NCBI RefSeq assembly: GCF_001315985.1 | Contig: NZ_BBBI01000005.1 | Location: 1-64,000 of the forward strand | Source of the DNA: Vulcanisaeta distributa JCM 11216 | Lineage (GTDB): Archaea > Thermoproteota > Thermoprotei > Thermoproteales > Thermocladiaceae | Direction of reading: 5' to 3' | Length of the DNA stretch: 64,000 nucleotides | Shown here: piece by piece, positions 1 to 64,000 of the stretch | Layout of the letters: each line of letters begins with the position of its first letter | How positions within the stretch are numbered: the stretch's first letter is position 1 | Notes under the pieces: model-generated | The model's input: the letters and a program-made list of their open reading frames with translations, nothing else | Told to the model about the DNA's origin: nothing | The model's database searches: none | Position numbers and translations under genes: made by a program

Positions 1-16
1 GGGCTTGGCATTGATC

Positions 17-49
17 CACGATGAAACGGGATACTCCTGTTTCATCGTG
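17..49. repeat. Perfect 15-bp hairpin with 3-base loop
   Basis: The arms CACGATGAAAC and GTTTCATCGTG are exact inverted copies. The 11 bases between them pair further (GGGA with TCCT, one G-T pair), leaving only TAC as loop. It lies beyond the 3' end of the unknown gene ending at 98. Archaeal termination normally uses T-runs rather than hairpins, so a terminator role is not assured. It could be a small structured RNA or a protein-binding palindrome. Confidence 0.6.
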
Positions 50-97
50 ACTATTCCATCACCGTTCTAGGGACTCCATGATTAATAAGTAAAATGA

Positions 98-897
98 TTA
101 TGGCCCTGGGGCACTCATTAACTCCATGAACCTGCTCAGTAACTCCTCCCTCCCCCCCTCACTCCTTAGGAATTTCCTTACGGAGTCCTCACCATCACTC
201 ATGAGGAGTAGCTTCACTATGGCTAACTCAATGAGGGTCTTTGTGTAGTAATTCTTCCTAGCCGCCTTAGCCATAAGCCTAACATCCTCATAAGCCCTCA
301 CAACCTCATCAACACTTATGACCTCATCCACACCATTCAAACCCCCCCATTCCCTCAGCACCTGCCCTATGTAGTGCCTTATCAACCATTCGCGACCAAA
401 GACCTCGCCCAACGCCTCGGTGATCGTCCTCCTCTCCTCAAGGTACTCATTACTGTTTACGTCCAGGACCCTATCCAAAACCCTAACCAAGTCTGTGGGC
501 CTCCCACCCCCCCAGGCCTTTAGTGCCTTAGCCACGAAATCCCTCACCTGACCCTCATGAACCCTAACGCCATGGTTAATGAATACCCTCATGACATCAC
601 TAACCAACCCATCAACCTCCCTAGCAAATCCCCCCCTACCCCCCCTATCCCTAACGCCAATGACCATGTCAGCTCTAAATCCCCCCCTAACCAACCCAAC
701 TATTTGAGACTTGGGTGAAACTTTCGACCTTGTATTAATTAGTGTATTACTGGCCCCCCCCGCCCTGGCTGGGAGTAGTTCCGTACCCTCGATTGGTGCG
801 TACTCACCGAGACGAAGCCGGTGGTTAGGTCGACGAGGTACCCCTCATCATTTACTGCAAGCCTCGGTTTCCCAAAAGCCTCACTGGCTTGATTCAT
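98..897 (-). CDS. Unknown protein, about 265 aa, two frame breaks
   Basis: I do not recognise the family. The long open part (98 to about 750) is a soluble, mostly helical, charged protein. Upstream, two further in-frame stretches read as coding in other frames: one starts at ATG 897 (MNQASEAFGKPRLAV) and contains EGYLVDLTTG, the next contains EYAPIEGTELLPARAG. They join the long part through breaks near 810 and in the C-run near 755. A stop lies just before ATG 897, which supports that start. The inflated G-runs give doubled Gly pairs. It is transcribed in the same direction as radA, roughly 65 bases after the radA stop. The frame joins are my inference; the function is unknown. Confidence 0.55.
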
Positions 898-962
898 CAA
901 TTCTTTCTACACAATACGATTAATAAGGCACCAACGTGGATTAAATAAATTATTGAGGTTAA

Positions 963-1949
963 TCAATGCAGTCCATCATCCATTATTGAGTACCTTATTT
1001 CGAAGCCAGGGGGGGCCAGCCCTGGAACATCCAGTGCCTTCATTAATCCCTCGCCCTTGCCCTTACTAGCCCTCGTCATTAGCCACCTTGCGTTCACTGT
1101 GTGGGCTAGTACATTGCCTCCAACCGGTAGTTTGACTTCTATATAGCCGGTCGGGCTAGTCATGACCTGGTTAGTGTAGATGACCAGTACGCCAAGCCTG
1201 ATTGTTAACCTCCTAAGCCAGTCGAGTACGTAGTGTAGGCGTTGCTGCCTCTCGGCCAACTTCTCCCTACCCCCCCTGAACTGGGCTCTGTACAGTGCAG
1301 TTATTGAGTCGACAATCACCACCTTGGCGTTGCCGCTTATTACCAAGTCAGTGAGCCTAAGCTTTATGAAGTCCTCCAGGTCGTCAACGGTGACTGGGTT
1401 GTAGATGAGTAGGTAGTCATTGATTGCTTGGTTGTAGTCAACGTTGAACCTACTGGCCATGTTCCTGATTAATTGACTACCTAGGTACTGGTCAATCGTC
1501 TTCTCAGTGTCTATGTAAACCACCTTAAACCCGAATTGGCTAATCGAGGCGATTGCTGTCTGTAGAGCCATTATCGTCTTCCCAGTGCCGAATTCGCCAG
1601 CGAATTCGTGGGATGCGCCAAAGTGTAGACCACCAACTGCTTGGTCCAAGCCCTCGACGCCAGTCCTCAGTATTGGCATCTTGCTAATTGCCTCAATCCT
1701 CTCCCTAGCAGTGACCGCAGACGGTGACTCGGCAAGCAACTCCCTAGCTGTGTTGATTAATCGCCTAGGTAAATCGGTGTCCGGCGAGCCAAGCAGTTCC
1801 TGAAGCTCCTCGGCGTTGAACAACAGAACGTGCCTAAGGCTCCTAACACCGGCGTTGATTAACCTATCAACAGTCTGCCTACTAAAGCCGAGCTCAACAA
1901 GCCTCGAGAGCTCGGACTCACCAATCGAGTCAGCCCTTTTCCTAGTCAC
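963..1949 (-). CDS. radA: RadA-family recombinase
   Basis: RecA/Rad51-family ATPase that forms filaments on single-stranded DNA for strand exchange. An N-terminal helix-hairpin-helix region (about residues 10-70) is followed by the ATPase core with Walker A GEFGTGKT at 118-125 and Walker B VVIVDS at 210-215. The motif FRGGREKLAERQQ (224-236) matches the RadA signature FRGREmLAERQQ except for one extra Gly, caused by a 7-C run near 1270. At 328 residues it is normal in length. The tail (ending DDGLH) and some core residues differ from textbook RadA, so it may be the main RadA or a close paralogue. It starts at GTG 1949, with the TATA-like TTTTAA about 27 bases upstream. Confidence 0.88.
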   Translation of the reverse strand: MTRKRADSIGESELSRLVELGFSRQTVDRLINAGVRSLRHVLLFNAEELQELLGSPDTDLPRRLINTARELLAESPSAVTARERIEAISKMPILRTGVEGLDQAVGGLHFGASHEFAGEFGTGKTIMALQTAIASISQFGFKVVYIDTEKTIDQYLGSQLIRNMASRFNVDYNQAINDYLLIYNPVTVDDLEDFIKLRLTDLVISGNAKVVIVDSITALYRAQFRGGREKLAERQQRLHYVLDWLRRLTIRLGVLVIYTNQVMTSPTGYIEVKLPVGGNVLAHTVNARWLMTRASKGKGEGLMKALDVPGLAPPGFEIRYSIMDDGLH

Positions 1950-1964
1950 GCTATTTATTGAGCC

Positions 1965-1989
1965 AGCCCCCCCCTTAAAAGGGGGGGCT
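1965..1989 (-). promoter_or_regulatory. radA promoter inside a palindrome
   Basis: AGC8-TTAAAA-G7-CT is an inverted repeat centred on TTAA. Read on the minus strand, TTTTAA sits where the TATA box of the leaderless radA gene is expected, about 27 bases before GTG 1949. The real arms are probably shorter, because G and C runs are inflated across this window. The palindrome may simply combine BRE and TATA, or it may be an operator. Confidence 0.45.
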
Positions 1990-2047
1990 GTGGGAGGAGC
2001 CTAGTCAAGGCTGTAGTAGCCGAGGCAAAGAACAACCAACGCACCAG

Positions 2048-2072
2048 GTGGTGTGGAGGCGCTCTACACCAC
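2048..2072. repeat. 11-bp hairpin at the island edge
   Basis: GTGGTGTGGAG and CTCTACACCAC pair (one G-T) around a GCG loop. It sits between the radA promoter and the abrupt shift to AT-rich sequence near 2100. It could be a terminator-like structure or the trace of an inserted element. No direct repeat flanking it is obvious. Confidence 0.45.
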
Positions 2073-2175
2073 TTGCTTAATCACTCACACTTAGTGAACA
2101 ACTCGGGTTGGTTATGCAACCAGTACTAACTATATTCCATTTACTCCATTAGATCAACAGAAGAACAAAAATTAT

Positions 2176-2661
2176 ATGTGTTATGGAGTATTTTATACAT
2201 ATTACTGGTTTGCTCCTGATCAAAATGATCAAAATGCTTTGGATATTTATTTTATGGTTAATGGAAACATTTACAACAATCAATTACCACAGGAATATAT
2301 GAATGATTTAAATGCATATGCATTAGAACCTTTACCACCATCAACATATTTAGCAACAAGTTATGAAAACGCATACCAAACAGCATTCGAAGCTGAAGAA
2401 AATGTGGCATTAAATAACTATTATCAAACAGGTGGTATCTTATTTAATTCTTTACGTAAAGGATTTATTAATGGTACTTTTGGATATACAGAACAATACG
2501 AGAATCTTCCTTATATCTCCTATTTAACGGAAGATGCAGATAATTATCAAAGTCAACCTTATTTATTTGTTTCTACAGGATCTGGAGGCGGTAATGGTTA
2601 TATGTATCTAAATTGGATGATTGCTACATTTGGGATACCTTATGAGTTAGTTATACCGTAG
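2176..2661 (+). CDS. AT-rich orphan gene, probably 5'-truncated
   Basis: The product is 161 residues from ATG 2176, rich in Tyr, Asn and Gln (for example YTYYWFAPDQNDQNALDIYF) and ending GIPYELVIP. I do not recognise it. Codon choice is strongly AT-biased, unlike every neighbour, which suggests recent transfer. The frame stays open without a start back to a TGA at 2095, and the upstream residues (GYATSTNYIPFTPLDQQKNK) look like the same protein. So the true start may be lost, or ATG 2176 may be internal. There is no clear membrane segment or catalytic motif; the composition resembles extracellular or virion proteins. It converges on the next gene with a 10-base gap. Confidence 0.6.
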   Translation: MCYGVFYTYYWFAPDQNDQNALDIYFMVNGNIYNNQLPQEYMNDLNAYALEPLPPSTYLATSYENAYQTAFEAEENVALNNYYQTGGILFNSLRKGFINGTFGYTEQYENLPYISYLTEDADNYQSQPYLFVSTGSGGGNGYMYLNWMIATFGIPYELVIP

Positions 2662-2671
2662 AAAAATAAAT

Positions 2672-3393
2672 TTAGCTATATGTTGTAGTATGTGCCTGCA
2701 ATATAAAAGATAAGTAATATCCATAGCTATGCTGAGTTGTGGAAAACATATATCCCCATGGTATTAGCGTTCCATTATTCATTATTATGATTGATATTCC
2801 TCCAAAAGCAGGATTTTGCGTATAATGATATATATTTGCTATTTCTTGTAGTATTGTTCCTGTTGGTTGTGTGTTCCATAGGTTTGATGTTCCTGATACT
2901 GTTGCCGCTTCTTTATATCCTACATCCAGTGCGTATGCTAGTTTGTTTAAATCATTTGGATCGCTCACTACTATTGTCCAGTATCCTGGGTTGACTTTAT
3001 CCAGTAGTATTGTGTTTCCCTGCACGGGTATTTGGACTGTCCCCCCCGTTGAATTACCAATAACAACCTCATAACTCAATGGTATGAATTGTTGACCATT
3101 GACTGTTGTTCCCATATTTTGTTGATTAAATGAATTAATCACATTAACCGCTTGGGCTAAAGTACTGCTTGTAACATTGAATGTTCCCAAGTCATGCAGA
3201 TTACCCTGGGAATCGTAGTAGAACAGCTCAAAGAATCCATTGCCGGTGGGTGTTAGGAATGCGTAGGGTGCGTTGATTGTTATGTACGTAGTTGATGGCC
3301 TTGGAGTGAGTGGGTGGGTTAGGAATAGGGTGGCCACCACGCAGCAATGATCACAACGGCAACCGCAATGCCAATGAGGACTGCCCTACCCAT
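2672..3393 (-). CDS. Secreted or membrane-anchored protein of unknown function
   Basis: From ATG 3393 the protein starts MGRAVLIGIAVAVVIIAA, a signal-anchor segment. It continues after a one-base break near 3345 (gained or lost base around GCTGCGTGG) into a 222-residue, Thr/Asn/Tyr-rich domain ending HTTTYS. N-glycosylation sequons (NVT, NST, NGT) and lack of charge suit a cell-surface protein of a thermophile. I do not recognise the fold. Its orientation is opposite to the AT-rich gene it faces, and its base composition is closer to the chromosome than that gene. Confidence 0.62.
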
Positions 3394-3439
3394 TGCTTAT
3401 TGCCTCTGTGTGGGTGAATTAAGCATTGCGCATCGCGAG

Positions 3440-3988
3440 TCAAACAACCCTAACGCCAAGCCTAATCAGGGCGTTGTTCACGTACTGCCCAGCAAGGCAA
3501 GGCCTCGGTAGTTTCCAGAACTGCTTTCCTCTGCCCATTTCCCTAACCTCGATTATCCCGATCAACGTGGGTGTTGTTGATACTGACGCTTGAATGTTCA
3601 GTACCGTGTCGGCCCTAATTAAGCCTTGACTAACGAGCCTGCGGTACATCCTGACTATGTTTGGAGCCTCGCTTAATCGCTCAATGATTAAGGCGTAGCC
3701 GGAGTCGACCAAGGCGATTAGGGACTCGGCGTTCTCGGGAGGCCAGATGAAATTATTATCCCAGCAGAATTGACGCCTAACCTTCCCCTTAACCAACACG
3801 TCGCCTGGGTTGATTTGCAACTCCCTCACACCGAATTCCCTAGGCATTGCCGAAGCCACGATTACCAAGCCCCCCCTCAGGACTAGGGCAACTGAGCCAG
3901 GTCCAACAGCGACTGGCTTGCTGGGCGATGCAAAGCCGTAGACAAACAAGTCCCTCTTCCTAACAAGCCCAACCCTAAGAACAATCAT
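3440..3988 (-). CDS. Unknown soluble protein, 182 aa
   Basis: Start MIVLRVGLVRKRDLF at ATG 3988 is preferred over an in-frame ATG 63 bases upstream because TTTTTAGG lies about 25 bases before 3988, the usual leaderless spacing. The protein has a beta-rich N-terminal half (GPGSVALVLRGG, with a Gly added by a 7-C run) and a helical C-terminal half ending GVRVV. I see no catalytic or metal motif. It lies in the accessory island; a plasmid or virus origin is possible but not shown. Confidence 0.55.
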   Translation of the reverse strand: MIVLRVGLVRKRDLFVYGFASPSKPVAVGPGSVALVLRGGLVIVASAMPREFGVRELQINPGDVLVKGKVRRQFCWDNNFIWPPENAESLIALVDSGYALIIERLSEAPNIVRMYRRLVSQGLIRADTVLNIQASVSTTPTLIGIIEVREMGRGKQFWKLPRPCLAGQYVNNALIRLGVRVV

Positions 3989-4277
3989 CAAAAACCAACA
4001 ACCAAGGCCTAAAAAGGCTGGGCTTAAGGAGACAATAAACTCGTGGAACAACAGATAGCAATCCCTATGGATAAATGAGCAAAATCCAATTCATACCAGG
4101 AATTAGCAGAACAAAATTCCTCGAGTAACGAGGAATAATTTCCAGTGAGTGCTTGGTGTTAATAGAATAAAGGACAGTTCATGCTTGGGATTGCTAACTA
4201 TTGTTTAATGGCTCTCTTGTTTTTCAGTCCTTCGTTGTTGCATTGTTCGTGGTTCTTGTCCGTGTTTTTCGAGGCAT

Positions 4278-4418
4278 CAATGCATTAATTGCTTGCCGAC
4301 TCTTTAATTCGTTGCCTTGTTATTATGGCTTCGGCTTCTCGTAATGCATTGTTTGTGGCTTTCGACTGCGGCTTCCGCAGTCCTCGTAATGCATTGGGTC
4401 ATTAACCGTAATGCATTG
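4278..4418. repeat. Four palindromic TAATGCATTG repeats
   Basis: GTAATGCATTG occurs at 4341-4351, 4386-4396 and 4408-4418, and its inverse CAATGCATTA at 4278-4287. Each has the palindromic core ATGCAT. They lie in the otherwise gene-free stretch 3989-4462, with the last copy ending about 17 bases before the TATA box (TTTTAAG, near 4436) of the ribbon-helix-helix gene at 4463. Spacings of 22 and 45 bases look like operator or iteron arrays. The rest of this gap shows no gene. Confidence 0.6.
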
Positions 4419-4462
4419 GTTCATTGCTTCACGCCTTTTAAGTTGATTTCCCTATTCGTTGG

Positions 4463-4782
4463 ATGAGGTTTAGGTGCGTGAGCGTTAGGGAGGATGTTTA
4501 TGAGGCTTTGAGGAGGCTATCCGAGGTCAGCAACGCAACAATGAGCGACCTAATACGGCAATTACTCACAGCATACCTAGCCATAAACGAGATTAGGGAA
4601 TTACTCAAGCAGTGTCTCGATAAGTCAACGCCAATGCAAGCCTTGGCACAGCCAAAACCGAGTCCATTAAGGACTCGATCAAGGAGGTTAATGATTCCCT
4701 AATCGGCATTGAGGATAATCCGTGGGTCCAGATCATTAGGTCTAGGGTGAGTAGTAATGAGGATCGAGAGGGGGGGCATTGA
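4463..4782 (+). CDS. Ribbon-helix-helix DNA-binding protein with one frame break
   Basis: MRFRCVSVREDVYEALRRL begins a classic CopG/Arc-type ribbon-helix-helix: one beta strand (residues 2-8), then two helices, the second around NATMSDLIRQLLTAYL. A break near 4650 hides the natural tail (AKTESIKDSIKEVNDSLIGI, then NPWVQIIRSRV), which ends at TGA 4780. The first 60 residues are unaffected. The leaderless start follows TTTTAAG by about 24 bases. The end overlaps the SWIM gene start at 4757. The repeats just upstream suggest it binds its own promoter; that is inference. Confidence 0.72.
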
Positions 4783-5344
4783 GGATCTCGCCATCGAGAG
4801 GTTGAGGTCTAAGTTCCCCGGCAAATCGAGCTCGTGGATTAGGCGTGTCTTGAGGAGGTTTGAGAGTGGCTCTGTTAGGCAGGTAACCGAGAATGCCTGG
4901 GTGGTGAGTGGTGACCCGAGACTTGGTGATAAGTACCCGAGCTACATTGTTCGCCTCAGGGATGGTAGGTATTATTGCTCATGCTTCGAGACCAGCTGGG
5001 GGGGAATGAGGAGGAAAAGCGAGATATGCACCCACATAGCAGCCGTAATCCTACACAGAGAATACTCTAAACTACTACAGCCGATTTATGCGGCAGTCAT
5101 AACCATGGAGTGCGAAGGAGACTACCACCTAGAAGTACTCGATAAAGAAGTCAAGGTGATTAGGCAGGTAAAGGCATCGAGCAACGACATAGTCAAACCG
5201 AGATATAAAGCCACATACATAATAGTGAGCAATGAACCAAAAACCGTCAAGGTAAGGTACGTATGCGGTGATGAGGTTGATGAGCGGGAAATAACACTAA
5301 GCAAAACCATGAGATACTTAATCGAGTTGTTTAGGGATTCATGA
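4757..5344 (+). CDS. SWIM zinc-finger protein
   Basis: The SWIM zinc-binding signature CxCx(n)CxH is present: YYCSCF (residues about 74-79) and ICTHIAAVILH (about 93-103). SWIM domains bind DNA or partner proteins; in crenarchaea small SWIM proteins occur in chromosomes and mobile elements. An N-terminal helical region (ERLRSKFPGKSSSWIRRVLR) precedes it and a beta-rich C-terminal half follows (KATYIIVSNEPKTVKVRYVCG). The 7-G run at 4770-4776 adds one Gly near the start. It overlaps the preceding regulator gene and overlaps the next small ORF as ATGA, so the three are probably co-transcribed. Confidence 0.72.
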   Translation: MRIERGGIEDLAIERLRSKFPGKSSSWIRRVLRRFESGSVRQVTENAWVVSGDPRLGDKYPSYIVRLRDGRYYCSCFETSWGGMRRKSEICTHIAAVILHREYSKLLQPIYAAVITMECEGDYHLEVLDKEVKVIRQVKASSNDIVKPRYKATYIIVSNEPKTVKVRYVCGDEVDEREITLSKTMRYLIELFRDS

Positions 5345-5532
5345 GAGCTGGCCATGGGGTTGGTCCCCCAGCCATCGAGTTCAGCGACGAGGCAAGCCAA
5401 TCGCCAAGAACACGGCCAAGTAAAGGCGTCAAAGCCATGAGCAGGGAGTACGGCGAAATTAAGGCGCTGGAGCCGTGAAGGGAGTACGGAAAAATCAAGG
5501 GCAACATCGACGACGTAGCCACAACACTATGA
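5341..5532 (+). pseudogene. Short ORF with in-frame TGA, coupled to SWIM gene
   Basis: ATG 5341 overlaps the SWIM stop (ATGA). The frame reads to 5532 with a single internal TGA near 5476 separating two similar pieces, REYGEIKALEP and REYGKIKGNIDDV, which look like adjacent turns of one coiled coil. A miscalled base or a real nonsense mutation would both explain it. Function unknown. Confidence 0.4.
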
Positions 5533-5561
5533 GGAGACTGAACAGCCTAAAGTATCCGTTA

Positions 5562-5720
5562 TATCGATAAGTATGGTGGTGATGAGTACGTCATTGACTG
5601 TGAAATAGTTAATGAAGAACTCAGGTGCAAAACCCACCGTAGTGGACATGAAGATGGGTGTTTCGTATATAAGTTGTTGGTACATGGTGGTTTCTCCCTT
5701 AGGTGCTTATCTCAATCATG
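5562..5720 (+). pseudogene. Cys/His-rich coding remnant
   Basis: This frame reads IDKYGGDEYVIDCEIVNEEL, followed by RCKTHRSGHEDGCFVYKLLV, with a C-C-H-H-C arrangement that could bind zinc. It has no start codon in frame and follows another short ATG start at 5530 in a different frame, so a break is likely. It runs a few codons into the end of the opposite-strand xth gene. It may be the tail of the coupled ORF before it. Confidence 0.35.
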
Positions 5721-6446
5721 ACTGGTACATGGTCGGAACCCTCCACGTCACTTAAAACCTCGGCCTTGGCGACCTTACCCCCCCTCAATTCCTCGCTAAC
5801 TATGCAGTAATCAATCCTCATTGCTCTCCATCTCTCTCGGTAGCTGCGCCATGTGAACACCTTCGCGCTTGGGTGTAGCTCTCTGAAAGTATCTATGAAA
5901 CCCTCCTTAAGGAATTGATTAAGCCAAGCCCTCTCCTCAGGGGTTAGGCCAGGGTGTTTCTCGTCCCAGAATGAGGAATCAACCCTGTCCCTAGCTATGT
6001 TGAAGTCCCCCCCACATGCAATCACAGGCTTTCTGCTCCTTAGGTCAATCAAAAACCTTTCAATGGCGGTGCAGAAGGAAATTTTGAAGCTCAGCCTGCT
6101 AAGGTCGTCACCGGCTCTTGGAAAGTACGCATTAACGATATAGAGGTCATTAAGCTCGACCGTAATCACCCTGCCCTCGGCATCAAACTCCCTAATCCCA
6201 AGGCCCTTAATAACGGAGATGGGCCTTATCTTCGTGAGTGTCATAACACCTGCGTAGCCCTTCTTCTCGGCAGGAAATGGGTATGCCTCGTAGCCTAGCC
6301 CCCATTATCGTTAACGGCACATCGCCCGAACTCCTAATTTCTTGAAGTAAAACAATATCGTAATTACCCATGCCCAGAAGCTTATCGAGCGAGCCTTTCC
6401 TCATTATACTCCTTAAGCCATTGATATTCCAGGAAATAATCCTCAT
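5699..6446 (-). CDS. xth: Exonuclease III / AP endonuclease, one frame break
   Basis: Endonuclease/exonuclease/phosphatase-fold enzyme that cuts DNA at abasic sites in base excision repair. The N-terminal piece MRIISWNINGLRS with LLQEI (catalytic Glu) runs from 6446 to about 6300. The rest has IVNAYFPRAG, then CGGDFNIA, then RIDYCIVSEEL and the final GSDHVPV. The break sits at the 5-C run near 6300. CGGDFNIA carries one Gly too many (7-C run near 6010); the family motif is CGDFN. Rejoined length, about 249 residues, is normal for Xth. Confidence 0.85.
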
Positions 6447-6481
6447 TACCGTATTTAATCAGTGCGATGGGATTTAAGCAC

Positions 6482-8180
6482 TTACTTACTAAGCAGTGCG
6501 TTCTTATACTGATCCCTAAGCACCTTCTTGTCTATTTTTCCTGTGCTTGTTAGTGGTAGTTCCTTTACGAAGATTACCTTGTCCGGGACCCACCATTTTG
6601 GTATTTCCCCCTTTTCCACGTATTTCATTAGGTGGTTCTTTATTTCGTCCTCAGTGAGCCTACCCTCATAGCCAGGCTTGGGCACTATAATGGCCACAGG
6701 CCTCTCACCCCCCACTTCTCATGGGGAATACCCACAACGGCCACCATGTTAACACCGGGATGGGTACTAATCAAGTCCTCAAGCCTGAGGCTCGGTATCC
6801 ACTCGCCGCCGCTCTTAATCACGTCCTTAAGCCTATCGGCGATCTTGACGTAATTGTCGGGGAACCAAACCGCAGCGTCACCCGTGTGGAACCAGCCATT
6901 GCGCCACGCATTCCTCGTCTTCTCTGGATCACCAATGTACTCCCTGAAGAGCCATGGAGCCCTAACAGCGATTTCACCAATGGTCTTACCATCCTTTGGA
7001 ACATCCCTATCCTGCTCATCAACAACACGCAACTGAACAAGGGGGGGTATCACAATCCCAGTCCTTAGGTAAATCTCATTCTTCCTCTCGGGAGGCAGGT
7101 CCTTATGGTCAGGCCTCAAATACGCAATAGTTAGTACTGGGGGGGCTGTTTCCGTTAAGCCATAGCCGCTAATTACGGTTATTCCCCCTGGCCTGGGCAG
7201 CCTTCAGCAGGCCCTCGGGAAGTGCTGCACCACCTACTATGAACTTTAGCTTGCTTAGGTCGTATTTGGGTGAGTCTGGGTGGTTGAGTAGGTTGTACAG
7301 TATCGTCGGTACACCTGCCGATAATGTGATTTCCTCCTCATGAATTAGCTTAAGTATGTGACCCCCCAATCAAAGCGGCCTGGGTATACGACCCTCCTAT
7401 GCCCATTAAGCATTGTTGACCACGGCCAACCCCATGCATGGACATGGTACATGGGTACAAGAACCATCGCTACATCATCCTGTGAGGCGTTTATGGGTGG
7501 GTTCTTCACGCGAGCGCCGTGGATAACGTATGCAGTACTAGTCCTCTGTGGGTGTGGTATCCTCCCTTGGGTAGTCCAGTGGTTCCTGAGGTGAACATTA
7601 ATGTGGCTGGCGTTCTTTCGTCTATTTCTGGGAATTCCCTCAGTGGTTCGTGCTTGAGGAGGTCCTCATAGGGTATCATCTTAACTCCGTAGTCCTGGCT
7701 CGGCTCCTTACCCCTATCACTCATGTAGACCACAGCCTTTATACTCTTGACATTATCAATCACTGGCTTTATTAACTGCTCGAAGTAATCAATATTCACG
7801 ACAAACACCTCGGGCTTAGCAACACCCATTGTGTATATGATCTCCTTAGGAGCGAGCATTGCATTAACCGTGAATAGGGCAACGCCGATACTTGGGACCG
7901 CGTAGTAAAGGTCTAAGTACCTAAGGGTGTTCCACTCAAGCACCGCGACCTTACTACCCAGTTCCCAGGCCTTGCCTGGCTTTAGGTCTAGGTCCATCAA
8001 GGCGGCTGCGACCCTCCTAACCCTATCCGCAAGTTGCGTGAAGGTGACCGACGTCCTGGAGCCACCAGGGGGCCAATAAACAACCTCATTATTAGGAAAG
8101 GCAGTGGCCACATAGTCAAGTACCTTATCCAAAGTCAATTGAAAGTCGTAGAAAAAGGACTTAACCTCCTCAGACGGCAT
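6482..8180 (-). CDS. AMP-forming acyl-CoA synthetase, in four frames
   Basis: ANL-superfamily ligase that activates a carboxylic acid to its CoA thioester with ATP. The N-terminal half (8180 to about 7510) ends in the P-loop-like motif FTSGTTGLPKG. Middle pieces carry LSAGVPTILYNLL and GEIAVRAPW, then WFHTGDAAVW and DRLKDVIKSGGEWI (an A8-type hinge). The end has LTSTGKIDKKVLR, the catalytic Lys loop. Breaks lie near 7510, 7365 (6-C run), 7140 and 6715. The rejoined 566 residues fit a medium- or long-chain acyl-CoA or 4-hydroxybutyryl-CoA synthetase; the substrate cannot be set from sequence alone. Confidence 0.85.
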
Positions 8181-8200
8181 GTCAGTGATTCCTGTTCATG

Positions 8201-8209
8201 ATTTATAAG
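8201..8209 (-). promoter_or_regulatory. TATA box of the acyl-CoA synthetase gene
   Basis: CTTATAAAT on the minus strand lies about 25 bases before ATG 8180, the usual archaeal position for a leaderless transcript. The divergent MBL-fold gene starts at 8282, so the roughly 100 AT-rich bases between carry both promoters. Confidence 0.6.
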
Positions 8210-8281
8210 ACTTCTGGATATAACTCATATATAGAAATATATACATTAATACTTAAAATTAAGTAAACCAGTGTAAAAATT

Positions 8282-9093
8282 ATGAAAATAACAATATTAG
8301 TGGATAACTACGCGACACAACTATCCTCATTAAGCAGGCGGTTGCTGGGTGAATGGGGGGGGTTTGCGGCGTATGTACATGACTATAAGATACTATATGA
8401 TACGGGGCTTACGGGGACGGCCTTACTAAATAATATGAGGCACTGGGCATAGACCCTAATGAGCCGGAGTACTTGGTAATCAGCCATAGGCACATCGACC
8501 ACACAGGCGGTGTTAAGGCATTCCTAAACGCCAGGTCAAGACCCATAAAAATGATCGCACACACCAACCTATTCACGAAAGCCTACGCCACCGGTGAAGG
8601 CGGTAAGCTCGAGGACATAAGCGTGGATTTCACGAGAGAATATCTGGAGAGTAAGGGTGTTGATTTAGTATTGATTAGGGAGCCCTATAGAATAACTAAT
8701 GAAGTTATTGTGTCAGGTGAGATACCCAGGAAGTGGGGTCCTTCGCATATTGGCGCGGTTACTGATGAGGTGCCTGATGATATGGCATTGTATATAAAAC
8801 ACCCAAATGGATTAATAGCAATTACTGGCTGTGGGCACTCAGGGATTGAAAATATTGTGGAGTATGGGTTCCAGGTAACTGGGTTGAGTAGGTTATACGC
8901 GATTATTGGTGGGCTTCACTTCATGGGATTGAGTGAGGACAGGGTTAAGCAGGTAATTAATTACTTAGTCAGCAAATCGCCTAGTATTGTCGTGGGTACG
9001 CACTGCACGGGTATCCTAGGCATTGCGGCATTATACAATGCCTTGCCCAAGGCAACCAGGCTTGGCAGCGTTGGTTTAGTTATTGAGCTTTAA
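8282..9093 (+). CDS. MBL-fold metal-dependent hydrolase
   Basis: Metallo-beta-lactamase superfamily II, of the type with a dihydropterin-phosphate synthase-like member in methanogens. After MKITILVDNYATQL and a Gly-doubled GEWGGFAAYV (8-G run at 8355), the frame breaks near 8440 (a G missing before AGGCACTGGGC). It then resumes with the zinc motif SHRHIDH, followed by TGCGHSGIENIV and IIGGLHF. Rejoined length is 270 residues. The substrate is not determined. It is divergent from the acyl-CoA synthetase gene; no operon partner is clear. Confidence 0.78.
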
Positions 9094-9132
9094 TAATGTT
9101 TTAAATTAGCCTTTGATTAAAATTACTGAGGA

Positions 9133-9795
9133 ATGTCGATTGATCTTCTGGAGCGTGGGATTGTGTATATTCGCTGGTCACTGCTCATAATATCTGCTGA
9201 TGTCACTATTCTGGAATTGCTATTATTTTTATCGCTGTTAATCACGCCCATGGCCGCGTACATATTCACGGTCGTGGTCTCCTACTTCCTCCTGATATCT
9301 ACGGTAATACCATACGTACTCGTAGTGCTGTTCTGGCTACTTGGGTTTAGGGACTTGATGCGCTATAGTGGGAGGTACTTAGTGGGGGGGTTTGTTGGCT
9401 CGGTGATTATTACAGTGTCGTACTTCATGAACATAGCCTACATGGGTTATCTCATGGCTAATGAGCTCGTGGGAAATGCCCTAATCCCTAGGCCAATAAT
9501 GCTGGAGCCACTCATTCTAATGTATAATAGGTATTTCATAGTATTTTCGCTTTACCTACCATTACCGCTATTCGTATCGTTGGTCCTGGGAATCCTCGGG
9601 TCTGTCCTAAGTATGGTAACTCTATATAGGTTGGGTAATGACTTTAATGTGGCAAGGGTTAAAATCGGTGCCTTAATTACGATAATCGGTGTTTTAACGA
9701 TAGAGGCGCCATTAATTGGCGGGTTACTCATTGGTGTGGGCACTGCATTGTTAATGCTTGACTGGGCAGGATACTTAATGAAATTGATAAAGTGA
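9133..9795 (+). CDS. Polytopic membrane protein, about six helices
   Basis: Of 220 residues nearly all are hydrophobic, with about six membrane spans (for example LLLFLSLLITPMAAYIF, and TIIGVLTIEAPLIGGLLIG near the end). No transporter signature is seen. A TTTTAAAT box lies about 20-25 bases before ATG 9133. It is the first gene of a same-strand series to 14889 that includes MoxR and DUF58 genes, so it may be the first member of that operon. Confidence 0.6.
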   Translation: MSIDLLERGIVYIRWSLLIISADVTILELLLFLSLLITPMAAYIFTVVVSYFLLISTVIPYVLVVLFWLLGFRDLMRYSGRYLVGGFVGSVIITVSYFMNIAYMGYLMANELVGNALIPRPIMLEPLILMYNRYFIVFSLYLPLPLFVSLVLGILGSVLSMVTLYRLGNDFNVARVKIGALITIIGVLTIEAPLIGGLLIGVGTALLMLDWAGYLMKLIK

Positions 9796-9841
9796 ATTAA
9801 GGCCACTAAGAATTTTAAGTCAGGGTTTGCGAAATTATTGT

Positions 9842-11008
9842 GTGAATAAATCCGCAATTTTAATACTGGCCATTGGATTATTAATAACGTGGTTATTGGC
9901 ATCCTCAATAGGCATATTAATAAAGTTGAACGAATCGGGGGGTTCGCAGGGAGGTAGCTCGCTAAATATTCATGTGAGTTTACCACAACCAGCAATCACA
10001 TTACCGCCAATAAACTTAACAATACCACAACGAGTTAATGAAACCAGTAATGCGGAGTTGTACGTACCATTAATACCACTGCCGGTAATAATGCCCAACG
10101 TATCGATAAACATAACGAAATACCTAGCAGTAAGTACACCAAAACCTTCTCAGGCATTGAGTGGTGGATCTCCAGGTACCTTAGGCTCACAGGAAGGCTT
10201 GGGGGGGAGTAGCCAGCAGTATGTGAGTAATACGGTGGTTCCATTGAAAATACCACCGTTGTTAATGATGATCGCTATCATCTCCGCCATTGCGATTATT
10301 GGCATCAGCTCATTGGCAATAATAAGGAGGGAAATTCACAAAAGTGATCAACCAGGTAGTACCGCTAATGTCAGAGCAAGGATCAGCCCCCCCAGAATTA
10401 ATGTAGGCCCAAAAAGCGGTGATGAGGAGTTCCCTAAATTCTCAAGGAATATTGAGTTACTCCCTGGGGGGGAGGCTGTGAAGAAGATTAGTGGTTGGGG
10501 GGGTGGCAACGACATCATTGATTTAGGAATACCAAGGGATTTACCATTAATTTGGAGGTTCAATGATCCATTACCTATGATTGTCAGGGGGGGTGATGCC
10601 CAGGTCATGGTAACGAGGCCGGGGGGGATTATCAGTAATGGTTCATTAATTATGCCTTCGAGGGGGGGTTGTTACGGCATTAGCATTAGGCTTGGTGATA
10701 GGGAGGAGGATTTATTCGTTAGGGCTGGTGATTACGGGGGGGATGATATTGTTAATTTCGTTAGGTTAAACATAGGGGGGGGTCTCACGGTTAGGGATTC
10801 GGAAACCATTAGGGAGGTGATGAAGCGATTGGTTAATGATGGTGTTATTAATGGTGATTGGGAATCAATTAATGCGATTATTAGGTTGTTTGAGAGGGTT
10901 AGGTATGGGCTTAGGGATGTTGATAGGAGTGATTATGAGAAATTCCTCAGGGCCTTGGGAAGGGTCTTTAGGGATGCCAGGGTGATTATTTGTGAGGGCG
11001 CGTCATGA
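9842..11008 (+). CDS. Membrane-anchored protein with DUF4129-like C terminus
   Basis: GTG 9842 is chosen because ATTTTAAG lies about 25 bases upstream; a TTG at 9827 is in frame. An N-terminal span (SAILILAIGLLITWLL) precedes a Pro/Thr/Ser-rich outer linker (about residues 30-145). A second span (LLMMIAIISAIAIIGISSLA) follows, then a 200-residue soluble domain ending in helices with LFERVRYGLRDV. That tail resembles the DUF4129 domain found beside MoxR/DUF58/transglutaminase genes. Nearly every Gly pair in the soluble part comes from a 7- or 8-G run, so the true protein is likely about ten residues shorter. Confidence 0.6.
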   Translation: MNKSAILILAIGLLITWLLASSIGILIKLNESGGSQGGSSLNIHVSLPQPAITLPPINLTIPQRVNETSNAELYVPLIPLPVIMPNVSINITKYLAVSTPKPSQALSGGSPGTLGSQEGLGGSSQQYVSNTVVPLKIPPLLMMIAIISAIAIIGISSLAIIRREIHKSDQPGSTANVRARISPPRINVGPKSGDEEFPKFSRNIELLPGGEAVKKISGWGGGNDIIDLGIPRDLPLIWRFNDPLPMIVRGGDAQVMVTRPGGIISNGSLIMPSRGGCYGISIRLGDREEDLFVRAGDYGGDDIVNFVRLNIGGGLTVRDSETIREVMKRLVNDGVINGDWESINAIIRLFERVRYGLRDVDRSDYEKFLRALGRVFRDARVIICEGAS

Positions 11009-12101
11009 CTCAATTATTAGGTACGTAATTGCATACGTAATACTTGCGTCATTTACATTGCTTGCGTTCTTGATAAGGCCCATTGGTACTTACCTAATTA
11101 CCGCATTAATAATACCAACGGTAACCTTAGTAACAATGATTTTGGTGAGTGATTTCGTTAGATACCGTAGTAATGCCACTGCAGATATACTTAGGGGGGG
11201 TTTGTTGGCACCTTCATTGTTCACATACCTATTAATTGGGGGCTTAACCTCCATACTAATAGCTAATTACAGGGGGATACTCTCTCATTATAAATTACCT
11301 GTTGAATTTCTTAGCCCTGGTCATAATTGGCGCAATAATCAATAGGTACTCAATGAGGCAGGTGGTTGGGACGGGCTTTGCCGAGCCATTACTTAAGTAC
11401 TTGTCGTATTTCTTCGTATTCCTTGGACTTAGCTATCTATTTGGCGCTATTTACCTGCCATTATTCTACCCATTCGCGGCAGTATCCATTGTTTATCTGA
11501 TGCTTGCGTTAGTAACCGTGATTGAGAGCCGTGGCATAGATGTTAGTGGAATTATTGGGAACTCACGTTCACTGGCCCTTGCAGCTTCGGCATTGGCCTG
11601 TTGTATTCCCTGCTTTCGGTTCCCAAACCATCGACATGGAACATATACGTATTGATAGCGTTCATAATGATTGCCTCAATATCCATAGTATACGCGGGCT
11701 ATAGACTATACATCGGTGGGTTAGGTGTCGTGGAGGGTATTGAGGAGGAATTGTATGAAAAGCATAAGCGTGAGGTCAGGATTGTCCCATCACCCGAGTA
11801 CTCGCTCTTTGAGGAGGCAACTAGGGAATTCATAACCAGTGGGAAGAAGGATAAGTTAATTGCGTACCTGGTCCATGAATTAACAAATGACGGCTTAGAC
11901 TATGAAGAAATCATTGATAGGCTCGATAAATTGATTAATTACTCAAGCGTAGCAACCTGCAGGAGGGTTAATAGGAGGGTACTTGAAATGGAGGTTAAGG
12001 AAAGGATAGGTCTCGTTAATGAATTACTCAATGAACTATTAAGCACCAAAAATACTAAATTTAACTCCCTTAATACTCAATCTAGGCCTGGTAATGAGTA
12101 A
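10992..12101 (+). CDS. Multi-span membrane protein with cytoplasmic tail, in three frames
   Basis: GTG 10992 overlaps the end of the preceding gene. Three consecutive frames join through breaks near 11300 and 11610 into one protein of about 370 residues: roughly eight hydrophobic spans (for example YVILASFTLLAFLI, LLNFLALVIIGAII, IYVLIAFIMIASISIVYAGY) and then a 125-residue charged helical tail (EELYEKHKREVRIV, then FITSGKKDKLIAYLVHELT). I do not recognise a family. Position before MoxR suggests a membrane component of the same complex. Confidence 0.6.
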
Positions 12102-13056
12102 GGTCGGCATTGACTACGTAACGGAGAGAGTAAGGGCCGTAATTAATGAAATAACTAGGTACTTTGTCGGCGATGAGGAGGTCCTAGTGAAAATATTGGC
12201 CTCAATAATTGCTGGCGGTCACGTACTCATCGAGGACGTACCAGGAATCGGCAAGACATTTCTGTCAAAAATGCTAGCCAAAGTTCTCGGGCTTAGGTTC
12301 AGCAGGATCCAGTTCACGCCCGACTTATTGCCTAGTGACATCATTGGTACTAAGGTTTGGAGACCAGATAAGGGTAATTTCGAGTTGGTGCTTGGCCCCC
12401 CCATCTTCGCAAATTTCGTACTCGCTGATGAGGTTAATAGGGCTCCTCCTAAGGTTCAGTCTGCCTTGCTTGAGGCTATGCAGGAGGGTCAGGTAACAAT
12501 TGAGGGCGAAACCATCAAGCTTCCACAACCATTTATCGTAATCGCAACCCAGAATCCGATTGAGCTTGAGGGTACATACCCACTACCAGAGGCACAACTG
12601 GATAGATTCATGATAAGAATAAGACTGGGATACCCGAGGGATGAGGTTGAGCTATTAAGGCGTAGGATTTCATGGCGTAGTAACGACCCAACGCCCCCCC
12701 AGGTAAGGGCTGTGTTAAACGGCGATGAATTACTATTGATAAGGGATTTCGTGGAAAGCAATGTCACGGTTAGTGATGATGTCATGAAGTACATAGTGAG
12801 TTTTAACGTTATTAGGAGGGATCCCAGGGTACTCGCTGGGCCAAGCCCCCAGGGGGGGCTTAATGGCGTTGATGAGTATGGGCAGGGCTATGGCGGTCAT
12901 TGATGGTAGGATTACGTAATACCCGATGATATAAAGAGGGTTGTTATTGAGACTCTCGGTCATAGGATTGTGCTTAAGCCTGAGGTTGCCCTGGAGGGGG
13001 TCAGTGGTGAGGATGTTGTTAGGGAGTATGTTGAGAAGATACCGATACCTAGGTAG
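12094..13056 (+). CDS. MoxR-type AAA+ ATPase
   Basis: MoxR-family AAA+ chaperone-like ATPase, usually working with a DUF58/vWA partner to mature or assemble proteins. Walker A is VPGIGKTFLSK, Walker B VLADEVNRAPP and sensor IATQNPIE, then LPEAQLDRF. The C-terminal lid reads on in another frame after the 7-G run near 12855 (LMALMSMGRAMAVIDGR), with a second break near 12910, and ends IPIPR at 13056. Rejoined length is about 320 residues, normal. It overlaps the previous gene by 8 bases; the DUF58 gene follows 9 bases later. Confidence 0.85.
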
Positions 13057-13065
13057 TGATTGTTA

Positions 13066-14362
13066 ATGAGGGAAATCTCGAAAATACTCCTACTCCTTGT
13101 ATTACTTCCAATGGTTATGGCCGTGATCGCCGTATTAACAACATCTAAACTTTACATCCTCTTCATACTCTTTCCCCTAACCACGTTAGTGATAGCCCTG
13201 AGCCTGGGCGATAAGCCCATAATATCAATAACCCTTAGCGCCGATAAGAGTGTTATGTATGTTGATGAGGAATTGAATATTGAACTAAACGTTGAGGCTC
13301 ATGGAGGCTTCGGCCTATTAATAATCAGGGCACCACCAATTCCCAGTACCTCAATGGTTGAGGGCTTCGAATTAGTTAGGGGCAATAACGTCCACATAAT
13401 CTTTAAGGGATTTGGCGATGTGAAGAGGAGGTTTACGTACACATTAAGGGCCGTTAAAAGAGGCAATTATTCATTGGGTGGTATTGACTACGTGTACTAT
13501 AATATCCTGGGGGGGGTTCACGAGCGATTAAGGGCTTCATTAAACTTGAGTGGGATGTTCAGGTAATACCAAGGATTAAAATTGTAAGGAGGGTTCTCGG
13601 CATAGTTAAGCCAAGGCAGGGACTACCCAGCAATCGCCGTCTAGGCTTGGGCCGTATTCTACGGAGTTCAGGTCCGTGAGGAATTACGTACCTGGCGACC
13701 CCTATAAATTCATCAACTGGAAGGCGACTGCCAGGGATCCTAACCGTAGGATCATGGTTAATGAGTATGAGAGGGAGGGGGGGCTTAGGACAACGATAAT
13801 ACTGCTAGACCTTGGTTGGTGGATGAGGTATGGGACCGTCGAAGATAACCCCCTTGAGTATGGGATATCCCTGACGCTATCCCTAAGTAGGGTGCTACTT
13901 AGGTATGGTTACAATGTTGGTCTTTGGACAATACCAATGGGCCCAAGGGTCATACCCAGCTCAGGAGCTGCGCAGTATTATAGGTTACTGAGGGAGTTAA
14001 TGGTTGTGAAGGCGCTGCCCATTAAGGGCTATACCATGGACCCAGCCCTGTATAGGTTGATTCAGGAGACCGACCCAGCATTAATCATAGTAACGAATGT
14101 GAATAGGAAGAGCGTCGAGAGTATCATTGGTATAATTAATAAATTGCCAACAAGGACCTTAATAATTGATATAGTGCCTGATACAATACTAATGAGGAAC
14201 TTAATAAAGGGATTACCCTGCAACCAATGGATTATTAGGGACAGGGTGAAATTATATAGGGCATTACCGAGGAACGCCAAGGTAATTACCTGGGACCCGA
14301 CCTGTGAGGGTATTGGTTCATTAATCGCTAGAGTATCTACATACCTGGGCAGGTGGTTGTAG
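13066..14362 (+). CDS. DUF58 protein, partner of MoxR
   Basis: Two N-terminal membrane spans (ILLLLVLLPMVMAVIAVL, LYILFILFPLTTLVIALSL) are followed by a beta domain and, after a break near 13510-13565, by the DUF58 signature VRNYVPGDPYKFINWKATAR, where residues around W-K-A-T-A-R are the family hallmark. The C-terminal half is a vWA-like Rossmann fold (TIILLDLGWWMR) that appears to lack the DxSxS metal site. It is typically encoded next to moxR, as here. Function of these pairs in archaea is not settled. Confidence 0.82.
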
Positions 14363-14363
14363 G

Positions 14364-14504
14364 ATGAGGTGGGTCCTAGCAGCATTATCATTAATACTAC
14401 CCGTGATCCCCCCCTTCATGATATTAATACCCAGTGATTTAGCGGTAGGCTTAACCCTCGTTATTGTAATTCTTTCAATAGTTTATCGGACTCCTTATGA
14501 ATAG
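14364..14504 (+). CDS. Small two-span membrane protein, 46 aa
   Basis: ATG 14364 follows the DUF58 stop by one base. The product is almost entirely hydrophobic (WVLAALSLILPVIPPFMILI, then LAVGLTLVIVILSIVY), ending RTPYE. It overlaps the next gene start at 14497 by 8 bases, which supports it being translated. No known family. Confidence 0.5.
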   Translation: MRWVLAALSLILPVIPPFMILIPSDLAVGLTLVIVILSIVYRTPYE

Positions 14505-14889
14505 CCTATCCGTTGAGTCCTGGATTGCCCTAATAATGGCATTAGCAATATCTGTGATATCGCAGGGTTATATACCGTACATACTCCACACAGTTCTCAT
14601 ACCGCTTCAAAACACGGTGGTGTTTAATGGGTCAATAATAGTCATAGAGTATTCATTAATACTATCCCAATTACACGGTAATTACGTGAGGTATATGAGG
14701 GAATTAAGTAGCAGGGGCTATGATGAGAATGAAGTTAATAACGCATTAAATGACTTGGTTAAGTGGTTACTCATATTCCTAACCATATCCCTATTGGTAT
14801 CATTTATTATTTACTACGTAATAACGGCGGTTACGGTACCACTGATAGACCCATTCACGTCTCTGGTGATCTTCGCCGTAACTACATAG
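14497..14889 (+). CDS. Membrane protein, 130 aa, end of MoxR/DUF58 operon
   Basis: Hydrophobic N terminus (ALIMALAISVISQGYIPYIL), a central amphipathic stretch (YVRYMRELSSRGYDENEVNNAL) and two C-terminal spans (WLLIFLTISLLVSFIIYYV and a final PLIDPFTSLVIFAV). Unknown family. It overlaps the preceding small gene and is the last gene of this transcription unit; the next gene faces it. Confidence 0.58.
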   Translation: MNSLSVESWIALIMALAISVISQGYIPYILHTVLIPLQNTVVFNGSIIVIEYSLILSQLHGNYVRYMRELSSRGYDENEVNNALNDLVKWLLIFLTISLLVSFIIYYVITAVTVPLIDPFTSLVIFAVTT

Positions 14890-14927
14890 TCATATCCAGG
14901 TACCTACTAACAAAGATGAAAAGTCAG

Positions 14928-15275
14928 TCATAAAACATCGAAGAAATCACTAAAGCATTCAAGGGCACTACCATTAACCACAGGCCGCCAAACAACCCTA
15001 TACCTACCCCCCCTATCAATGGGCTTACCATCATTATCAAACTGAAACCAAACAACAACGAAGGAGGAGCTTGGGCTAATGACAATCTGAGGAGGCTCAA
15101 TTGAATAAACCACCCTGCCGTTGACATCAATTACCTGCCACGAACCAATCATAACGGGGATATTACCCAGGTTAACGAGTGTGATGTAGATGGGCTCACT
15201 CCTCGAAAACACCCTCCTATCAAGATAAACACTGCAGGACACAAATACCCAATAAATTACCCGTATAAAAATCAA
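14928..15275 (-). CDS. Small secreted beta-sandwich-like protein
   Basis: A hydrophobic N terminus (MIFIRVIYWVFVSCSVYL) resembles a signal peptide or lipoprotein-type leader. The following approximately 95 residues look like an immunoglobulin-type sandwich of the kind in protease-inhibitor or CARDB domains (PIYITLVNLGNIPVMIGSW, FVVVWFQFDNDGKP). RGGRYRVVW contains one Gly from a 7-C run. Family assignment is by pattern only. It converges on the MoxR operon. Confidence 0.5.
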   Translation of the reverse strand: MIFIRVIYWVFVSCSVYLDRRVFSRSEPIYITLVNLGNIPVMIGSWQVIDVNGRVVYSIEPPQIVISPSSSFVVVWFQFDNDGKPIDRGGRYRVVWRPVVNGSALECFSDFFDVL

Positions 15276-15600
15276 TTATTAATGAAACGAACCATTACAT
15301 ATAAGTTAAGAAATACAGAGAAAATAGGTTATTGCATGAATGTCAATAATCCTGTCAACAATAATCTTAAGGTTACTAAGAGAACTAATAAGTAAAGGGC
15401 TGTTAAGGACTTTTATTGCTGATCAGTTCGTGAAAAGCTACCTCCGTACTGATTAGAAATAGTAAAGTTAATGCAGCGATAGTGATATCGAGCAACTAAC
15501 TCATTATGTAAACTCGTACTTCATCGATTCCTCTTAATTCACCGGACCTTCTAAACTTTATCATGCTTCTTTACTCAGAATGGTCATAAGGGTCATGCGG
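15276..15600. other. Gene-free stretch of about 325 bases
   Basis: AT-rich, with only very short ORFs (one of 19 codons from about 15336). I see no clear tRNA, C/D-box pair or strong hairpin. It must hold the promoter of the 15275 gene (TATA candidate TTTTTATAC near 15262-15270, reading minus) and the trailer of the tRNA-Ser gene. Confidence 0.4.
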
Positions 15601-15707
15601 TGGTGCCGGGGCCGGGATTTGAACCCGGGCCCCCCCCTTGCGGGGACGGGATGCCTTGGTCCTGCTCTCGAGTCCCGCGCCTTGGGCCGCTCGGCCACCC
15701 CCCCGGC
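15601..15707 (-). tRNA. tRNA-Ser (CGA) with a 14-base intron, CCA encoded
   Basis: The acceptor stem GCCGGGG pairs with CCCCGGC, and the T arm contains GGTTCAAATCC. The long variable arm (CCCC-GCAA-GGGG) marks a class II tRNA. The anticodon stem CGGGA/TCCCG closes loop CTCGAGA (anticodon CGA) only if about 14 bases (AGCAGGACCAAGGC) after position 37 are removed, the canonical archaeal intron site. The 5' acceptor strand and the variable arm carry surplus G (7 and 8 in a row) that their complements do not match. A73 is unusual for Ser and more like Leu, so identity is a little uncertain. Confidence 0.75.
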
Positions 15708-15714
15708 GGTTGTT

Positions 15715-16164
15715 TTACTGTGTTTTTCGATTTAAAGCTTTTGCTACTATTTCCTGGCATGCCTTGTTATCTATTTTCATGTAGCTTCTTGGTGGTTTTA
15801 TGTTCAGCTTCCTTAATTCTTCCATCGTCACTGCATTTGGTAATATTGTTGGATTTAACACTTCAAGTATGAGTATTTTCCTCCTCGACCTTAGGTACCT
15901 GGTCATTACGTACTCCAGGTTGTCCCTGGGCATGTCACTGCACCTATTGTTTAATATGCCCATTAATTCACTCGGCCTTACTACGATTGAGTCACCAGCT
16001 ATGAAGAACCCCTTAACAGCCTTCACGGGGGGGCTTGAGTAATAAACCAGGACAGTATCGCCCCTACCTATTGGGCTGTTAAAGGTCCTGACCTCGCATT
16101 TCTTACTGCCTACTAAAATTTCATCTGCAAATTGTGGTTTTAATGACATTAGGAAGCAATTCAT
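15715..16164 (-). CDS. ASCH/PUA-like domain protein
   Basis: MNCFLMSLKPQFADEIL, then GSKKCEVRTF and GDTVLVYYSS match ASCH-type PUA-fold proteins, which bind RNA or modified nucleotides; the fold is known, the role here is not. I choose ATG 16164, just past the porB stop; an upstream in-frame ATG at 16188 would overlap porB. The 7-G run near 16030 gives SSPPVKAV, where one Pro is probably surplus. The gene follows porB closely and may be the last gene of the por transcript. Confidence 0.62.
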   Translation of the reverse strand: MNCFLMSLKPQFADEILVGSKKCEVRTFNSPIGRGDTVLVYYSSPPVKAVKGFFIAGDSIVVRPSELMGILNNRCSDMPRDNLEYVMTRYLRSRRKILILEVLNPTILPNAVTMEELRKLNIKPPRSYMKIDNKACQEIVAKALNRKTQ

Positions 16165-16168
16165 GGTT

Positions 16169-17116
16169 TTAACCAAAGGCCTTGGCAAGCCTTGCTAGGT
16201 AGTCCCAGTACTCATCGATCTCCTTCTCAATCTCCTTAATGTCCTCCTCCGTCAAGTGCGCAAACCTACCCTGCCTCTTCAGGTACTCAATTATTGGCTT
16301 TCTCTTCGACTTATCGAAGTGGGCGTTGCTTGGTGGGTTGAACCTTATCCTGCCGTGGTCCCACTCGTACAGTGGGAAGTAGCCTGTTTCCGTGGCTAGC
16401 CTGGCTATTTCTACGGTCATCTCCTCCGGGTAGCGCCAGCCTGGTGGGCATGGTGCTAGTACGTGTATGAAGGCTGGACCCTCATCGAGGTAGTCAAGGG
16501 CTGTCTTCACCTTGTTTGCCAGGTCTATTGGGTAGGCTATGTTTGCTGTGGCTGCGTACGGTATGTGATGCCCAATGACTATGCTCATTATATCCTTCTT
16601 CCTCTGAACCTTACCCCTCAACTTACTACCCACTGGCGAGGTCGTTGTCCAGGCAAAGTGCGGCGTTCCTCCGCTTCTTTGTATTCCTGTGTTCATGTAT
16701 GCCTCATTGTCGTAGAGTACGTATAGGACGCCGTGACCACGCTCAAGCATACCACTGAGGGCCTGCAAACCAATATCATAAGTACCACCATCACCAGCAA
16801 TAACCATTACCTTAGCCTTAGTATCAAGGATACCCTTCCTCCTAAGCACCTTTAACGCAGACTCCACGCCCGATGCCGCCGCGGCCGAGTTCTCAAAGGC
16901 CACGTGCAGGTAAGGCACGCTCCATGCGGTGTATGGGTACGAAGTCGTAGTCACCTCAATGCAGCCTGTGGCATTAACCACAATCACGTCTGGCCCGGCC
17001 GCCTTAAGTAGCCATCTAACGGCTATTGAAGGACCACAGCCGGCGCAGGTCAACTGTCCAGGACCGTAGTACTCATCTAATGGTAAGTCCTTTATTGTCC
17101 TGAAGTACACCTTCAT
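16169..17116 (-). CDS. porB: 2-oxoacid (pyruvate):ferredoxin oxidoreductase, beta subunit
   Basis: Thiamine-diphosphate-binding subunit of the enzyme that interconverts pyruvate plus CoA and acetyl-CoA plus CO2 with ferredoxin. Visible are CAGCGPSIAVRW (cluster Cys and ThDP region), NATGCIEV, the ThDP motif GDGGTYDIGLQAL with DNEAYMNTGIQRS, and ATANIAYPIDL. The length of 315 residues is normal. The ATG overlaps the porA stop as ATGA. It is the last of porG-D-A-B; in autotrophic Thermoproteales this complex acts as pyruvate synthase. Confidence 0.92.
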   Translation of the reverse strand: MKVYFRTIKDLPLDEYYGPGQLTCAGCGPSIAVRWLLKAAGPDVIVVNATGCIEVTTTSYPYTAWSVPYLHVAFENSAAAASGVESALKVLRRKGILDTKAKVMVIAGDGGTYDIGLQALSGMLERGHGVLYVLYDNEAYMNTGIQRSGGTPHFAWTTTSPVGSKLRGKVQRKKDIMSIVIGHHIPYAATANIAYPIDLANKVKTALDYLDEGPAFIHVLAPCPPGWRYPEEMTVEIARLATETGYFPLYEWDHGRIRFNPPSNAHFDKSKRKPIIEYLKRQGRFAHLTEEDIKEIEKEIDEYWDYLARLAKAFG

Positions 17117-18350
17117 GCTTCACCACCTCTTAGTCCCATGAATATTGTCTTCCTTGGGTATTCACCAGTCCTTGCGTACTCATCAAGCGTTTTATAAAGG
17201 TTATAGAAGTCATCAACAAGCATAGTCCTTTGGGATATGCCGTGAACCACGGAAACCACGGGCTTATCAATACCCCTACTGTATAGTGCAGAGACTACGT
17301 CATTGAATACGGGGGGGCCCTCGTATGTATTGCCAGGCGATAATGCCCTATCAATAACAGCTACCGCCTTGGCGTCCTTAATGGCATTGACTACCTCATC
17401 CGTGGGAAACGGCCTAAACAACCTTATCCTTAAAACACCAGCCCTTAATCCCTTTTCCCTGGCCCTTATGGCTGCCTCCTTTGCGTTACCACTTGATGCG
17501 CCTCCATAGGTTATTAGTACGTAGTCCGCATCATCAATCATATACCTCTCTACGACATCATAATTTGTTCCGAAGGTCTTATTGAAATTATTATGGACCT
17601 CCTTGATTATGCTCTTTGATTCCTTAAGCGCGTTAAGTACTTGGTACTTGATTTCGTAGTACCAATCAGGGCTTGCGATAACTCCTATGGTTATTGGCTT
17701 CCTTGGGTCAAGCCTATGCCTATTTAGGTTCCTTGGTGTGAATTTCCTGACGTAATCCTCGTGGTAAATCTCCACTGGTTCTGTGGTGTGGCTCATTAGG
17801 AATCCGTCGTAGGACACCATGACTGGCAGGAGAACCCTGCTATCTTCCGCGATCCTATACGCCATGATTATCGAATCATAAACCTCCTGAGCCGAAGAAG
17901 CAATAAGCATTATCCAACCAGCATCCCTGGCACTCATTATGTCCTGGTAATCACCATGAATACTTATTGGTGCTGATAACGCCCTACCAGGGACGGCCAT
18001 GACTATCGGAAGCCTTAAGCCAGACGCTATGTAGAGTACCTCATGCATGAATTCAAGGCCTTGAGCCGACGTCGCAGTAAACACCCTGGCGCCAGTTGCT
18101 GCCGCGCCAACAACAGCGAGAGTGCACTATGCTCAGACTCCACCGGTATATACTCGGCATCTATCTCGCCATTAGCTACGAACTCGGCCAACTTCTCTAT
18201 AATAGTGGTCTGTGGCGTTATTGGATATGCGGCAATAACGTCAACATCAACAGACTTAACTGCATAAGCTGCTGCATAGTTTGATGTTAATCCAAGTCTC
18301 TCCTTAACGACCTCCTCCCTAACACTTAAGGCTTTAGCAATTGCCATCAT
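17113..18350 (-). CDS. porA: 2-oxoacid (pyruvate):ferredoxin oxidoreductase, alpha subunit
   Basis: N-terminal ThDP pyrimidine-binding domain ([29 protein letters not shown]). After a one-base break near 18100 comes [19 protein letters not shown], then [11 protein letters not shown], and the transketolase C-terminal-like domain with [14 protein letters not shown] and [11 protein letters not shown]. The rejoined protein is about 410 residues, normal for PorA. ATG 18350 overlaps the porD stop (ATGA), which sets the start. The break drops a base around CTCTCGCTGTTG. Confidence 0.9.
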
Positions 18351-18667
18351 CCAGTCACCTCGGGTACCATCTTTATTGCCTTGGTTGGGCATTCGTGGGC
18401 GCATATTCCGCAGCCCTTGCAGTGGTCATAATCAATCTCGTAGGTCAAGTCGTACTTCCTACCTGACTTTGTTGTGTAGGGCTTCTTCAACTCGAGTATT
18501 GCCGGCTCTGGACAATACATCCAACAAATCCTACACCTAATGCACGCATCCTGATCAATAACAGGCCTCTCAGTCCTCCAAGAACCGGTTAGGTTTCTAC
18601 GTGCATTACCTGGCTCAACAATGGCGCCGCCTATTGGTAAATCCTTCCAGGTTAATTGCCTCATCAT
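18347..18667 (-). CDS. porD: 2-oxoacid:ferredoxin oxidoreductase, delta (ferredoxin-like) subunit
   Basis: Two [4Fe-4S] cluster motifs, [12 protein letters not shown] and [12 protein letters not shown], in a 106-residue protein starting [14 protein letters not shown]. It carries electrons from the ThDP site to ferredoxin. It overlaps porG and porA by a few bases on each side, showing a tightly packed operon. Confidence 0.92.
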
Positions 18668-19230
18668 AGCACGATCACCTCGGCCACTTTATAAGCCTCT
18701 TCCAGAGCCTCCACGTTTGATTTACCGAGCCTCTTGCCAAAGGTCTCTAGTACTAACTCCTTGACAGTGTCAATATCCACTAGGTCAAGAACCTTAAGCA
18801 ACGCACCAAGCATTGTAGTATTCACTATCGGCTTTCCCAAGTATTTCGTGGATATTTCATACGCATTCACATAAACAACCTTACCGCTGAACTTACCTAT
18901 GGACTGCCTAACATCATCAATGCTTAATGCATTAATGACTATGTAATTCTTCGTTATCTGCGGTATATTAAAGACACTTAATAACCTAGTATCAAAGACC
19001 ACAGATATGTCTGGCCTCTCAATGGGTTCCCTGGCAAGCACAGATTCCCTGGACAACCTAACATATGCCCTAACTGGTGCACCCCCCCTACGCTCAGCGC
19101 CGTACTCAGGGAATGAATTAGCAAATAAGCCACGCCTAATGGCCGCCTGAGCAATAATCTGCGCCGCGGTCACAGCACCTTGCCCACCCCCCCTACCAAA
19201 GAACGTGATCTCCACCATCGAACTGCTCAT
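18664..19230 (-). CDS. porG: 2-oxoacid:ferredoxin oxidoreductase, gamma subunit
   Basis: Gamma domain with the conserved N-terminal loop, here GRGGGQGAVTAAQI, and AERRGGAPVRAYVR. Both motifs hold one Gly more than the family forms (GRGGQG and ERRGAPV), each at a 7-C run (near 19195 and 19085), clear evidence of run inflation. First gene of porGDAB. TTTATAA at about 19260-19267 lies 30 bases before the ATG, giving a leaderless promoter. Confidence 0.92.
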   Translation of the reverse strand: MSSSMVEITFFGRGGGQGAVTAAQIIAQAAIRRGLFANSFPEYGAERRGGAPVRAYVRLSRESVLAREPIERPDISVVFDTRLLSVFNIPQITKNYIVINALSIDDVRQSIGKFSGKVVYVNAYEISTKYLGKPIVNTTMLGALLKVLDLVDIDTVKELVLETFGKRLGKSNVEALEEAYKVAEVIVL

Positions 19231-19258
19231 TCTTGGTCAATGACCCGTTATAGAGCTC

Positions 19259-19267
19259 CTTTATAAA
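19259..19267 (-). promoter_or_regulatory. TATA box of the porGDAB operon
   Basis: GTTTATAAA read on the minus strand, about 30 bases before ATG 19230. It is the only clear promoter for the four overlapping por genes. Confidence 0.6.
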
Positions 19268-19335
19268 CCCTTTATTCTATATTCTCATAAATAAGGCATT
19301 GAGAACAATTGCTTAAAAAATAGGATTTGCCCCCC

Positions 19336-19419
19336 CCTGCATGCACCCACACCACTGGGTCCCAGCCGGCCCGGTTTCGCGGGTCGTTGGGTGGCCCAAT
19401 GGCGTGAATGCAAGGCAGG
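19336..19419 (+). ncRNA. Structured RNA candidate, about 84 bases
   Basis: A GC-rich block in an AT-rich gap. CCTGC and GCAGG close the ends. CACACCACTGGGTCC pairs with GGCCCAATGGCGTG over about 15 positions (two A-C mismatches, one G-U). An inner hairpin GGCCCG/CGGGTC closes on GTTTCG. TTAAAAAATA at about 19311-19320 is placed as a TATA box 20-25 bases before it. It has no tRNA features and no ORF. The plus strand is chosen because of the TATA box; both strands would fold. Confidence 0.5.
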
Positions 19420-19563
19420 TATGGGCTCTATCATTGTCTTTAACTGTTTTATTAAAATAGATTTTTGTAAAGTAGCTCTTGAGTATTATTAGACTTTATG
19501 AACTTTTTATGTGGTTTTAATTATAAATTTAATAAAAAGGCACCTTTAACACGTGGTCGCGAC

Positions 19564-19953
19564 ATGAATCCGGTAATATGTACTACGATTGATGAGGATT
19601 TATCCCTTAATATTTTCTCTAGGGCTAAGTACCTTGTTTTAATTAAGAATGGTGAGATCATTCATAGAGAGGCTAATCCTGCCCTGAATTCCATAAGTAA
19701 GAGGCCGACTGTTGCGAGGAGGTGTGTGGAGCTTGGCGCTAATGTTGTTATTGCATCGCATGGTTCATTATGTTATCCATCATATCAAATACTGAGGAGA
19801 GCCGGTGTTGAGATTTACGTTGTTGATGCTGGTAAAAGGATCGATAGTGATCTCATAAAGGTAATTAAACCCGTAAATCTGGGTGAGGTTATTTATTCGA
19901 GCCTTCTGGCAGTAAGGGAGAGAATCATGGAGGTGTTTTCCCATGGGCAGTGA
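19564..19953 (+). CDS. NifX/NifB-like FeMo-cofactor-family protein
   Basis: Small alpha/beta domain of the dinitrogenase iron-molybdenum cofactor family: ANPALNSISKRPTVARRC, followed by ELGANVVIASHGSLCYPSY and ILRRAGVEIYVVDAG. In archaea such stand-alone proteins are linked to metal-cluster handling, not to nitrogen fixation as such. I start at MNPVICTTIDEDLS (19564); the frame extends to 19498. It overlaps the agmatinase gene by 11 bases, so the two are likely co-transcribed. Confidence 0.75.
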   Translation: MNPVICTTIDEDLSLNIFSRAKYLVLIKNGEIIHREANPALNSISKRPTVARRCVELGANVVIASHGSLCYPSYQILRRAGVEIYVVDAGKRIDSDLIKVIKPVNLGEVIYSSLLAVRERIMEVFSHGQ

Positions 19954-20857
19954 TATTGACTTCTACGTTAGTTCCCAATACACATTATTTGGAGTACCGA
20001 AGTGCGGTTCTGGCATTCCAATACTTGGTGTGCCGATTGAGGACACTGTCAGCTTTAGGCCTGGCACACGGTTTGCACCAGGGATCATTCGCTACTGGAG
20101 TCAGTACTTCGAGTTTACACCAACAGAGGACTTGGGCATTGATGTACTTAGTAAGGCGTGCGACTTAGGTGACTTAACATTACTCCAGGGTGTTGTGGAC
20201 GTAAATGTGGATAGAATTAGGTCCGTTATTAAGGAGACCATTGACAAGTGGGGTAGGATAATTAGTATTGGTGGTGAGCACACAATGAGTCTTGGCACTG
20301 CTAAGGCGGTGAATGAGTCCCAGGTTCATATGGTATTTACGTTCACGTTGATGCGCACCTGGATTCGAGGGAGGAGTGGCCGGTGGGGGCAGTCCCTATC
20401 ACATGCCACATTTGTCAGGCACCTAGTGAGGCATGTTAAGCCCCCCCAGTTAGTTATCTTCCTTGGTTTTAGATCGTATGATAGGGAGGAGATCAGCTTT
20501 GCGAGGGGTCTTGAAAACTCCATATTACTATCAACCAGGGATATCAAGTTAATGAACGACCATGAACTTAGGCTTCTCATTAGGGGTGCTATTGACAGTT
20601 ACGCAGGGCCAATCCACCTTAGCATCGATGTTGATGTTCTAGATCCATCAATAATGCCAGGTGTTGGTAATCCTGAAGGTTTCGGACTCAGTTATGGCGA
20701 GCTCTTGAGAATCGTTAAGGCAATCCTCGACTACGGTGGTTCCAGGGTTAAGGCTGTGGATATTGTTGAGTATTCACCACCCAATGATCCAGGATTAATG
20801 TCGTTACCTACAATTATTAAGTTGATTCTTGATGTGCTTAATTACATACATACTTAA
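19943..20857 (+). CDS. speB: Agmatinase/arginase-family ureohydrolase, masked double frame break
   Basis: Ureohydrolase that removes urea from agmatine (or a related guanidino compound) in polyamine synthesis. SIGGEHTMSLG gives one metal His, and DVDVLDPSIMPGVGNPEGFG gives the second Asp pair. Between about 20335 and 20391 the frame is wrong: a lost T before ACGTTCACG and an extra G in a 5-G run cancel out, so the ORF stays open but about 18 residues are scrambled. Reading the alternate frame there restores HVDAHLDSREEW, the missing metal-binding motif. Length of 304 is normal. Confidence 0.85.
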   Translation: MGSDIDFYVSSQYTLFGVPKCGSGIPILGVPIEDTVSFRPGTRFAPGIIRYWSQYFEFTPTEDLGIDVLSKACDLGDLTLLQGVVDVNVDRIRSVIKETIDKWGRIISIGGEHTMSLGTAKAVNESQVHMVFTFTLMRTWIRGRSGRWGQSLSHATFVRHLVRHVKPPQLVIFLGFRSYDREEISFARGLENSILLSTRDIKLMNDHELRLLIRGAIDSYAGPIHLSIDVDVLDPSIMPGVGNPEGFGLSYGELLRIVKAILDYGGSRVKAVDIVEYSPPNDPGLMSLPTIIKLILDVLNYIHT

Positions 20858-21096
20858 GGCCCGGCCTTCCAGGTAGAGGTGCACTTCGTGCATTATTATG
20901 ATTATTTTTTCAGTTTCCAGCTTGGTCATTCCAGTTGCCAATATTGGCAAAGGAATACTACCTATATAACAAGGTGTAGATTTAGCGGAACGCTTGGTTT
21001 AGGGTCATAAGGAAAAGTAGAAATAAAATACTACCGCGCTGGTCAACAATTCAATTACCCACCCTAAAAGATGAGAGGATACCATCTGTGAAAATT

Positions 21097-21104
21097 ATTT
21101 AAAT
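21097..21104 (+). promoter_or_regulatory. TATA box of glyS
   Basis: ATTTAAAT, about 25-30 bases before ATG 21128, consistent with a leaderless transcript. The 270 bases between the agmatinase gene and this box hold a T-run (near 20899) that could terminate upstream transcription and nothing else I recognise. Confidence 0.55.
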
Positions 21105-21127
21105 ATGCCCAGTAATTATCGCGACGA

Positions 21128-22907
21128 ATGGATCTCGAGAAATTCCTGGAGTTAATGAGTGAGAGCGGATTCTTCTACCCGAGCTTTGAGATTTATAGGA
21201 GTAAGGCAGAGGTTGGTGGTTTCTATGATTATGGACCACTCGGTGTCGAGTTGAAGAGGAATATTATTGAGAAGTGGCGCAGGGTCTTCATTTACCCATA
21301 CCAGGACTTCATAGTTGAGGTGGAAACACCGGTAATAATGCCGAAGATAGTCTTTGAGGCCAGCGGTCACCTTGAGCACTTTACGGATGCAATCGTCGAG
21401 TGCACCAAGTGTGGTCGTAAGTTTAGGGCTGATCACCTAGTAGAGGAGGAGCTAGGTAAGAGGGGGGGTATTTCCGTAAAGACTGAGGGCTTAAGTCTTA
21501 AGGAGCTTGACGAATTAATTAGGAAATACAACATTAAGTGTCCGGTTTGTGGCGGCGAGTTAGGTAGTGTTAAGCCTTTAACTTGTTATTCCAAACCACA
21601 ATAGGGCCCTACAGCGACAACATTGGTTACCTAAGGCCTGAGACTGCCCAAGGGAATGTTCGTGTCATTCCCAAAGGTATTCAACCTAATGGTAGGAGGT
21701 TGCCGCTCGGCATTGCCCAGGTTGGTAAGGTTGGTAGGAACGAGATATCACCTAGGCAGGGTCTGATTAGGCTTAGGGAATTCACCCAGATGGAGATTGA
21801 GTTCTTCTTCGACCCAGAAAATGCCAAGTGCCCGTACCTCGACGAACTCGATGTTAAGTTGAGGATAATACCGGAGAAGGATGTTGCGGCTGGCGTTAAG
21901 GAGCCCCCCCGTGAGTTCAGGCCTAGGGAGGCTGTTGAGAATGGCATTGTGCCAAATGAGTGGATGGCGTTCTTCATGGGCTTGGCCACGATTTACATGA
22001 ATGAACTCGGCATACCACTTGATCACCAGTACTTCCTTGCTAAATTGCCCGAGGAGAGGGCTCATTACTCAGCGGCTAGCTTTGACCAGATGGTCTATAG
22101 TGAGAGGTTTGGCTGGGTCGAGGTTAGCGGCCATGCATATAGGACGGATTATGACCTTAGTAGGCACGCTAAGTATAGTGGTTATGACTTAACTGTCGAA
22201 AGAAGGTTAACCACGCCAAAGGAGGTTGTTGAGGTTAGGGTTTACCCAAACCCACAGAGGGTTAGGGAGGCCTTCGGTAGTGAGATGCCCAGGGTTATGC
22301 AGGCCATTAGTAGGCTGATCCTAAATGGCTAATTAATGAACTCAATAGTAGGGGTAAGGTAATCATTGATGGATTTACCATAACGAGCGATATGGTTTTC
22401 ATTAAGGAGGAGAGGAGGAAGGTTCATGTCGAGAGGTTTATCCCGCATGATATCGAGCCGTCATTTGGCGTTGATAGGATAGTTTACGTAACCCTGGAGC
22501 ACGCCTACACTGAGGTTAATGGAAAACCACTGCTTAAGTTGCCACCAGATATTGCGCCTATAAAGGCCGTGGTTTTACCCATAATCAGGAAACAGGAGTA
22601 CGTGAGTATTGGTAAGAGAATATTTAGGGAGTTATCATCAGTGGGTATTAAGGCTATTTATGATGATGACGGGGCAATAGGTAGTAGGTACGCTAAGTAT
22701 GACTCGGTTGGTGTACCGTTTGCAATAACGATAGATGATAAGACGCCGATCGATGGCACGGTAACGATTAGGGATAGGGATACGAAGGCGCAGATTAGAG
22801 TTAAGGTAAATGATGCTATTAGGATTATTGCGGATGCCATTTCAAGGAAGCTATCAATAATGGATATTGCTAGGTCAATGGGTCTTCAATTAATCATCAG
22901 GGAATAA
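21128..22907 (+). CDS. glyS: Glycyl-tRNA synthetase, two frame breaks
   Basis: Class II synthetase of the alpha2 type charging tRNA-Gly. The N terminus has GGFYDYGPLGVELKRNI, and a zinc pair region CTKCGRKF with CPVCGGEL. The core, in the next frame, has RPETAQG, then GRNEISPRQGLIRLREFTQME. The C-terminal anticodon domain has PSFGVDRIVYV and DDDGAIGSRYAKYD. Breaks are at about 21586 (a T lost from TTTT) and about 22330 (a base lost in GGCTAATT). Rejoined length, about 593 residues, is normal. Confidence 0.93.
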
Positions 22908-22948
22908 ATAGATAAGCTTAATAAGCCAAGTCTCAGCCTGCATTATCA

Positions 22949-23385
22949 ATGGCGAAGAGGGGGGGTGGTGCACGTCAGGTAGGTGTTAGCTGGAGATTCC
23001 ATAAGACACCCGGCATATTCATGAATAGCTAGTTCCTGTTGCGGATAATAGTGGCGCCAAGCTTGTTAGGGTTATAGGCATTGTTGGGCATACTGCCAAG
23101 CCCGTTCATAGGGAGATACCTGGAGCCTCCGTGGGTGACATGGTCGTTGTGAGTGTTGTTGAGGGTAAGCCTGAGGTTAGGAAGCAAATACTTAGGGCCA
23201 TCGTAATTAGGCAGAGAAGGCCGTATAGGAGGCCTGACGGTACCTGGATAGCCTTTGAGGATAATGCCGTGGTTATTACTGATGAGAACGGCGCACCAAA
23301 GGGTAGTGAGATACATGGTCCAGTGGCTATGGAGGCAGCCCTTAGGTGGCCCGGTATCTCAAACCTAGCAACAATAATAATATGA
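22949..23385 (+). CDS. rpl14: Large-subunit ribosomal protein uL14, one frame break
   Basis: After [15 protein letters not shown] and TPGIFMNS, a lost C (AGCTAGTT for AGCCTAGTT near 23028) makes a false TAG. The next frame continues [18 protein letters not shown], then [20 protein letters not shown] and [13 protein letters not shown], the uL14 pattern including its acidic-basic C-terminal half. Rejoined length is about 145 residues, typical for archaea. It is separate from the usual ribosomal operon here. Confidence 0.9.
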
Positions 23386-23420
23386 GATTAAACCAAAACC
23401 TTAAGTATTGATTTAACTCA

Positions 23421-23753
23421 TTAGGCCTTCTTCTGTAATACGACCCTGAGCACGTTGGCCCTTGCTTCCTCTGAGGTAACTTCATAGTCGTACTGTGTGA
23501 CGAAGCCTCTAATAAATGCCAGGAGCGCCTTATTACCAATGTCGGTGGTGCCGCTAGGCCCTATAGCCATTAACTCAATGGAATTAGGACCTAACTTCTT
23601 AATCTCAACGTGCCTAACGGCCAGTAATCGACTAATCCTTGATATAGCCTCAAGAAGTCCCTCAAGATCTTCAAACTCCATCTTGACTAATGCACCAACT
23701 TGGTGACCATATTTCTCATAGATACTCCATAGCTCGTTCACGGCCTTACCCAC
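23421..23753 (-). CDS. Unknown small alpha/beta protein, 110 aa
   Basis: GTG start overlapping the end of the upstream ribbon-helix-helix gene by 8 bases. The sequence alternates helix (LEGLLEAISRISRLLAV) and strand (RHVEIKKLGPNSIELMAI), ending in VLRVVLQKKA. It has no Cys and no catalytic motif. I do not recognise it. Overlap suggests joint expression with the regulator. Confidence 0.55.
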   Translation of the reverse strand: MGKAVNELWSIYEKYGHQVGALVKMEFEDLEGLLEAISRISRLLAVRHVEIKKLGPNSIELMAIGPSGTTDIGNKALLAFIRGFVTQYDYEVTSEEARANVLRVVLQKKA

Positions 23754-24095
23754 CTCCCCTTATCTCGCTTGGTACCCTGTCATCATTGGAAAGGTTAATT
23801 AATGTAGATATTATGTGGGTGCAAACCTCCTCAATTAACTTCATGGGCATTGGTATCACATCCATTGAACTAAGGATTTTATACAATCTCCAGAAGTAAA
23901 TTAGGTCTGACGGTTCAAAACCATCCTTAATGAGTTCGGTTGTTAATTTCAATCCCTCGCCAGCCACGTGGAATAACGTCCTCCCCCCCTCGTCTTGGCC
24001 ACACGAGAGAGCTCTGACGCTATGGTTTTTGGCACCATAATGGTGGTTCTCGAGTACGTCTCCTCGGAACCTTGTTCCTGGTTTTCCTTAGCCAT
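23746..24095 (-). CDS. Ribbon-helix-helix regulator, one frame break
   Basis: Start ATG 24095 (MAKENQEQGSEE), followed by the ribbon-helix-helix segment SRTTIMVPKTIASELSRVAK. In the next frame this joins to RTLFHVAGEGLKLTTEL through a break in the 7-C run near 23985. The C-terminal part is helical (SDLIYFWRLYKILSSMDV). Rejoined length is about 116 residues. It is probably a DNA-binding regulator of itself and the overlapping 110-residue gene. Confidence 0.62.
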
Positions 24096-24175
24096 AGCAC
24101 TTCTATTTACATGTATGCATTAGAATACTTATAAGCCTTATTGCACGCAATTAATGATGATTAACGTGAAATAAC

Positions 24176-25855
24176 TCAAAGCGTTATTGCGCCCTCAAGC
24201 CTATACCTCTCCCTGGCCAACTTGAATAATTTCCTCCAGAGGAATATGCTAAGCAGGATTACGTTTATGGCAAGTATTAGGCTCATGGCCTCAAGACCAA
24301 CTATGTTACCTATCGCCGTGTAGTAATCCATTAGGGCAGTGTATCCATGGACCATGTATACCTGCCCATTAAGTCCCTGAATATACTCGGCAACCTCAAG
24401 GCTCCCCCCCATGTCGAACCAACAGTACTTGCTAAACCCGTTATTGTTGCCGGCATCGCACCTGGGATCGCCAACCTTCTAAGTTTCTGCCAGGTACTTA
24501 ATTTGAGGTTCTCGGCCACATCCCAAAGGCTCCTGGGTATGGTTTTCATGCCCACGTACATGTTGTAGATCACGTACCAAGCAGTGCTTAAGTAAGCTAC
24601 TAGGAATACTAATAATTCAAGGGATGCGTAAAGCCCTAAGATGATGGTTAAGTACGTTATAAATGGAATGGCAATTAGTGGTAAGTAGGCTGACACTGGT
24701 ATTGATGCCAAGTCCTCAAGTATCGGCAGCAACACCGCCTCAATTTTCCTGTGAGTAATCATTAAGTAGTTAATGGGTATTGCGGTGATTATCGATGCAA
24801 CGGTTACCATGGCGATTCTTAACCAATCAAGCCCAAGATAATAAAGATAAAGTAAGCCATATTCATATAAATTAACCATTATTGGAACCCAAGTCGTTTG
24901 CCAAGTCTCATAAATTGAATACGTCATTAAGCCAATGATTATTGCTGCCGTGGTTATTCCTACGTACTTCTCAGTTCTCGTTATTATATTCCTGGGCCTT
25001 GGTCTTACCAGTAATCTATGCCTAACGGCATAGCCTGAGGCCCTAACGAATATGGGCATTATTGCATCCTCAACAGCCGCAACCCTCCTTAGATACCTCA
25101 TATTCCTAGCCGCCAAGGACTTAACACGGCTCGTTATCACCGGTCTCCTAATTCTAGTCCTGGTAACCTCCATGAATGGGTCATAACTATACTTAACAGC
25201 CCAGTTAACAAATGGCCTAAGTACGCCAAACAATGCGGCAGTCACCATAATTACCAATATACTGAGCCCTACAAATGCGGCAGTCCACTCACCCCCCCTA
25301 CTTGTCCATGACGCCACCAACGTCCCTATGCCAAAGACCGAGTACTGCGTTGTACCCAGCGTAATCACCTCACTAACCACTATGTAGAACAGGGCATCGG
25401 CAAAACTGACAAGGACATTACCGGCGACCCTGGGCATCGTGACCGGTATGTATAAGTACCTAAACCTACCCCCCCAGAAACTGAGGTTAAACATCTCGGC
25501 GGCATCCTCAAGCGACTGGGGGGCGCGGTTTTTATAGCCTCATACTCACCGACCCATATGTTCCAGACAACGGCTGTGAATACTAGGAAGTCCACGGCTA
25601 ACTCAGTGCCTATGTAACCACCTATTGACTTAACGAAGAAAACCAGGACTATTGGGAAGAACGTAATTACGGGCACAGCCTCAAGTGTTTGGGTGATTGA
25701 TAGGAATATCCTCTCAAAGAGTCCACTCTTGGCCGCGGCATAACCAAGGAACCAACCAAGCACTATACCCAACACTATCGTTAATGCGACCCTACCGAAC
25801 GTGGCGAGTGTTGCTAAGAACGCTATAAGGCTATGGACCAAATGTCCATAACCAT
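24176..25855 (-). CDS. ABC transporter duplicated permease, in several frames
   Basis: Two BPD-transport permease domains in one chain, the arrangement known for a crenarchaeal anion-type (nitrate/sulfonate-like) ABC family. The first domain contains TIVLGIVLGWFLGYAAA and the EAA-like loop FNLSFWGGRFRYLYIP. The second contains YLMITHRKIEAVLLPILEDL and ENLKLSTWQKLRRLAIPGA. Breaks lie near 25840, 25525 and in the 7-C run near 24405, after which GGSLEVAEYIQGLNG is the natural continuation. About 555 residues. It follows the ATPase gene by a few bases. No substrate-binding protein is adjacent. Confidence 0.75.
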
Positions 25856-25859
25856 CGCC

Positions 25860-26657
25860 CTAGACCTTAAGGCTTATTGAAAGTAATGAGTATAGCCTGT
25901 CTAGGTAGTCCTGAAACTCAATATCCCTTGTATTCCTGGGCCTAGGCAACTTAACCTCAACCTCAGCAATGATACTCGCCGGTCTTCCGCCAAGTATTAT
26001 CACCCTATCACTCAGCTCCACGACTTCCTCAAGGTTATGGCTAACCATAATTATTGCCTTCACCGTGGACTCCTCATTAAATACCATGTTATAAATCTCA
26101 GCCCTCAAACCCTCGGCTGTTATGGCATCGAGATTCGCGAAGGGTTCGTCCATCAACAAAACCACTGGCTGTGCTGCCAATGCCCTTGCAATGGCGACTC
26201 TCTGTTTCATACCACCACTCAACTCCCTTGGGTAGTAATCCTCAAATCCACCGAGACCAACAAGCTCTAGGTATTTCCTGGCGATTTCCTTTTTAACCTC
26301 TTTGCTAAGGTCCTTCCTATGAAGTAATGCCAACTCCACATTTTCGAGAGCCGTAAGCCACGGGTAAAGGGCAAAGTCCTGAAATATCATGGCAAGCTTA
26401 GGCGTTGGTCCCCCCCTAACCTCCTCACCCATAAGCAATACCTTACCGCTGTCAGGCCTTCTCAAACCAGCTATTATCCTAAGTAATGTGGTCTTCCCAG
26501 TACCCGTTGGTGCAACTATGGATACGAACTCATGAGAATAAACCTTAAAGTTAATGCCCTTAAGGACCGGTATAGGCCCCCTTCTCAGTCCTGTAGCTAT
26601 AGCTAACATCAATAACCTCAAGGATCGGTTCCTTTACCGTTGCAATTGTCCCACCAT
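25860..26657 (-). CDS. ABC transporter ATPase, anion (NitT/TauT-like) type
   Basis: Walker A APTGTGKTTLL, Q-loop IFQDFALYPWL, signature LSGGMKQRVAIARAL, Walker B VVLLMDEPF, switch His in IMVSHNLEEV. The N terminus, in another frame before a 5-C run near 26580, reads VKEPILEVIDVSYSYRTEKG, so the gene begins near ATG 26657; exact start uncertain. It energises the duplicated permease encoded directly downstream. Substrate not determined; the LYPWLT loop resembles nitrate/sulfonate/taurine ATPases. Confidence 0.82.
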
Positions 26658-26728
26658 GATGGCAGATAAGAAAATCACTTAAAAAGCTTATTCCGTGAAA
26701 ATCTACCTAATGATAGTTTAATATATAG

Positions 26729-27442
26729 TTATACAGAATTTTCAATACTTATATTTTCAATGTTAAACTCTCTATAAGATTCCTTGAAATAAGTTCTAGG
26801 CATATCACCCAATTCAGCCCTGCCAAGCAACTTAACCTCTATTAACCGTATTAGGTGCACTAACCTAAACTTACCAAACATCAAAGTCTCATTAGCAATA
26901 TCAATTATACGCCTTAGGTCCTCCACCGGTACTATTAGCCTGCCATTAATAACTATGGGAACCTCAAAACGGTCCTCACCCTGAACCTCAACCACAACAC
27001 CATCATGAGCCACCGAGTAAATACCACTATGCTTAAAACCAGCCTCCCTCGCAATCCTTAAGATCTTTAATGCACCATTTAGATCCCTAGCCACGAAGTG
27101 CATTATCGGCGCCCTAACGAGTAACCACACGTCACCATCACTAATTCCATTAATGACACCGATAATCTCACCGTAAGTGACAGGCCTATGCCACTTAGCA
27201 ATGAATTTAAAGAGTCCCGAACCCTTTGAGTAACTAAGCCGTGAGGCCTTAGCCAGGGCAATACGGCCACTACAACTACTCGTTGTGTAGTAATCATTCA
27301 AGGACTTATTAAAGGCCAGTAAGAAGTCGTAAATGTCAAAATCAACCCTATGCTGACTCCCCTCCTCAATCAATCTCTTAATGAACACCGATTTACGCGC
27401 ATCGAAGTTTGTCCTTGTCATCCTGCGCAATACTTCCATCAT
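26729..27442 (-). CDS. taw3: tRNA wybutosine-synthesis methyltransferase Taw3
   Basis: TYW3-like methyltransferase acting on the wyosine-family modification at G37 of tRNA-Phe. It has the substrate motif YTTSSCSGRIAL, W-H-R-P in KWHRPVT, LLVRAPIMHFVARDL, and FKHSGIYS. About 237 residues, as expected. Two Met codons stand at the start; the second (27439) is equally possible. No other wyosine gene is in the window. Confidence 0.85.
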   Translation of the reverse strand: MMEVLRRMTRTNFDARKSVFIKRLIEEGSQHRVDFDIYDFLLAFNKSLNDYYTTSSCSGRIALAKASRLSYSKGSGLFKFIAKWHRPVTYGEIIGVINGISDGDVWLLVRAPIMHFVARDLNGALKILRIAREAGFKHSGIYSVAHDGVVVEVQGEDRFEVPIVINGRLIVPVEDLRRIIDIANETLMFGKFRLVHLIRLIEVKLLGRAELGDMPRTYFKESYREFNIENISIENSV

Positions 27443-27520
27443 TAATTAATTTAAAATACTTTATACGATCAGATTAATCGACTCACCCATCTTAAAATAG
27501 GCGCATTAGGGCGTTATAAC

Positions 27521-28636
27521 GTGATGAGGACCGGCGTGTTAGTTCCGGTAATGGTATCACTAATGATAGGATTACTAATAGGGTATTCAATACCGACGAT
27601 TCAACATGCTCAACAAGTAACTAAACCAACGGCTCCGCAAACCCTAAGCGTCATAACGGCCTCGCTGTACGCACAATTATTTAGGGAGGCAGGTAAGGAG
27701 TTGGGTATTAACGTCGTTGTAACTGGCATGGGTTCCGTACAGGCGGCTAGGCAGGTTATCCTAAACCCAAGTGGTTACTCGATTTATGCAAGTATAGACC
27801 CATACATACTAACGTCACTTCTATACCCAAGCAACATAACGAGTTGGTACATAGCCATTGCCAGTGACCAAATGGTCATTGCCTACTCACCAGACATGCC
27901 CAAGCCCCTATTGGACATAGTAAGCAATTTAACAGCAACCGAGAAGAGGGCATTGAGCGAGGGTAATTATACCGAGGCCATGATGATAACGAGGGAATTC
28001 CTTAACCTTGTGTTCTCTAACGAGACGTTTAACCTAGCCCGTGAGTACGGGACCTACGCGGTAGGTACATCAAATCCAAACACAGACCCTGAGGGCTATA
28101 GGGCATTAATGGTGCTCCAATTAACAGGTATTTACTGGGGTTTAGGCAGGAATTACTACATTGACCTATTTAACTACGCAAATAGCACGGACAACGTATA
28201 TGAGGTGCTCGCTGGCAGTGAGTTGTTTGGTCCCCCCCTAGAGACAGGTAAGGTTTGGTTCGACATTGCGATTTATAAATCCTCAGCCGAAAGCACTGGG
28301 CTACCCTACTTCCCATTGCCACCTCAGGTCAACCTGAGCGACCCTGCGTATTCGAAGTACTATAGTGAGGCTTACGTGACCATAGTGGTCAACGGGCAGA
28401 GCCTAGTGGTTAGGGGTGCACCAATTCAGTTAGCCCTGACAATACCTAACCAGGCACCCAATGAGGCATTAGCCGAGGAATTAATAATATACCTAATGAC
28501 ACCAGGCGGTCAGGAATTAATGAGGAGCCTTGGAATTAGACCATTAACACCGGCAATATTTTATGGGAATACAAGTGCAGCCCCGCCGCTTATTAGGATA
28601 CTTGTCAACTCCTCATTGCTTGAGTACGGTGGTTAA
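27521..28636 (+). CDS. wtpA: Tungstate/molybdate ABC transporter, binding protein
   Basis: A signal-anchor (LVPVMVSLMIGLLIGYSI) is followed by a type II periplasmic-binding fold: SVITASLYAQLFREA, the dinucleotide-like loop GMGSVQAARQVI, VIAYSPDMPKPL, then YGTYAVGTSNPNTDPEGYRA and GQELMRSLGIRPL near the end. This pattern is that of WtpA/ModA-type oxyanion receptors. GTG 27521 follows CTTAAAATAG by about 25 bases. Tungsten enzymes are common in this lineage. The permease gene overlaps its stop (TAATG). Confidence 0.82.
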   Translation: MMRTGVLVPVMVSLMIGLLIGYSIPTIQHAQQVTKPTAPQTLSVITASLYAQLFREAGKELGINVVVTGMGSVQAARQVILNPSGYSIYASIDPYILTSLLYPSNITSWYIAIASDQMVIAYSPDMPKPLLDIVSNLTATEKRALSEGNYTEAMMITREFLNLVFSNETFNLAREYGTYAVGTSNPNTDPEGYRALMVLQLTGIYWGLGRNYYIDLFNYANSTDNVYEVLAGSELFGPPLETGKVWFDIAIYKSSAESTGLPYFPLPPQVNLSDPAYSKYYSEAYVTIVVNGQSLVVRGAPIQLALTIPNQAPNEALAEELIIYLMTPGGQELMRSLGIRPLTPAIFYGNTSAAPPLIRILVNSSLLEYGG

Positions 28637-29464
28637 TGGTGATGGGGGGGTTGGACAACTCAAGGCATGCATTCACACCGTTTATAGTACTCATGTCGTT
28701 AATGCTATTGTTACCAATAGCCGTACTGCTGTACGAGGGTTCAAACAATTTATTAAGTGCATTCACGAGCACGTTATTCATTTATGGTGCCCTAGTGACA
28801 TTACTTGGTGCCTCAATAGCGGCTGCATTGACGTTAGTGCTCGGATTGCCAACGGCTTATGCCATATCCCGTGGATTAGTACCTAAACCCCCCCTCGATA
28901 GTATTGTTGGTGGTCTTTTAACGAGCCCATTAACCATACCCCCCCACACAATAGTTGGCTTATCGCTCTTAATACTTGTATCGCCAATCTCGCCAATACC
29001 CATAATAAGTAAATTACCGCTCATGGATACTATATGGGGGCTTAGTCGCCGCCTATTTCATAGTTTCGGCGCCAATAACCATAGGGGCCCTTAGACAGGT
29101 GTTTGATAATCTCGACCCAGTCTATGAGTATGTGGGCCTAACCCTAGGGCTTAGTCAGTGGGGTGTCTTTATGAGGGTTGTTATTCCAATGACGCGTAAG
29201 GAGTTAATATCCTCATTCCTACTTGCATGGGGTAGGTCAATCAGTGAGTTTGGCTCAATAGTCATCCTAGCTTACTACATAGTTAACCCACCACTGTTTA
29301 ATTACGTATACCCACTGCCAATATTGATTTGGTATTCATATGAGGTTTACGGCCTACCCTTAGCTCTTGGTTATGCATCCGCATCGTTGATAATCTCCAT
29401 AATAATTATAGTACTGATTGAATTAATAAGTGGTGGGGGGGTTGCCAGGTTTAAACTTTGGTAA
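28636..29464 (+). CDS. wtpB: Tungstate/molybdate ABC transporter, permease
   Basis: About six membrane spans (FTPFIVLMSLMLLLPIAVLL, TLLGASIAAALTLVLGLPTAY). The frame breaks near 29045 (5-G run) and continues with RQVFDNLDPVYEYVGLTLGL, the MALIPMTRKELISSF-like EAA loop as VVIPMTRKELISSFLLAW, and GRSISEFGSIVILAYY, typical of ModB/WtpB. Rejoined length about 275. No ATPase gene follows; the next gene is on the other strand. Confidence 0.82.
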
Positions 29465-29465
29465 T

Positions 29466-31463
29466 TTACTCACCGGTAAACCTCGGCCTTCTCTTCTCTA
29501 GGAAGGCCTTGACACCCTCCTGCGCGTCCTTAGTCGATATCGCCACGCCGAATAATGAGGCTTCATTGCTTAGTGCGCTCCATATTGGAGCTTCATAACC
29601 GTAATTAATCGCGTATTTGGCTAGCATGAGCGTTAATGGCGGCTTTGAGGCCAGTTCCTTAACCCACCTCATTACCTCATACTCAAGGGCATGCTTTGGC
29701 ACGACCCTGTTGACAATGCCGTACTCAAGAGCAGCCTTGGCGCTTACCTGCTTACCCGTGAGTATCAACTCCTTACTAATGCCCAGGTTAGTCAACCTGG
29801 TCAGTCTCTGCGTGCCTCCTGCACCCGGTATTATGCCCAGGTTAATCTCAGGCTGACTAAGCAATGCATCCTCACTCGCCACCCTAATGTCACAGGCCAT
29901 GGCAATCTCCAAACCGCCACCAAGGGCATAGCCATTTATCGCGGCAATCACAGGCTTCGTGTAGTACTCAATCTCTAGGGTCATTGAGTGATAATGCCTC
30001 ATTGCCTTGAACATCTGCATTGGCGATGCACTCTGGAATTGATTAATATCCGCACCTGCGCAGAACGCCCTACCACTGCCCGTGATAACCACAACCCTAA
30101 TCCTTGGGTCATCCTCAATGCTCCTCAGCGCATTAACAATCTCGTCAGCCATCCTTGGGGGGGTTAGCACGTTTAATTTATCGGGCTTGTTCAGGATTAT
30201 CCAGCACTCGGCGGGTCAATCCTGAGCATTATCTCGTCATACTTCCTAAACTCAACCTCGGGGTACTCCCTAAAGCCCTTACCGCTCTTCCTGCCTAACC
30301 TACCCTCCCTAACATAATTAATTAGTAACGGTCAGGTTCATACTCCTCCCAACCACTGACGTTCCTAAGCTGTGTTAGGGCGTCAACAATATTGTCAATA
30401 CCAGTCTCATCGGCGAACTCCGACAATCCCCCCCACGGGTAATTAAGGCCAAGCTTCACGCTCTTATCGATATCATCCACGGTAGCCACGCCCTCCCTAA
30501 CAAGCCATGCTAATTCATTAATGGCGGGCACCATTAACCTAACAGGGTCAAGCTCAAGCCCCCCCTGCTCGGGCAGTATCCTGGGCTTCACGTACTGCCC
30601 AGGCCCCGGGTACTTATAGAAGCCTTCACCGGACTTAACACCAAGCTTACCCTTACTCACTAAATCCTCGAGTAATGGGCAGGGATGGGCCTTGAACCCT
30701 CTTTCAGTCATTGCCTTAACAATGAAGAGGCTTGTGTCGAGGCCTATGTAATCGAGTAGTTCAAATGGCCCCATTGGTAGGCCGAGGACGTTCCTCGCCA
30801 TGGCGTCCAGGTCAATTATCTTAACACCCTCCTGCGTTACTTCACGGCATGCCTCAAGCATCACCCTAAACAATACCCTATTAACTATGAATCCAGGTAC
30901 GTCCTTATTAACCACGACCGGCTCCTTATTGAGTATCCTAGTTAACTGAACCGTTATCTTAACAGTCTCATCACTTGTGTACTTACCCCTGGTTATCTCC
31001 ACGAGCTTCATGAGTGGTGGCGGATTCATGAAGTGCATGCCGATGAACCTCTCCCTACGTGACGTGGCCTCGGAAAGCTCGGTTATTGGTATGGTACTCG
31101 TATTAGACGCGAATATTGCATGGGGCGGCGCGTATTGATCAGCTCCCTGAATATATTCTTCTTTAATTCGGCGTTTTCAGGCACGGCCTCAACCAGGAAG
31201 TCGATGTCCTTAACGGCCTCGGAAACCTTTGTGGTTGTGTGTATCCTGGACATTATTGAATCAGTACCCTCCCTCAACTCACCCCCCCTCCTGCTGAGTT
31301 TCTCGAGACTATCCCGAATCCTATTAAGGGCGTTCCTCAAGATTTCGTCTGATACGTCCATGAGGTTAACCTCAAAGCCCGCCATTGCGAAGACCTCTGC
31401 GATGCCGTGGCCCATCGTACCTGCTCCTGCAACTGCGATCCTCTTAATGTTAAGACTTGACAT
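29466..31463 (-). CDS. Fused 3-hydroxyacyl-CoA dehydrogenase / enoyl-CoA hydratase
   Basis: The N-terminal NAD-binding dehydrogenase has GAGTMGHGIAEVFAMAG, then FIGMHFMNPPPLMKLVEI and the second HAD domain (INELAWLVREGVATVDDID, ending RKSGKGFREYP). Without a start codon it runs on into a crotonase domain: GSGRAFCAGADINQF (oxyanion hole), then INGYALGGGLEIAMACDIR and GIIPGAGGTQRL. Breaks are near 31130, 31060, 30325, 30205 and 30165. About 666 residues rejoined, the size of archaeal bifunctional crotonyl-CoA hydratase/(S)-3-hydroxybutyryl-CoA dehydrogenase, which acts in the 4-hydroxybutyrate CO2-fixation cycles. Confidence 0.86.
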
Positions 31464-31517
31464 ATTAACAATGGTTTTAATTAAAAACTATTTTAGCATT
31501 ACCATGGTCCACGTAGG

Positions 31518-32468
31518 TTACTTCTCCCTAAGTTTCAATTTATTAGCAAATTCCTTACCTACCCTCTCGTTTAAGTCCTTATCCCAATTCTCATAATCCC
31601 AGTAATGAATTACCTCATATTGTTCCTGCCTACTTATCATCCTACTGAGCAGGTCCTTCTGGGTGCCCTTCTCCTTAAGCTCGATCAGCGCATCCTAACG
31701 GCCTTCATGGCAACCCTGAATGTCGTCACGGGGGGAATATCACTATCTTATAACCCATCTCCTCAAACTCCTTGGCCGTTATGTAAGGCGTCTTCCCAAA
31801 CTCAGTCATGTTGGCGAGCAATGGCACCTTAACCTCCCTGGCAAACCTGGCAAACTCCTCCTTACTCTCTAGGGCCTCAGGGAATATTACGTCTGCCCCA
31901 GCCTCAACATATGCCTGAGCCCTCCAAATCGCCTCATCAAGCCGTAAACACCGCGGGCATCCGTCCTAGCAATAATTAAGAAGTTCTCATCCCTCCTCGC
32001 CTCAACAGCAGCCCTAATCTTCTTAACCATCTCATCAGCAGGAACCACGTGCTTACCACTTAGATGACCACACTTCTTGGGTAACTCCTGATCCTCGATT
32101 TGAATTGCCGAGGCCCCTATCGACTCGAACTCCCTCACGGTCCTAACGACGTTAAGCGTCTCACCAAAGCCCGTGTCTGTATCGACAATGACGGGTATGT
32201 CAACGGCATCCGTAATGTACTTAGTAAACCTGACCAACTCATCGAGGGTGAATACGCCGAGGTCGGGTAAACCCAGGGAGCTACTGAAGGCTGCGCCAGA
32301 GACGTAGAGAGCCTCAAAGCCCAGTTGCTGAATCATTAGGGCAACAAAGGCATCGAAAGCCCCCCCTGGCGCAATGACAATGCCAGGCTTTGACAGCCTC
32401 TCCCTAAACCAAGCCCTAACCTCCCTGGGATCCCTCTTATTCCTTCTTAATAATACAGCATCCATCAT
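31518..32468 (-). CDS. prpB: Isocitrate-lyase/PEP-mutase family enzyme (methylisocitrate lyase-like)
   Basis: Phosphoenolpyruvate-mutase/isocitrate-lyase fold: FDAFVALMIQQLGFEALYVS, VDTDTGFGE (metal Asp), QIEDQELPKKCGHLSGK (catalytic KKCGH), IIARTDARGVYGL. It continues through breaks near 31940, 31745 and 31695 with YVEAGADVIFPEALESKEEF, then VPLLANMTEFGKTP, and a helical tail ending ANKLKLREK. About 317 residues. KKCGH fits methylisocitrate lyase better than oxaloacetate hydrolase, but the substrate is inferred. It lies just upstream of the fused hydratase gene on the same strand. Confidence 0.8.
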
Positions 32469-32557
32469 CGCGCTTAATCAATAATCCCTTAATAAGTAAT
32501 TCCATGAACAGTTAAAACTCAGCTTTATTACCCACCCACCATTATAATGACGCTGTA

Positions 32558-33356
32558 ATGCGTAGCACTAGGTCAATATTCGGTAGAAGAGGCATACGTA
32601 GGTTACCGCCGGATCGAGCTAAGGATAGGCTTGAATTAATCATAGACCTATCACGCGCCATAATGAGGAGGGGGGGTGATGTGTGTATTACCAGTGAGCA
32701 TTTAATCATTAATAACTGGTCATTATTCACCCGCTACCTTATTAATTGCGTCAATGATGATTGTACATTAATGGCTATCAGGGTTGATGAGGGGCAGGGA
32801 AACACATTGCTGAGCTTCCTGGCCAGGGTTAATAATAGGCTTGAGTCTGAGGGTGTGGGTAGAGTCATTATTGTTGGTGGCTTTGCTGCCGAATTATACA
32901 GTGGCGGTATTTACAGGACTGGGGGGGATGTCGACGTAATTATTGATTCCAGGGATTCGGAGAGAGCCATGGGCATACTTTATGAGGAGTTGGGCCGTAT
33001 AAACGCAAGGAGGGAGGGTAGGGTGTGGGTTAGTGATTACTTCGGGGGGGTTTTGGCTCTAGACGTGGTTGGGGGGGGTGACCTACGTGGGTAGGGTTAA
33101 GGTGTTGAGGGTGGGTGATGGGCATGTTTATGTTGAGTCGCCTGAGGATAACGTGGTTACGAGCCTAAACGCCTGTGTTTATTGTTCATCAGACGCTGAC
33201 TGCGAGAGGGCTGCGGCGGTTCTGGCTACTCAATGGGGGGGCGGTGTGGATTGGAATTACTTAATCGATAGGGCGAGGCGTGAGGGTGTTCTTGACAAAT
33301 TGAATGAAATAAGGAGAACAATAGAGGAGAGATTCAGAAGGTATCAGGAAAAGTGA
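32558..33356 (+). CDS. AbiEii/DUF6036-like nucleotidyltransferase
   Basis: The nucleotidyltransferase core has VIIVGGFAAELYSGG and the metal site TGGDVDVIIDS; one Gly is surplus (7-G run near 32925), so the native site is probably TGDVDVII. A break at the 8-G run near 33070 separates the C-terminal part: RVGDGHVYVESPEDNVV, then YCSSDADCERAAAVLATQW and VDWNYLIDRARREGVLDKL. This two-part pattern is that of solitary archaeal AbiEii/DUF6036-type proteins, related to toxin nucleotidyltransferases. About 265 residues. No antitoxin gene is adjacent. Confidence 0.72.
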
Positions 33357-33401
33357 GAAGAGGAGGAATGCCTTTTACCACTGGCCGTCACTGAGTCATT
33401 A

Positions 33402-34169
33402 ATGGGTAAGCTCAGGGATAGGGTAATACTGGTTACGGGGGGGGCTTCCAGGGGGGGCATTGGTAGGGCCATAGCAGGGCAGTCGCTGAGGAGGGGGGGG
33501 CCAGGGTAATAATAAACTATAGGTCCTCAGCCAGAGAGGCCGAGGAATTAATGCTCAAATTAAGAAAGAACGGCCTTGACGCAGCCATAGTTAGGGCTGA
33601 TGTATCCAGGAGGATGAGGTCAAGTCGATGTTTGAATTAATTAGGAGGGATTACGGAGTACTACATGGAATAGTCAACAATGCAGGCCATGGCTCCGCAA
33701 CCATCTGGAATAGGGGATTCCATGAATTAACCTGGAACGATTTTGAGGAGATAATTAATGTTGATTTGAAGGGCACATTCCTATGCAGTAAATTTGGCGT
33801 TGAGTTGATGGGGGGGATGGCGGTTCCATAGTCAATGTGGCCTCAATAACCGCGAGGACCGGCGATACCACGGGAATACCCTACCTAATTGCTAAGTCTG
33901 GTATAATAGCCCTCACCAAGTCCATGGCCCTCTCACTGGCACCTAGAATTAGGGTGAATGCCGTAGTACTCGGTAGCATCGAGACCGGTTGGGTTAACTG
34001 GTTAAGTGGTGATGAGGTTAGGAAATTGATTAGTTACATACCCATGGGCAGACTTGGCAAGCCCGAGGAGGTGGCTAAGGCCGTAGTCTTTCTACTTAGT
34101 GATGACTCATCATTCATAACTGGACATACGATCGTAATCGATGGTGGTGAGTGCACGGCATGTGACTAA
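33402..34169 (+). CDS. Short-chain dehydrogenase/reductase, in three frames
   Basis: NAD(P)-dependent [22 protein letters not shown] (native VTGASRGIGRAIA, with two surplus Gly), [15 protein letters not shown], catalytic Ser region VNVASITAR and YxxxK as [17 protein letters not shown]. The end is [19 protein letters not shown]. Breaks fall at G-runs near 33500, 33612 and 33815. About 255 residues. Resembles 3-oxoacyl-ACP or -CoA reductase types; substrate unknown. Confidence 0.82.
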
Positions 34170-34207
34170 GCACTCCTTTAATAAGTGATCCTGTAAGGTG
34201 ATGATGA

Positions 34208-35393
34208 ATGCGTAGGGATATCGCATTGCTAATTACGTCTAGGGCCATTAGGAGCCTGGCCTTTGGTTACTTAACATTTATAATACCACTATATCTGAAG
34301 TCCATTGGATTCTCGGCAACACTCATTGGCCTCTACTTCCTCGTTGCATCAATATCCTCAGCAACCCTAGTGCTTATTTCTGGGTTTCTCGGTGACTTAA
34401 TAGGTAGGAGGGATGCCCTCATCATAATGTCGAGCTTATTCATGATTTCCATGGCAATCTTCAGTGCGACGAATAATAAGGCCCTACTTTTCATAACGTC
34501 AGTACTCGGTACAACCACAGGAAGTGCCGGCGGAGGGGGGCGCCGGCGGTGGACCTGTGGCTCCATTGCAGACATCATTGCTTGCGGACAATACGGAGCC
34601 CATGGAGAGGACCAGGGTCTTTAGCCTTACCACGTCAATAGCGCTATTCTCATCGTTAATGGGCTCCCTAATATCCTACACAATACTGAGTATGGGCCTT
34701 GGCGACTTAACCCTCTTTAGATTATCCCTCGCATTGAGCGTTATGTCAACGGCATTACTCGCCCTAGTCAGGAGGGATAAGCCTCGAATTAAGTACTTAG
34801 GTATCAATGAGGTCCTACCCAGGAGGTCCTCAAGGCCAATAACGAGGATCGCCATTGCAGGATCGCTGGGGGGGAGTCTTGGTCTTGGCATGGTGACCCC
34901 ACTACTGCCATTATGGTTCAGGCTATTTCTTCATGCAAGTGAGATTGAGATTAACGAGGTATATACGGCGTCTTACGTAGTGTCGATAGTCCTCACGTTG
35001 TTGGCTAGGAGGGTCGAGGGCCTAATGGGCCGTGTAAGGGCCATATCACTGCTCAGGTCCCTCTCGGTATCCCTATTCATAGTAATGGCATTCATACCGA
35101 TACTCATTATTGACGCCGCACTCTACGTAATTAGGGTCGCCCTTTACATGATAACTATACCCCCCCTACGCCAATCACTATCGATGGAATTAATCGATGA
35201 GAGCGAGAGAGCACGGGGGGGATTATCAATAACCGGACTCGCACGTAGGGTCCCGTATGGCCTGGGCAGCACTATAGCTGGGTTGCTCATGGATTATGCA
35301 GAATTCTCGCTATCAATGGTGCTGGGAGGCGCCATAGCGTTGCTCGACCCAATACTCTACTACGTGTTCTTTAGGCATTATGATGGTGAGTAA
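34208..35393 (+). CDS. MFS transporter, one frame break
   Basis: Major-facilitator protein with about 11-12 spans. The motif GDLIGRRDAL after span 2 matches the MFS loop GxxxGRR. The break sits near 34535 in a G/C-rich stretch, after which the second frame continues with APLQTSLLADNTEPMERTRV. A second cytoplasmic half follows (RRDKPRIKYLGINEVLPRRS) and LMDYAEFSLSMVLGGAIALL. About 395 residues. Resembles archaeal drug or sugar exporters; substrate unknown. Confidence 0.78.
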
Positions 35394-35438
35394 GGTATTG
35401 TTTATTAATTTTGGGCGTGTATTTGTAGTGCTTATAAA

Positions 35439-35454
35439 TAGGATTGTTATCCTA
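35439..35454 (+). promoter_or_regulatory. Cobalamin-regulon operator, copy 1 (cbiG)
   Basis: TAGGAT-TGTT-ATCCTA directly follows TATA box CTTATAAA. GTG 35459 of cbiG lies five bases after the palindrome. A protein bound here would cover the TATA-to-start interval, so repression is the likely mode. Same sequence and position at four other units in the locus. Confidence 0.82.
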
Positions 35455-35458
35455 CATC

Positions 35459-36453
35459 GTGTCGGCTCTGGAGAGGTTATGGAGAGGTGTGCTTATTGTT
35501 TATGCTAGCAATGCCGGTACTAATACCGCCAATAGGCTATTTAAGTTGTTGAGGGGGGGTGTTGGTGTACCGACGGTGGTGATTAAGTATGACGGTGATT
35601 TAGGCAGGTACTGGGGGGGCTGTTTTGACGCCATAGTCCTCGTGATGGCGTTGAGCGGTGCCGTCAGGCTAGTTTGTAAATACGCTAAGTCTAAGGTTGT
35701 GGATCCAGCCGTAGTTGCCATTGATGATGGGGGGGGTAGGTACGTAATACCTATATTGGGCGCCATTGGGGGGGTGCCAACGAGATCGCTAAAGCAATCG
35801 CTGAGTTAATGGGGGCCGAGGCCGTGATAACCACGGCGGCCGAGTACATGGGCATTACGGGCATTGAGGAACTAGCCAGGCTTCTTCATTGTGACATTAT
35901 CAATACTGAGGAATTACCAAGTTTTTACTCAGCGCTCCTCGGTGGTAAACCAGTATGTATCGTCGGCATAGATAAATTACCAAGTAGGGTCAAGGGTAAC
36001 TACATGGTTGGGCTTAATACGGAGTGTGAACACGCCGTGGTAGTGGGTGATCCTCAACAATCATTAGGGGGCATCAAGGCGTTGCGGTGCATGCCGTATA
36101 AGGTGATCATTGGGGTTGGGCTTATGAATGAGGCCGGTGTTGATGAGGTAATTAAGGCCATAAGAGCTGCGTTGGACAGGCTCGGCATTGAAGCCGATAG
36201 GGTCTTAACCGTGGCCTCAATAAAGCCAAGGGTCGGCGAAGCAGCCAAGGCATTGGGCTTACCCTTTAGGTTAGTAGGTGTTGATGAATTGCGGAGAATC
36301 GATTACGGATGCGCCACACCGCCAAGTGATGAGTTAAGAAGGCTAGGCATTAGGGGTGTTGCTGAGCTTGTGGCGTTAGCCGCGGGAGGAACCTCGCTGT
36401 TACTTAGGAAGATCGTTGTTGGGAGGGTCACGGTGGCCGTGGCGAGGGTCTAA
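35459..36453 (+). CDS. cbiG: Cobalt-precorrin 5A hydrolase CbiG
   Basis: Opens the delta-lactone ring of cobalt-precorrin 5A and releases acetaldehyde. N domain: RGVLIVYASNAGTNTANRLF, and VLVMALSGAVRLVCKYAKSK. The family motif before the break near 35765 reads, after correction, ILGGHWGANEIAKAIAELM (a G lost in GGCGCC and three G gained). The C domain has VIIGVGLMNEAGVDEVIKAI, then ASIKPRVGEAAKALGLPF. About 330 residues. GTG start five bases after operator copy 1; cbiE follows. Confidence 0.88.
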
Positions 36454-36486
36454 CGCTTATAAGCTGGACATTAAGTCACGCCTTAA

Positions 36487-37161
36487 ATGCTATACATAAT
36501 CGGCACTGGACCTGGCGACCCAGGGCTAATAACCGTTAAGGGTCTTAACGTACTACGCTCAGTCAATGTGGTGGCCGGTTGGGGCAGTGTGCTTGATAGA
36601 TTCAGTGAATACCTCGTTGCTAAGAGGATCATTAGGCTTAGTTATAGGAATGAGGCGGAGGGCCTTAAGGAACTGATGACCAGCGCGATCAATGGTGATG
36701 CGGCACTGTTAATACATGGGGATCCCTCGGTATCGGAATCGCAATTAATGTCCAAGATAACGCAGCTATGCAGGGAGTACGGGGTTAATTACGAGGTCAT
36801 ACCAGGCGTCTCCTCAGTAAATGCGGTATTGGGGGGGTTACTGGGTATTGACTTGGACTCCTCCGTATTTATATCCCTGCATGTGAGGGGGTCTTTAGAC
36901 GATAGGCTGGAGGAGCTTAAAACAATATTAAAGGTGCTGAGGAGGTACATCGTTGTACTACCACCTCCATACCCGCATGGGCCACGGCTGATCGCTAAGT
37001 CGCTTTTGGATTTGGGTTGTGACCCTGAGGTCATAATAATTGAAAGAGCCACGTATAACGACCAAAGAATTATGAGGACAAAGGCCTCAAGCATCATAAA
37101 CTTAAGTAATGAGTTTAGTGATTTATCAATAATGGTAGTACCACCATGTGATCGTGGTTAG
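36487..37161 (+). CDS. cbiE: Cobalt-precorrin-7 C5-methyltransferase CbiE
   Basis: SAM-dependent tetrapyrrole methylase: MLYIIGTGPGDPGLITVKGL at the N terminus, IHGDPSVSESQL, then NYEVIPGVSSVNAVLGGLLG. The short length (224 residues) and weak LIHGDPS motif point to CbiE rather than CbiH or CbiF. Unfused to CbiT, which is encoded 3 kb further on. Second gene of the unit under operator copy 1. Confidence 0.85.
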   Translation: MLYIIGTGPGDPGLITVKGLNVLRSVNVVAGWGSVLDRFSEYLVAKRIIRLSYRNEAEGLKELMTSAINGDAALLIHGDPSVSESQLMSKITQLCREYGVNYEVIPGVSSVNAVLGGLLGIDLDSSVFISLHVRGSLDDRLEELKTILKVLRRYIVVLPPPYPHGPRLIAKSLLDLGCDPEVIIIERATYNDQRIMRTKASSIINLSNEFSDLSIMVVPPCDRG

Positions 37162-37174
37162 TAATTCTTTTAAA

Positions 37175-37190
37175 TAGGATATATGTCCGG
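37175..37190 (+). promoter_or_regulatory. Degenerate operator-promoter copy upstream of cbiX
   Basis: CTTTTAAATAGGATATATGTCC repeats the TATA-plus-TAGGAT arrangement, but the right arm is GTCCGG instead of ATCCTA. It lies 25 bases before the intact copy 2. It may be a decayed duplicate or a weak auxiliary site. Confidence 0.5.
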
Positions 37191-37199
37191 GTTTTTAAG

Positions 37200-37215
37200 T
37201 AGGATATGAATCCTA
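37200..37215 (+). promoter_or_regulatory. Cobalamin-regulon operator, copy 2 (cbiX)
   Basis: TAGGAT-ATGA-ATCCTA follows TATA box TTTTTAAG. Here the N4 spacer contains the ATG (37206) used as the cbiX start in this annotation, unlike the other copies, where the start codon comes after the palindrome. A frame error just downstream could hide a later true start. Confidence 0.78.
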
Positions 37216-37637
37216 CATCGGTACTCGTAATAACCCATGGGTCCCGTAGATCTGAATTCCTAGATTGGTTTAATGATTTGGAGCACTACATTAAGGGTAG
37301 GTTGGGTGGCTTAGGTTCAATAGCTCATGTTAGTATTGCTCATAATGAGTATTCAAGCCCTAACTGGAGAGATTCATTAAGGGAGCTTCTTCGCTCTGGT
37401 ACCAAGCGCGTTGTGATCGCCCTAGCTTTCTAGGCCCTGGTAATCACGTGATTAGGGACATAATGGGGGTCCCTGGGTGTTCAGGAGTTTAATAAGTGGG
37501 TTAGGGCATCGTGGGGGTGGTTACGAGTTTGAGGTTTACGTTACAAGGCCGCTAATTGACTCGGTACTTGTTAAGGAGGCGTTGCTTATGAGAATAGTCA
37601 ACGCCCTGAACACATCCGTGGACATGGTAGGTACATC
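37206..37637 (+). CDS. cbiX: Sirohydrochlorin cobaltochelatase CbiX (small type), broken
   Basis: SVLVITHGSRRSEFLDWFND and HVSIAHNEYSSPNWRDSL match small archaeal CbiX, which inserts cobalt into sirohydrochlorin without ATP. Breaks near 37428 and 37470-37495 separate VVIALAFLGPGNHVIRDIM and the tail EFEVYVTRPLIDSVLVKEAL. The end is unclear: the tail runs into the cbiC start region, so either the genes overlap or they are fused. Rejoined length about 140 residues, near the small-CbiX size. Confidence 0.75.
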
Positions 37638-38260
37638 ATGGATCCCGAGGAGATTGAAAGAAATAGTCTCGATAAGGTGGTTGAGTTGGTCCGTAGAGAG
37701 CTTGGTACTAACAATGAATCAATTATTAGGCTTGTGGCCAAGGCCGTGTTTGCCACCGGCAACCCCCCCACCCTTATTAAGTACATGCATGTGGATCCCG
37801 AGGTATTTAATGTATTTAGGGAATTAATGAATGGTAACGCCACGGTAATTGCTGATGTTAAAATGGTGGCGGTCGGCGTGAGGTGGAGCAACACCGTGAC
37901 CTTGATAGACGATGTGGAAGTCACAAAGTTAGCGGTGGAACTCGGAATCACGAGGACCGCAGCATCAATGAGGATAGGGCTGAGCAGATTCAAGCCCGCG
38001 ATTCCAATTATCGGTAATTCACCCACGGCCCTTATCGAGGTAATTAAGATGATTAGGGAGGGCTTGGAGGTCCCCCCATGGTAATCGCGACGCCGCCGGG
38101 CTTCACTAACGCCGTGGACGCAAAGGAGGAGTTAATCAGGATGGGGGGGATACCTAGCGTGGTCATGAGGGGGGGTACGTATGGGGGGGGTAGTAACGTG
38201 GCTGTGGCCGTATTTAATGAATTACTAAGCATTGTAAGGGAGGGGGGGCATGGCGGGTAA
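37638..38260 (+). CDS. cbiC: Cobalt-precorrin-8 methylmutase CbiC
   Basis: Moves the C11 methyl group to C12, giving cobyrinate. MDPEEIERNSLDKVVELVRR, then ATGNPPTLIKYMHVDPEV, IADVKMVAVGV (catalytic His usually in a nearby loop) and TRTAASMRIGLSRFKPAI. After the 6-C run near 38073 the frame changes to VIATPPGFTNAVDAKEELI and GIPSVVMRGGTYGGGSNVAV, the expected C-terminal motifs. About 207 residues. ATG 38250 of cbiH overlaps its end. A slightly earlier start in the cbiX overlap is possible. Confidence 0.85.
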
Positions 38261-38993
38261 GCTCTACATAGTTGGTGTCGGGCCAGGAAGCCCTGGGCTA
38301 AGGACTGTGGCCGCAATTAATGCAATCAGAGACAGTGATGTAATTATTGGCTATAACACGTACATAAATCTAATTAGCGATTTAATTAATGGTAAGGAAG
38401 TGATTAGATCAAGAATGCATGAGGAGGTCATGAGGGCTAAGCTTGCCATTGAGAAGGCCCTCAATGGCCATGTAGTCTCGCTGGTGAGCGGTGGCGATCC
38501 CCAGGTCTATGGATTGGCGAGCCTCGTCCTCGAGTTAATAAGCAAGGAAGGGCTCGACTTGAGGCCTACCGTAATACCTGGAGTCACCGCGGCCCTCGCG
38601 GCGGCCGCCAGGTTGGGCGCGCCTCTCAACATGGACTTCGCGGTTGTAAATCTAAGCAATCTATTGGTTAGTGATGAGGAGATTATGATGAGGATTAAGG
38701 CGGCGGCAAGCGGCGACTTCGTGATTGCTCTGTACAACCCGATCAGTAAAGACGTACTTATCAAAGCCATGAATCTAATATCTATGTTTAGAAATGCATC
38801 AACGCCGGTGGGTATAGTCAGGAATGCCTATAGGGATGGCGAGTTCGTGATAACGACAAACTTAGGTAACTGGATGAGGTATTTAGAGGTCATAGATATG
38901 AATACGACATTAATAATAGGTAACTCAAGAACCTACGTTTACAGAGGACTCATGATAACGCCAAGGGGGGTTACAGGGTATGAGCGTGATTGA
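38250..38993 (+). CDS. cbiH: Cobalt-precorrin-3 C17-methyltransferase CbiH
   Basis: Tetrapyrrole methylase that also drives ring contraction. KLYIVGVGPGSPGLRTVAAI, VSLVSGGDPQVYGLASLVLE, VIPGVTAALAAAARLGAPL and the CbiH-typical FVIALYNPISKDV. The length of 247 is normal, and no frame error is visible. It overlaps cbiC upstream and cbiD downstream by about ten bases each. Confidence 0.9.
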   Translation: MAGKLYIVGVGPGSPGLRTVAAINAIRDSDVIIGYNTYINLISDLINGKEVIRSRMHEEVMRAKLAIEKALNGHVVSLVSGGDPQVYGLASLVLELISKEGLDLRPTVIPGVTAALAAAARLGAPLNMDFAVVNLSNLLVSDEEIMMRIKAAASGDFVIALYNPISKDVLIKAMNLISMFRNASTPVGIVRNAYRDGEFVITTNLGNWMRYLEVIDMNTTLIIGNSRTYVYRGLMITPRGVTGYERD

Positions 38994-40049
38994 GTATTTC
39001 AAACGCTTCGGCATAACCACGGGGGGGGCAGCGGCTGCGGCTGCCGCTAAGGCAGCAACCATTGCATTAATTAGGGGGGGTATTACGCCCAGTAGCGTCA
39101 CAATACCAACGCCTGTTGGGCTTAGGCTTGAGGTCTTCATTGATAGGGTCTTTACGATTAACGATTACATATGCGCCGACGTGCGTAAAATCGCCGGTGA
39201 TAACCCAGACAGCCTAAATAACGCGGTGATTAGGCCTGCGTCCGTTCAATAAATGAACAAGTAATAAAAATCAGAGGTGGGCATGGCGTGGGTAAGGTCG
39301 TGAGGCCAGGTTTAAGCATCCCCCCCATGGGTGAACCGGCCATTAGCCCCCCCACGGCTAAGCTCATGATTGAAAGTGCCGTTAGGGAGGTCGTTAATGC
39401 CGGTGTTGAGGTCATGATAGAGGTACCCAATGGCGAGGAGTTGGCCAAGGCAACAATGAATGAGGACGTCGGTATAGTCGGTGGCATATCCATACTTGGG
39501 ACGACTGGGATTGAATGGCCTGTCAGCAATGAGACCTTCATTCAGCATATCAAGGCCCAATTAACGGCATTAAGGGGGGGTAAGTACGATGGTGTAGTGA
39601 TTGCCTCCGGGAATAGGGCTGTTAGTTACGCTAAGGCGATTTACAGGATGCCCGTGGTTAAGGTAGGCGACCTAATAGGCACCTCTGTTAAAGAGGCCAT
39701 CGGGCTAGGCTTCCATAGAGTCGTCATTGCGATGCTGCCTGGCAAGGCCGTTAAGTTGGCGGCCGGTTTAATGAATACGCATAGTTCAATTGGAGATGCG
39801 CGTATTGAGACGATTACCTGGGCAGCAGTAATGGCGGGGATTAATGGAGAGTTATTACGGAGGATCGCGGCCTCAAAGACTGTTGGTGAGGCGGTGCATT
39901 ACCTCGGTGATGCGGCGGGTAGGGTTATGAGGGTGATAGCCGAGAGGGCGTTGGGCAGGTTAAGGAGGTTGGGCAATGCCTCTCTTGAGGTCGTGATATT
40001 TAGTGAGGATGGGGGGGAGGTACTCGCGAGGGTTAATAGCCATGACTAG
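38980..40049 (+). CDS. cbiD: Cobalt-precorrin-5B C1-methyltransferase CbiD, one frame break
   Basis: [21 protein letters not shown] (family GxTTGxxAxAAAKAA), and [14 protein letters not shown] break near 39245 (after NNAVI) is followed by [18 protein letters not shown], then [19 protein letters not shown] and [20 protein letters not shown], all CbiD hallmarks. About 355 residues. Methylates C1 in the cobalt-first pathway. Overlaps cbiH and cbiT. Confidence 0.9.
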
Positions 40050-40702
40050 CCCTGCCTGGCCCTACATAACTCCTGGAATACCTGATGAGCTGTTTGAGCG
40101 TGTTGAGGGCATACCAATGACTAAGGAGGAGGTTAGGGCGTTAGTAATTTCTAAGCTTAGGCTGAGGGGGGGACTCGAGGGTTCTGGATATTGGTTCAGG
40201 GACTGGCTCGGTTGCTGTGGAGGCTGCCCTAATAGCGAGGAGGGGGCCTCGTATATGCTATTGATAGGGATGAAAGAGCAGTTGAGTTGACCCGTAGGAA
40301 TGCCATGAGGTTTGGCGTGATGATAGGGTCATTGTGATACATGGCGAGGCACCAGAGGTCCTGGACAAAGTGCCTAGTGAGGTTGATGCAGCGTTCATAG
40401 GTGGTAGTGGCGGTAAGTTGAGGGATATAATCACTGGTACATGCGGTAAATTGGCCGTGGGTGGCCGTTTAGTGATTGACGTGATAACCCTAGAGAATGT
40501 ATCGCTCGCTTTAACTACAATGGTTGAGTCAGGCTTCGTAAATGTGGAGGTTACCGAAGTCGTGATAGCCAAGGGTTTAAGAACCAACCTAGGCACTGCG
40601 ATGCTCTCGAGAAACCCAATATTCATAATAGTCGGTGAGAGAGACAGATGTCAATCAACGCATTTAATGGCGAGTATTAAGGATGCCATTAAACGGTGGT
40701 GA
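40042..40702 (+). CDS. cbiT: Cobalt-precorrin-6B C15-methyltransferase (decarboxylating) CbiT, two frame breaks
   Basis: [20 protein letters not shown] (CbiT N terminus), then ISKLRLRGG. Corrected frames through about 40170-40320 give the SAM site [17 protein letters not shown], then [19 protein letters not shown]. The last frame has [29 protein letters not shown] and [18 protein letters not shown]. About 218 residues. Partner of CbiE, here encoded separately. Confidence 0.87.
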
Positions 40703-40704
40703 TA

Positions 40705-41415
40705 ATGATGCACGAAAAAGGCGGCAATGAGGTACCTAGGCTATACATCATTGGGCTGGGGGGGCCGGGTGACCCAGGTTTAATCACGGTTATGGGTGCT
40801 GAGGTCCTCCGCCAGGTTAAGCTAGTTTTCATACCCCCCCATTCCACCGGTAGCAATAGGAGCTTGGCGTATACAATAGTTAGTAGGTACGTGAGTCCTG
40901 ATGCCCAGATAGTATTCCTGGGGTTCCCAATGGTTAAGGAACCAAGCGCCGAGACTTTAATGGCTAATGCGAGCGTGATATGCGATGGGTTACGTAGGTA
41001 CGGTAGTGTGGCGTTTGTGGTTCTTGGCGACCCATCGCTATATAGCACCTTCTACCGGGTTAAACCATTCATTAATTGTGACTATGAACCCATAATCATT
41101 CCTGGGGTCTCCTCAATAATGGCCTGCGCCGCCAAGGCTGGTGTTAATCTAGCCATAGGCGGTGAGTCTATAGTCATACTCGTGGGCGATGATACCGAGA
41201 GGTTAACGAGGGCTATGGACTTCGCCGACACGATAATAGTGCTTAAGGGCAACACCGACATGGGCGGTATAGCGGCATTACTTAGGGATCATGGGTATTC
41301 CGTGACCTACGCCAGGAGGTGCTACATGGATGGCGAGTTAATAATTAAGGAGCCAAGCGGTGAACTGCCTAGGGACTATTTCTCGCTTATCATTGCTAGA
41401 AGGATTTATAAATAG
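40705..41415 (+). CDS. cbiL: Cobalt-precorrin-2 C20-methyltransferase CbiL
   Basis: Tetrapyrrole methylase: RLYIIGLGGPGDPGLITVMG (a 7-G run adds one Gly to GxGPGD), KLVFIPPHSTGSNRSLAY as typical for CbiL, FVVLGDPSLYSTFYRV and IIPGVSSIMACAAKAG. About 237 residues. GTG codons at 40696/40699 precede ATG 40705; all overlap or abut the cbiT stop. Last gene of the six-gene unit under operator copy 2. Confidence 0.87.
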   Translation: MMHEKGGNEVPRLYIIGLGGPGDPGLITVMGAEVLRQVKLVFIPPHSTGSNRSLAYTIVSRYVSPDAQIVFLGFPMVKEPSAETLMANASVICDGLRRYGSVAFVVLGDPSLYSTFYRVKPFINCDYEPIIIPGVSSIMACAAKAGVNLAIGGESIVILVGDDTERLTRAMDFADTIIVLKGNTDMGGIAALLRDHGYSVTYARRCYMDGELIIKEPSGELPRDYFSLIIARRIYK

Positions 41416-41428
41416 GATTTACATCCTA
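41413..41428 (+). promoter_or_regulatory. Cobalamin-regulon operator, copy 3 (cbiF)
   Basis: TAGGAT-TTAC-ATCCTA follows TATA box TTTATAAA; ATG 41434 lies six bases after it. It overlaps only the last codons of cbiL, so cbiF has its own promoter. Confidence 0.82.
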
Positions 41429-41433
41429 CATCG

Positions 41434-42240
41434 ATGGTTGGGAAGGTAATATTCGTGGGCGCGGGGGGGCCTGGCGACCCTGAACTAATTACTGTGAAGG
41501 GCATGAAGTACCTCCAACAGGCCGATGTCATAATCTACGCAGGTTCCCTGGTAAACCCAGAAGTACTGAGGTGGGCTAGACCAAATGCGGAGATCTATAA
41601 TAGTGCGTCAATGACGCTTGAGGAGATCGTGAATATAATGATTAGTAGGGCTAGGGAGGGCAAGTTAGTGGTTAGGCTTAAGTCAGGCGATGCAGGCATA
41701 TATGGCGCATTGCTTGAAGAAGTTGTCGCCCTCAGGGAGGCTGGCATACCGTATGAGGTGGTGCCTGGAGTAACGGCAGCGCTGGCCGCAGCCGCAGCCC
41801 TAGGTATTGAGTTAACCCTACCCAAGATAGCCCAGACGGTGATCATAACCAGGGCATCAGCCAGGGTACCGATGCAGGGTTCGATAAAGGACTTCGCTAA
41901 GGCATTACTCATGGGCGCCACAATGGCCATATACACCGGTGTCCACTTAATTGATAAGGTTGTTAAGGAGTTAAGGGAGGCCGGTGTACCTGATGATACG
42001 CCGGTTACGGTGGTTTATAAGGCGACATGGCCCGACCAATTAATAATCAGGGGGGGCACGCTGGCCGACATTGCCGAGAAGGTTAAGAGGGCTAGGATAA
42101 CCAAGGACTCCGTGATAATAGTGGGCAAGGCTGCGGACCCCTCCATCCTAGACCTGCCATTAAGATCGAGCGTCTACGACCCAAGGCACACCCATAGCTT
42201 TAGGCCGAAACCTAAGATCAGTGGTACAGATGTTGAGTGA
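41434..42240 (+). CDS. cbiF: Cobalt-precorrin-4 C11-methyltransferase CbiF
   Basis: VIFVGAGGPGDPELITVKGM (one surplus Gly in GAGPGDPEL), then [50 protein letters not shown] and ITRASARVPM, the CbiF/CobM pattern. 268 residues, normal. Own promoter with operator copy 3, six bases before ATG. Confidence 0.92.
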   Translation: MVGKVIFVGAGGPGDPELITVKGMKYLQQADVIIYAGSLVNPEVLRWARPNAEIYNSASMTLEEIVNIMISRAREGKLVVRLKSGDAGIYGALLEEVVALREAGIPYEVVPGVTAALAAAAALGIELTLPKIAQTVIITRASARVPMQGSIKDFAKALLMGATMAIYTGVHLIDKVVKELREAGVPDDTPVTVVYKATWPDQLIIRGGTLADIAEKVKRARITKDSVIIVGKAADPSILDLPLRSSVYDPRHTHSFRPKPKISGTDVE

Positions 42241-42294
42241 GACAATTAATTAAGACGTGAAACGCCTAATACATTAGCTTCAGTGAATAAAAAT

Positions 42295-42561
42295 GTGAGC
42301 ATAGCATTTTTCGCTAAGAACCTGGGGGGGCTCTAGGTAATTGGCAGGACTAAGCGGAGAACCGTGGACAACAGAGTCGTGGAGCTCGAGGTGTCATACG
42401 CCAGGTTGAGGCTGTATGGTGAGGAGGGTTACGTGATCGTAGAGGTAATAGATGACTCGCCAGTCGACGTATTAATAGGTGTTAGGGCCCTTGAGGCTCT
42501 AGGCTTCGTAATTGACCCAGTAACAGGGACATTAAAGAAGATAGGCCTAATAGCGGTATAA
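42295..42561 (+). pseudogene. Retropepsin-like aspartyl protease remnant
   Basis: The C-terminal part (RVVELEVSYARLRLYGEEGY, then VDVLIGVRALEALGFVIDP) matches the small archaeal retropepsin-like (clan AA) fold. Upstream, after a G-run break near 42330, FFAKNLGALGIGRTKRRTV continues the domain, but the catalytic D-T/S-G should precede it and instead reads VSIAFF. The front half is thus missing or altered. It lies between cbiF and the btuF promoter. Likely a truncated, inactive gene. Confidence 0.5.
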
Positions 42562-42768
42562 CGGCTAACCATTTTACATCTGTTGCATAATATAACTTAA
42601 TTCTAGCATTTGGCCATTTTAAGCATTAACGACCCATTCAATCCATAATACTTAGTAATGCCCATGGAATTAAAGCCCCAGCCTCAACTGCCGTAAATGA
42701 TCGTGGTAATTGAAAGGCGAATTTACCGTAACAATCGATGTAACTTCGTGAATGAAAAAGCTTTTAAA

Positions 42769-42784
42769 TAGGATACTTATCCTA
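42769..42784 (+). promoter_or_regulatory. Cobalamin-regulon operator, copy 4 (btuF)
   Basis: TAGGAT-ACTT-ATCCTA follows TATA box CTTTTAAA. GTG 42789 and ATG 42792 lie five to eight bases downstream. It controls the largest unit: btuFCD, the chelatase genes and the GATE-type membrane gene. About 200 gene-free bases lie before it. Confidence 0.82.
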
Positions 42785-42791
42785 CCACGTG

Positions 42792-43914
42792 ATGTCGAGC
42801 GATAAATCGAAAAACGGTAAGGTCACTCCCGTATTAATCACGATAATAGTGATAGCAATAGCCCTAGCAGTAACGATAGCAATATATGAGTGGAATATAC
42901 ATAGGTCAGTGGTCAAAACCCCCCCTCTTACACTTATTATTCATCGCCTAATTTCGAAATCGTTAGTTATAATGATACTTCTGTCACTATTGAGAACTAT
43001 GGGTCTAACGTGACCATAGGTATACCCGTTAAGAGGATTGCGGCCGATAACACGGTTGCCATGCAAGTCCTGATTGATATAGGGGCTGAAAACACAATAG
43101 TTGGGATTGAGGGCTATGCCACAGAGCTCCCTTGGCTCTTTGGGAATCTAACGGCGTTACCAGCGTGAGCCAGGAGATGTGGTCGTGGAATTACGAGGAG
43201 ATGGTTAACTTAAGGCCTGACCTGGTCCTAGAGTGGAGCTACGGTGTCCAGACAGTGAGGAGTAAGCTGGCTCCATTCGGCATCCCGGTGATTGGTTATG
43301 GGTCTCAGGACAACTTGACGTCATTCATCTACTTCCTCGGACTAATCACAAACCGTACCAGCAATGCCGTGAGGCTCATAAACTTCATCAATAATGTGCA
43401 TCACGTATTAAGCGAGGGATTGAGCAAGACCTCCACTAGGTATAAGGCTTACGTAATCTTTGACTACGAGTATAGCCTATGGTTCACGTCAGGTCCCTCT
43501 GGAGATCCATATTGGGCTGCTGTAAATGCCGGCCTACAGCCATGCTTCAATAAGTCCATGCAGGTTGAGCCCGGCGCAGTGCTTCAGTGTAACCCAGACG
43601 TCATTATTGCGGTTACGTGGAATTTAAATCCGCACTCGCCGAATGCCACGGCCTATTGTGAATCAATAATCGAGACTATTAAGAACAACCCAGTGCTTAA
43701 TGCGACAAACGCCGTTAGGTACAACAGAGTCATCATCATACCCGGCTACCTAACCGAGGGGGGGCCTCCGCAGGTGATAGTCTCGCTATACATAGCTAGT
43801 CAGGTGTACCCAAGCGCCCTCAGTGGCGTTAACGCCACGCAATACCTCAATCAGTACTTTGAGGAGTTCCTGAGAACCGCCGAGCCAGGTGGTGTCTGGT
43901 GGTGCAGTGGGTGA
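42792..43914 (+). CDS. btuF: Cobalamin/metal-chelate ABC transporter, binding protein (BtuF-like)
   Basis: A signal-anchor (VLITIIVIAIALAVTIAIY) precedes a class III (helical-backbone) binding protein: RIAADNTVAMQVLIDIGAEN, LRPDLVLEWSYG, FGIPVIGYGSQDNL, CNPDVIIAVTW. Breaks lie at the 6-C run near 42925 and near 43130. About 372 residues. The context is cobalamin genes; cobinamide, B12 or another chelate are all possible ligands. Cys residues CFNK and QCNP may pair. Confidence 0.78.
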
Positions 43915-44943
43915 GGTGGGGGGGTTTGGTGGCGGTTAGTGGTTTGGTCCTCCTCCGTTGGTTGTCCTTGACATCATGATTGGGGGGGCCTATGGAATTG
44001 GGCCAATGACCGTCTTAAAGGTTGTTATTGACGGCATAGACCCAATATTCAATGTGCCACACGACGCATACCTAGTGGTTTGGCAGATAAGGCTACCGGA
44101 GGCCCTGGCATCGCTAATACTCGGCGCAGCACTTGCGTCCGCGGGCGCCGTGTTGCAGGGCATACTGAGGAATCCGCTGGCGTCGACCTACACGCTCGGC
44201 GTCTCTGCCGCCGCGGGCTTTGGGGGCTGCCGTGGCCATACTCCTAGGCGCCGGTTATGTTATTAGGTACTATCTGCCTATGATAACAGAGCCGTACCTG
44301 GTGATCATTGGCGCATTTATAGCGGCTTCGCTCGCAGCATTGCTCGTTTACTTCCTATCCTTCATTAAGGGTGCGTCGCCAATCACGATAATACTGGCGG
44401 GCGTGGCCGTGATGTTCGTGTTTAGCACGGGGACCTCGCTCATCCAGTACTTCTCTGGCAATCCTGATGTGAGCCACGCCATCGTCATGTGGATGTTGGG
44501 TAGCGTAACTAACGTGACCCTCAACTATATACCATACATGGCCCTATCCCTACTTGCAATACCATACTACGTCTTGATATCTTGGAGATTAAATGCGCTT
44601 AACCTTGGCGATGATGTTGCCCATAGTCTCGGAATTAATGTTAGGAATACGAGACTGGCTGCAATGCTTGCGGCAGCGTTCCAGGCTGCGGCCACGATAA
44701 GCTTCGTTGGTCTAGTGGGCTTTGTCGACTTGGTGATACCGAACATAGCGAGGGCCTTGGTGGGCAGTGACAATAGGTACTTGATACCGGCATCGGCACT
44801 CATGGGTGCAGACATCACGGTGCTCGCCGACGTGGTTTCAAAGACCTTAATACCGCCATACGTGATACCCATAGGCGTTGTGCTCTCAATGATTGGCGCC
44901 CCCCCATACCTACTCACGATAATAATATCGAGGGGGGGGCTAG
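43911..44943 (+). CDS. btuC: BtuC-family ABC permease, two frame breaks
   Basis: FecCD/BtuC permease: [80 protein letters not shown] 43911 overlaps the btuF stop; breaks are near 43947 (C lost in CTCCTCCGTT) and 44222. The reading frame as given runs on into the ATPase, but with the 8-G run at 44932-44939 reduced to 4 G it stops at TAG 44941, just before the next ATG. I therefore end it there. Confidence 0.8.
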
Positions 44944-44945
44944 GT

Positions 44946-45719
44946 ATGGTTATGAGTAAGGCCGTACTTGAGGTTAGGGACCTCGAATGCGGCTATGATA
45001 GGCCAGTGATTAGGGACGTCAATATCAACGTTGATGGTGGAGGGTTGGTGGTGCTAATGGGGGGGCCTAACGGTGCTGGCAAATCCACACTGATCAAATG
45101 CATCCTAGGTGTGGCGAGGGTTTTCAGCGGCTCCATTAGGGTTAATGGTAAGGATGCGTTAAGGATGGATAGGCGTGAGATTGCTAAGCTCGTCTCCTAC
45201 GTGCCGCAGAATCACGCAGTCGCATACCCAGTTAGGGTTTTTGACGCGGTTTTGCTGGGTAGGTTACCACACATGGGTTTTAGGCCGAGTAAGCTGGATA
45301 TTGACACGGCCCTCAATGCCATGAGGAGACTCGGCATTGAGCACCTAGCCAATAAGTTGGTCACTAGGTTAAGCGGCGGTGAGGCGCAGCTCGTCCATAT
45401 CGCTAGGGCAATTGCGCAGGGAGGGGGGGTCCTAATGCTCCTTGACGAGCCTACGAGCAACCTAGACCTAAAACACCAGGTGGCGGTCATGGAGACCTTG
45501 ATTAGGATTGCACGTGAAGACGGAATTGCAGTGCTGGTGACAATGCATGACATAAACCTAGCCCTTAAGTATGCGGATAGAATTTACGTAATGCGCGAGG
45601 GCAGGATAGTCGCTGAACTAAGCCCAGGCGACATTAGCCCGAGTATTATCGAGGAGGTGTATGGGGGGGTTAAAACCACGGTGATCGAGCACAATGGGAG
45701 GCCTGTGGTGATCGTATGA
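44946..45719 (+). CDS. btuD: BtuD-like ABC ATPase
   Basis: Walker A MGGPNGAGKSTLI (one surplus Gly; native GPNGAGKST), Q-loop VPQNHAVAYPV, signature LSGGEAQLVHIARAI, Walker B VLMLLDEPTSNLDL, switch VTMHDINLAL. Start MVMSKAVLEVRDLEC. About 257 residues. As written it is in one frame with btuC, but the fusion depends on an inflated G-run. Its stop overlaps the chelatase start as ATGA. Confidence 0.85.
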   Translation: MVMSKAVLEVRDLECGYDRPVIRDVNINVDGGGLVVLMGGPNGAGKSTLIKCILGVARVFSGSIRVNGKDALRMDRREIAKLVSYVPQNHAVAYPVRVFDAVLLGRLPHMGFRPSKLDIDTALNAMRRLGIEHLANKLVTRLSGGEAQLVHIARAIAQGGGVLMLLDEPTSNLDLKHQVAVMETLIRIAREDGIAVLVTMHDINLALKYADRIYVMREGRIVAELSPGDISPSIIEEVYGGVKTTVIEHNGRPVVIV

Positions 45720-47691
45720 GCCGCCGTGTCGTTTTCCCATTCCCAGCCATTGTCGGTATGGAGAAGGCTAAGTTGGCCCTCCTCGCCGTGGCCGTGAACC
45801 CATCAATAGGCGGCGTCCTGCTTAGGGGGGGTGATAAGGGGGGGACTGGGAAGACGACGCTCGTTAGGTCCTTCGCGGATGTATTGCCTGAGATCGAGGT
45901 CGTGGCCGACTGCCCATTCAACTGTGACCCACACGACCCGCAGCTCATGTGTGATTCGTGCTATGCAAGGTACCAGCGTGGTGAGAAGTTGCCGGTGGCT
46001 GTTAGGAAGATGAGGGTTGTTGACCTGCCACTCTCGATAACCGTTGATAGGCTCATCGGCACGCTGGACATTAGGAGGGCCATAACGGAGGGCGTGAGGG
46101 CGTTACAGCCAGGTCTCCTTGCTGAGGCGAATAGGAATATTCTATACATCGATGAGGTTAACCTACTCGATGACTACATAGTTGATGTAATCCTAGACGC
46201 GGCGGCCTACGGCTGGAATATCGTGGAGAGGGAGGGCGTATCTGTAAGGCACCCCGCCAGGTTCGTACTAATAGCCTCCATGAACCCGGAGGAGGGTGAG
46301 CTTAGGCCGCAGCTCCTCGATAGGTTTGGCCTAGTGGTGGATGTGGAGGCTCCTCAGGACCCAGGGGGGGTTAGGGCTGAGATTGTTAGGAGGGTTGAGG
46401 AGTTCAATAGGGACCCAGAGGGATTCTACAGGAGGTGGGAGCCGAGATTGAGAGGATTAGGGAGGGGGGGATCAAGAGGGCTAGGGAGTTGATTAGGGAT
46501 GTTGAGGTGCCGGAGGACCTACTTAAGCTCTTGGCCGAGACCGTGGTTAAGCTGGGCATTAGGACAAGCCGCGCGGAGATAGTCACCATCAGGACTGCGA
46601 AGGCGTTGGCTGCCTTGGATGGTAGGGCTAGGGTGACGATGGAGGACTTACAGAAGGCCATGGAGCTGGCACTACCCCACAGGCTCAAGGCCAAGCCCTT
46701 CGAGAGGCCCAGGATGCCGATACCCCCCCACAGCCAACGCCCAACGAAGATAATGCCCAGGGTAGGCGGCAAATGCCTAGTTCAATGCATAACCAACAGG
46801 GCAGTGCAGTGCTAGGTGGTGAGGGTAATGAGCAGGGTGGACTTAATGGTGGGAGTAGTGTAGGTGATGAGGCTAATGCTTATGGTGATACCAGGAGGTA
46901 TGGAGTATCCAGCGTGGATATTCCTGTGGAGTTTAGGAGGGAGCTGATACGTACTGGGGGGGGCCGCGGCCTTAGGTCGAGGTCCTCCTTTAGGAAGATT
47001 GTTGGTCAGCCCCCACGGTATCCCGTACATGTACCTACCGCCGAGGAATGGGGGGGATTTAAGGGACATAGACCTCACCGCATCTATCGTTCACGCATCG
47101 CTCAGAGGCTCGGGCCTACCCATTAGGGTTGGTTTGGAAGACCTAGTGGTCAGGGTTAGGAGGTCTAGGACCCCTAGGGTCTCGCTCATAATACTTGACG
47201 CCAGCGGTAGTATGAATTTCATGAGGAGGATTGAGGTTGCGAAGGGGGGGCTCGTGAGGAGGATAACTGAGGAGTCCTACGTGAGGAGGAGCTACGTGGG
47301 GGGGCTAATAAGCTTCAGGGACCGTGGCGTTGACGTGGTCATAGAGCCCACGAGGAATTATTGGCAAGTCCTAAACGCCCTAGATGAGTTATCAAGCGGT
47401 GGGGGGGCAACACCAATGCCCGCGGCACTGGTCTACGCAGTTAATTTAATCAAGAGATTAAACCTCAAGCTAAAGGGTGATTATTGGGCTTACTTAATAA
47501 CTGATGGTAAGGCAAACGTGCCCCTCATGGGCGATGTTAGGGAGGAGGTTGAGAGGTTCATGGGTGAGTTGAGTAGGTTGGCTAAGGTCGTCATCTACGA
47601 CACAAGGCCGCAGCTCATCTACGACCCATCAATAAGCCACATGGACGTACTGAGTAGGTACGCAGTTAATGTTGTTAGGGTTGGTGAGTAA
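45716..47691 (+). CDS. chlID: Chelatase AAA+ / vWA fusion (ChlI-ChlD type), in several frames
   Basis: The AAA+ half has PFPAIVGMEKAKLALLAVAV, Walker A LLRGGDKGGTGKTTLV (native RGDKGTGKT, two surplus Gly), a Cys-rich insert (DCPFNCDP, MCDSCYARY), Walker B LYIDEVNLLD and SMNPEEGELRPQLLDRFGL. Breaks near 46440, 46755 and 47010 lead through a Gly/Asn/Ser-rich linker to a vWA domain with MIDAS DASGSMNFM and TDGKANVPL. About 658 residues. Such I-D fusions work with CobN-like large subunits to insert metal with ATP. Confidence 0.85.
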
Positions 47692-47692
47692 C

Positions 47693-50600
47693 ATGCCCAG
47701 GTGCCGCATGCTACTAATCACAAGGTCAGTCCTCACTGAGGGGGGGTTTTATGAAGCGTTAAGTGAGGCGTTAGGCGGAGTTGGCGATGTAGACCTCGAA
47801 GTCATGTACCTGGAGAGTTACGAAGTTAATGAGGTCTCTAAGCAATTAAACGCCGTGAGGAGACCTGACATTGCCTTGCTAAGCTTAATGGGGGGGACCA
47901 CCCAGAACTACTAAGCTACCTAAGGAATTGGTTACGCGAGACTCCCATTGTCTTTACACTAAGTACGGGTTTAGAGACTATAATGCTTACGAGGGTTCGT
48001 AATTACGAGTTAGGCGGATTCTTAACTAGTTCAGTATCTACGTATAATGACACTATTAAAACTACGAATTACTTTGACCCAAAGACCCTTTCCCACGTTC
48101 TTCATGAGGCATCCAAGGCCCTTTCAGACCCCATATCCCATTACGTTGAGGATTGGGCATTATTAATTGATTATTGGAGGAATTGGCGTAAAGAAAACAT
48201 AGTCAATATGATACGCCTAGTGCTGAGGAATTACTGTGACATAGCCGTACCAGCGCCAGGGCCTCCCATCGAGTTGGGGGGGGATTACTGGATTGAGGAT
48301 TATGAGGGGGGGTACGTATACCATAGCGCTGATGAACTTCTAAAGCAGAGGGGGGGTCTCAAGTCGCCACTCATAGTGTTAATGGCCTACTCTGGCCAGT
48401 CCTATGATAAGGCTAGGAAGGTAATTACCCATATAATGAAGAGGAGGGTCGACACGATCTCGCTTCTTTCCAACTATGGCTATACATTGAGGGGGCTTAA
48501 GGAGCTGTTTAATAATGCTGATGTGGGGGCTATACTCGACCTTCAGTGGTTCAGGCTCATTAGGAACCGAGAAGATGAGGGCGTTCTGCTAAAGTTCAAT
48601 GTTCCTGTCATGAACCCGGTGGTCATGTACGGCAGGGACATAGATGCGTGGATTAAGGATCCAACGGGGGGGCTAAGCCCCGTTGAGGTTATATATGCCG
48701 TGGCCATGCCCGAGGTTGATGGCGCCATAGAGCCCATACCAATAGCGGGCCTCGTTGATAAAAATGGCGTGAAGGCTATGGAGGTAATTCAGGATAGAGT
48801 TGATAGGGTCCTCAATAGGGTTGATAAGTGGTTGGCCCTTAGACATAAGTCTAATGCGAGTAAGAGGATTGCCATTGTGATGTATAATTATCCACCCGGT
48901 GAGGAGAATATTGGTAGAGCCTCATACCTCGACACGCTTAAGTCGGTCGAGGTACTGTTGAGGAGGTTGAGGAAGGAGGGCTATGGTGTTAAGGCCATTA
49001 CCGCTGAAGCCATTAAGGAATTCTTCGTGAAAAACCCAAACTCCGGTAGGTGGTCGGCCGGCACCGATTATGTGCTGGTTGATCAAACAACGTATATGGA
49101 CTTATTCAATAGGTTAAGGCCGGAGCTTAGAGATAAAGTCATTAAGCAGTGGGGGGGTGAGCCCCCCTGGCAATATAATGGTTAAAAACGGATACCTCAC
49201 GCTGCCCGTGCTTGATCTAGGCAATGCAATTATCGTATTGCAACCAAGTAGGGGGGGCTGGCATGAGGATCCTAACAAGATTTACCATGACTCGGAATTA
49301 TACCCGCATCACCAATATGTCGCGCTTTATAGGTGGCTTGAGGAGGTTTGGCGCGCCGATGCCGTTATTCACGTGGGGGGGACCCACGGCACACTCGAGT
49401 TCCTCCCAGGTAAGCAGGTCGGCCTATCCTCCAGCTGTCCCCCAGATGCGCTCCTCGGCAATTTACCAAACATTTATATCTACCATGTGGTTGTCGTCGG
49501 TGAAGGTACAATCGCCAAGAGGAGGTCATACGCCGTATTGATTAGTCACCTCTCACCCAGGATGACCGAGGCGGGCCTCAGTGATGATCTCAAGAGGTTG
49601 CGTGATTTAATCGATGAGTACAGAGAAGCAAACGTTGTTGATTCACCTAGGGCAAGCGCTGTGCTCAAGACCATAGAGGGCATTGCAGGTAAGTATGGGC
49701 TAGAGGTTAAGGACCTCGATGTGCTTTACGACGAGCTTATGAGGATGGAACGCTCGGCAATGCCGTATGGGTTGAGGGTACTTGGCATGGAATTAAGTGA
49801 TGATGAAATCGTTGATTACTTAACGCTGGCGTTAAGGCGTGATAGGGGTGTCGTTAAATCGCTGCATAGGCTCCTGGCCGAGGCAATGGGGTATGACTAT
49901 GATGACTTACTCGAGCGCCCAGGTAAGTATGCGAATATCCTAAGGTTAATGGACGAGGGGGGGGTTAAAAGGATTGTCAGGGCGTTAATTACGAACGGCA
50001 TTGATTTGGCAATTAAGGTAGCTGAGGAATATGGGATTAGGAGTGATGACGCGAAGACCGTGCTGAATTATGCACGTGACATAGCGGAGAGGTTAAGGCT
50101 ATCGCCTAAACTTGAGCTTGAGAACGTAATTAGGGCTTTGAGTGGGGGGGAGTACATACCGGCCGGCGTTGGCGGTGACTACGTAATGGACCCCCCCGAT
50201 GTCTTACCTGCAGGGAGGAACTTCTACGCGCTCGATCCACTTAAGATACCCAGCGATTCGGCATTGGAGTTGGGGGGGCTAGAATCGCGGAGGATAGTAT
50301 TAGGAAATACTTGGAGCAGTATGGTAGGTACCCCCCGAGACCGTGGGCGTCATTGTTTGGGGGTGGTCAGGAATCTAGGACTAGGGGCGTCACTATTGGC
50401 AGGCGCTGCGGTATCTTGGCGTTAAGCTTATTCATAGGCCAGGTAGTTGGGATCCAAGACTTGAGGTAATACCACTTAAGGACCTCGGTAGGCCTAGGAT
50501 AGATGTCGTTGTTACGATGAGCGGGGTGTTTAGGGATATGTTCCCGCACTTAATATCATTGATTAACAAGGCCGTTAAGCTCGTTGCCGAGTTAGATGAG

Positions 50601-51415
50601 CCGTTAGATATGAATTACGTCCGTAAGCACTACCTCGAATTGAGGAGTAGGTATGGTGAGACCTCCTTAATAAGGACGTTCAGCGAGAGGCCCGGTGACT
50701 ATGGGAATAAGGTTAATCACTTGATAGAGACGTCGAGGTGGAGGACGGATATGGACATTGCCGGTGTTTATGCCATGTACATGGGTTATGGCTATAATGG
50801 AGACATGCGTGGGATGAACTCAAGCGAGCTTAAGGACTTATTCAAGGCATTGCTTAGCAAGGTGGACATCACAAGCCAGGTCCAGTCGAGTGTTGATTAC
50901 TCAATAATCGACATAGATGATTACTACGCATACCTGGGCGGCCTATCCAAGGCGGTTGAGGTATACTCAGGCAGGAAGCCCCTTATCCTATACACGGACT
51001 TAACGCAGGATAGGCCTAGGATGATGACTGCGAAGAATGCCGTTGGTTCTACGTGAGGACTAGATTACTCAATCCTAAGTGGATCGAAGGCATGAGAAAG
51101 CACGGTTACATGGGCGCCCAGAACATTTCGAAGCGCGTTGAGTATGTTCTCGGGGGGGTTGCCGCGACCATGAATGCCGTGGATGACTGGGTTTGGGATA
51201 GGATTGTGGAGACGTATGTGTTTAATGAGGAGATGAGGAGGTGGTTTACCGAAGTTAATCCCTACGCATTGGAACAAATCATTAAGAGACTATATGAGGC
51301 GCATGAAAGGGGGGGCTTATGGCATACTTCAGAGAACGTCATACGTAAATTAAGGGAGATATACACAGAGTTAGAAAATGCGCTGGAGGGAATCGGCCAA
51401 TGGGGGGGCAGGTAA
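47693..51415 (+). CDS. cobN: Cobaltochelatase large subunit CobN, in five frames
   Basis: About 1240 residues, the right size for CobN/BchH. Motifs in order: VPVMNPVVMYGRDIDAW, MPEVDGAIEPIPIAGLVD, KRIAIVMYNYPPGEENIGRA, HDSELYPHHQYVALYRWLEE, DAVIHVGGTHGTLEFLPGK (native HVGTHGT), then DVVVTMSGVFRDMFPHLI and MGAQNISKRVEYVLGG. Breaks are at about 47890, 49160, 50330-50500 and 51050, mostly at 7-G or 7-C runs. Inserts cobalt into the corrin or tetrapyrrole ring using the I/D subunit. The end overlaps the next gene. Confidence 0.9.
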
Positions 51416-52335
51416 CTAACTTAGTTATTTATGAACTTCACTACCTAACGTTCGCCATACTGGGCATAGTACTGGGTGTCCTTACGATGTACTACATAAT
51501 GAGTAAAGAAGCGGTAATAAGGGCCATAGGCAGGCTGGGGCGGTGGATAACGGCGTTGTCTGGGTTACCCAGCTATTGTTCCTTACCCTTCGTGGTCTCC
51601 CTCGTTAGTCCATCCACCGCATCCTCAATGCTCATAGCCATGTATAAGGACGGTAGATTGACGCGTAGGGAATTGTACATAGCATCGCTCATTAATTCCT
51701 TCCCAGCCCTACTCTCGCACTTGAGGACTCTCATGCCGGTGCTACTGAGTACCATGGGGGGGGTCTACGGTCTACTATACCTCCTAATCCTTATGACCAT
51801 TGGCTTAATGCAGATGGTAATATTTGCAATCCTTGGGAGAAGAGGTTCAATTAGGGATAGAGACGAGGACGGTATAGCCGAACTTACGGAGCATGCCGTG
51901 AGCGGTTCGCTTAATTTGGGAAGGGTCTTGAAATTGATTGTAAGGATAGTACTGGTTACGTCAATAACGAGTGTTGCGTTAACGGTTATTGAGCTTTTCG
52001 GACTAAACAACTACCTCAGTGATTACCTATCGCACGTGTTCGGTACCTTAGGCCCATACGTGGTGAGCATAATAGTGGCTTATGTAATTAGTGATAATGC
52101 AGCCTTCGCCGCCGCGGGCACGCTCATTAATGAGGGGGGGCTCAGTGGCATCTTAGTAATTAAGTGGTTGCTGATTGGCTACGTGGCCTCATCACTAATA
52201 CGCGGAATTAGGCACAATGCGCCCTACTACCTCGGCATTTACGGGCTTAAGGATGGCGTTACCATAATGCTCACCTCCATACTAATCAGGGCACTCCTGG
52301 CGTTACTTATCTTGGGAATTCTCTACCTTATCTAG
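51400..52335 (+). CDS. Polytopic membrane protein, GATE-like, in the B12 unit
   Basis: About eight spans. A conserved-looking loop GLPSYCSLPFVVSLVSPSTA, followed by SLINSFPALLSHLR, recalls nucleoside-recognition (GATE) membrane proteins, and is repeated in style by VAYVISDNAAFAAAGTLIN in the second half. Overlaps cobN by 16 bases, so certainly in the same transcript under operator copy 4. The assignment is by pattern; a cobalt, corrinoid or precursor transporter role is inference from context. Confidence 0.6.
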   Translation: MGGQVTNLVIYELHYLTFAILGIVLGVLTMYYIMSKEAVIRAIGRLGRWITALSGLPSYCSLPFVVSLVSPSTASSMLIAMYKDGRLTRRELYIASLINSFPALLSHLRTLMPVLLSTMGGVYGLLYLLILMTIGLMQMVIFAILGRRGSIRDRDEDGIAELTEHAVSGSLNLGRVLKLIVRIVLVTSITSVALTVIELFGLNNYLSDYLSHVFGTLGPYVVSIIVAYVISDNAAFAAAGTLINEGGLSGILVIKWLLIGYVASSLIRGIRHNAPYYLGIYGLKDGVTIMLTSILIRALLALLILGILYLI

Positions 52336-52365
52336 GACTTTTCATAATGTGGTAATGCTTATTAA

Positions 52366-52381
52366 TAGGATTTACATCCTA
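52366..52381 (+). promoter_or_regulatory. Cobalamin-regulon operator, copy 5 (cbiZ)
   Basis: TAGGAT-TTAC-ATCCTA, identical in its spacer to copy 3, after TATA box CTTATTAA. ATG 52389 lies seven bases after it. Confidence 0.82.
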
Positions 52382-52388
52382 TCACGTA

Positions 52389-53151
52389 ATGAATACGGCG
52401 TTTAGGGAGGTCTGGTCCCGTGACGGCATGACTGCCCGAATATACTATCAAAGCTATGGCGGTGCTAACGTTAAGACACTCCTCATAGACCTGGCACAGA
52501 GTAGGCGAGTGCTCAGTACAATGCATGGCATGATTAACGTACGCTTTGTATGCAATAACTACGCACCGCCAGACCTATGGTGCGCACTACATAGCCAGGG
52601 CTTCCGTGAGAAGTACCTGGACACGTTAATGGTCCAACTTGGGGGGGTGCCCCCCCTCATGACTATGCGTGCCTAGGCACGGGCGTTGACATGGATGACT
52701 TAGCGGTGGCGAGTGATGAGTACAGGGATGTGTGGGTTACAGCCCTCACCACCGCAGGTGTTGAGTCAAACGCATTGAGGACGGGCATAGATAGGGCATC
52801 TACGTACGAGGTTGATGGCGTGTTTGAGGGGGGGTGGGCACGATAAATATCATATTGATAACCAACGCCTCATTGACCGAGGCCGCCATGGCCAGGGCCT
52901 TAATTACGATAACCGAGGCCAAGTGCGCGGCGCTTCAGGACTTAGGCATAGAGAGCAGTTACTCACCGGGCCTAATAGCCACGGGTACGGGCACGGACAA
53001 CGTAATTGTGGTCCCCGGTAATGGGATACGCATAACGTACACCGGCGGTCACTCCAAAACTGGCGAGCTAATTGGGAGAGTGGTCTACGAATCTGTTAAG
53101 GAGGCCGTGACCAGGCATAGGGCCAATGCTGGGCCCAAGACTATCCAGTAG
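52389..53151 (+). CDS. cbiZ: Adenosylcobinamide amidohydrolase CbiZ, two frame breaks
   Basis: Cleaves the aminopropanol side chain of scavenged cobinamide to give cobyric acid for salvage. LLIDLAQSRRVLSTMHGMIN and VQLGGVPP, then in the corrected frame GTGVDMDDLAVASDEYRD, VWVTALTTAGVESNALRTG and ASTYEVDGVFEG. The last frame has INIILITNASLTEAAMARAL, ATGTGTDNVIVVPG and GGHSKTGELIGRVV. Breaks are near 52655 and 52835. About 254 residues. Transcribed alone behind operator copy 5. Confidence 0.88.
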
Positions 53152-53181
53152 GTCTTATCATTATTTACTAAAATTTACTAA

Positions 53182-53979
53182 TTAGTACATGTGGACTGAG
53201 CCCTCTCTGAGTATTTTTGTGAAGGCGTAGTTAGATAGGGCAATGCCAATCACTATGTATGCCAGGGCTAGGATAACCAATGGCCATAGGTAGTTAAGTA
53301 GTTGTGGTATGCCGTAGCCACTGAGCATGGCGCCTCTAAGCCCCGATAACGCCCAGGTTAGGGATAGTGAATAACTTATGTACCTAAGCCATGTTGGCAG
53401 TACCGAGGTGGGAAACACAACACCACCCAATAGGTTTGAGGCAACTGAGGTGAATAGGGCTATGGGATTACCTTGCTTAACGATTAGGACAACGGCGCCA
53501 GCGATTAGGTTTAGACCGATTATTGATGCCAGGTAGAGTATTAGGAACGTAATTGTGGCAAGTGCATTTACTTTATATGAGATGCCGAGACCAAGCCCGA
53601 TCAGTAAGACCGTGACCGCACTTATCGAGTTTATCACGAGTCCCCCACACGGTATTATACATCATCAGCGCCATGGGCCTCAGCGGCGCTGCCATTAGGT
53701 ATTCCAGGGTCCCAATGAGTTCCTCATTCCTAATACGACCGGCCAGCGTCGTTACTGATGCTGAGAAGTATCCCTGGAATGCCGTGCCTATGACCATGAA
53801 TGCCGTGTAGTCCCTAACTGCACTTAATCTCCCAAACCCTAGGGTAACACCAATGAAGAAGTATATGAATACTGGGATGATCCAGTTAATTATTGTAAGC
53901 ACAACCTGGGTCTTATACGAAACCCACATCTTCCAACCCTAATTACGACAAAGCTGTATAGCCTATCAATAATGCCCAT
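53182..53979 (-). CDS. ABC-2 type membrane permease, two frame breaks
   Basis: Six-span exporter permease: VVLTIINWIIPVFIYFFIGV, RIRNEELIGTLEYLMAAPLR (typical ABC-2 motif), LLGGVVFPTSVLPTWLRYIS. Start [16 protein letters not shown] at 53979 overlaps the ATPase end; breaks near 53932 and 53640. About 265 residues. Forms an exporter with the ATPase upstream; substrate unknown (drugs, lipids or surface polymers). Confidence 0.8.
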
Positions 53980-54873
53980 CACGATCACCCCCCCTCCTCC
54001 TCATAACCCTCTCCATCCTCCTGGCATTACCCTCAGCCACCGCAACCTCAACATCTATGTCCATGACCCTAACCCCCCCACCATCATGAATGGCTAACCT
54101 ACTCATCAACTCATTAAATCTATCAATTGTTGTTATTATGACGTACTCATCACCACCAATACCCTCCACATTAAACCCGCTGAGCCCATCCACGGGGGGG
54201 CCCTTAACGAGGACCTTAACAATCTTAAGAGCGGGCGCCTCATTTAGGATCCTCCTATTTATGTACACGACCATATCGGCTAACTCGATCTCCTGAGGAT
54301 CGTGGGATGCGAGGATTACGGTCTTCCTACCCCTAAGACCCCCTAATGAAATTGAGTATGCTGTGCTTCGCATCAATGTCTATGCCGCTTGTTGGTTCAT
54401 CAAGCAGCAGAACGTCTGGGTCATGCATTAACACCCTGGCGATCTCGAGCCTCCTCATCATGCCCGTGCTATACGTGGCAACCCAATCATTAGCCCTTCC
54501 ACCAAGCCCCAATTCCTCGAGTAACTCCTTAGCCCTTTCCCTAGCCTCCCCGAGTGATAGGCCGTATAATGTGCCGAAGAAGACCAGGTTATCCATCGCC
54601 GTCAATCTCCAGTAAACACCGCGGTCCATGGGTGTCATAAACCCAACCCTCCTCTTAGCCCTGACACTCATTGCGTCATAACCATAAACAAGGACCCTAC
54701 CACCATCAGGGGGCAAGTATGCCAGCCGCAAGCCTGAGCATTGTCGTCTTACCTGCGCCATTAGGGCCAACAAGCACCACAATCCTGCCCTCGGGAATCT
54801 CGAGGTAAACATCCTCAACGGCCACAATACGCCCAAACCTCTTAGTAACGTGGTCGTAAAGAACTGCGGACAC
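53966..54873 (-). CDS. ABC exporter ATPase, two frame breaks
   Basis: CcmA/DrrA-type ATPase: [20 protein letters not shown], Walker [19 protein letters not shown], then after a break near 54715 [20 protein letters not shown], signature [15 protein letters not shown], and Walker [13 protein letters not shown]. After a break near 54345 come [16 protein letters not shown] and a C-terminal beta domain. I start at GTG 54873, because reading further upstream would enter tRNA-Leu antisense. About 302 residues. Paired with the overlapping permease. Confidence 0.82.
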
Positions 54874-54984
54874 GAAGCCGTTATCGGAAACAACATTAAT
54901 AACACTTTCTCTCCATAACAAAACACCATAATGAAGAAAAACCACAGAAAAACACTTAAAGCCAAAACCGCAAGATGATAATCG

Positions 54985-55076
54985 GCGGGGGGGTGCCCGA
55001 GCCAGGTCAAAGGGGGGGACGGGTTGAGGTCCCGTTGGCGAAGGCCTGCGTGGGTTCAAATCCCACCCCCGCACCA
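54985..55076 (+). tRNA. tRNA-Leu (GAG), CCA encoded
   Basis: Class II tRNA: anticodon stem ACGGG/CCCGT around TTGAGGT (anticodon GAG), variable arm TGGCGAAGGCCTGC, T arm GTGGGTTCAAATCCCAC, discriminator A, CCA. The 5' acceptor has GCG7 where pairing wants GCG5, the D arm has AAAG7AC where about four G are expected, and the 3' acceptor strand seems one C short. These mismatches directly show homopolymer errors. No intron. Confidence 0.88.
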
Positions 55077-55244
55077 GGAATTGATGAGGTTTTAAGTGCC
55101 GTGATGTTGCCTACTTAAAGTTAATATTATATGCCAGGAACATGTATACTAAGTATGGTTGGTCAGAAATGGCTATAATAGATCAGGTTACTTGGAATAT
55201 TAATGTGGTTGGATTGCTCTTATCTACGTATTTCATTAATAGCA

Positions 55245-55858
55245 TTAATCGTTTATTTTTGGTAATAGATTAATCCTGTTCTGGAGTCTCATGTATATTC
55301 TCACCCAATCTATATTAAATATTATGAAGGCTAATGCCGTGAATATTACTGCCATGGTAATTTGGAAAATAGGCAAACCTATGCCTGGTTTTAGTAATTT
55401 ATACAGTGATGAGAAGAGTATGATTTCTATTGGTATTTCTACGGAGCTCTTTATTAACTTACCAATGAATACATACGTGTTAAGCATAAGTGGGTTTATC
55501 GATGCAGCCCCAGTACCTATGTATAGGTAGTCATCAAGGGGGGGTAATCCAGGCAATGCGGCTAATATTATTAGCAATATCCATAGTGGTGCTTTGTCGG
55601 CTAAGAGCATTATTAATTTCACGGCGCTGGTCTTCCTTAGGGTCCTCTTTAATGCGTAGCTAGGGCATAGGATACGTTCTTGGAAATTGAGGCACCCAAT
55701 GCCGTTATAATTATTACCAAGACCGTGTACTGCATTGGTGGTCTAATGCTCAGTAACGTTAATGATGCATATACCGTATAGGCTTCACCGAAGAATGGTA
55801 ATGCATTGCCTATGAAGCTTATGAGGAAGTCCATCGCTAGTAATGGGATTATGTTCAT
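55245..55858 (-). CDS. DedA/VTT-type membrane protein, one frame break
   Basis: MNIIPLLAMDFLISFIGNAL with PFFGEAYTVYAS and later LAALPGLPPLDDYLYIGTGA resemble the two re-entrant loop motifs (F/G-PxxxE, G-PG-DD) of VTT/DedA proteins. These are membrane scramblase-like or transport proteins. Break near 55650-55655. About 204 residues, five or so spans. The gene ends 4 bases before the protease-like gene's stop side; both on the minus strand. Confidence 0.65.
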
Positions 55859-55862
55859 CTAA

Positions 55863-57801
55863 TCAGGGCTTAGGTGGGGGGGTTATTTTTAGGCTTTTTA
55901 TCGAGAATATGGCTATGCCCACGGCAAGCACTATTAACGTGATGCCCACTGCTAGGGGTACCACACTATAGCCTACTGATTGATTAAGTGATAGATTCAA
56001 TGATGTATTGGCGGTATTATTCATTATTTCTATTGGCATTATGCTTGATATCGTGAATGAGGCATTACATGAATTTGTTGATGAGGCGAGTTCATAAAGG
56101 GCTTGTGAGTATGAGGCTGCCAGTTCATAGAGTTGAAGTGCGGCTTCTAAATCGTATATATTACCGGTTGAGTTGTACCTTGTTAGGTAGTAATTACCGA
56201 AGTCTATGTATGAAATTGCGAGCATTGGGAATAGGTTACAAGTATTCTCTGCCTCATACGTATTAAATATTGCCAACTCCCTCACATAATTCGTGACATT
56301 GATTAGATAGCCAGCGTTCATCTCCCCCCCATTTATCACTGGGGGGGTAAATAATAGGTGCAGTATGGCGTCATTGCTCGATATAACATCGAGACTCTGC
56401 GCAAGCGTTAATGGATAAAGACCATCTTGGTAATTATTCTGGGCCTCCTGAACCTCCTGCGTTATTGAATTCATGTCCTGAAGAATGCCCGATGCGCCTA
56501 TGGCATTTGAAAGTGAGAGCGTGTATTCAGTTATTGATTGGGCATACACTAGGTACATGTTTGTTAATTCCTCAAGGTAGTCCCTCGATATTGGTGCTCC
56601 ACCCTTTACCGCATTCAATACCGCCAACCAATCACTAAGGGTCTCTATCCTAGCCTTTGCATAGGCGAGGTTAGTTATTGCGTCGCCGATGTCATTGCTC
56701 ATCAGGTCTTGCGACGCGGCATTTAATGACTGTTGGGCGTCAAAGACCCTGTCATAAATGCCGATTATTAGGTCTATGTTTGCGGTTGTCACATTGTATT
56801 GCTGCAGTGTGTTTTCGTAGTTTTGCAGTTCATTATTTAATTGATTGAGCAAGTTCTCTAATTGCGGGGGCTGTGTAGTTCTGCATCTCGTCCTGGTAAT
56901 AATTAATTAGTCCCTGGAATCCAAGGCTTGCGGCTGTGTAGTACATGCCCTGGCTTGCATAATTAATAGCTCTCTTAATGTAGCTACTAACGTTAGGGTC
57001 TGTGGAATTTATGGCGCCTGTGCTTATTATCCTGTCGTATATCCTCATCCATAGGAATTTCGTGACGTTGATGTACGCCGTGGTCTTTAGCGCCTGAGCC
57101 TGTATTAATGGTATTGACATATTCACACCCGTGAAGTAGTAAATGGCTTGCCTAACATCCATCACAGGTATAACGTTAACTCCGAGACTCCTTCCATAGC
57201 TTATTAGGTTAATTACCTGTCCGCTACTGGTCTGGTATATCTGCTGCCCGTATGGTATTAACACGACTTCATAACCCTCCTGAGCGGCTGCCTTAATCTT
57301 AGCAGGTAAGCCACCCACGGGTCCTATTAAGCCATCCGGTAGTATCATCCCGGTCATTACCACGTCAGGGTTTAAGGTATGGTTTGTTATTAGCGCCCAC
57401 ATTGCGACGGTCATGTAACCGCTTGCTGATGGACCACCGATCTCTAGGGTTGTCGGTTCAACATTTACTAGGAAATTATACTCATTAAATGGTTGGTTTG
57501 CTAGGTATGTGGCAACCAATGCGGCTATCTGTGATGATGATGGGAATGTACCACTTTCAACCGTTGGTAATGGACTTGACGCAATGTATACATAGCCCGA
57601 GCCCGGCTTTATTGCCGTTACTGTTATGTTAATGACGGCGCCGCTGTCGTTTGATGAAACGGCTAACGCATGTATTGTAATGGACCTAACATATATAATA
57701 ACTTGTTGCCACTCATTAGCTAAGGCAAGTATTAATGTGCCTAATACTAAGATTAAGGTAAACAAAACTACAGCGCCTAATAGTTTATTGGGTCTCACCA
57801 T
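55863..57801 (-). CDS. Membrane-anchored Lon-like (S16) archaeal protease, one frame break
   Basis: N-terminal span LLGAVVLFTLILVLGTLILA, then a Lon-type proteolytic domain with the Ser site GGPSASGYMTVAM and the Lys site GPVGGLPAKIKAAAQEG, spaced as in S16 Ser-Lys dyads. There is no AAA+ domain. A long helical, Asn/Gln/Tyr-rich outer region follows, and a C-terminal span VVPLAVGITLIVLAVGIAIF ends KITPPPKP. Break near 56850. About 645 residues. The best match is a known group of archaeal Lon-like predicted serine proteases; the target is unknown. TTTTATTAA lies about 30 bases before ATG. Confidence 0.78.
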
Positions 57802-57885
57802 ACAAGGCGTTGTTAATCCCTTGAAATTAATAAAACTTACACACTTTAATGGTTTGATTTGGATCAATTGTTGATAATAAGTTCC

Positions 57886-58830
<945 letters not shown>

Positions 58831-58909
58831 GTGATTAATTACGGATTAGGGTATTAAAGCGTGACCTCACGGCGCTAAGTTTTTAATAGCGAGTGCTTTG
58901 TCATTGGTC

Positions 58910-60027
58910 GTGGCTAGGAGTAGAAATGAGGTACTTAAGGTTCTTGAGGATTGGGGCAATTCGGTAACAAATACGGTACTTAATAATGAGGAGCCAATTC
59001 TTGAAATACCATCAAGAACGTTAAGTAACACTATTTGGGACCCAAAGAGGAAGATGCTGATCCTTGGGCCTGAAAAGCTGAGGAGGAGGTTTCTTGACCT
59101 TAAGGAGTCCAAGAGGTTCATGCAGACAATGCTCATGCTTAAGTTGATTGTTCAGGCCATAAGGGAGGGTGTTTACCCGACAATAAGGGACCTTTACTAC
59201 AATGGTAAGCACACCATGGAGTTCAAGGCAGACATTGTAAACAAGGTCATTAGGGAAAACACGTGGGATGAGCAGTCGGAGTCCAACGCGGTCATTGAGG
59301 ATATTGAGGTGGCCACCGGAATCCTCAGGGAGGAGATGGGGGGGGCTTTCGGCTGATGTTAAGGGTAAGGTCGTGGGGGGGCCAATAATCGTTAGGTCAA
59401 AGGCTTTGAGATAGACGCCACAAAGCTAGGCGATACCGCACTGAGTTTACCGCCAAATCCCGATGATCTCGATATTGTTAAGGTTGAGGCTAATTACGTG
59501 CTTGTTATTGAGAAGGACGCAATATTCCAGAGGCTCAACAGGGAGGGCTTCTGGAATAAGGAGAGTTGTCTACTAATTACGGCTAAGGGTATGCCGGACA
59601 GAGCCACGAGAAGGTTTGTTAGGAGACTTAACGAGGAGTATAAATTACCAGTCTTCGTATTAACTGACGGTGATCCATATGGGTGGTACATATACAGTGT
59701 TTACAAGAGTGGCTCAATAAAGCTTAGTTACGAAAGCGATAGATTAGCAACCCCCCCGAGGCTAAGTTTGTGGGTGTTACAGCGACGGACATTCGTACTT
59801 ACAAAATCAGTGATGAGTATGTCATAAAGGCTACGGATAGGGACCTAAAGAGGGCCCAGGAACTTATTAGGTATCCCTGGTTCCAAAGTGATCACTGGAA
59901 GAAGGAGATTGAGCTCTTCCTTAGGACTAAGAAGAAGGTTGAGATTGAGGCCTTATCAACCCACGGCCTTAAGTTCCTCCATGATTACCTCACCGACAAG
60001 ATTCATGGTAATAAATTCATTGATTAA
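58910..60027 (+). CDS. top6A: DNA topoisomerase VI subunit A, two frame breaks
   Basis: Spo11-like DNA-cleaving subunit: RDLYYNGKHT with catalytic Tyr (about 96-97), Toprim residues in VLVIEKDAIFQRLN and VFVLTDGDPYGWYIYSVYKS, then FVGVTATDIRTYKISDEYVI and LTDKIHGNKFID. Breaks at the 7-G runs near 59340-59375 and the C-run near 59755. About 372 residues. GTG 58910 follows TTTTTAATAG by about 25 bases. The B subunit gene is not next to it. Confidence 0.9.
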
Positions 60028-60089
60028 GATTAAGCATAATTAATGCAGGAATAATGATTTTAAATGCGCAATTAGGTTGCATCATCATA

Positions 60090-61063
60090 ATGCTAATTGA
60101 TAATTACGGGAGACCCTGGTTGAAGCTTAGGATTGTGGTCAACAGCGTATGTAATTACAGATGCATCTTTTGTCACTTTGAGGGACAGGGCAAGTTTTTG
60201 AGTAGGGAGTTAAGTGCCGAGGACATTGGTTTTGTAGCCTCTGTGGCTAAGGAATTGGGTGTTGATGATTTTAAGATAACAGGTGGTGAGCCGTTGCTAC
60301 GTAGGGATATTGTCAAGGTTGTGGATGAAATAAATAAGGTTGGTCCTAAGGACCTCTCATTAACAACTAATGGTTATTTACTTGATGTCTATGCTGAGGA
60401 ATTACTTAATCATGGGTTACGTAGATTAAACATATCTCTTCATTCATTAGATCGTGGAAAGTATAGGTTCATAACTGGAGTTGATGCCTTAGATAAGGTT
60501 CTTGAGAACATTGACTATGTGGGTGGGCTGGGTTTTAAGCAAATAAAGCTGAACGTGGTTGTGCTAAGGGGGGGCTTAACACGGACGAGATACCAATGAT
60601 GATAAGGTTTGCCGCTAAGTACGGCTTCGTTCTTCAGCTAATAGAGTTAATGCCCATGGGCGATGGCTTCCCAGTATTTGCCAGGTACTACGATGACCTG
60701 AGCGACATAATTAATTGGTTGAATAGGCACGGTAAGTTACTAGGGACGAGGAAGGATCTTCATAATAGGCCCATTTACGAAGTCGATGGAGTTAGGGTTG
60801 AGATAGTTAAGAACTATAATAACCCAACATTCTGTGCAGGTTGCACCACAATGAGGTTGACAAGTGATGGTAGGTTAAAGACCTGCCTATATAAGGAGCC
60901 CGTTGTTGACCTATGGCCGTACATAAAGGCGAGGGATAGGGATGGATTGATGAAGGCTATGATGTATGCAAACTCATTAAGAAAGCCTAATTTCGTAGAG
61001 GGCGCATCTGGTGATTTGAGTAGGATAAGGATTAGGGTTCGTGTTGGGAGCCTTGTTTATTGA
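60090..61063 (+). CDS. moaA: GTP 3',8-cyclase MoaA, one frame break
   Basis: Radical-SAM enzyme starting molybdopterin (and tungstopterin) synthesis. CNYRCIFCHFEG holds the SAM cluster (Cys 21, 25, 28), ITGGEPLLRRDIVKVVDEI, TTNGYLL, LNISLHSLD, and the second cluster site FCAGCTTMRLTSDGRLKTCL. Break at the 7-G run near 60575. About 324 residues. Fits the tungstate/molybdate transporter at 27.5 kb. TATA box TTTTAAAT about 30 bases upstream. Confidence 0.9.
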
Positions 61064-61385
61064 TATTACGTCTTATTACATATTTAATGCCTTTATAATT
61101 ACTTGTGAGGGTCACCGTTATTTCAATTGGATTTAGGGTCCTTACAAACTCATTTACTAACTCGTTAATTAGGTCCTCGTGATAAATGACCCTGTCCTTA
61201 AATCCATCTAAATATTCCCTGAGGCTGTTCAATTCTATATAGATACAACCATCATCATTGCATGCTGGCTTATACTCCACCTCAATGACGTAATTATCAA
61301 TGCTACGATCCACCGGGCATATTGCTGAAAAGGATGTCTCAAGATGTACATAATCAACAGGTCCTGCCTTTATTGTCCTCATCAT
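61032..61385 (-). CDS. queF-L: QueF-like archaeosine synthase
   Basis: Small T-fold (tunnel-fold) protein: LETSFSAICPVDRSIDNYVI with the Cys that attacks the nitrile of preQ0, IELNSLREYLDGFKDRVIYH with the catalytic and substrate His/Glu region, EITVTLTSNYKGIKYVI. In crenarchaea lacking ArcS, QueF-L converts preQ0 in tRNA to archaeosine at G15. 117 residues. Its 3' end overlaps moaA tail to tail by about 30 bases. Confidence 0.82.
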   Translation of the reverse strand: MMRTIKAGPVDYVHLETSFSAICPVDRSIDNYVIEVEYKPACNDDGCIYIELNSLREYLDGFKDRVIYHEDLINELVNEFVRTLNPIEITVTLTSNYKGIKYVIRRNINKQGSQHEP

Positions 61386-61902
61386 TAAATGGACATGGCA
61401 CTTTCAATGTTTATACATATTAACCTCTCATTACACAATCTCCTAATTACTGCCCTTAATTTATCTAATTCACTCTCACTAATCCACACCTTAACAATTT
61501 CCCTATCACCGGAGATAAAGGTTACAGACCAGGTGTTGAATCTCGGTATTGAGGATATCGGTATTAGCCTCATGTTGATTACCCTTACGGTGTTAATCAC
61601 GGGCCTTACCCTAACCCTGGTTATCTCGTATATTGGTAATTCAATTCTCTCAGAACCTTTCAATGCAATAAGTTTATCAGGATACATGATAACCTCATTC
61701 CTCTTAATAACCCCCCCTTAGCGGCAATCATTATTAGTGCTATAAATATTGGCGGTAAGGACGTGAGCGCCGCGTCAATGATTGACTGTGTTAATACGTA
61801 AATCACTACGGCGCCTATGAGCATAAGCGTTATCACAATGCCCGCGTATAAATTAATGATGTATGCCGGATCCTCAATGACATGCCATAAGGGTTTACTC
61901 AT
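61385..61902 (-). CDS. Membrane protein with PH-like C-terminal domain, one frame break
   Basis: Two spans at the N terminus (AGIVITLMLIGAVVIYVLT, LTSLPPIFIALIMIAAKGG) and, after the 7-C run near 61720, a beta-rich segment: KLIALKGSERIELPIYEITR, VRVIDNMRL-like VRVINMRLIPISSIPRFN, WSVTFISGDREIVKVWI and a final helix SELDKLRAVIRRLC. The pattern suggests a bacterial-PH-type domain on a membrane anchor. Starts MSKPLWHVIEDP at 61902. Stop abuts the QueF-like gene start. Function unknown. Confidence 0.58.
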
Positions 61903-61928
61903 TTTTAAATAATGATTGACCAGAATTA

Positions 61929-62807
61929 TTAAGGCTTATTCCATGAGCCACTCACTCCAGTCTTATTCACGGGCATCCTCCAGTCAATTCCCAAGGTCCT
62001 CATGGAAATCCTAGGCACTATTGGCGACCTCCTCTTGTGCTCAGTATTCAATACCCTACGCCACACGGTCTGCACAAGCTCAATGGGCTTACCCGTGGCC
62101 TCAGCCGCCTGCTCAACGCTCATCCTATAATCAACGAGCGCGTGTAGAATCACATCAACGTCCTCATACTTAACGCCGAGCTCACCCTCAGCTGTTTGAC
62201 CCTCCCAGAGCCTTGGGCTTGATGGCTTAAAGGCTATGTTATCGGGTAAACCGAGGTACTTACCCAGGTACCTGACTTGGGTCTTGTAGAGGTCGCCTAT
62301 TGGTAGTATGTCAACGCCGCCATCGCCATACTTAGTGAAGTACCCAATCAATAACTCACTCTTATCCCCCCCAGTGCCTGCCACAACCTTATTGAATCTA
62401 TTGGCGAAGTAATAGAGTAGTGTCATCCTGATCCTTGGGAGGAGATTGCCAACGGCTATCTTATCACCCTCATCAAACTCAGGTATTGACTCAGCAAAGG
62501 CATTTCTAATCCTGCCAATATCTATGTAGTAGTACTTAATGCCCAGGGTCTCTGCGACATACTTAGCATCCCTAATGTCCTCAGGAGGCGTGGTCTTATA
62601 CGGCAGTATCAAACCAATGACGCTATCCCTACCCAAGGCTCTAACGAGTAGGTATGCCGTAACACTGGAGTCAACACCACCGCTAAGCCCAATGACAGCG
62701 CCTGTTGCTCCCGCATCCTTAACATACGACCTAATGAAGTCTATGATCCTCTGAGTCACGTATTCATAGTCAATACGTATTAGGTTCTCAAGGGTTATCT
62801 TAGGCAC
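61929..62807 (-). CDS. nadE: NH3-dependent NAD+ synthetase
   Basis: PP-loop SGGVDSSVTAYL (42-53), VIGLILPYKTTPPEDIRDAK, VAGTGGDKSELLIGYFTKYG (native GTGDKSE; one surplus Gly), GDLYKTQVRYLGKYLGLP and PSPRLWEGQ-like SSPRLWEGQTAEGELG. About 290 residues, without the N-terminal glutaminase domain of two-domain NadE. The last few codons may be in a wrong frame (an alternative end reads DWSEWLME). Divergent from the nitrilase-family gene, 90 bases apart. Confidence 0.9.
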   Translation of the reverse strand: MPKITLENLIRIDYEYVTQRIIDFIRSYVKDAGATGAVIGLSGGVDSSVTAYLLVRALGRDSVIGLILPYKTTPPEDIRDAKYVAETLGIKYYYIDIGRIRNAFAESIPEFDEGDKIAVGNLLPRIRMTLLYYFANRFNKVVAGTGGDKSELLIGYFTKYGDGGVDILPIGDLYKTQVRYLGKYLGLPDNIAFKPSSPRLWEGQTAEGELGVKYEDVDVILHALVDYRMSVEQAAEATGKPIELVQTVWRRVLNTEHKRRSPIVPRISMRTLGIDWRMPVNKTGVSGSWNKP

Positions 62808-62898
62808 ATGTAACTGATAATCATGGACTTTTATTGCTTACCCAATTTGCAAAATGGGGTTTGTATTTTTAATTCCCCCCCACATGCACCACTAATTA

Positions 62899-63801
62899 AT
62901 GCTTAGAATACACCTGCTACAGTACAGTAGCAAACTTGGCGATGTGGAATTCAACCTAAACAGGCTGATTAAGGCGATGGAAACGCTCTGCGTAGCGATG
63001 GAGCCGACCTAGTAGTAACCCCCCCCGAGCTTTACCTACCAGGCTATATGTCTAAGGACTTATTCTTTCAAATTGCTGAGCCAATAAGTGGTAGGACTAT
63101 TACGAGGCTCGTAATGGAAGCCAGGAGGAGGAATTGCCACGTTATAGTTGGATTTGCAGAGAGGAATGAGGATACTCACGTACTCTATAACACGGCGGTC
63201 GCGTGGGGCCTGATGGGGGTATTAGCCGTTTATAGGAAGAGGCACTTACCATCGTATGGTGTGTTTGATGAGTATAGGTACTTCGGTATTGGTAAGGGCG
63301 ATATACCGGTAATTAACATTAACGGTCATAAGGTAGGCATTGCAATATGCTATGATGCATTCTATCCAGAGGTTTCGAGGACTATGATGCTGAAGGGCGC
63401 CGAGGTGCACGTATACATAAGTGCTGCGCCGGACATGTCGAGGCTTCACTTCGAGACATTCATGGTGGCGAGGGCCCTTGAAAACGTGGCATACACCGTT
63501 TATGTAAACACCGTGGGGGCAATATGACGGGCTTGGGTTCTTCGGGGGCAGTCACGTGGTTAACCCACTGGGTAACGTGCTCATTAAGGCTAGGTATTAT
63601 GAGGAGGATGTTAAGACCGTGGAGATCGACCCAAGCGACATTATTAATTATAGGAGCCATAGGCCAATACTTAAGGACCTTGACCCAAGTGATGTTGACC
63701 TTGTGGTTAAGGCACTTAATGAGTATGTAAATCCGAAGCCGCCGATCATTAAACCTAGGGAGAAGGAAACGCAGCAATTGGCGATTGCAGATAATCAGTA
63801 A
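62899..63801 (+). CDS. Nitrilase-superfamily amidase, two frame breaks
   Basis: Carbon-nitrogen hydrolase with the full triad: Glu in TPELYLPGYMS, Lys in VYRKRHLPSYG, Cys in VGIAICYDAFYPEV. Break near 62990 joins MLRIHLLQYSSKLGDVEF to GADLVVTPEL, and a second near 63522 joins VNTVGA to GGSHVVNPLGNVLIKARYY. About 300 residues. It could act as an amidase or as a stand-alone glutaminase for the divergent NadE; the latter is inference from position. Confidence 0.82.
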
Positions 63802-63860
63802 TTTTAAAGTTAGAATTAATGATGAATTGGGTTTTTAATTAAATCACGGCATTGAGTTTA

Positions 63861-64000
63861 TCATTTCAATTGATCAATTATCTCTATCAATGCATCACCA
63901 AACTCCTTAGTACCCAGTGGCTGAACGCCCATAAACCTAGCCAGGTCCTGCGTGACCTTCTTCTGGTTAATGGCCTCTGTTATCGCCCTATCAATTAAGT
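63861..64000 (-). CDS. C-terminal end of an isocitrate/isopropylmalate dehydrogenase-type gene (partial)
   Basis: The last 46 codons before TGA read LIDRAITEAINQKKVTQDLA, then RFMGVQPLGTKEFGDALIEI and IDQLK. The TxDLA-x-GV-x-ST/GT-EFxDAL pattern is the C-terminal end of beta-decarboxylating dehydrogenases, closest by eye to archaeal isocitrate dehydrogenase. The rest of the gene lies beyond the window. Confidence 0.6.
   Translation of the reverse strand, partial: LIDRAITEAINQKKVTQDLARFMGVQPLGTKEFGDALIEIIDQLK

Follow-up and report, generated by a model that had tools for sequence, protein, structure and literature searches.

The cobalamin locus and its promoters

The stretch of DNA analysed here, hereafter the window, comprises 64,000 nucleotides of the Vulcanisaeta distributa genome and contains a cobalamin (B12) locus (Table 1). 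An earlier note had described five copies of the palindrome TAGGAT-N4-ATCCTA in it, each fused to the 3' side of a TATA box. These five were confirmed as the complete set of exact copies in the window, and the fusion holds for all of them. The note had also placed each copy within about ten bases of a start codon; the start lies downstream at cbiG, cbiF, btuF and cbiZ but not at cbiX, where the ATG lies inside the N4 spacer. This arrangement recurs in all five Vulcanisaeta loci with an exact cbiX site, and each of them has a degenerate second copy with its own TATA box 24-26 bp upstream. The window has 85 runs of exactly seven G and 52 of exactly seven C, and because such 7-nt runs break up the locus, several of its genes are frameshifted in this assembly.

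Table 1. Promoter elements and genes of the cobalamin locus (positions in the window)
Feature	Position	Strand	Remarks
TATA box TTATAAA (35432-35438) and exact palindrome (35439-35454)	35432..35454	+	cbiG start GTG at 35459; CbiG_C and CbiG_N matches
cbiG (frameshifted in assembly) and tetrapyrrole methylase gene	35459..37161	+	
Upstream TATA TTTTAAA and degenerate palindrome TAGGATATATGTCCGG (37175-37190), before cbiX	37168..37190	+	
TATA-like TTTTAAG and exact palindrome (37200-37215)	37193..37215	+	cbiX ATG at 37206-37208, within spacer; CbiX match
cbiX, cobJ/cbiH, cbiD (two pieces), cbiT, tetrapyrrole methylase	37206..41415	+	
TATA box and exact palindrome (41413-41428)	41406..41428	+	tetrapyrrole methylase gene (cbiF-like), ATG at 41434; TP_methylase match
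Tetrapyrrole methylase (cbiF-like)	41434..42240	+	name cbiF from the earlier note
TATA box and exact palindrome (42769-42784)	42762..42784	+	btuF-type binding protein gene downstream
btuF, FecCD permease, ABC ATPase, chelatase AAA/VWA subunits, CobN (fragmented)	42789..51415	+	single transcript assumed
TATA box and exact palindrome (52366-52381)	52359..52381	+	cbiZ ATG at 52389; CbiZ match 1e-33
cbiZ (frameshifted in assembly)	52389..53151	+	

The palindrome in the Vulcanisaeta distributa genome

A first-order Markov model trained on the window predicts 0.009 exact copies there and 0.35 across the 2.42 Mb genome, against 5 and 8 found (P = 6e-13 for at least five and 4e-9 for at least eight). 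The window has 38 perfect 6-N4-6 inverted repeats; TAGGAT is the sole arm that occurs five times among them, and the runner-up occurs twice. Genome-wide, the reversed pattern used as a control yields one place. All eight exact copies directly adjoin a TATA box, and the three outside the window precede btuFCD, cobT and a gene for a transporter of the major facilitator (MFS) type, in addition to cbiG, cbiX, cbiF, btuF and cbiZ. A second cbiZ copy in Vulcanisaeta was found without a TATA-fused site. Once loosened, the bare pattern falls to chance level (34 matches with up to 3 mismatches in the window vs a shuffle mean of 38; 134 with up to 2 in the genome vs 130 for the reversed pattern), so the signal resides only in exact or TATA-fused copies. 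Seven single-mismatch matches in the genome, none of them TATA-fused, were taken as chance.

Distribution in Vulcanisaeta and its family

In 12 Vulcanisaeta genomes the exact palindrome occupies 54 places, compared with 4 for the reversed control, and 51 of the 54 adjoin a TATA box. Downstream of every one of these 51 lies a gene for corrin synthesis, B12 or cobalt uptake, CobT, CbiZ or the MFS transporter, as assigned by tblastn: BtuF (16), MFS (8), CbiZ (6), CobT, CbiX and CbiF (5 each), CbiG (4), and NiCoT and CobN (1 each). Gene names in genomes other than that of V. distributa rest on similarity. The number of sites tracks gene content: six genomes with CbiD have 6-8 exact sites each, and the six without CbiD, three of which are only 54-84% complete, have 1-3.

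Sites are also found in other genera of the family (Thermocladiaceae), at genes for the MFS transporter, the ribonucleotide reductase NrdJ, a small TPR protein and BtuF; the B12-dependent reductase gene nrdJ is added as a target in Caldivirga-like genomes. Start codons follow the palindrome by 2-9 bp (or lie inside it, at cbiX), a range that omits 7 of 65 places for their short frames (five cbiX sites, one frameshifted btuF and the place in genome G054). The last of these is TATA-fused and precedes a DUF4430-like gene (E 4e-4, under the curated cut-off) for which there was no reference, and it was counted as unassigned. Over 61 genomes there are 75 exact places, 10 of which were scored as not TATA-fused; two of these, in G012 and G018, lie at nrdJ promoters whose TATA box is poorer, and the G018 place received no gene assignment because its other orientation was chosen.

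When 398 genomes of the phylum were searched for the TATA-fused form with up to 2 mismatches, it was found in 17 of 22 family genomes vs 15 of 376 others. The 376 genomes outside the family gave 17 such matches vs about 32 for the reversed control, and no lineage among them displayed an operator series in this form. At 15 cbiZ loci outside Vulcanisaeta, mostly from Bathyarchaeota, no copy with up to 1 mismatch was found. Within the family, one genus (g3) is missing the exact palindrome, except for two places without TATA box or target, despite the presence of CbiD in 4 of its 5 genomes. No replacement element was recognised in three g3 loci.

A drifted form in Pyrobaculum-like genomes

The earlier note had proposed a scan of related genomes, and regarded absence of the palindrome from their cob genes as evidence against its reading. 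TATA-fused exact copies do stand at B12 and cobalt genes of relatives, whereas the exact palindrome is missing from the g3 and Pyrobaculum-like cob loci that were read, so this counter-evidence is found in part. The Pyrobaculum-like genomes carry a drifted form; none was seen for g3. In this form the geometry is kept and the half-sites read TGGGAT/TCCCA. TGGGAT...TCCCA is located at cbtB-like, btuF-like and NiCoT genes and, as a looser match, at cobT and the B12-independent reductase gene nrdD. It became apparent only when loci were compared using a less strict pattern lacking a separate control; in a locus-by-locus recurrence scan, most Pyrobaculum-like cob loci yielded no repeated palindrome.

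In 25 genomes the drifted form gives 45 strand matches (42 places) vs 15 control matches, with context examined for 24 of the 45. All 12 places with up to 2 mismatches, five of which had helped to derive the pattern, precede BtuF-like (6), CbtB-like (5) or NiCoT (1) genes; two of the six BtuF-like genes, one of the five CbtB-like genes and the NiCoT gene were identified with Pfam and the rest by eye. The nrdD gene carries the site at 3 mismatches in two genomes, its identity being based on NCBIfam in one and on inspection by eye in the other. There is perhaps an even chance that these observations belong to one order-wide archaeal B12 regulon, with a candidate corrinoid-sensing repressor, an operator that drifted between families (TAGGAT to TGGGAT), control of NrdJ in one lineage and NrdD in another, and three gene families newly linked to B12 (the MFS transporter, the small TPR protein and a radical-SAM protein).

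A probable shared operator and its proposed mode of action

Very likely, TAGGAT-N4-ATCCTA is the operator of a single B12 regulon under a putative dimeric repressor, which probably senses a corrinoid. The earlier note had envisaged one dimeric repressor over both synthesis and salvage. The genome-wide and cross-genus counts lend strong support to co-regulation of the two through one shared operator; as to the dimeric repressor, the symmetry and position of the palindrome suggest such a protein. The half-sites lie 10 bp, or one helical turn, apart, a distance that would fit a dimer, of winged-helix or similar type, bound to one face of the DNA.

When B12 is abundant, one protein probably shuts down the B12 and cobalt genes jointly. 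While corrinoid is sufficient, a symmetric DNA-binding protein would occupy the palindrome, where its position would allow it to block initiation by hindering TBP/TFB or RNA polymerase; synthesis, uptake, cobT, cbiZ and accessory genes would then be off. Upon a drop in corrinoid the protein would leave the operator and the genes would be expressed. Its own gene would be located elsewhere than the cob locus. Since NrdJ requires B12, repression of nrdJ by B12 would depart from the usual bacterial logic. We know of no B12 role for the MFS, TPR and radical-SAM targets.

The palindrome might instead act within the transcript, as a hairpin or riboswitch-like RNA element. A perfect inverted repeat right before a start codon is in keeping with this, but its place directly 3' of the TATA box makes an RNA element extremely unlikely. 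Archaeal transcription starts about 24-27 bp from the TATA centre, so a palindrome abutting the TATA box would lie upstream of the transcript. Furthermore, an Rfam search at E<=1 of window positions 32-56 kb returned no riboswitch, only a sub-threshold tRNA match, and at the gathering threshold seven related loci returned nothing. The rigid fusion to the TATA box could also be expected of an activator site or a special core-promoter element. This is improbable as well, given that the palindrome is restricted to one functional gene group and that archaeal sites downstream of the TATA box usually block initiation.

Corrinoid or cobalt as the signal, and candidate regulators

The signal for the proposed repressor is more probably corrinoid than cobalt, since both B12-dependent and B12-independent ribonucleotide reductases appear to be targeted and genomes without cbiD retain the operator. 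It is rather unlikely, though conceivable, that cobalt (or nickel/cobalt) is sensed instead and a metalloregulator represses cobalt-consuming and cobalt-importing genes. The NiCoT and CbtB-like cobalt transporter genes among the targets would suit such a regulator; nrdJ, nrdD, btuF, cobT and cbiZ, in contrast, serve corrinoid use, bypass or salvage. TAGG/CCTA cores also occur in DtxR-type sites, as in the IdeR consensus TTAGGTTAGSCTAACCTAA given in the part of the source consulted (PMC8464063), but the distance from TAGG to CCTA is 8 bp here and 9 in that 19-bp site. A short DtxR-family protein, sorted by frame length, is present in 18 of the 19 family genomes that carry TATA-fused sites, and the 6 that lack them have none. 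NikR was rejected as the metalloregulator: NikR_C is missing from 16 of the 19 site-bearing family genomes, including V. distributa and the near-complete G003, G010, G012 and G014, and is present in G007, G009 and G021.

The co-occurrence just described also raises the question of whether the short DtxR-like protein, about 140 aa long and altered in its metal site, is itself the regulator; it occurs in the Vulcanisaeta, Caldivirga-like and Thermocladium-like genera. Its members there group in a single clade (support 93/94), have in common the recognition-helix stretch S..S[AV]YEE[IV].HL and lack the histidine that normally belongs to the E-H metal pair; some other rows of the tree lack it too. 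In G011 some 13 kb separate the gene from a degenerate TATA-fused site, and it was the only candidate seen in that target neighbourhood. In Vulcanisaeta it adjoins an NRAMP-like transporter gene, as a manganese regulator would; of eight aligned promoters of the transporter gene, six show a TAGG half-match next to the TATA box, but the palindrome is found neither there nor at the promoter of the DtxR-like gene. A close relative is Sulfolobus SSO2273 (structure 2x4h, 1.3e-44), yet the phylum sample holds no operator series outside the family. Four site-bearing genomes (G005, G028, G031 and G039) gave no match to the DtxR query, although N-terminal PF01325 matches are present there. DtxR-type proteins thus fit poorly, and this one is improbable as the regulator.

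The earlier note had stated that no obvious regulator gene lies in the locus. Inspection by eye of the loci that were read, including the large cob locus of G004, likewise revealed no clear regulator. RHH proteins occur in 61 of 61 genomes and are uninformative for the choice. CarH-type regulators have a B12-binding domain fused to an HTH; in a search of 11 genomes for B12-binding domains, no small extra (CarH-like) protein stood out, judged by frame size alone. The two matches in V. distributa, on frames of 132 and 247 aa, are presumably, from their size, a mutase subunit and a radical-SAM type.

Implications

The proposed regulon bears on how archaea control B12 genes without riboswitches. 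The regulon flags the MFS transporter, the TPR protein and the radical-SAM protein as candidate B12-linked genes; if this is true, the transporter could import a corrinoid or a lower-ligand base. Genera in culture carry this operator, and its small size and near-invariance mean that the regulator could be fished with one oligonucleotide (TTATAAATAGGATNNNNATCCTA).

Comparison with known systems

As a proposal, archaeal B12 operators are not new. Rodionov et al. (doi 10.1074/jbc.M305837200) reportedly proposed in 2003 an archaeal CBL-box, a DNA site (not a riboswitch) upstream of B12 genes for a hypothetical B12 regulator. What is new is this operator, its span and its members. The operator is likewise a DNA palindrome upstream of B12 genes, and it could be either that box or a different one. 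Our literature search found no paper using the term CBL-box, and the portions consulted of PMC8123684, PMC7689651 and PMC8464063 contain no description of an archaeal B12 operator.

DtxR/IdeR and MntR are dimeric winged-helix repressors whose TAGG/CCTA half-site cores, as given in the part consulted of PMC8464063, are shared with the present palindrome, and a member of the family co-occurs with the operator in one family of archaea. Their 19-bp or 14-bp (TTAGGNNNNCCTAA) spacing in the same part of that source is not matched here, their target genes are different and their distribution has no clear match to that of the operator. NikR is similar in being an archaeal metalloregulator, and NiCoT is a target of the present operator.

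The bacterial cobalamin riboswitch (Rfam RF00174) controls btu, cbi/cob and cobalt transporter genes and the B12-independent ribonucleotide reductase. B12-independent isoenzymes are mentioned in the part consulted of PMC7689651. The gene set is the same as that of the regulon described here; unlike the riboswitch, however, the present element is a DNA palindrome at the promoter, and the Rfam searches described above found no riboswitch.

Palindromes in the Window and Genome

The earlier note had placed the palindrome TAGGAT-N4-ATCCTA before cbiG, cbiX, cbiF, btuF, and cbiZ, and a pattern search of the window found its five copies at exactly 35439, 37200, 41413, 42769, and 52366. A Markov model of the window predicts only 0.009 exact copies there and 0.35 in the genome of Vulcanisaeta distributa JCM 11216, against five and eight observed, respectively. 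The three further copies precede an MFS transporter gene, a btuFCD-type operon and cobT; by position, all eight copies therefore lie at promoters, and seven at recognized B12 genes. Once mismatches are permitted, the signal of the bare pattern is gone (134 matches in this genome at up to two mismatches versus 130 for the reversed control). At the same tolerance, a TATA box joined to the palindrome was found at eight places versus none for the control. Homopolymer runs of exactly seven bases number 85 for G and 52 for C in the window; they far outnumber runs of five or six, disrupt the reading frames of many genes, and resemble an artifact of assembly or base calling.

Target Genes in Vulcanisaeta

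Across 61 genomes, 75 exact places were found versus 14 for the reversed pattern, and the sequence context of all 75 was inspected. The 12 Vulcanisaeta genomes account for 54 of them (versus 4), and a TATA box abuts 51. All 51 were assigned a target by tblastn: BtuF (16), MFS (8), CbiZ (6), CobT (5), CbiX (5), CbiF (5), CbiG (4), NiCoT (1), and CobN (1). No target match was found for the three places lacking a TATA box (G003 1468705, G004 C7 100104, and G011 54936). We read these sites as one B12 regulon under a predicted dimeric repressor.

The six Vulcanisaeta genomes with CbiD carry 6–8 exact sites each and the six without it 1–3, three of the latter being only 54–84% complete. Among the CbiD-less genomes an exact site is kept at btuF in five and at the MFS gene in two; G011 has degenerate sites at both. 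Weaker TATA-fused copies were found at CobT, CbiX, and CbiF in G004, at CbiZ, MFS, and BtuF in G011, at BtuF in G012, G018, and G021, and at a small TPR protein in G010, G012, G018, and G023. In the six Vulcanisaeta genomes examined, the gene of a radical-SAM protein likewise has a conserved, half-degenerate TATA-fused operator, whose left arm is intact in five and right arm in one (G003). The operator at the TPR gene is found in three genera; in locus L058 this gene is divergent from a CobD-like aminotransferase gene. The MFS gene and btuF are the most widely retained targets, and the MFS protein is a candidate importer of corrinoid or lower-ligand base.

Operator copies outside the window and candidate B12-linked target genes (L numbers are loci cut from the genomes)
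Feature	Locus and position	Strand	Remarks
Copy before MFS transporter gene	L005
Copy before Peripla_BP_2/FecCD/ABC operon	L006		btuFCD type
Copy before cobT	L007		TIGR00303 above cut-off
MFS transporter	L005 5257-5838	-	weak aromatic-acid/sialate symporter-like scores
MFS transporter, further loci	L040, L046, L050, L052, L056, L067, L072, L077, L081, L085, L087, L089
Radical-SAM protein, ~250 aa	L120 near 3820	-	glycyl-radical activase/MoaA-like scores
Radical-SAM protein, further loci	L119, L121, L122, L123, L132
Small TPR protein, ~200 aa	L055 4031-4690; L058 3519-4082; L124 4058-4693; L133 3411-4010

Promoter Geometry

Each of the 65 TATA-fused exact copies directly follows its box, TTATAAA or a close variant ending in A or G, with no base in between. 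Of the 58 places whose downstream frame has 57 codons or more, 57 have the start codon 2–9 bp past the palindrome. At cbiX the arrangement is different, the ATG lying inside the palindrome spacer in all five loci. Because of this, the cbiX transcript probably starts from an upstream TATA box, which has its own degenerate palindrome copy. Assuming usual archaeal spacing, the palindrome would span about -22 to -7, so that a protein bound there would block initiation and the palindrome would be left untranscribed.

Other Genera and the Drifted Operator

In genera g2 and g4 of the same family, which we take to be Caldivirga-like and Thermocladium-like, exact palindromes lie upstream of the MFS gene (five places), the TPR gene (three), btuF (two), and nrdJ (four by scripted assignment, five counting G018). 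The G012 reductase is read as the B12-dependent class, since it scores 631 bits against NrdJ_Z (TIGR02504; cut-off 400) and 386 against NrdE_NrdA (TIGR02506; cut-off 341). Upstream of nrdJ (L053, L054, L086, L088, and L090) the operator is separated from the gene by ~180 bp, as measured in L053 and L054; in Caldivirga-like genomes this gap contains an open frame of 58–64 codons and may be a leader RNA or encode an upstream peptide. The eight genomes of g2 and g4 yielded no CbiD, and the operator's presence there speaks against a pure cobalt-for-synthesis signal. In genus g3 no TATA-fused operator occurs, though four of its five genomes have CbiD, and no replacement was found in the three g3 cob loci examined.

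A survey of 398 genomes from the phylum, allowing up to two mismatches, found the TATA-fused form in 17 of the 22 members of this family and in 15 of the 376 others; its 17 matches outside the family compare with about 32 for the reversed control. In a different family (G054; L065 1624), a palindrome with a TATA box on either side lies upstream of a DUF4430-like protein (Pfam match below cut-off); DUF4430 is presumably related to transcobalamin domains. When loci were scanned one by one for TATA-adjacent palindromes that recur, the operator emerged in all three Vulcanisaeta test loci, but most cob loci of family f2, which we take to be Pyrobaculum-like, gave nothing repeated. Cross-locus comparison with the looser core GGAT-N4-ATCC, allowing one mismatch, yielded a drifted operator (for example TTAAATATGGGATATTTCTCCCA) immediately 5' of start codons, including that of cobT in G027. 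Its consensus gave 45 strand matches (42 places) in 25 genomes versus 15 for the control. At up to two mismatches, all 12 places, seven of them independent of the pattern derivation, precede BtuF-like (6), CbtB-like (5; named from a Pfam match below cut-off), or NiCoT (1) genes. At three mismatches the drifted form precedes NrdD in G028 and G029, and the G028 protein matches NF006358 and TIGR02487 (NCBIfam), both above cut-off. Bacterial B12 riboswitches classically control B12-independent reductases, whose presence here therefore favors corrinoid as the signal. B12-independent isoenzymes are mentioned in one paper (PMC7689651).

Candidate Regulators

A search of the family genomes showed that NikR does not fit, and no B12-binding/HTH fusion stands out, as judged by frame size, among the B12-binding domain matches in 11 genomes. 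A short DtxR-like protein occurs in 18 of 19 family genomes with TATA-fused sites and in none of six without; these proteins form one clade with a common recognition-helix stretch and an altered metal site. Nevertheless, it is very improbable as the regulator: a Sulfolobus protein with a solved structure is closely related to it, its gene adjoins an NRAMP-like gene without the palindrome (a TAGG half-match is present in six of eight promoters), and G005, G028, G031, and G039 have sites but no match to the DtxR query, although they do contain N-terminal PF01325 matches. In L139–L154 the DtxR-like protein was found to be without the usual metal-site His. The NRAMP-like neighbor in Vulcanisaeta was identified by eye, and its DPGN motif reads DAPS.

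Comparison With Known Systems

The B12 operator described here is of the same kind as the CBL-box, reportedly proposed in 2003 as the target, in some archaea, of a hypothetical B12 regulator; the two are likened by kind rather than by sequence. Literature searches, mostly outside subscription papers, found no relevant report of a described operator of this sort. The kind of element is already known, and we take this operator to be a probable new form of it.
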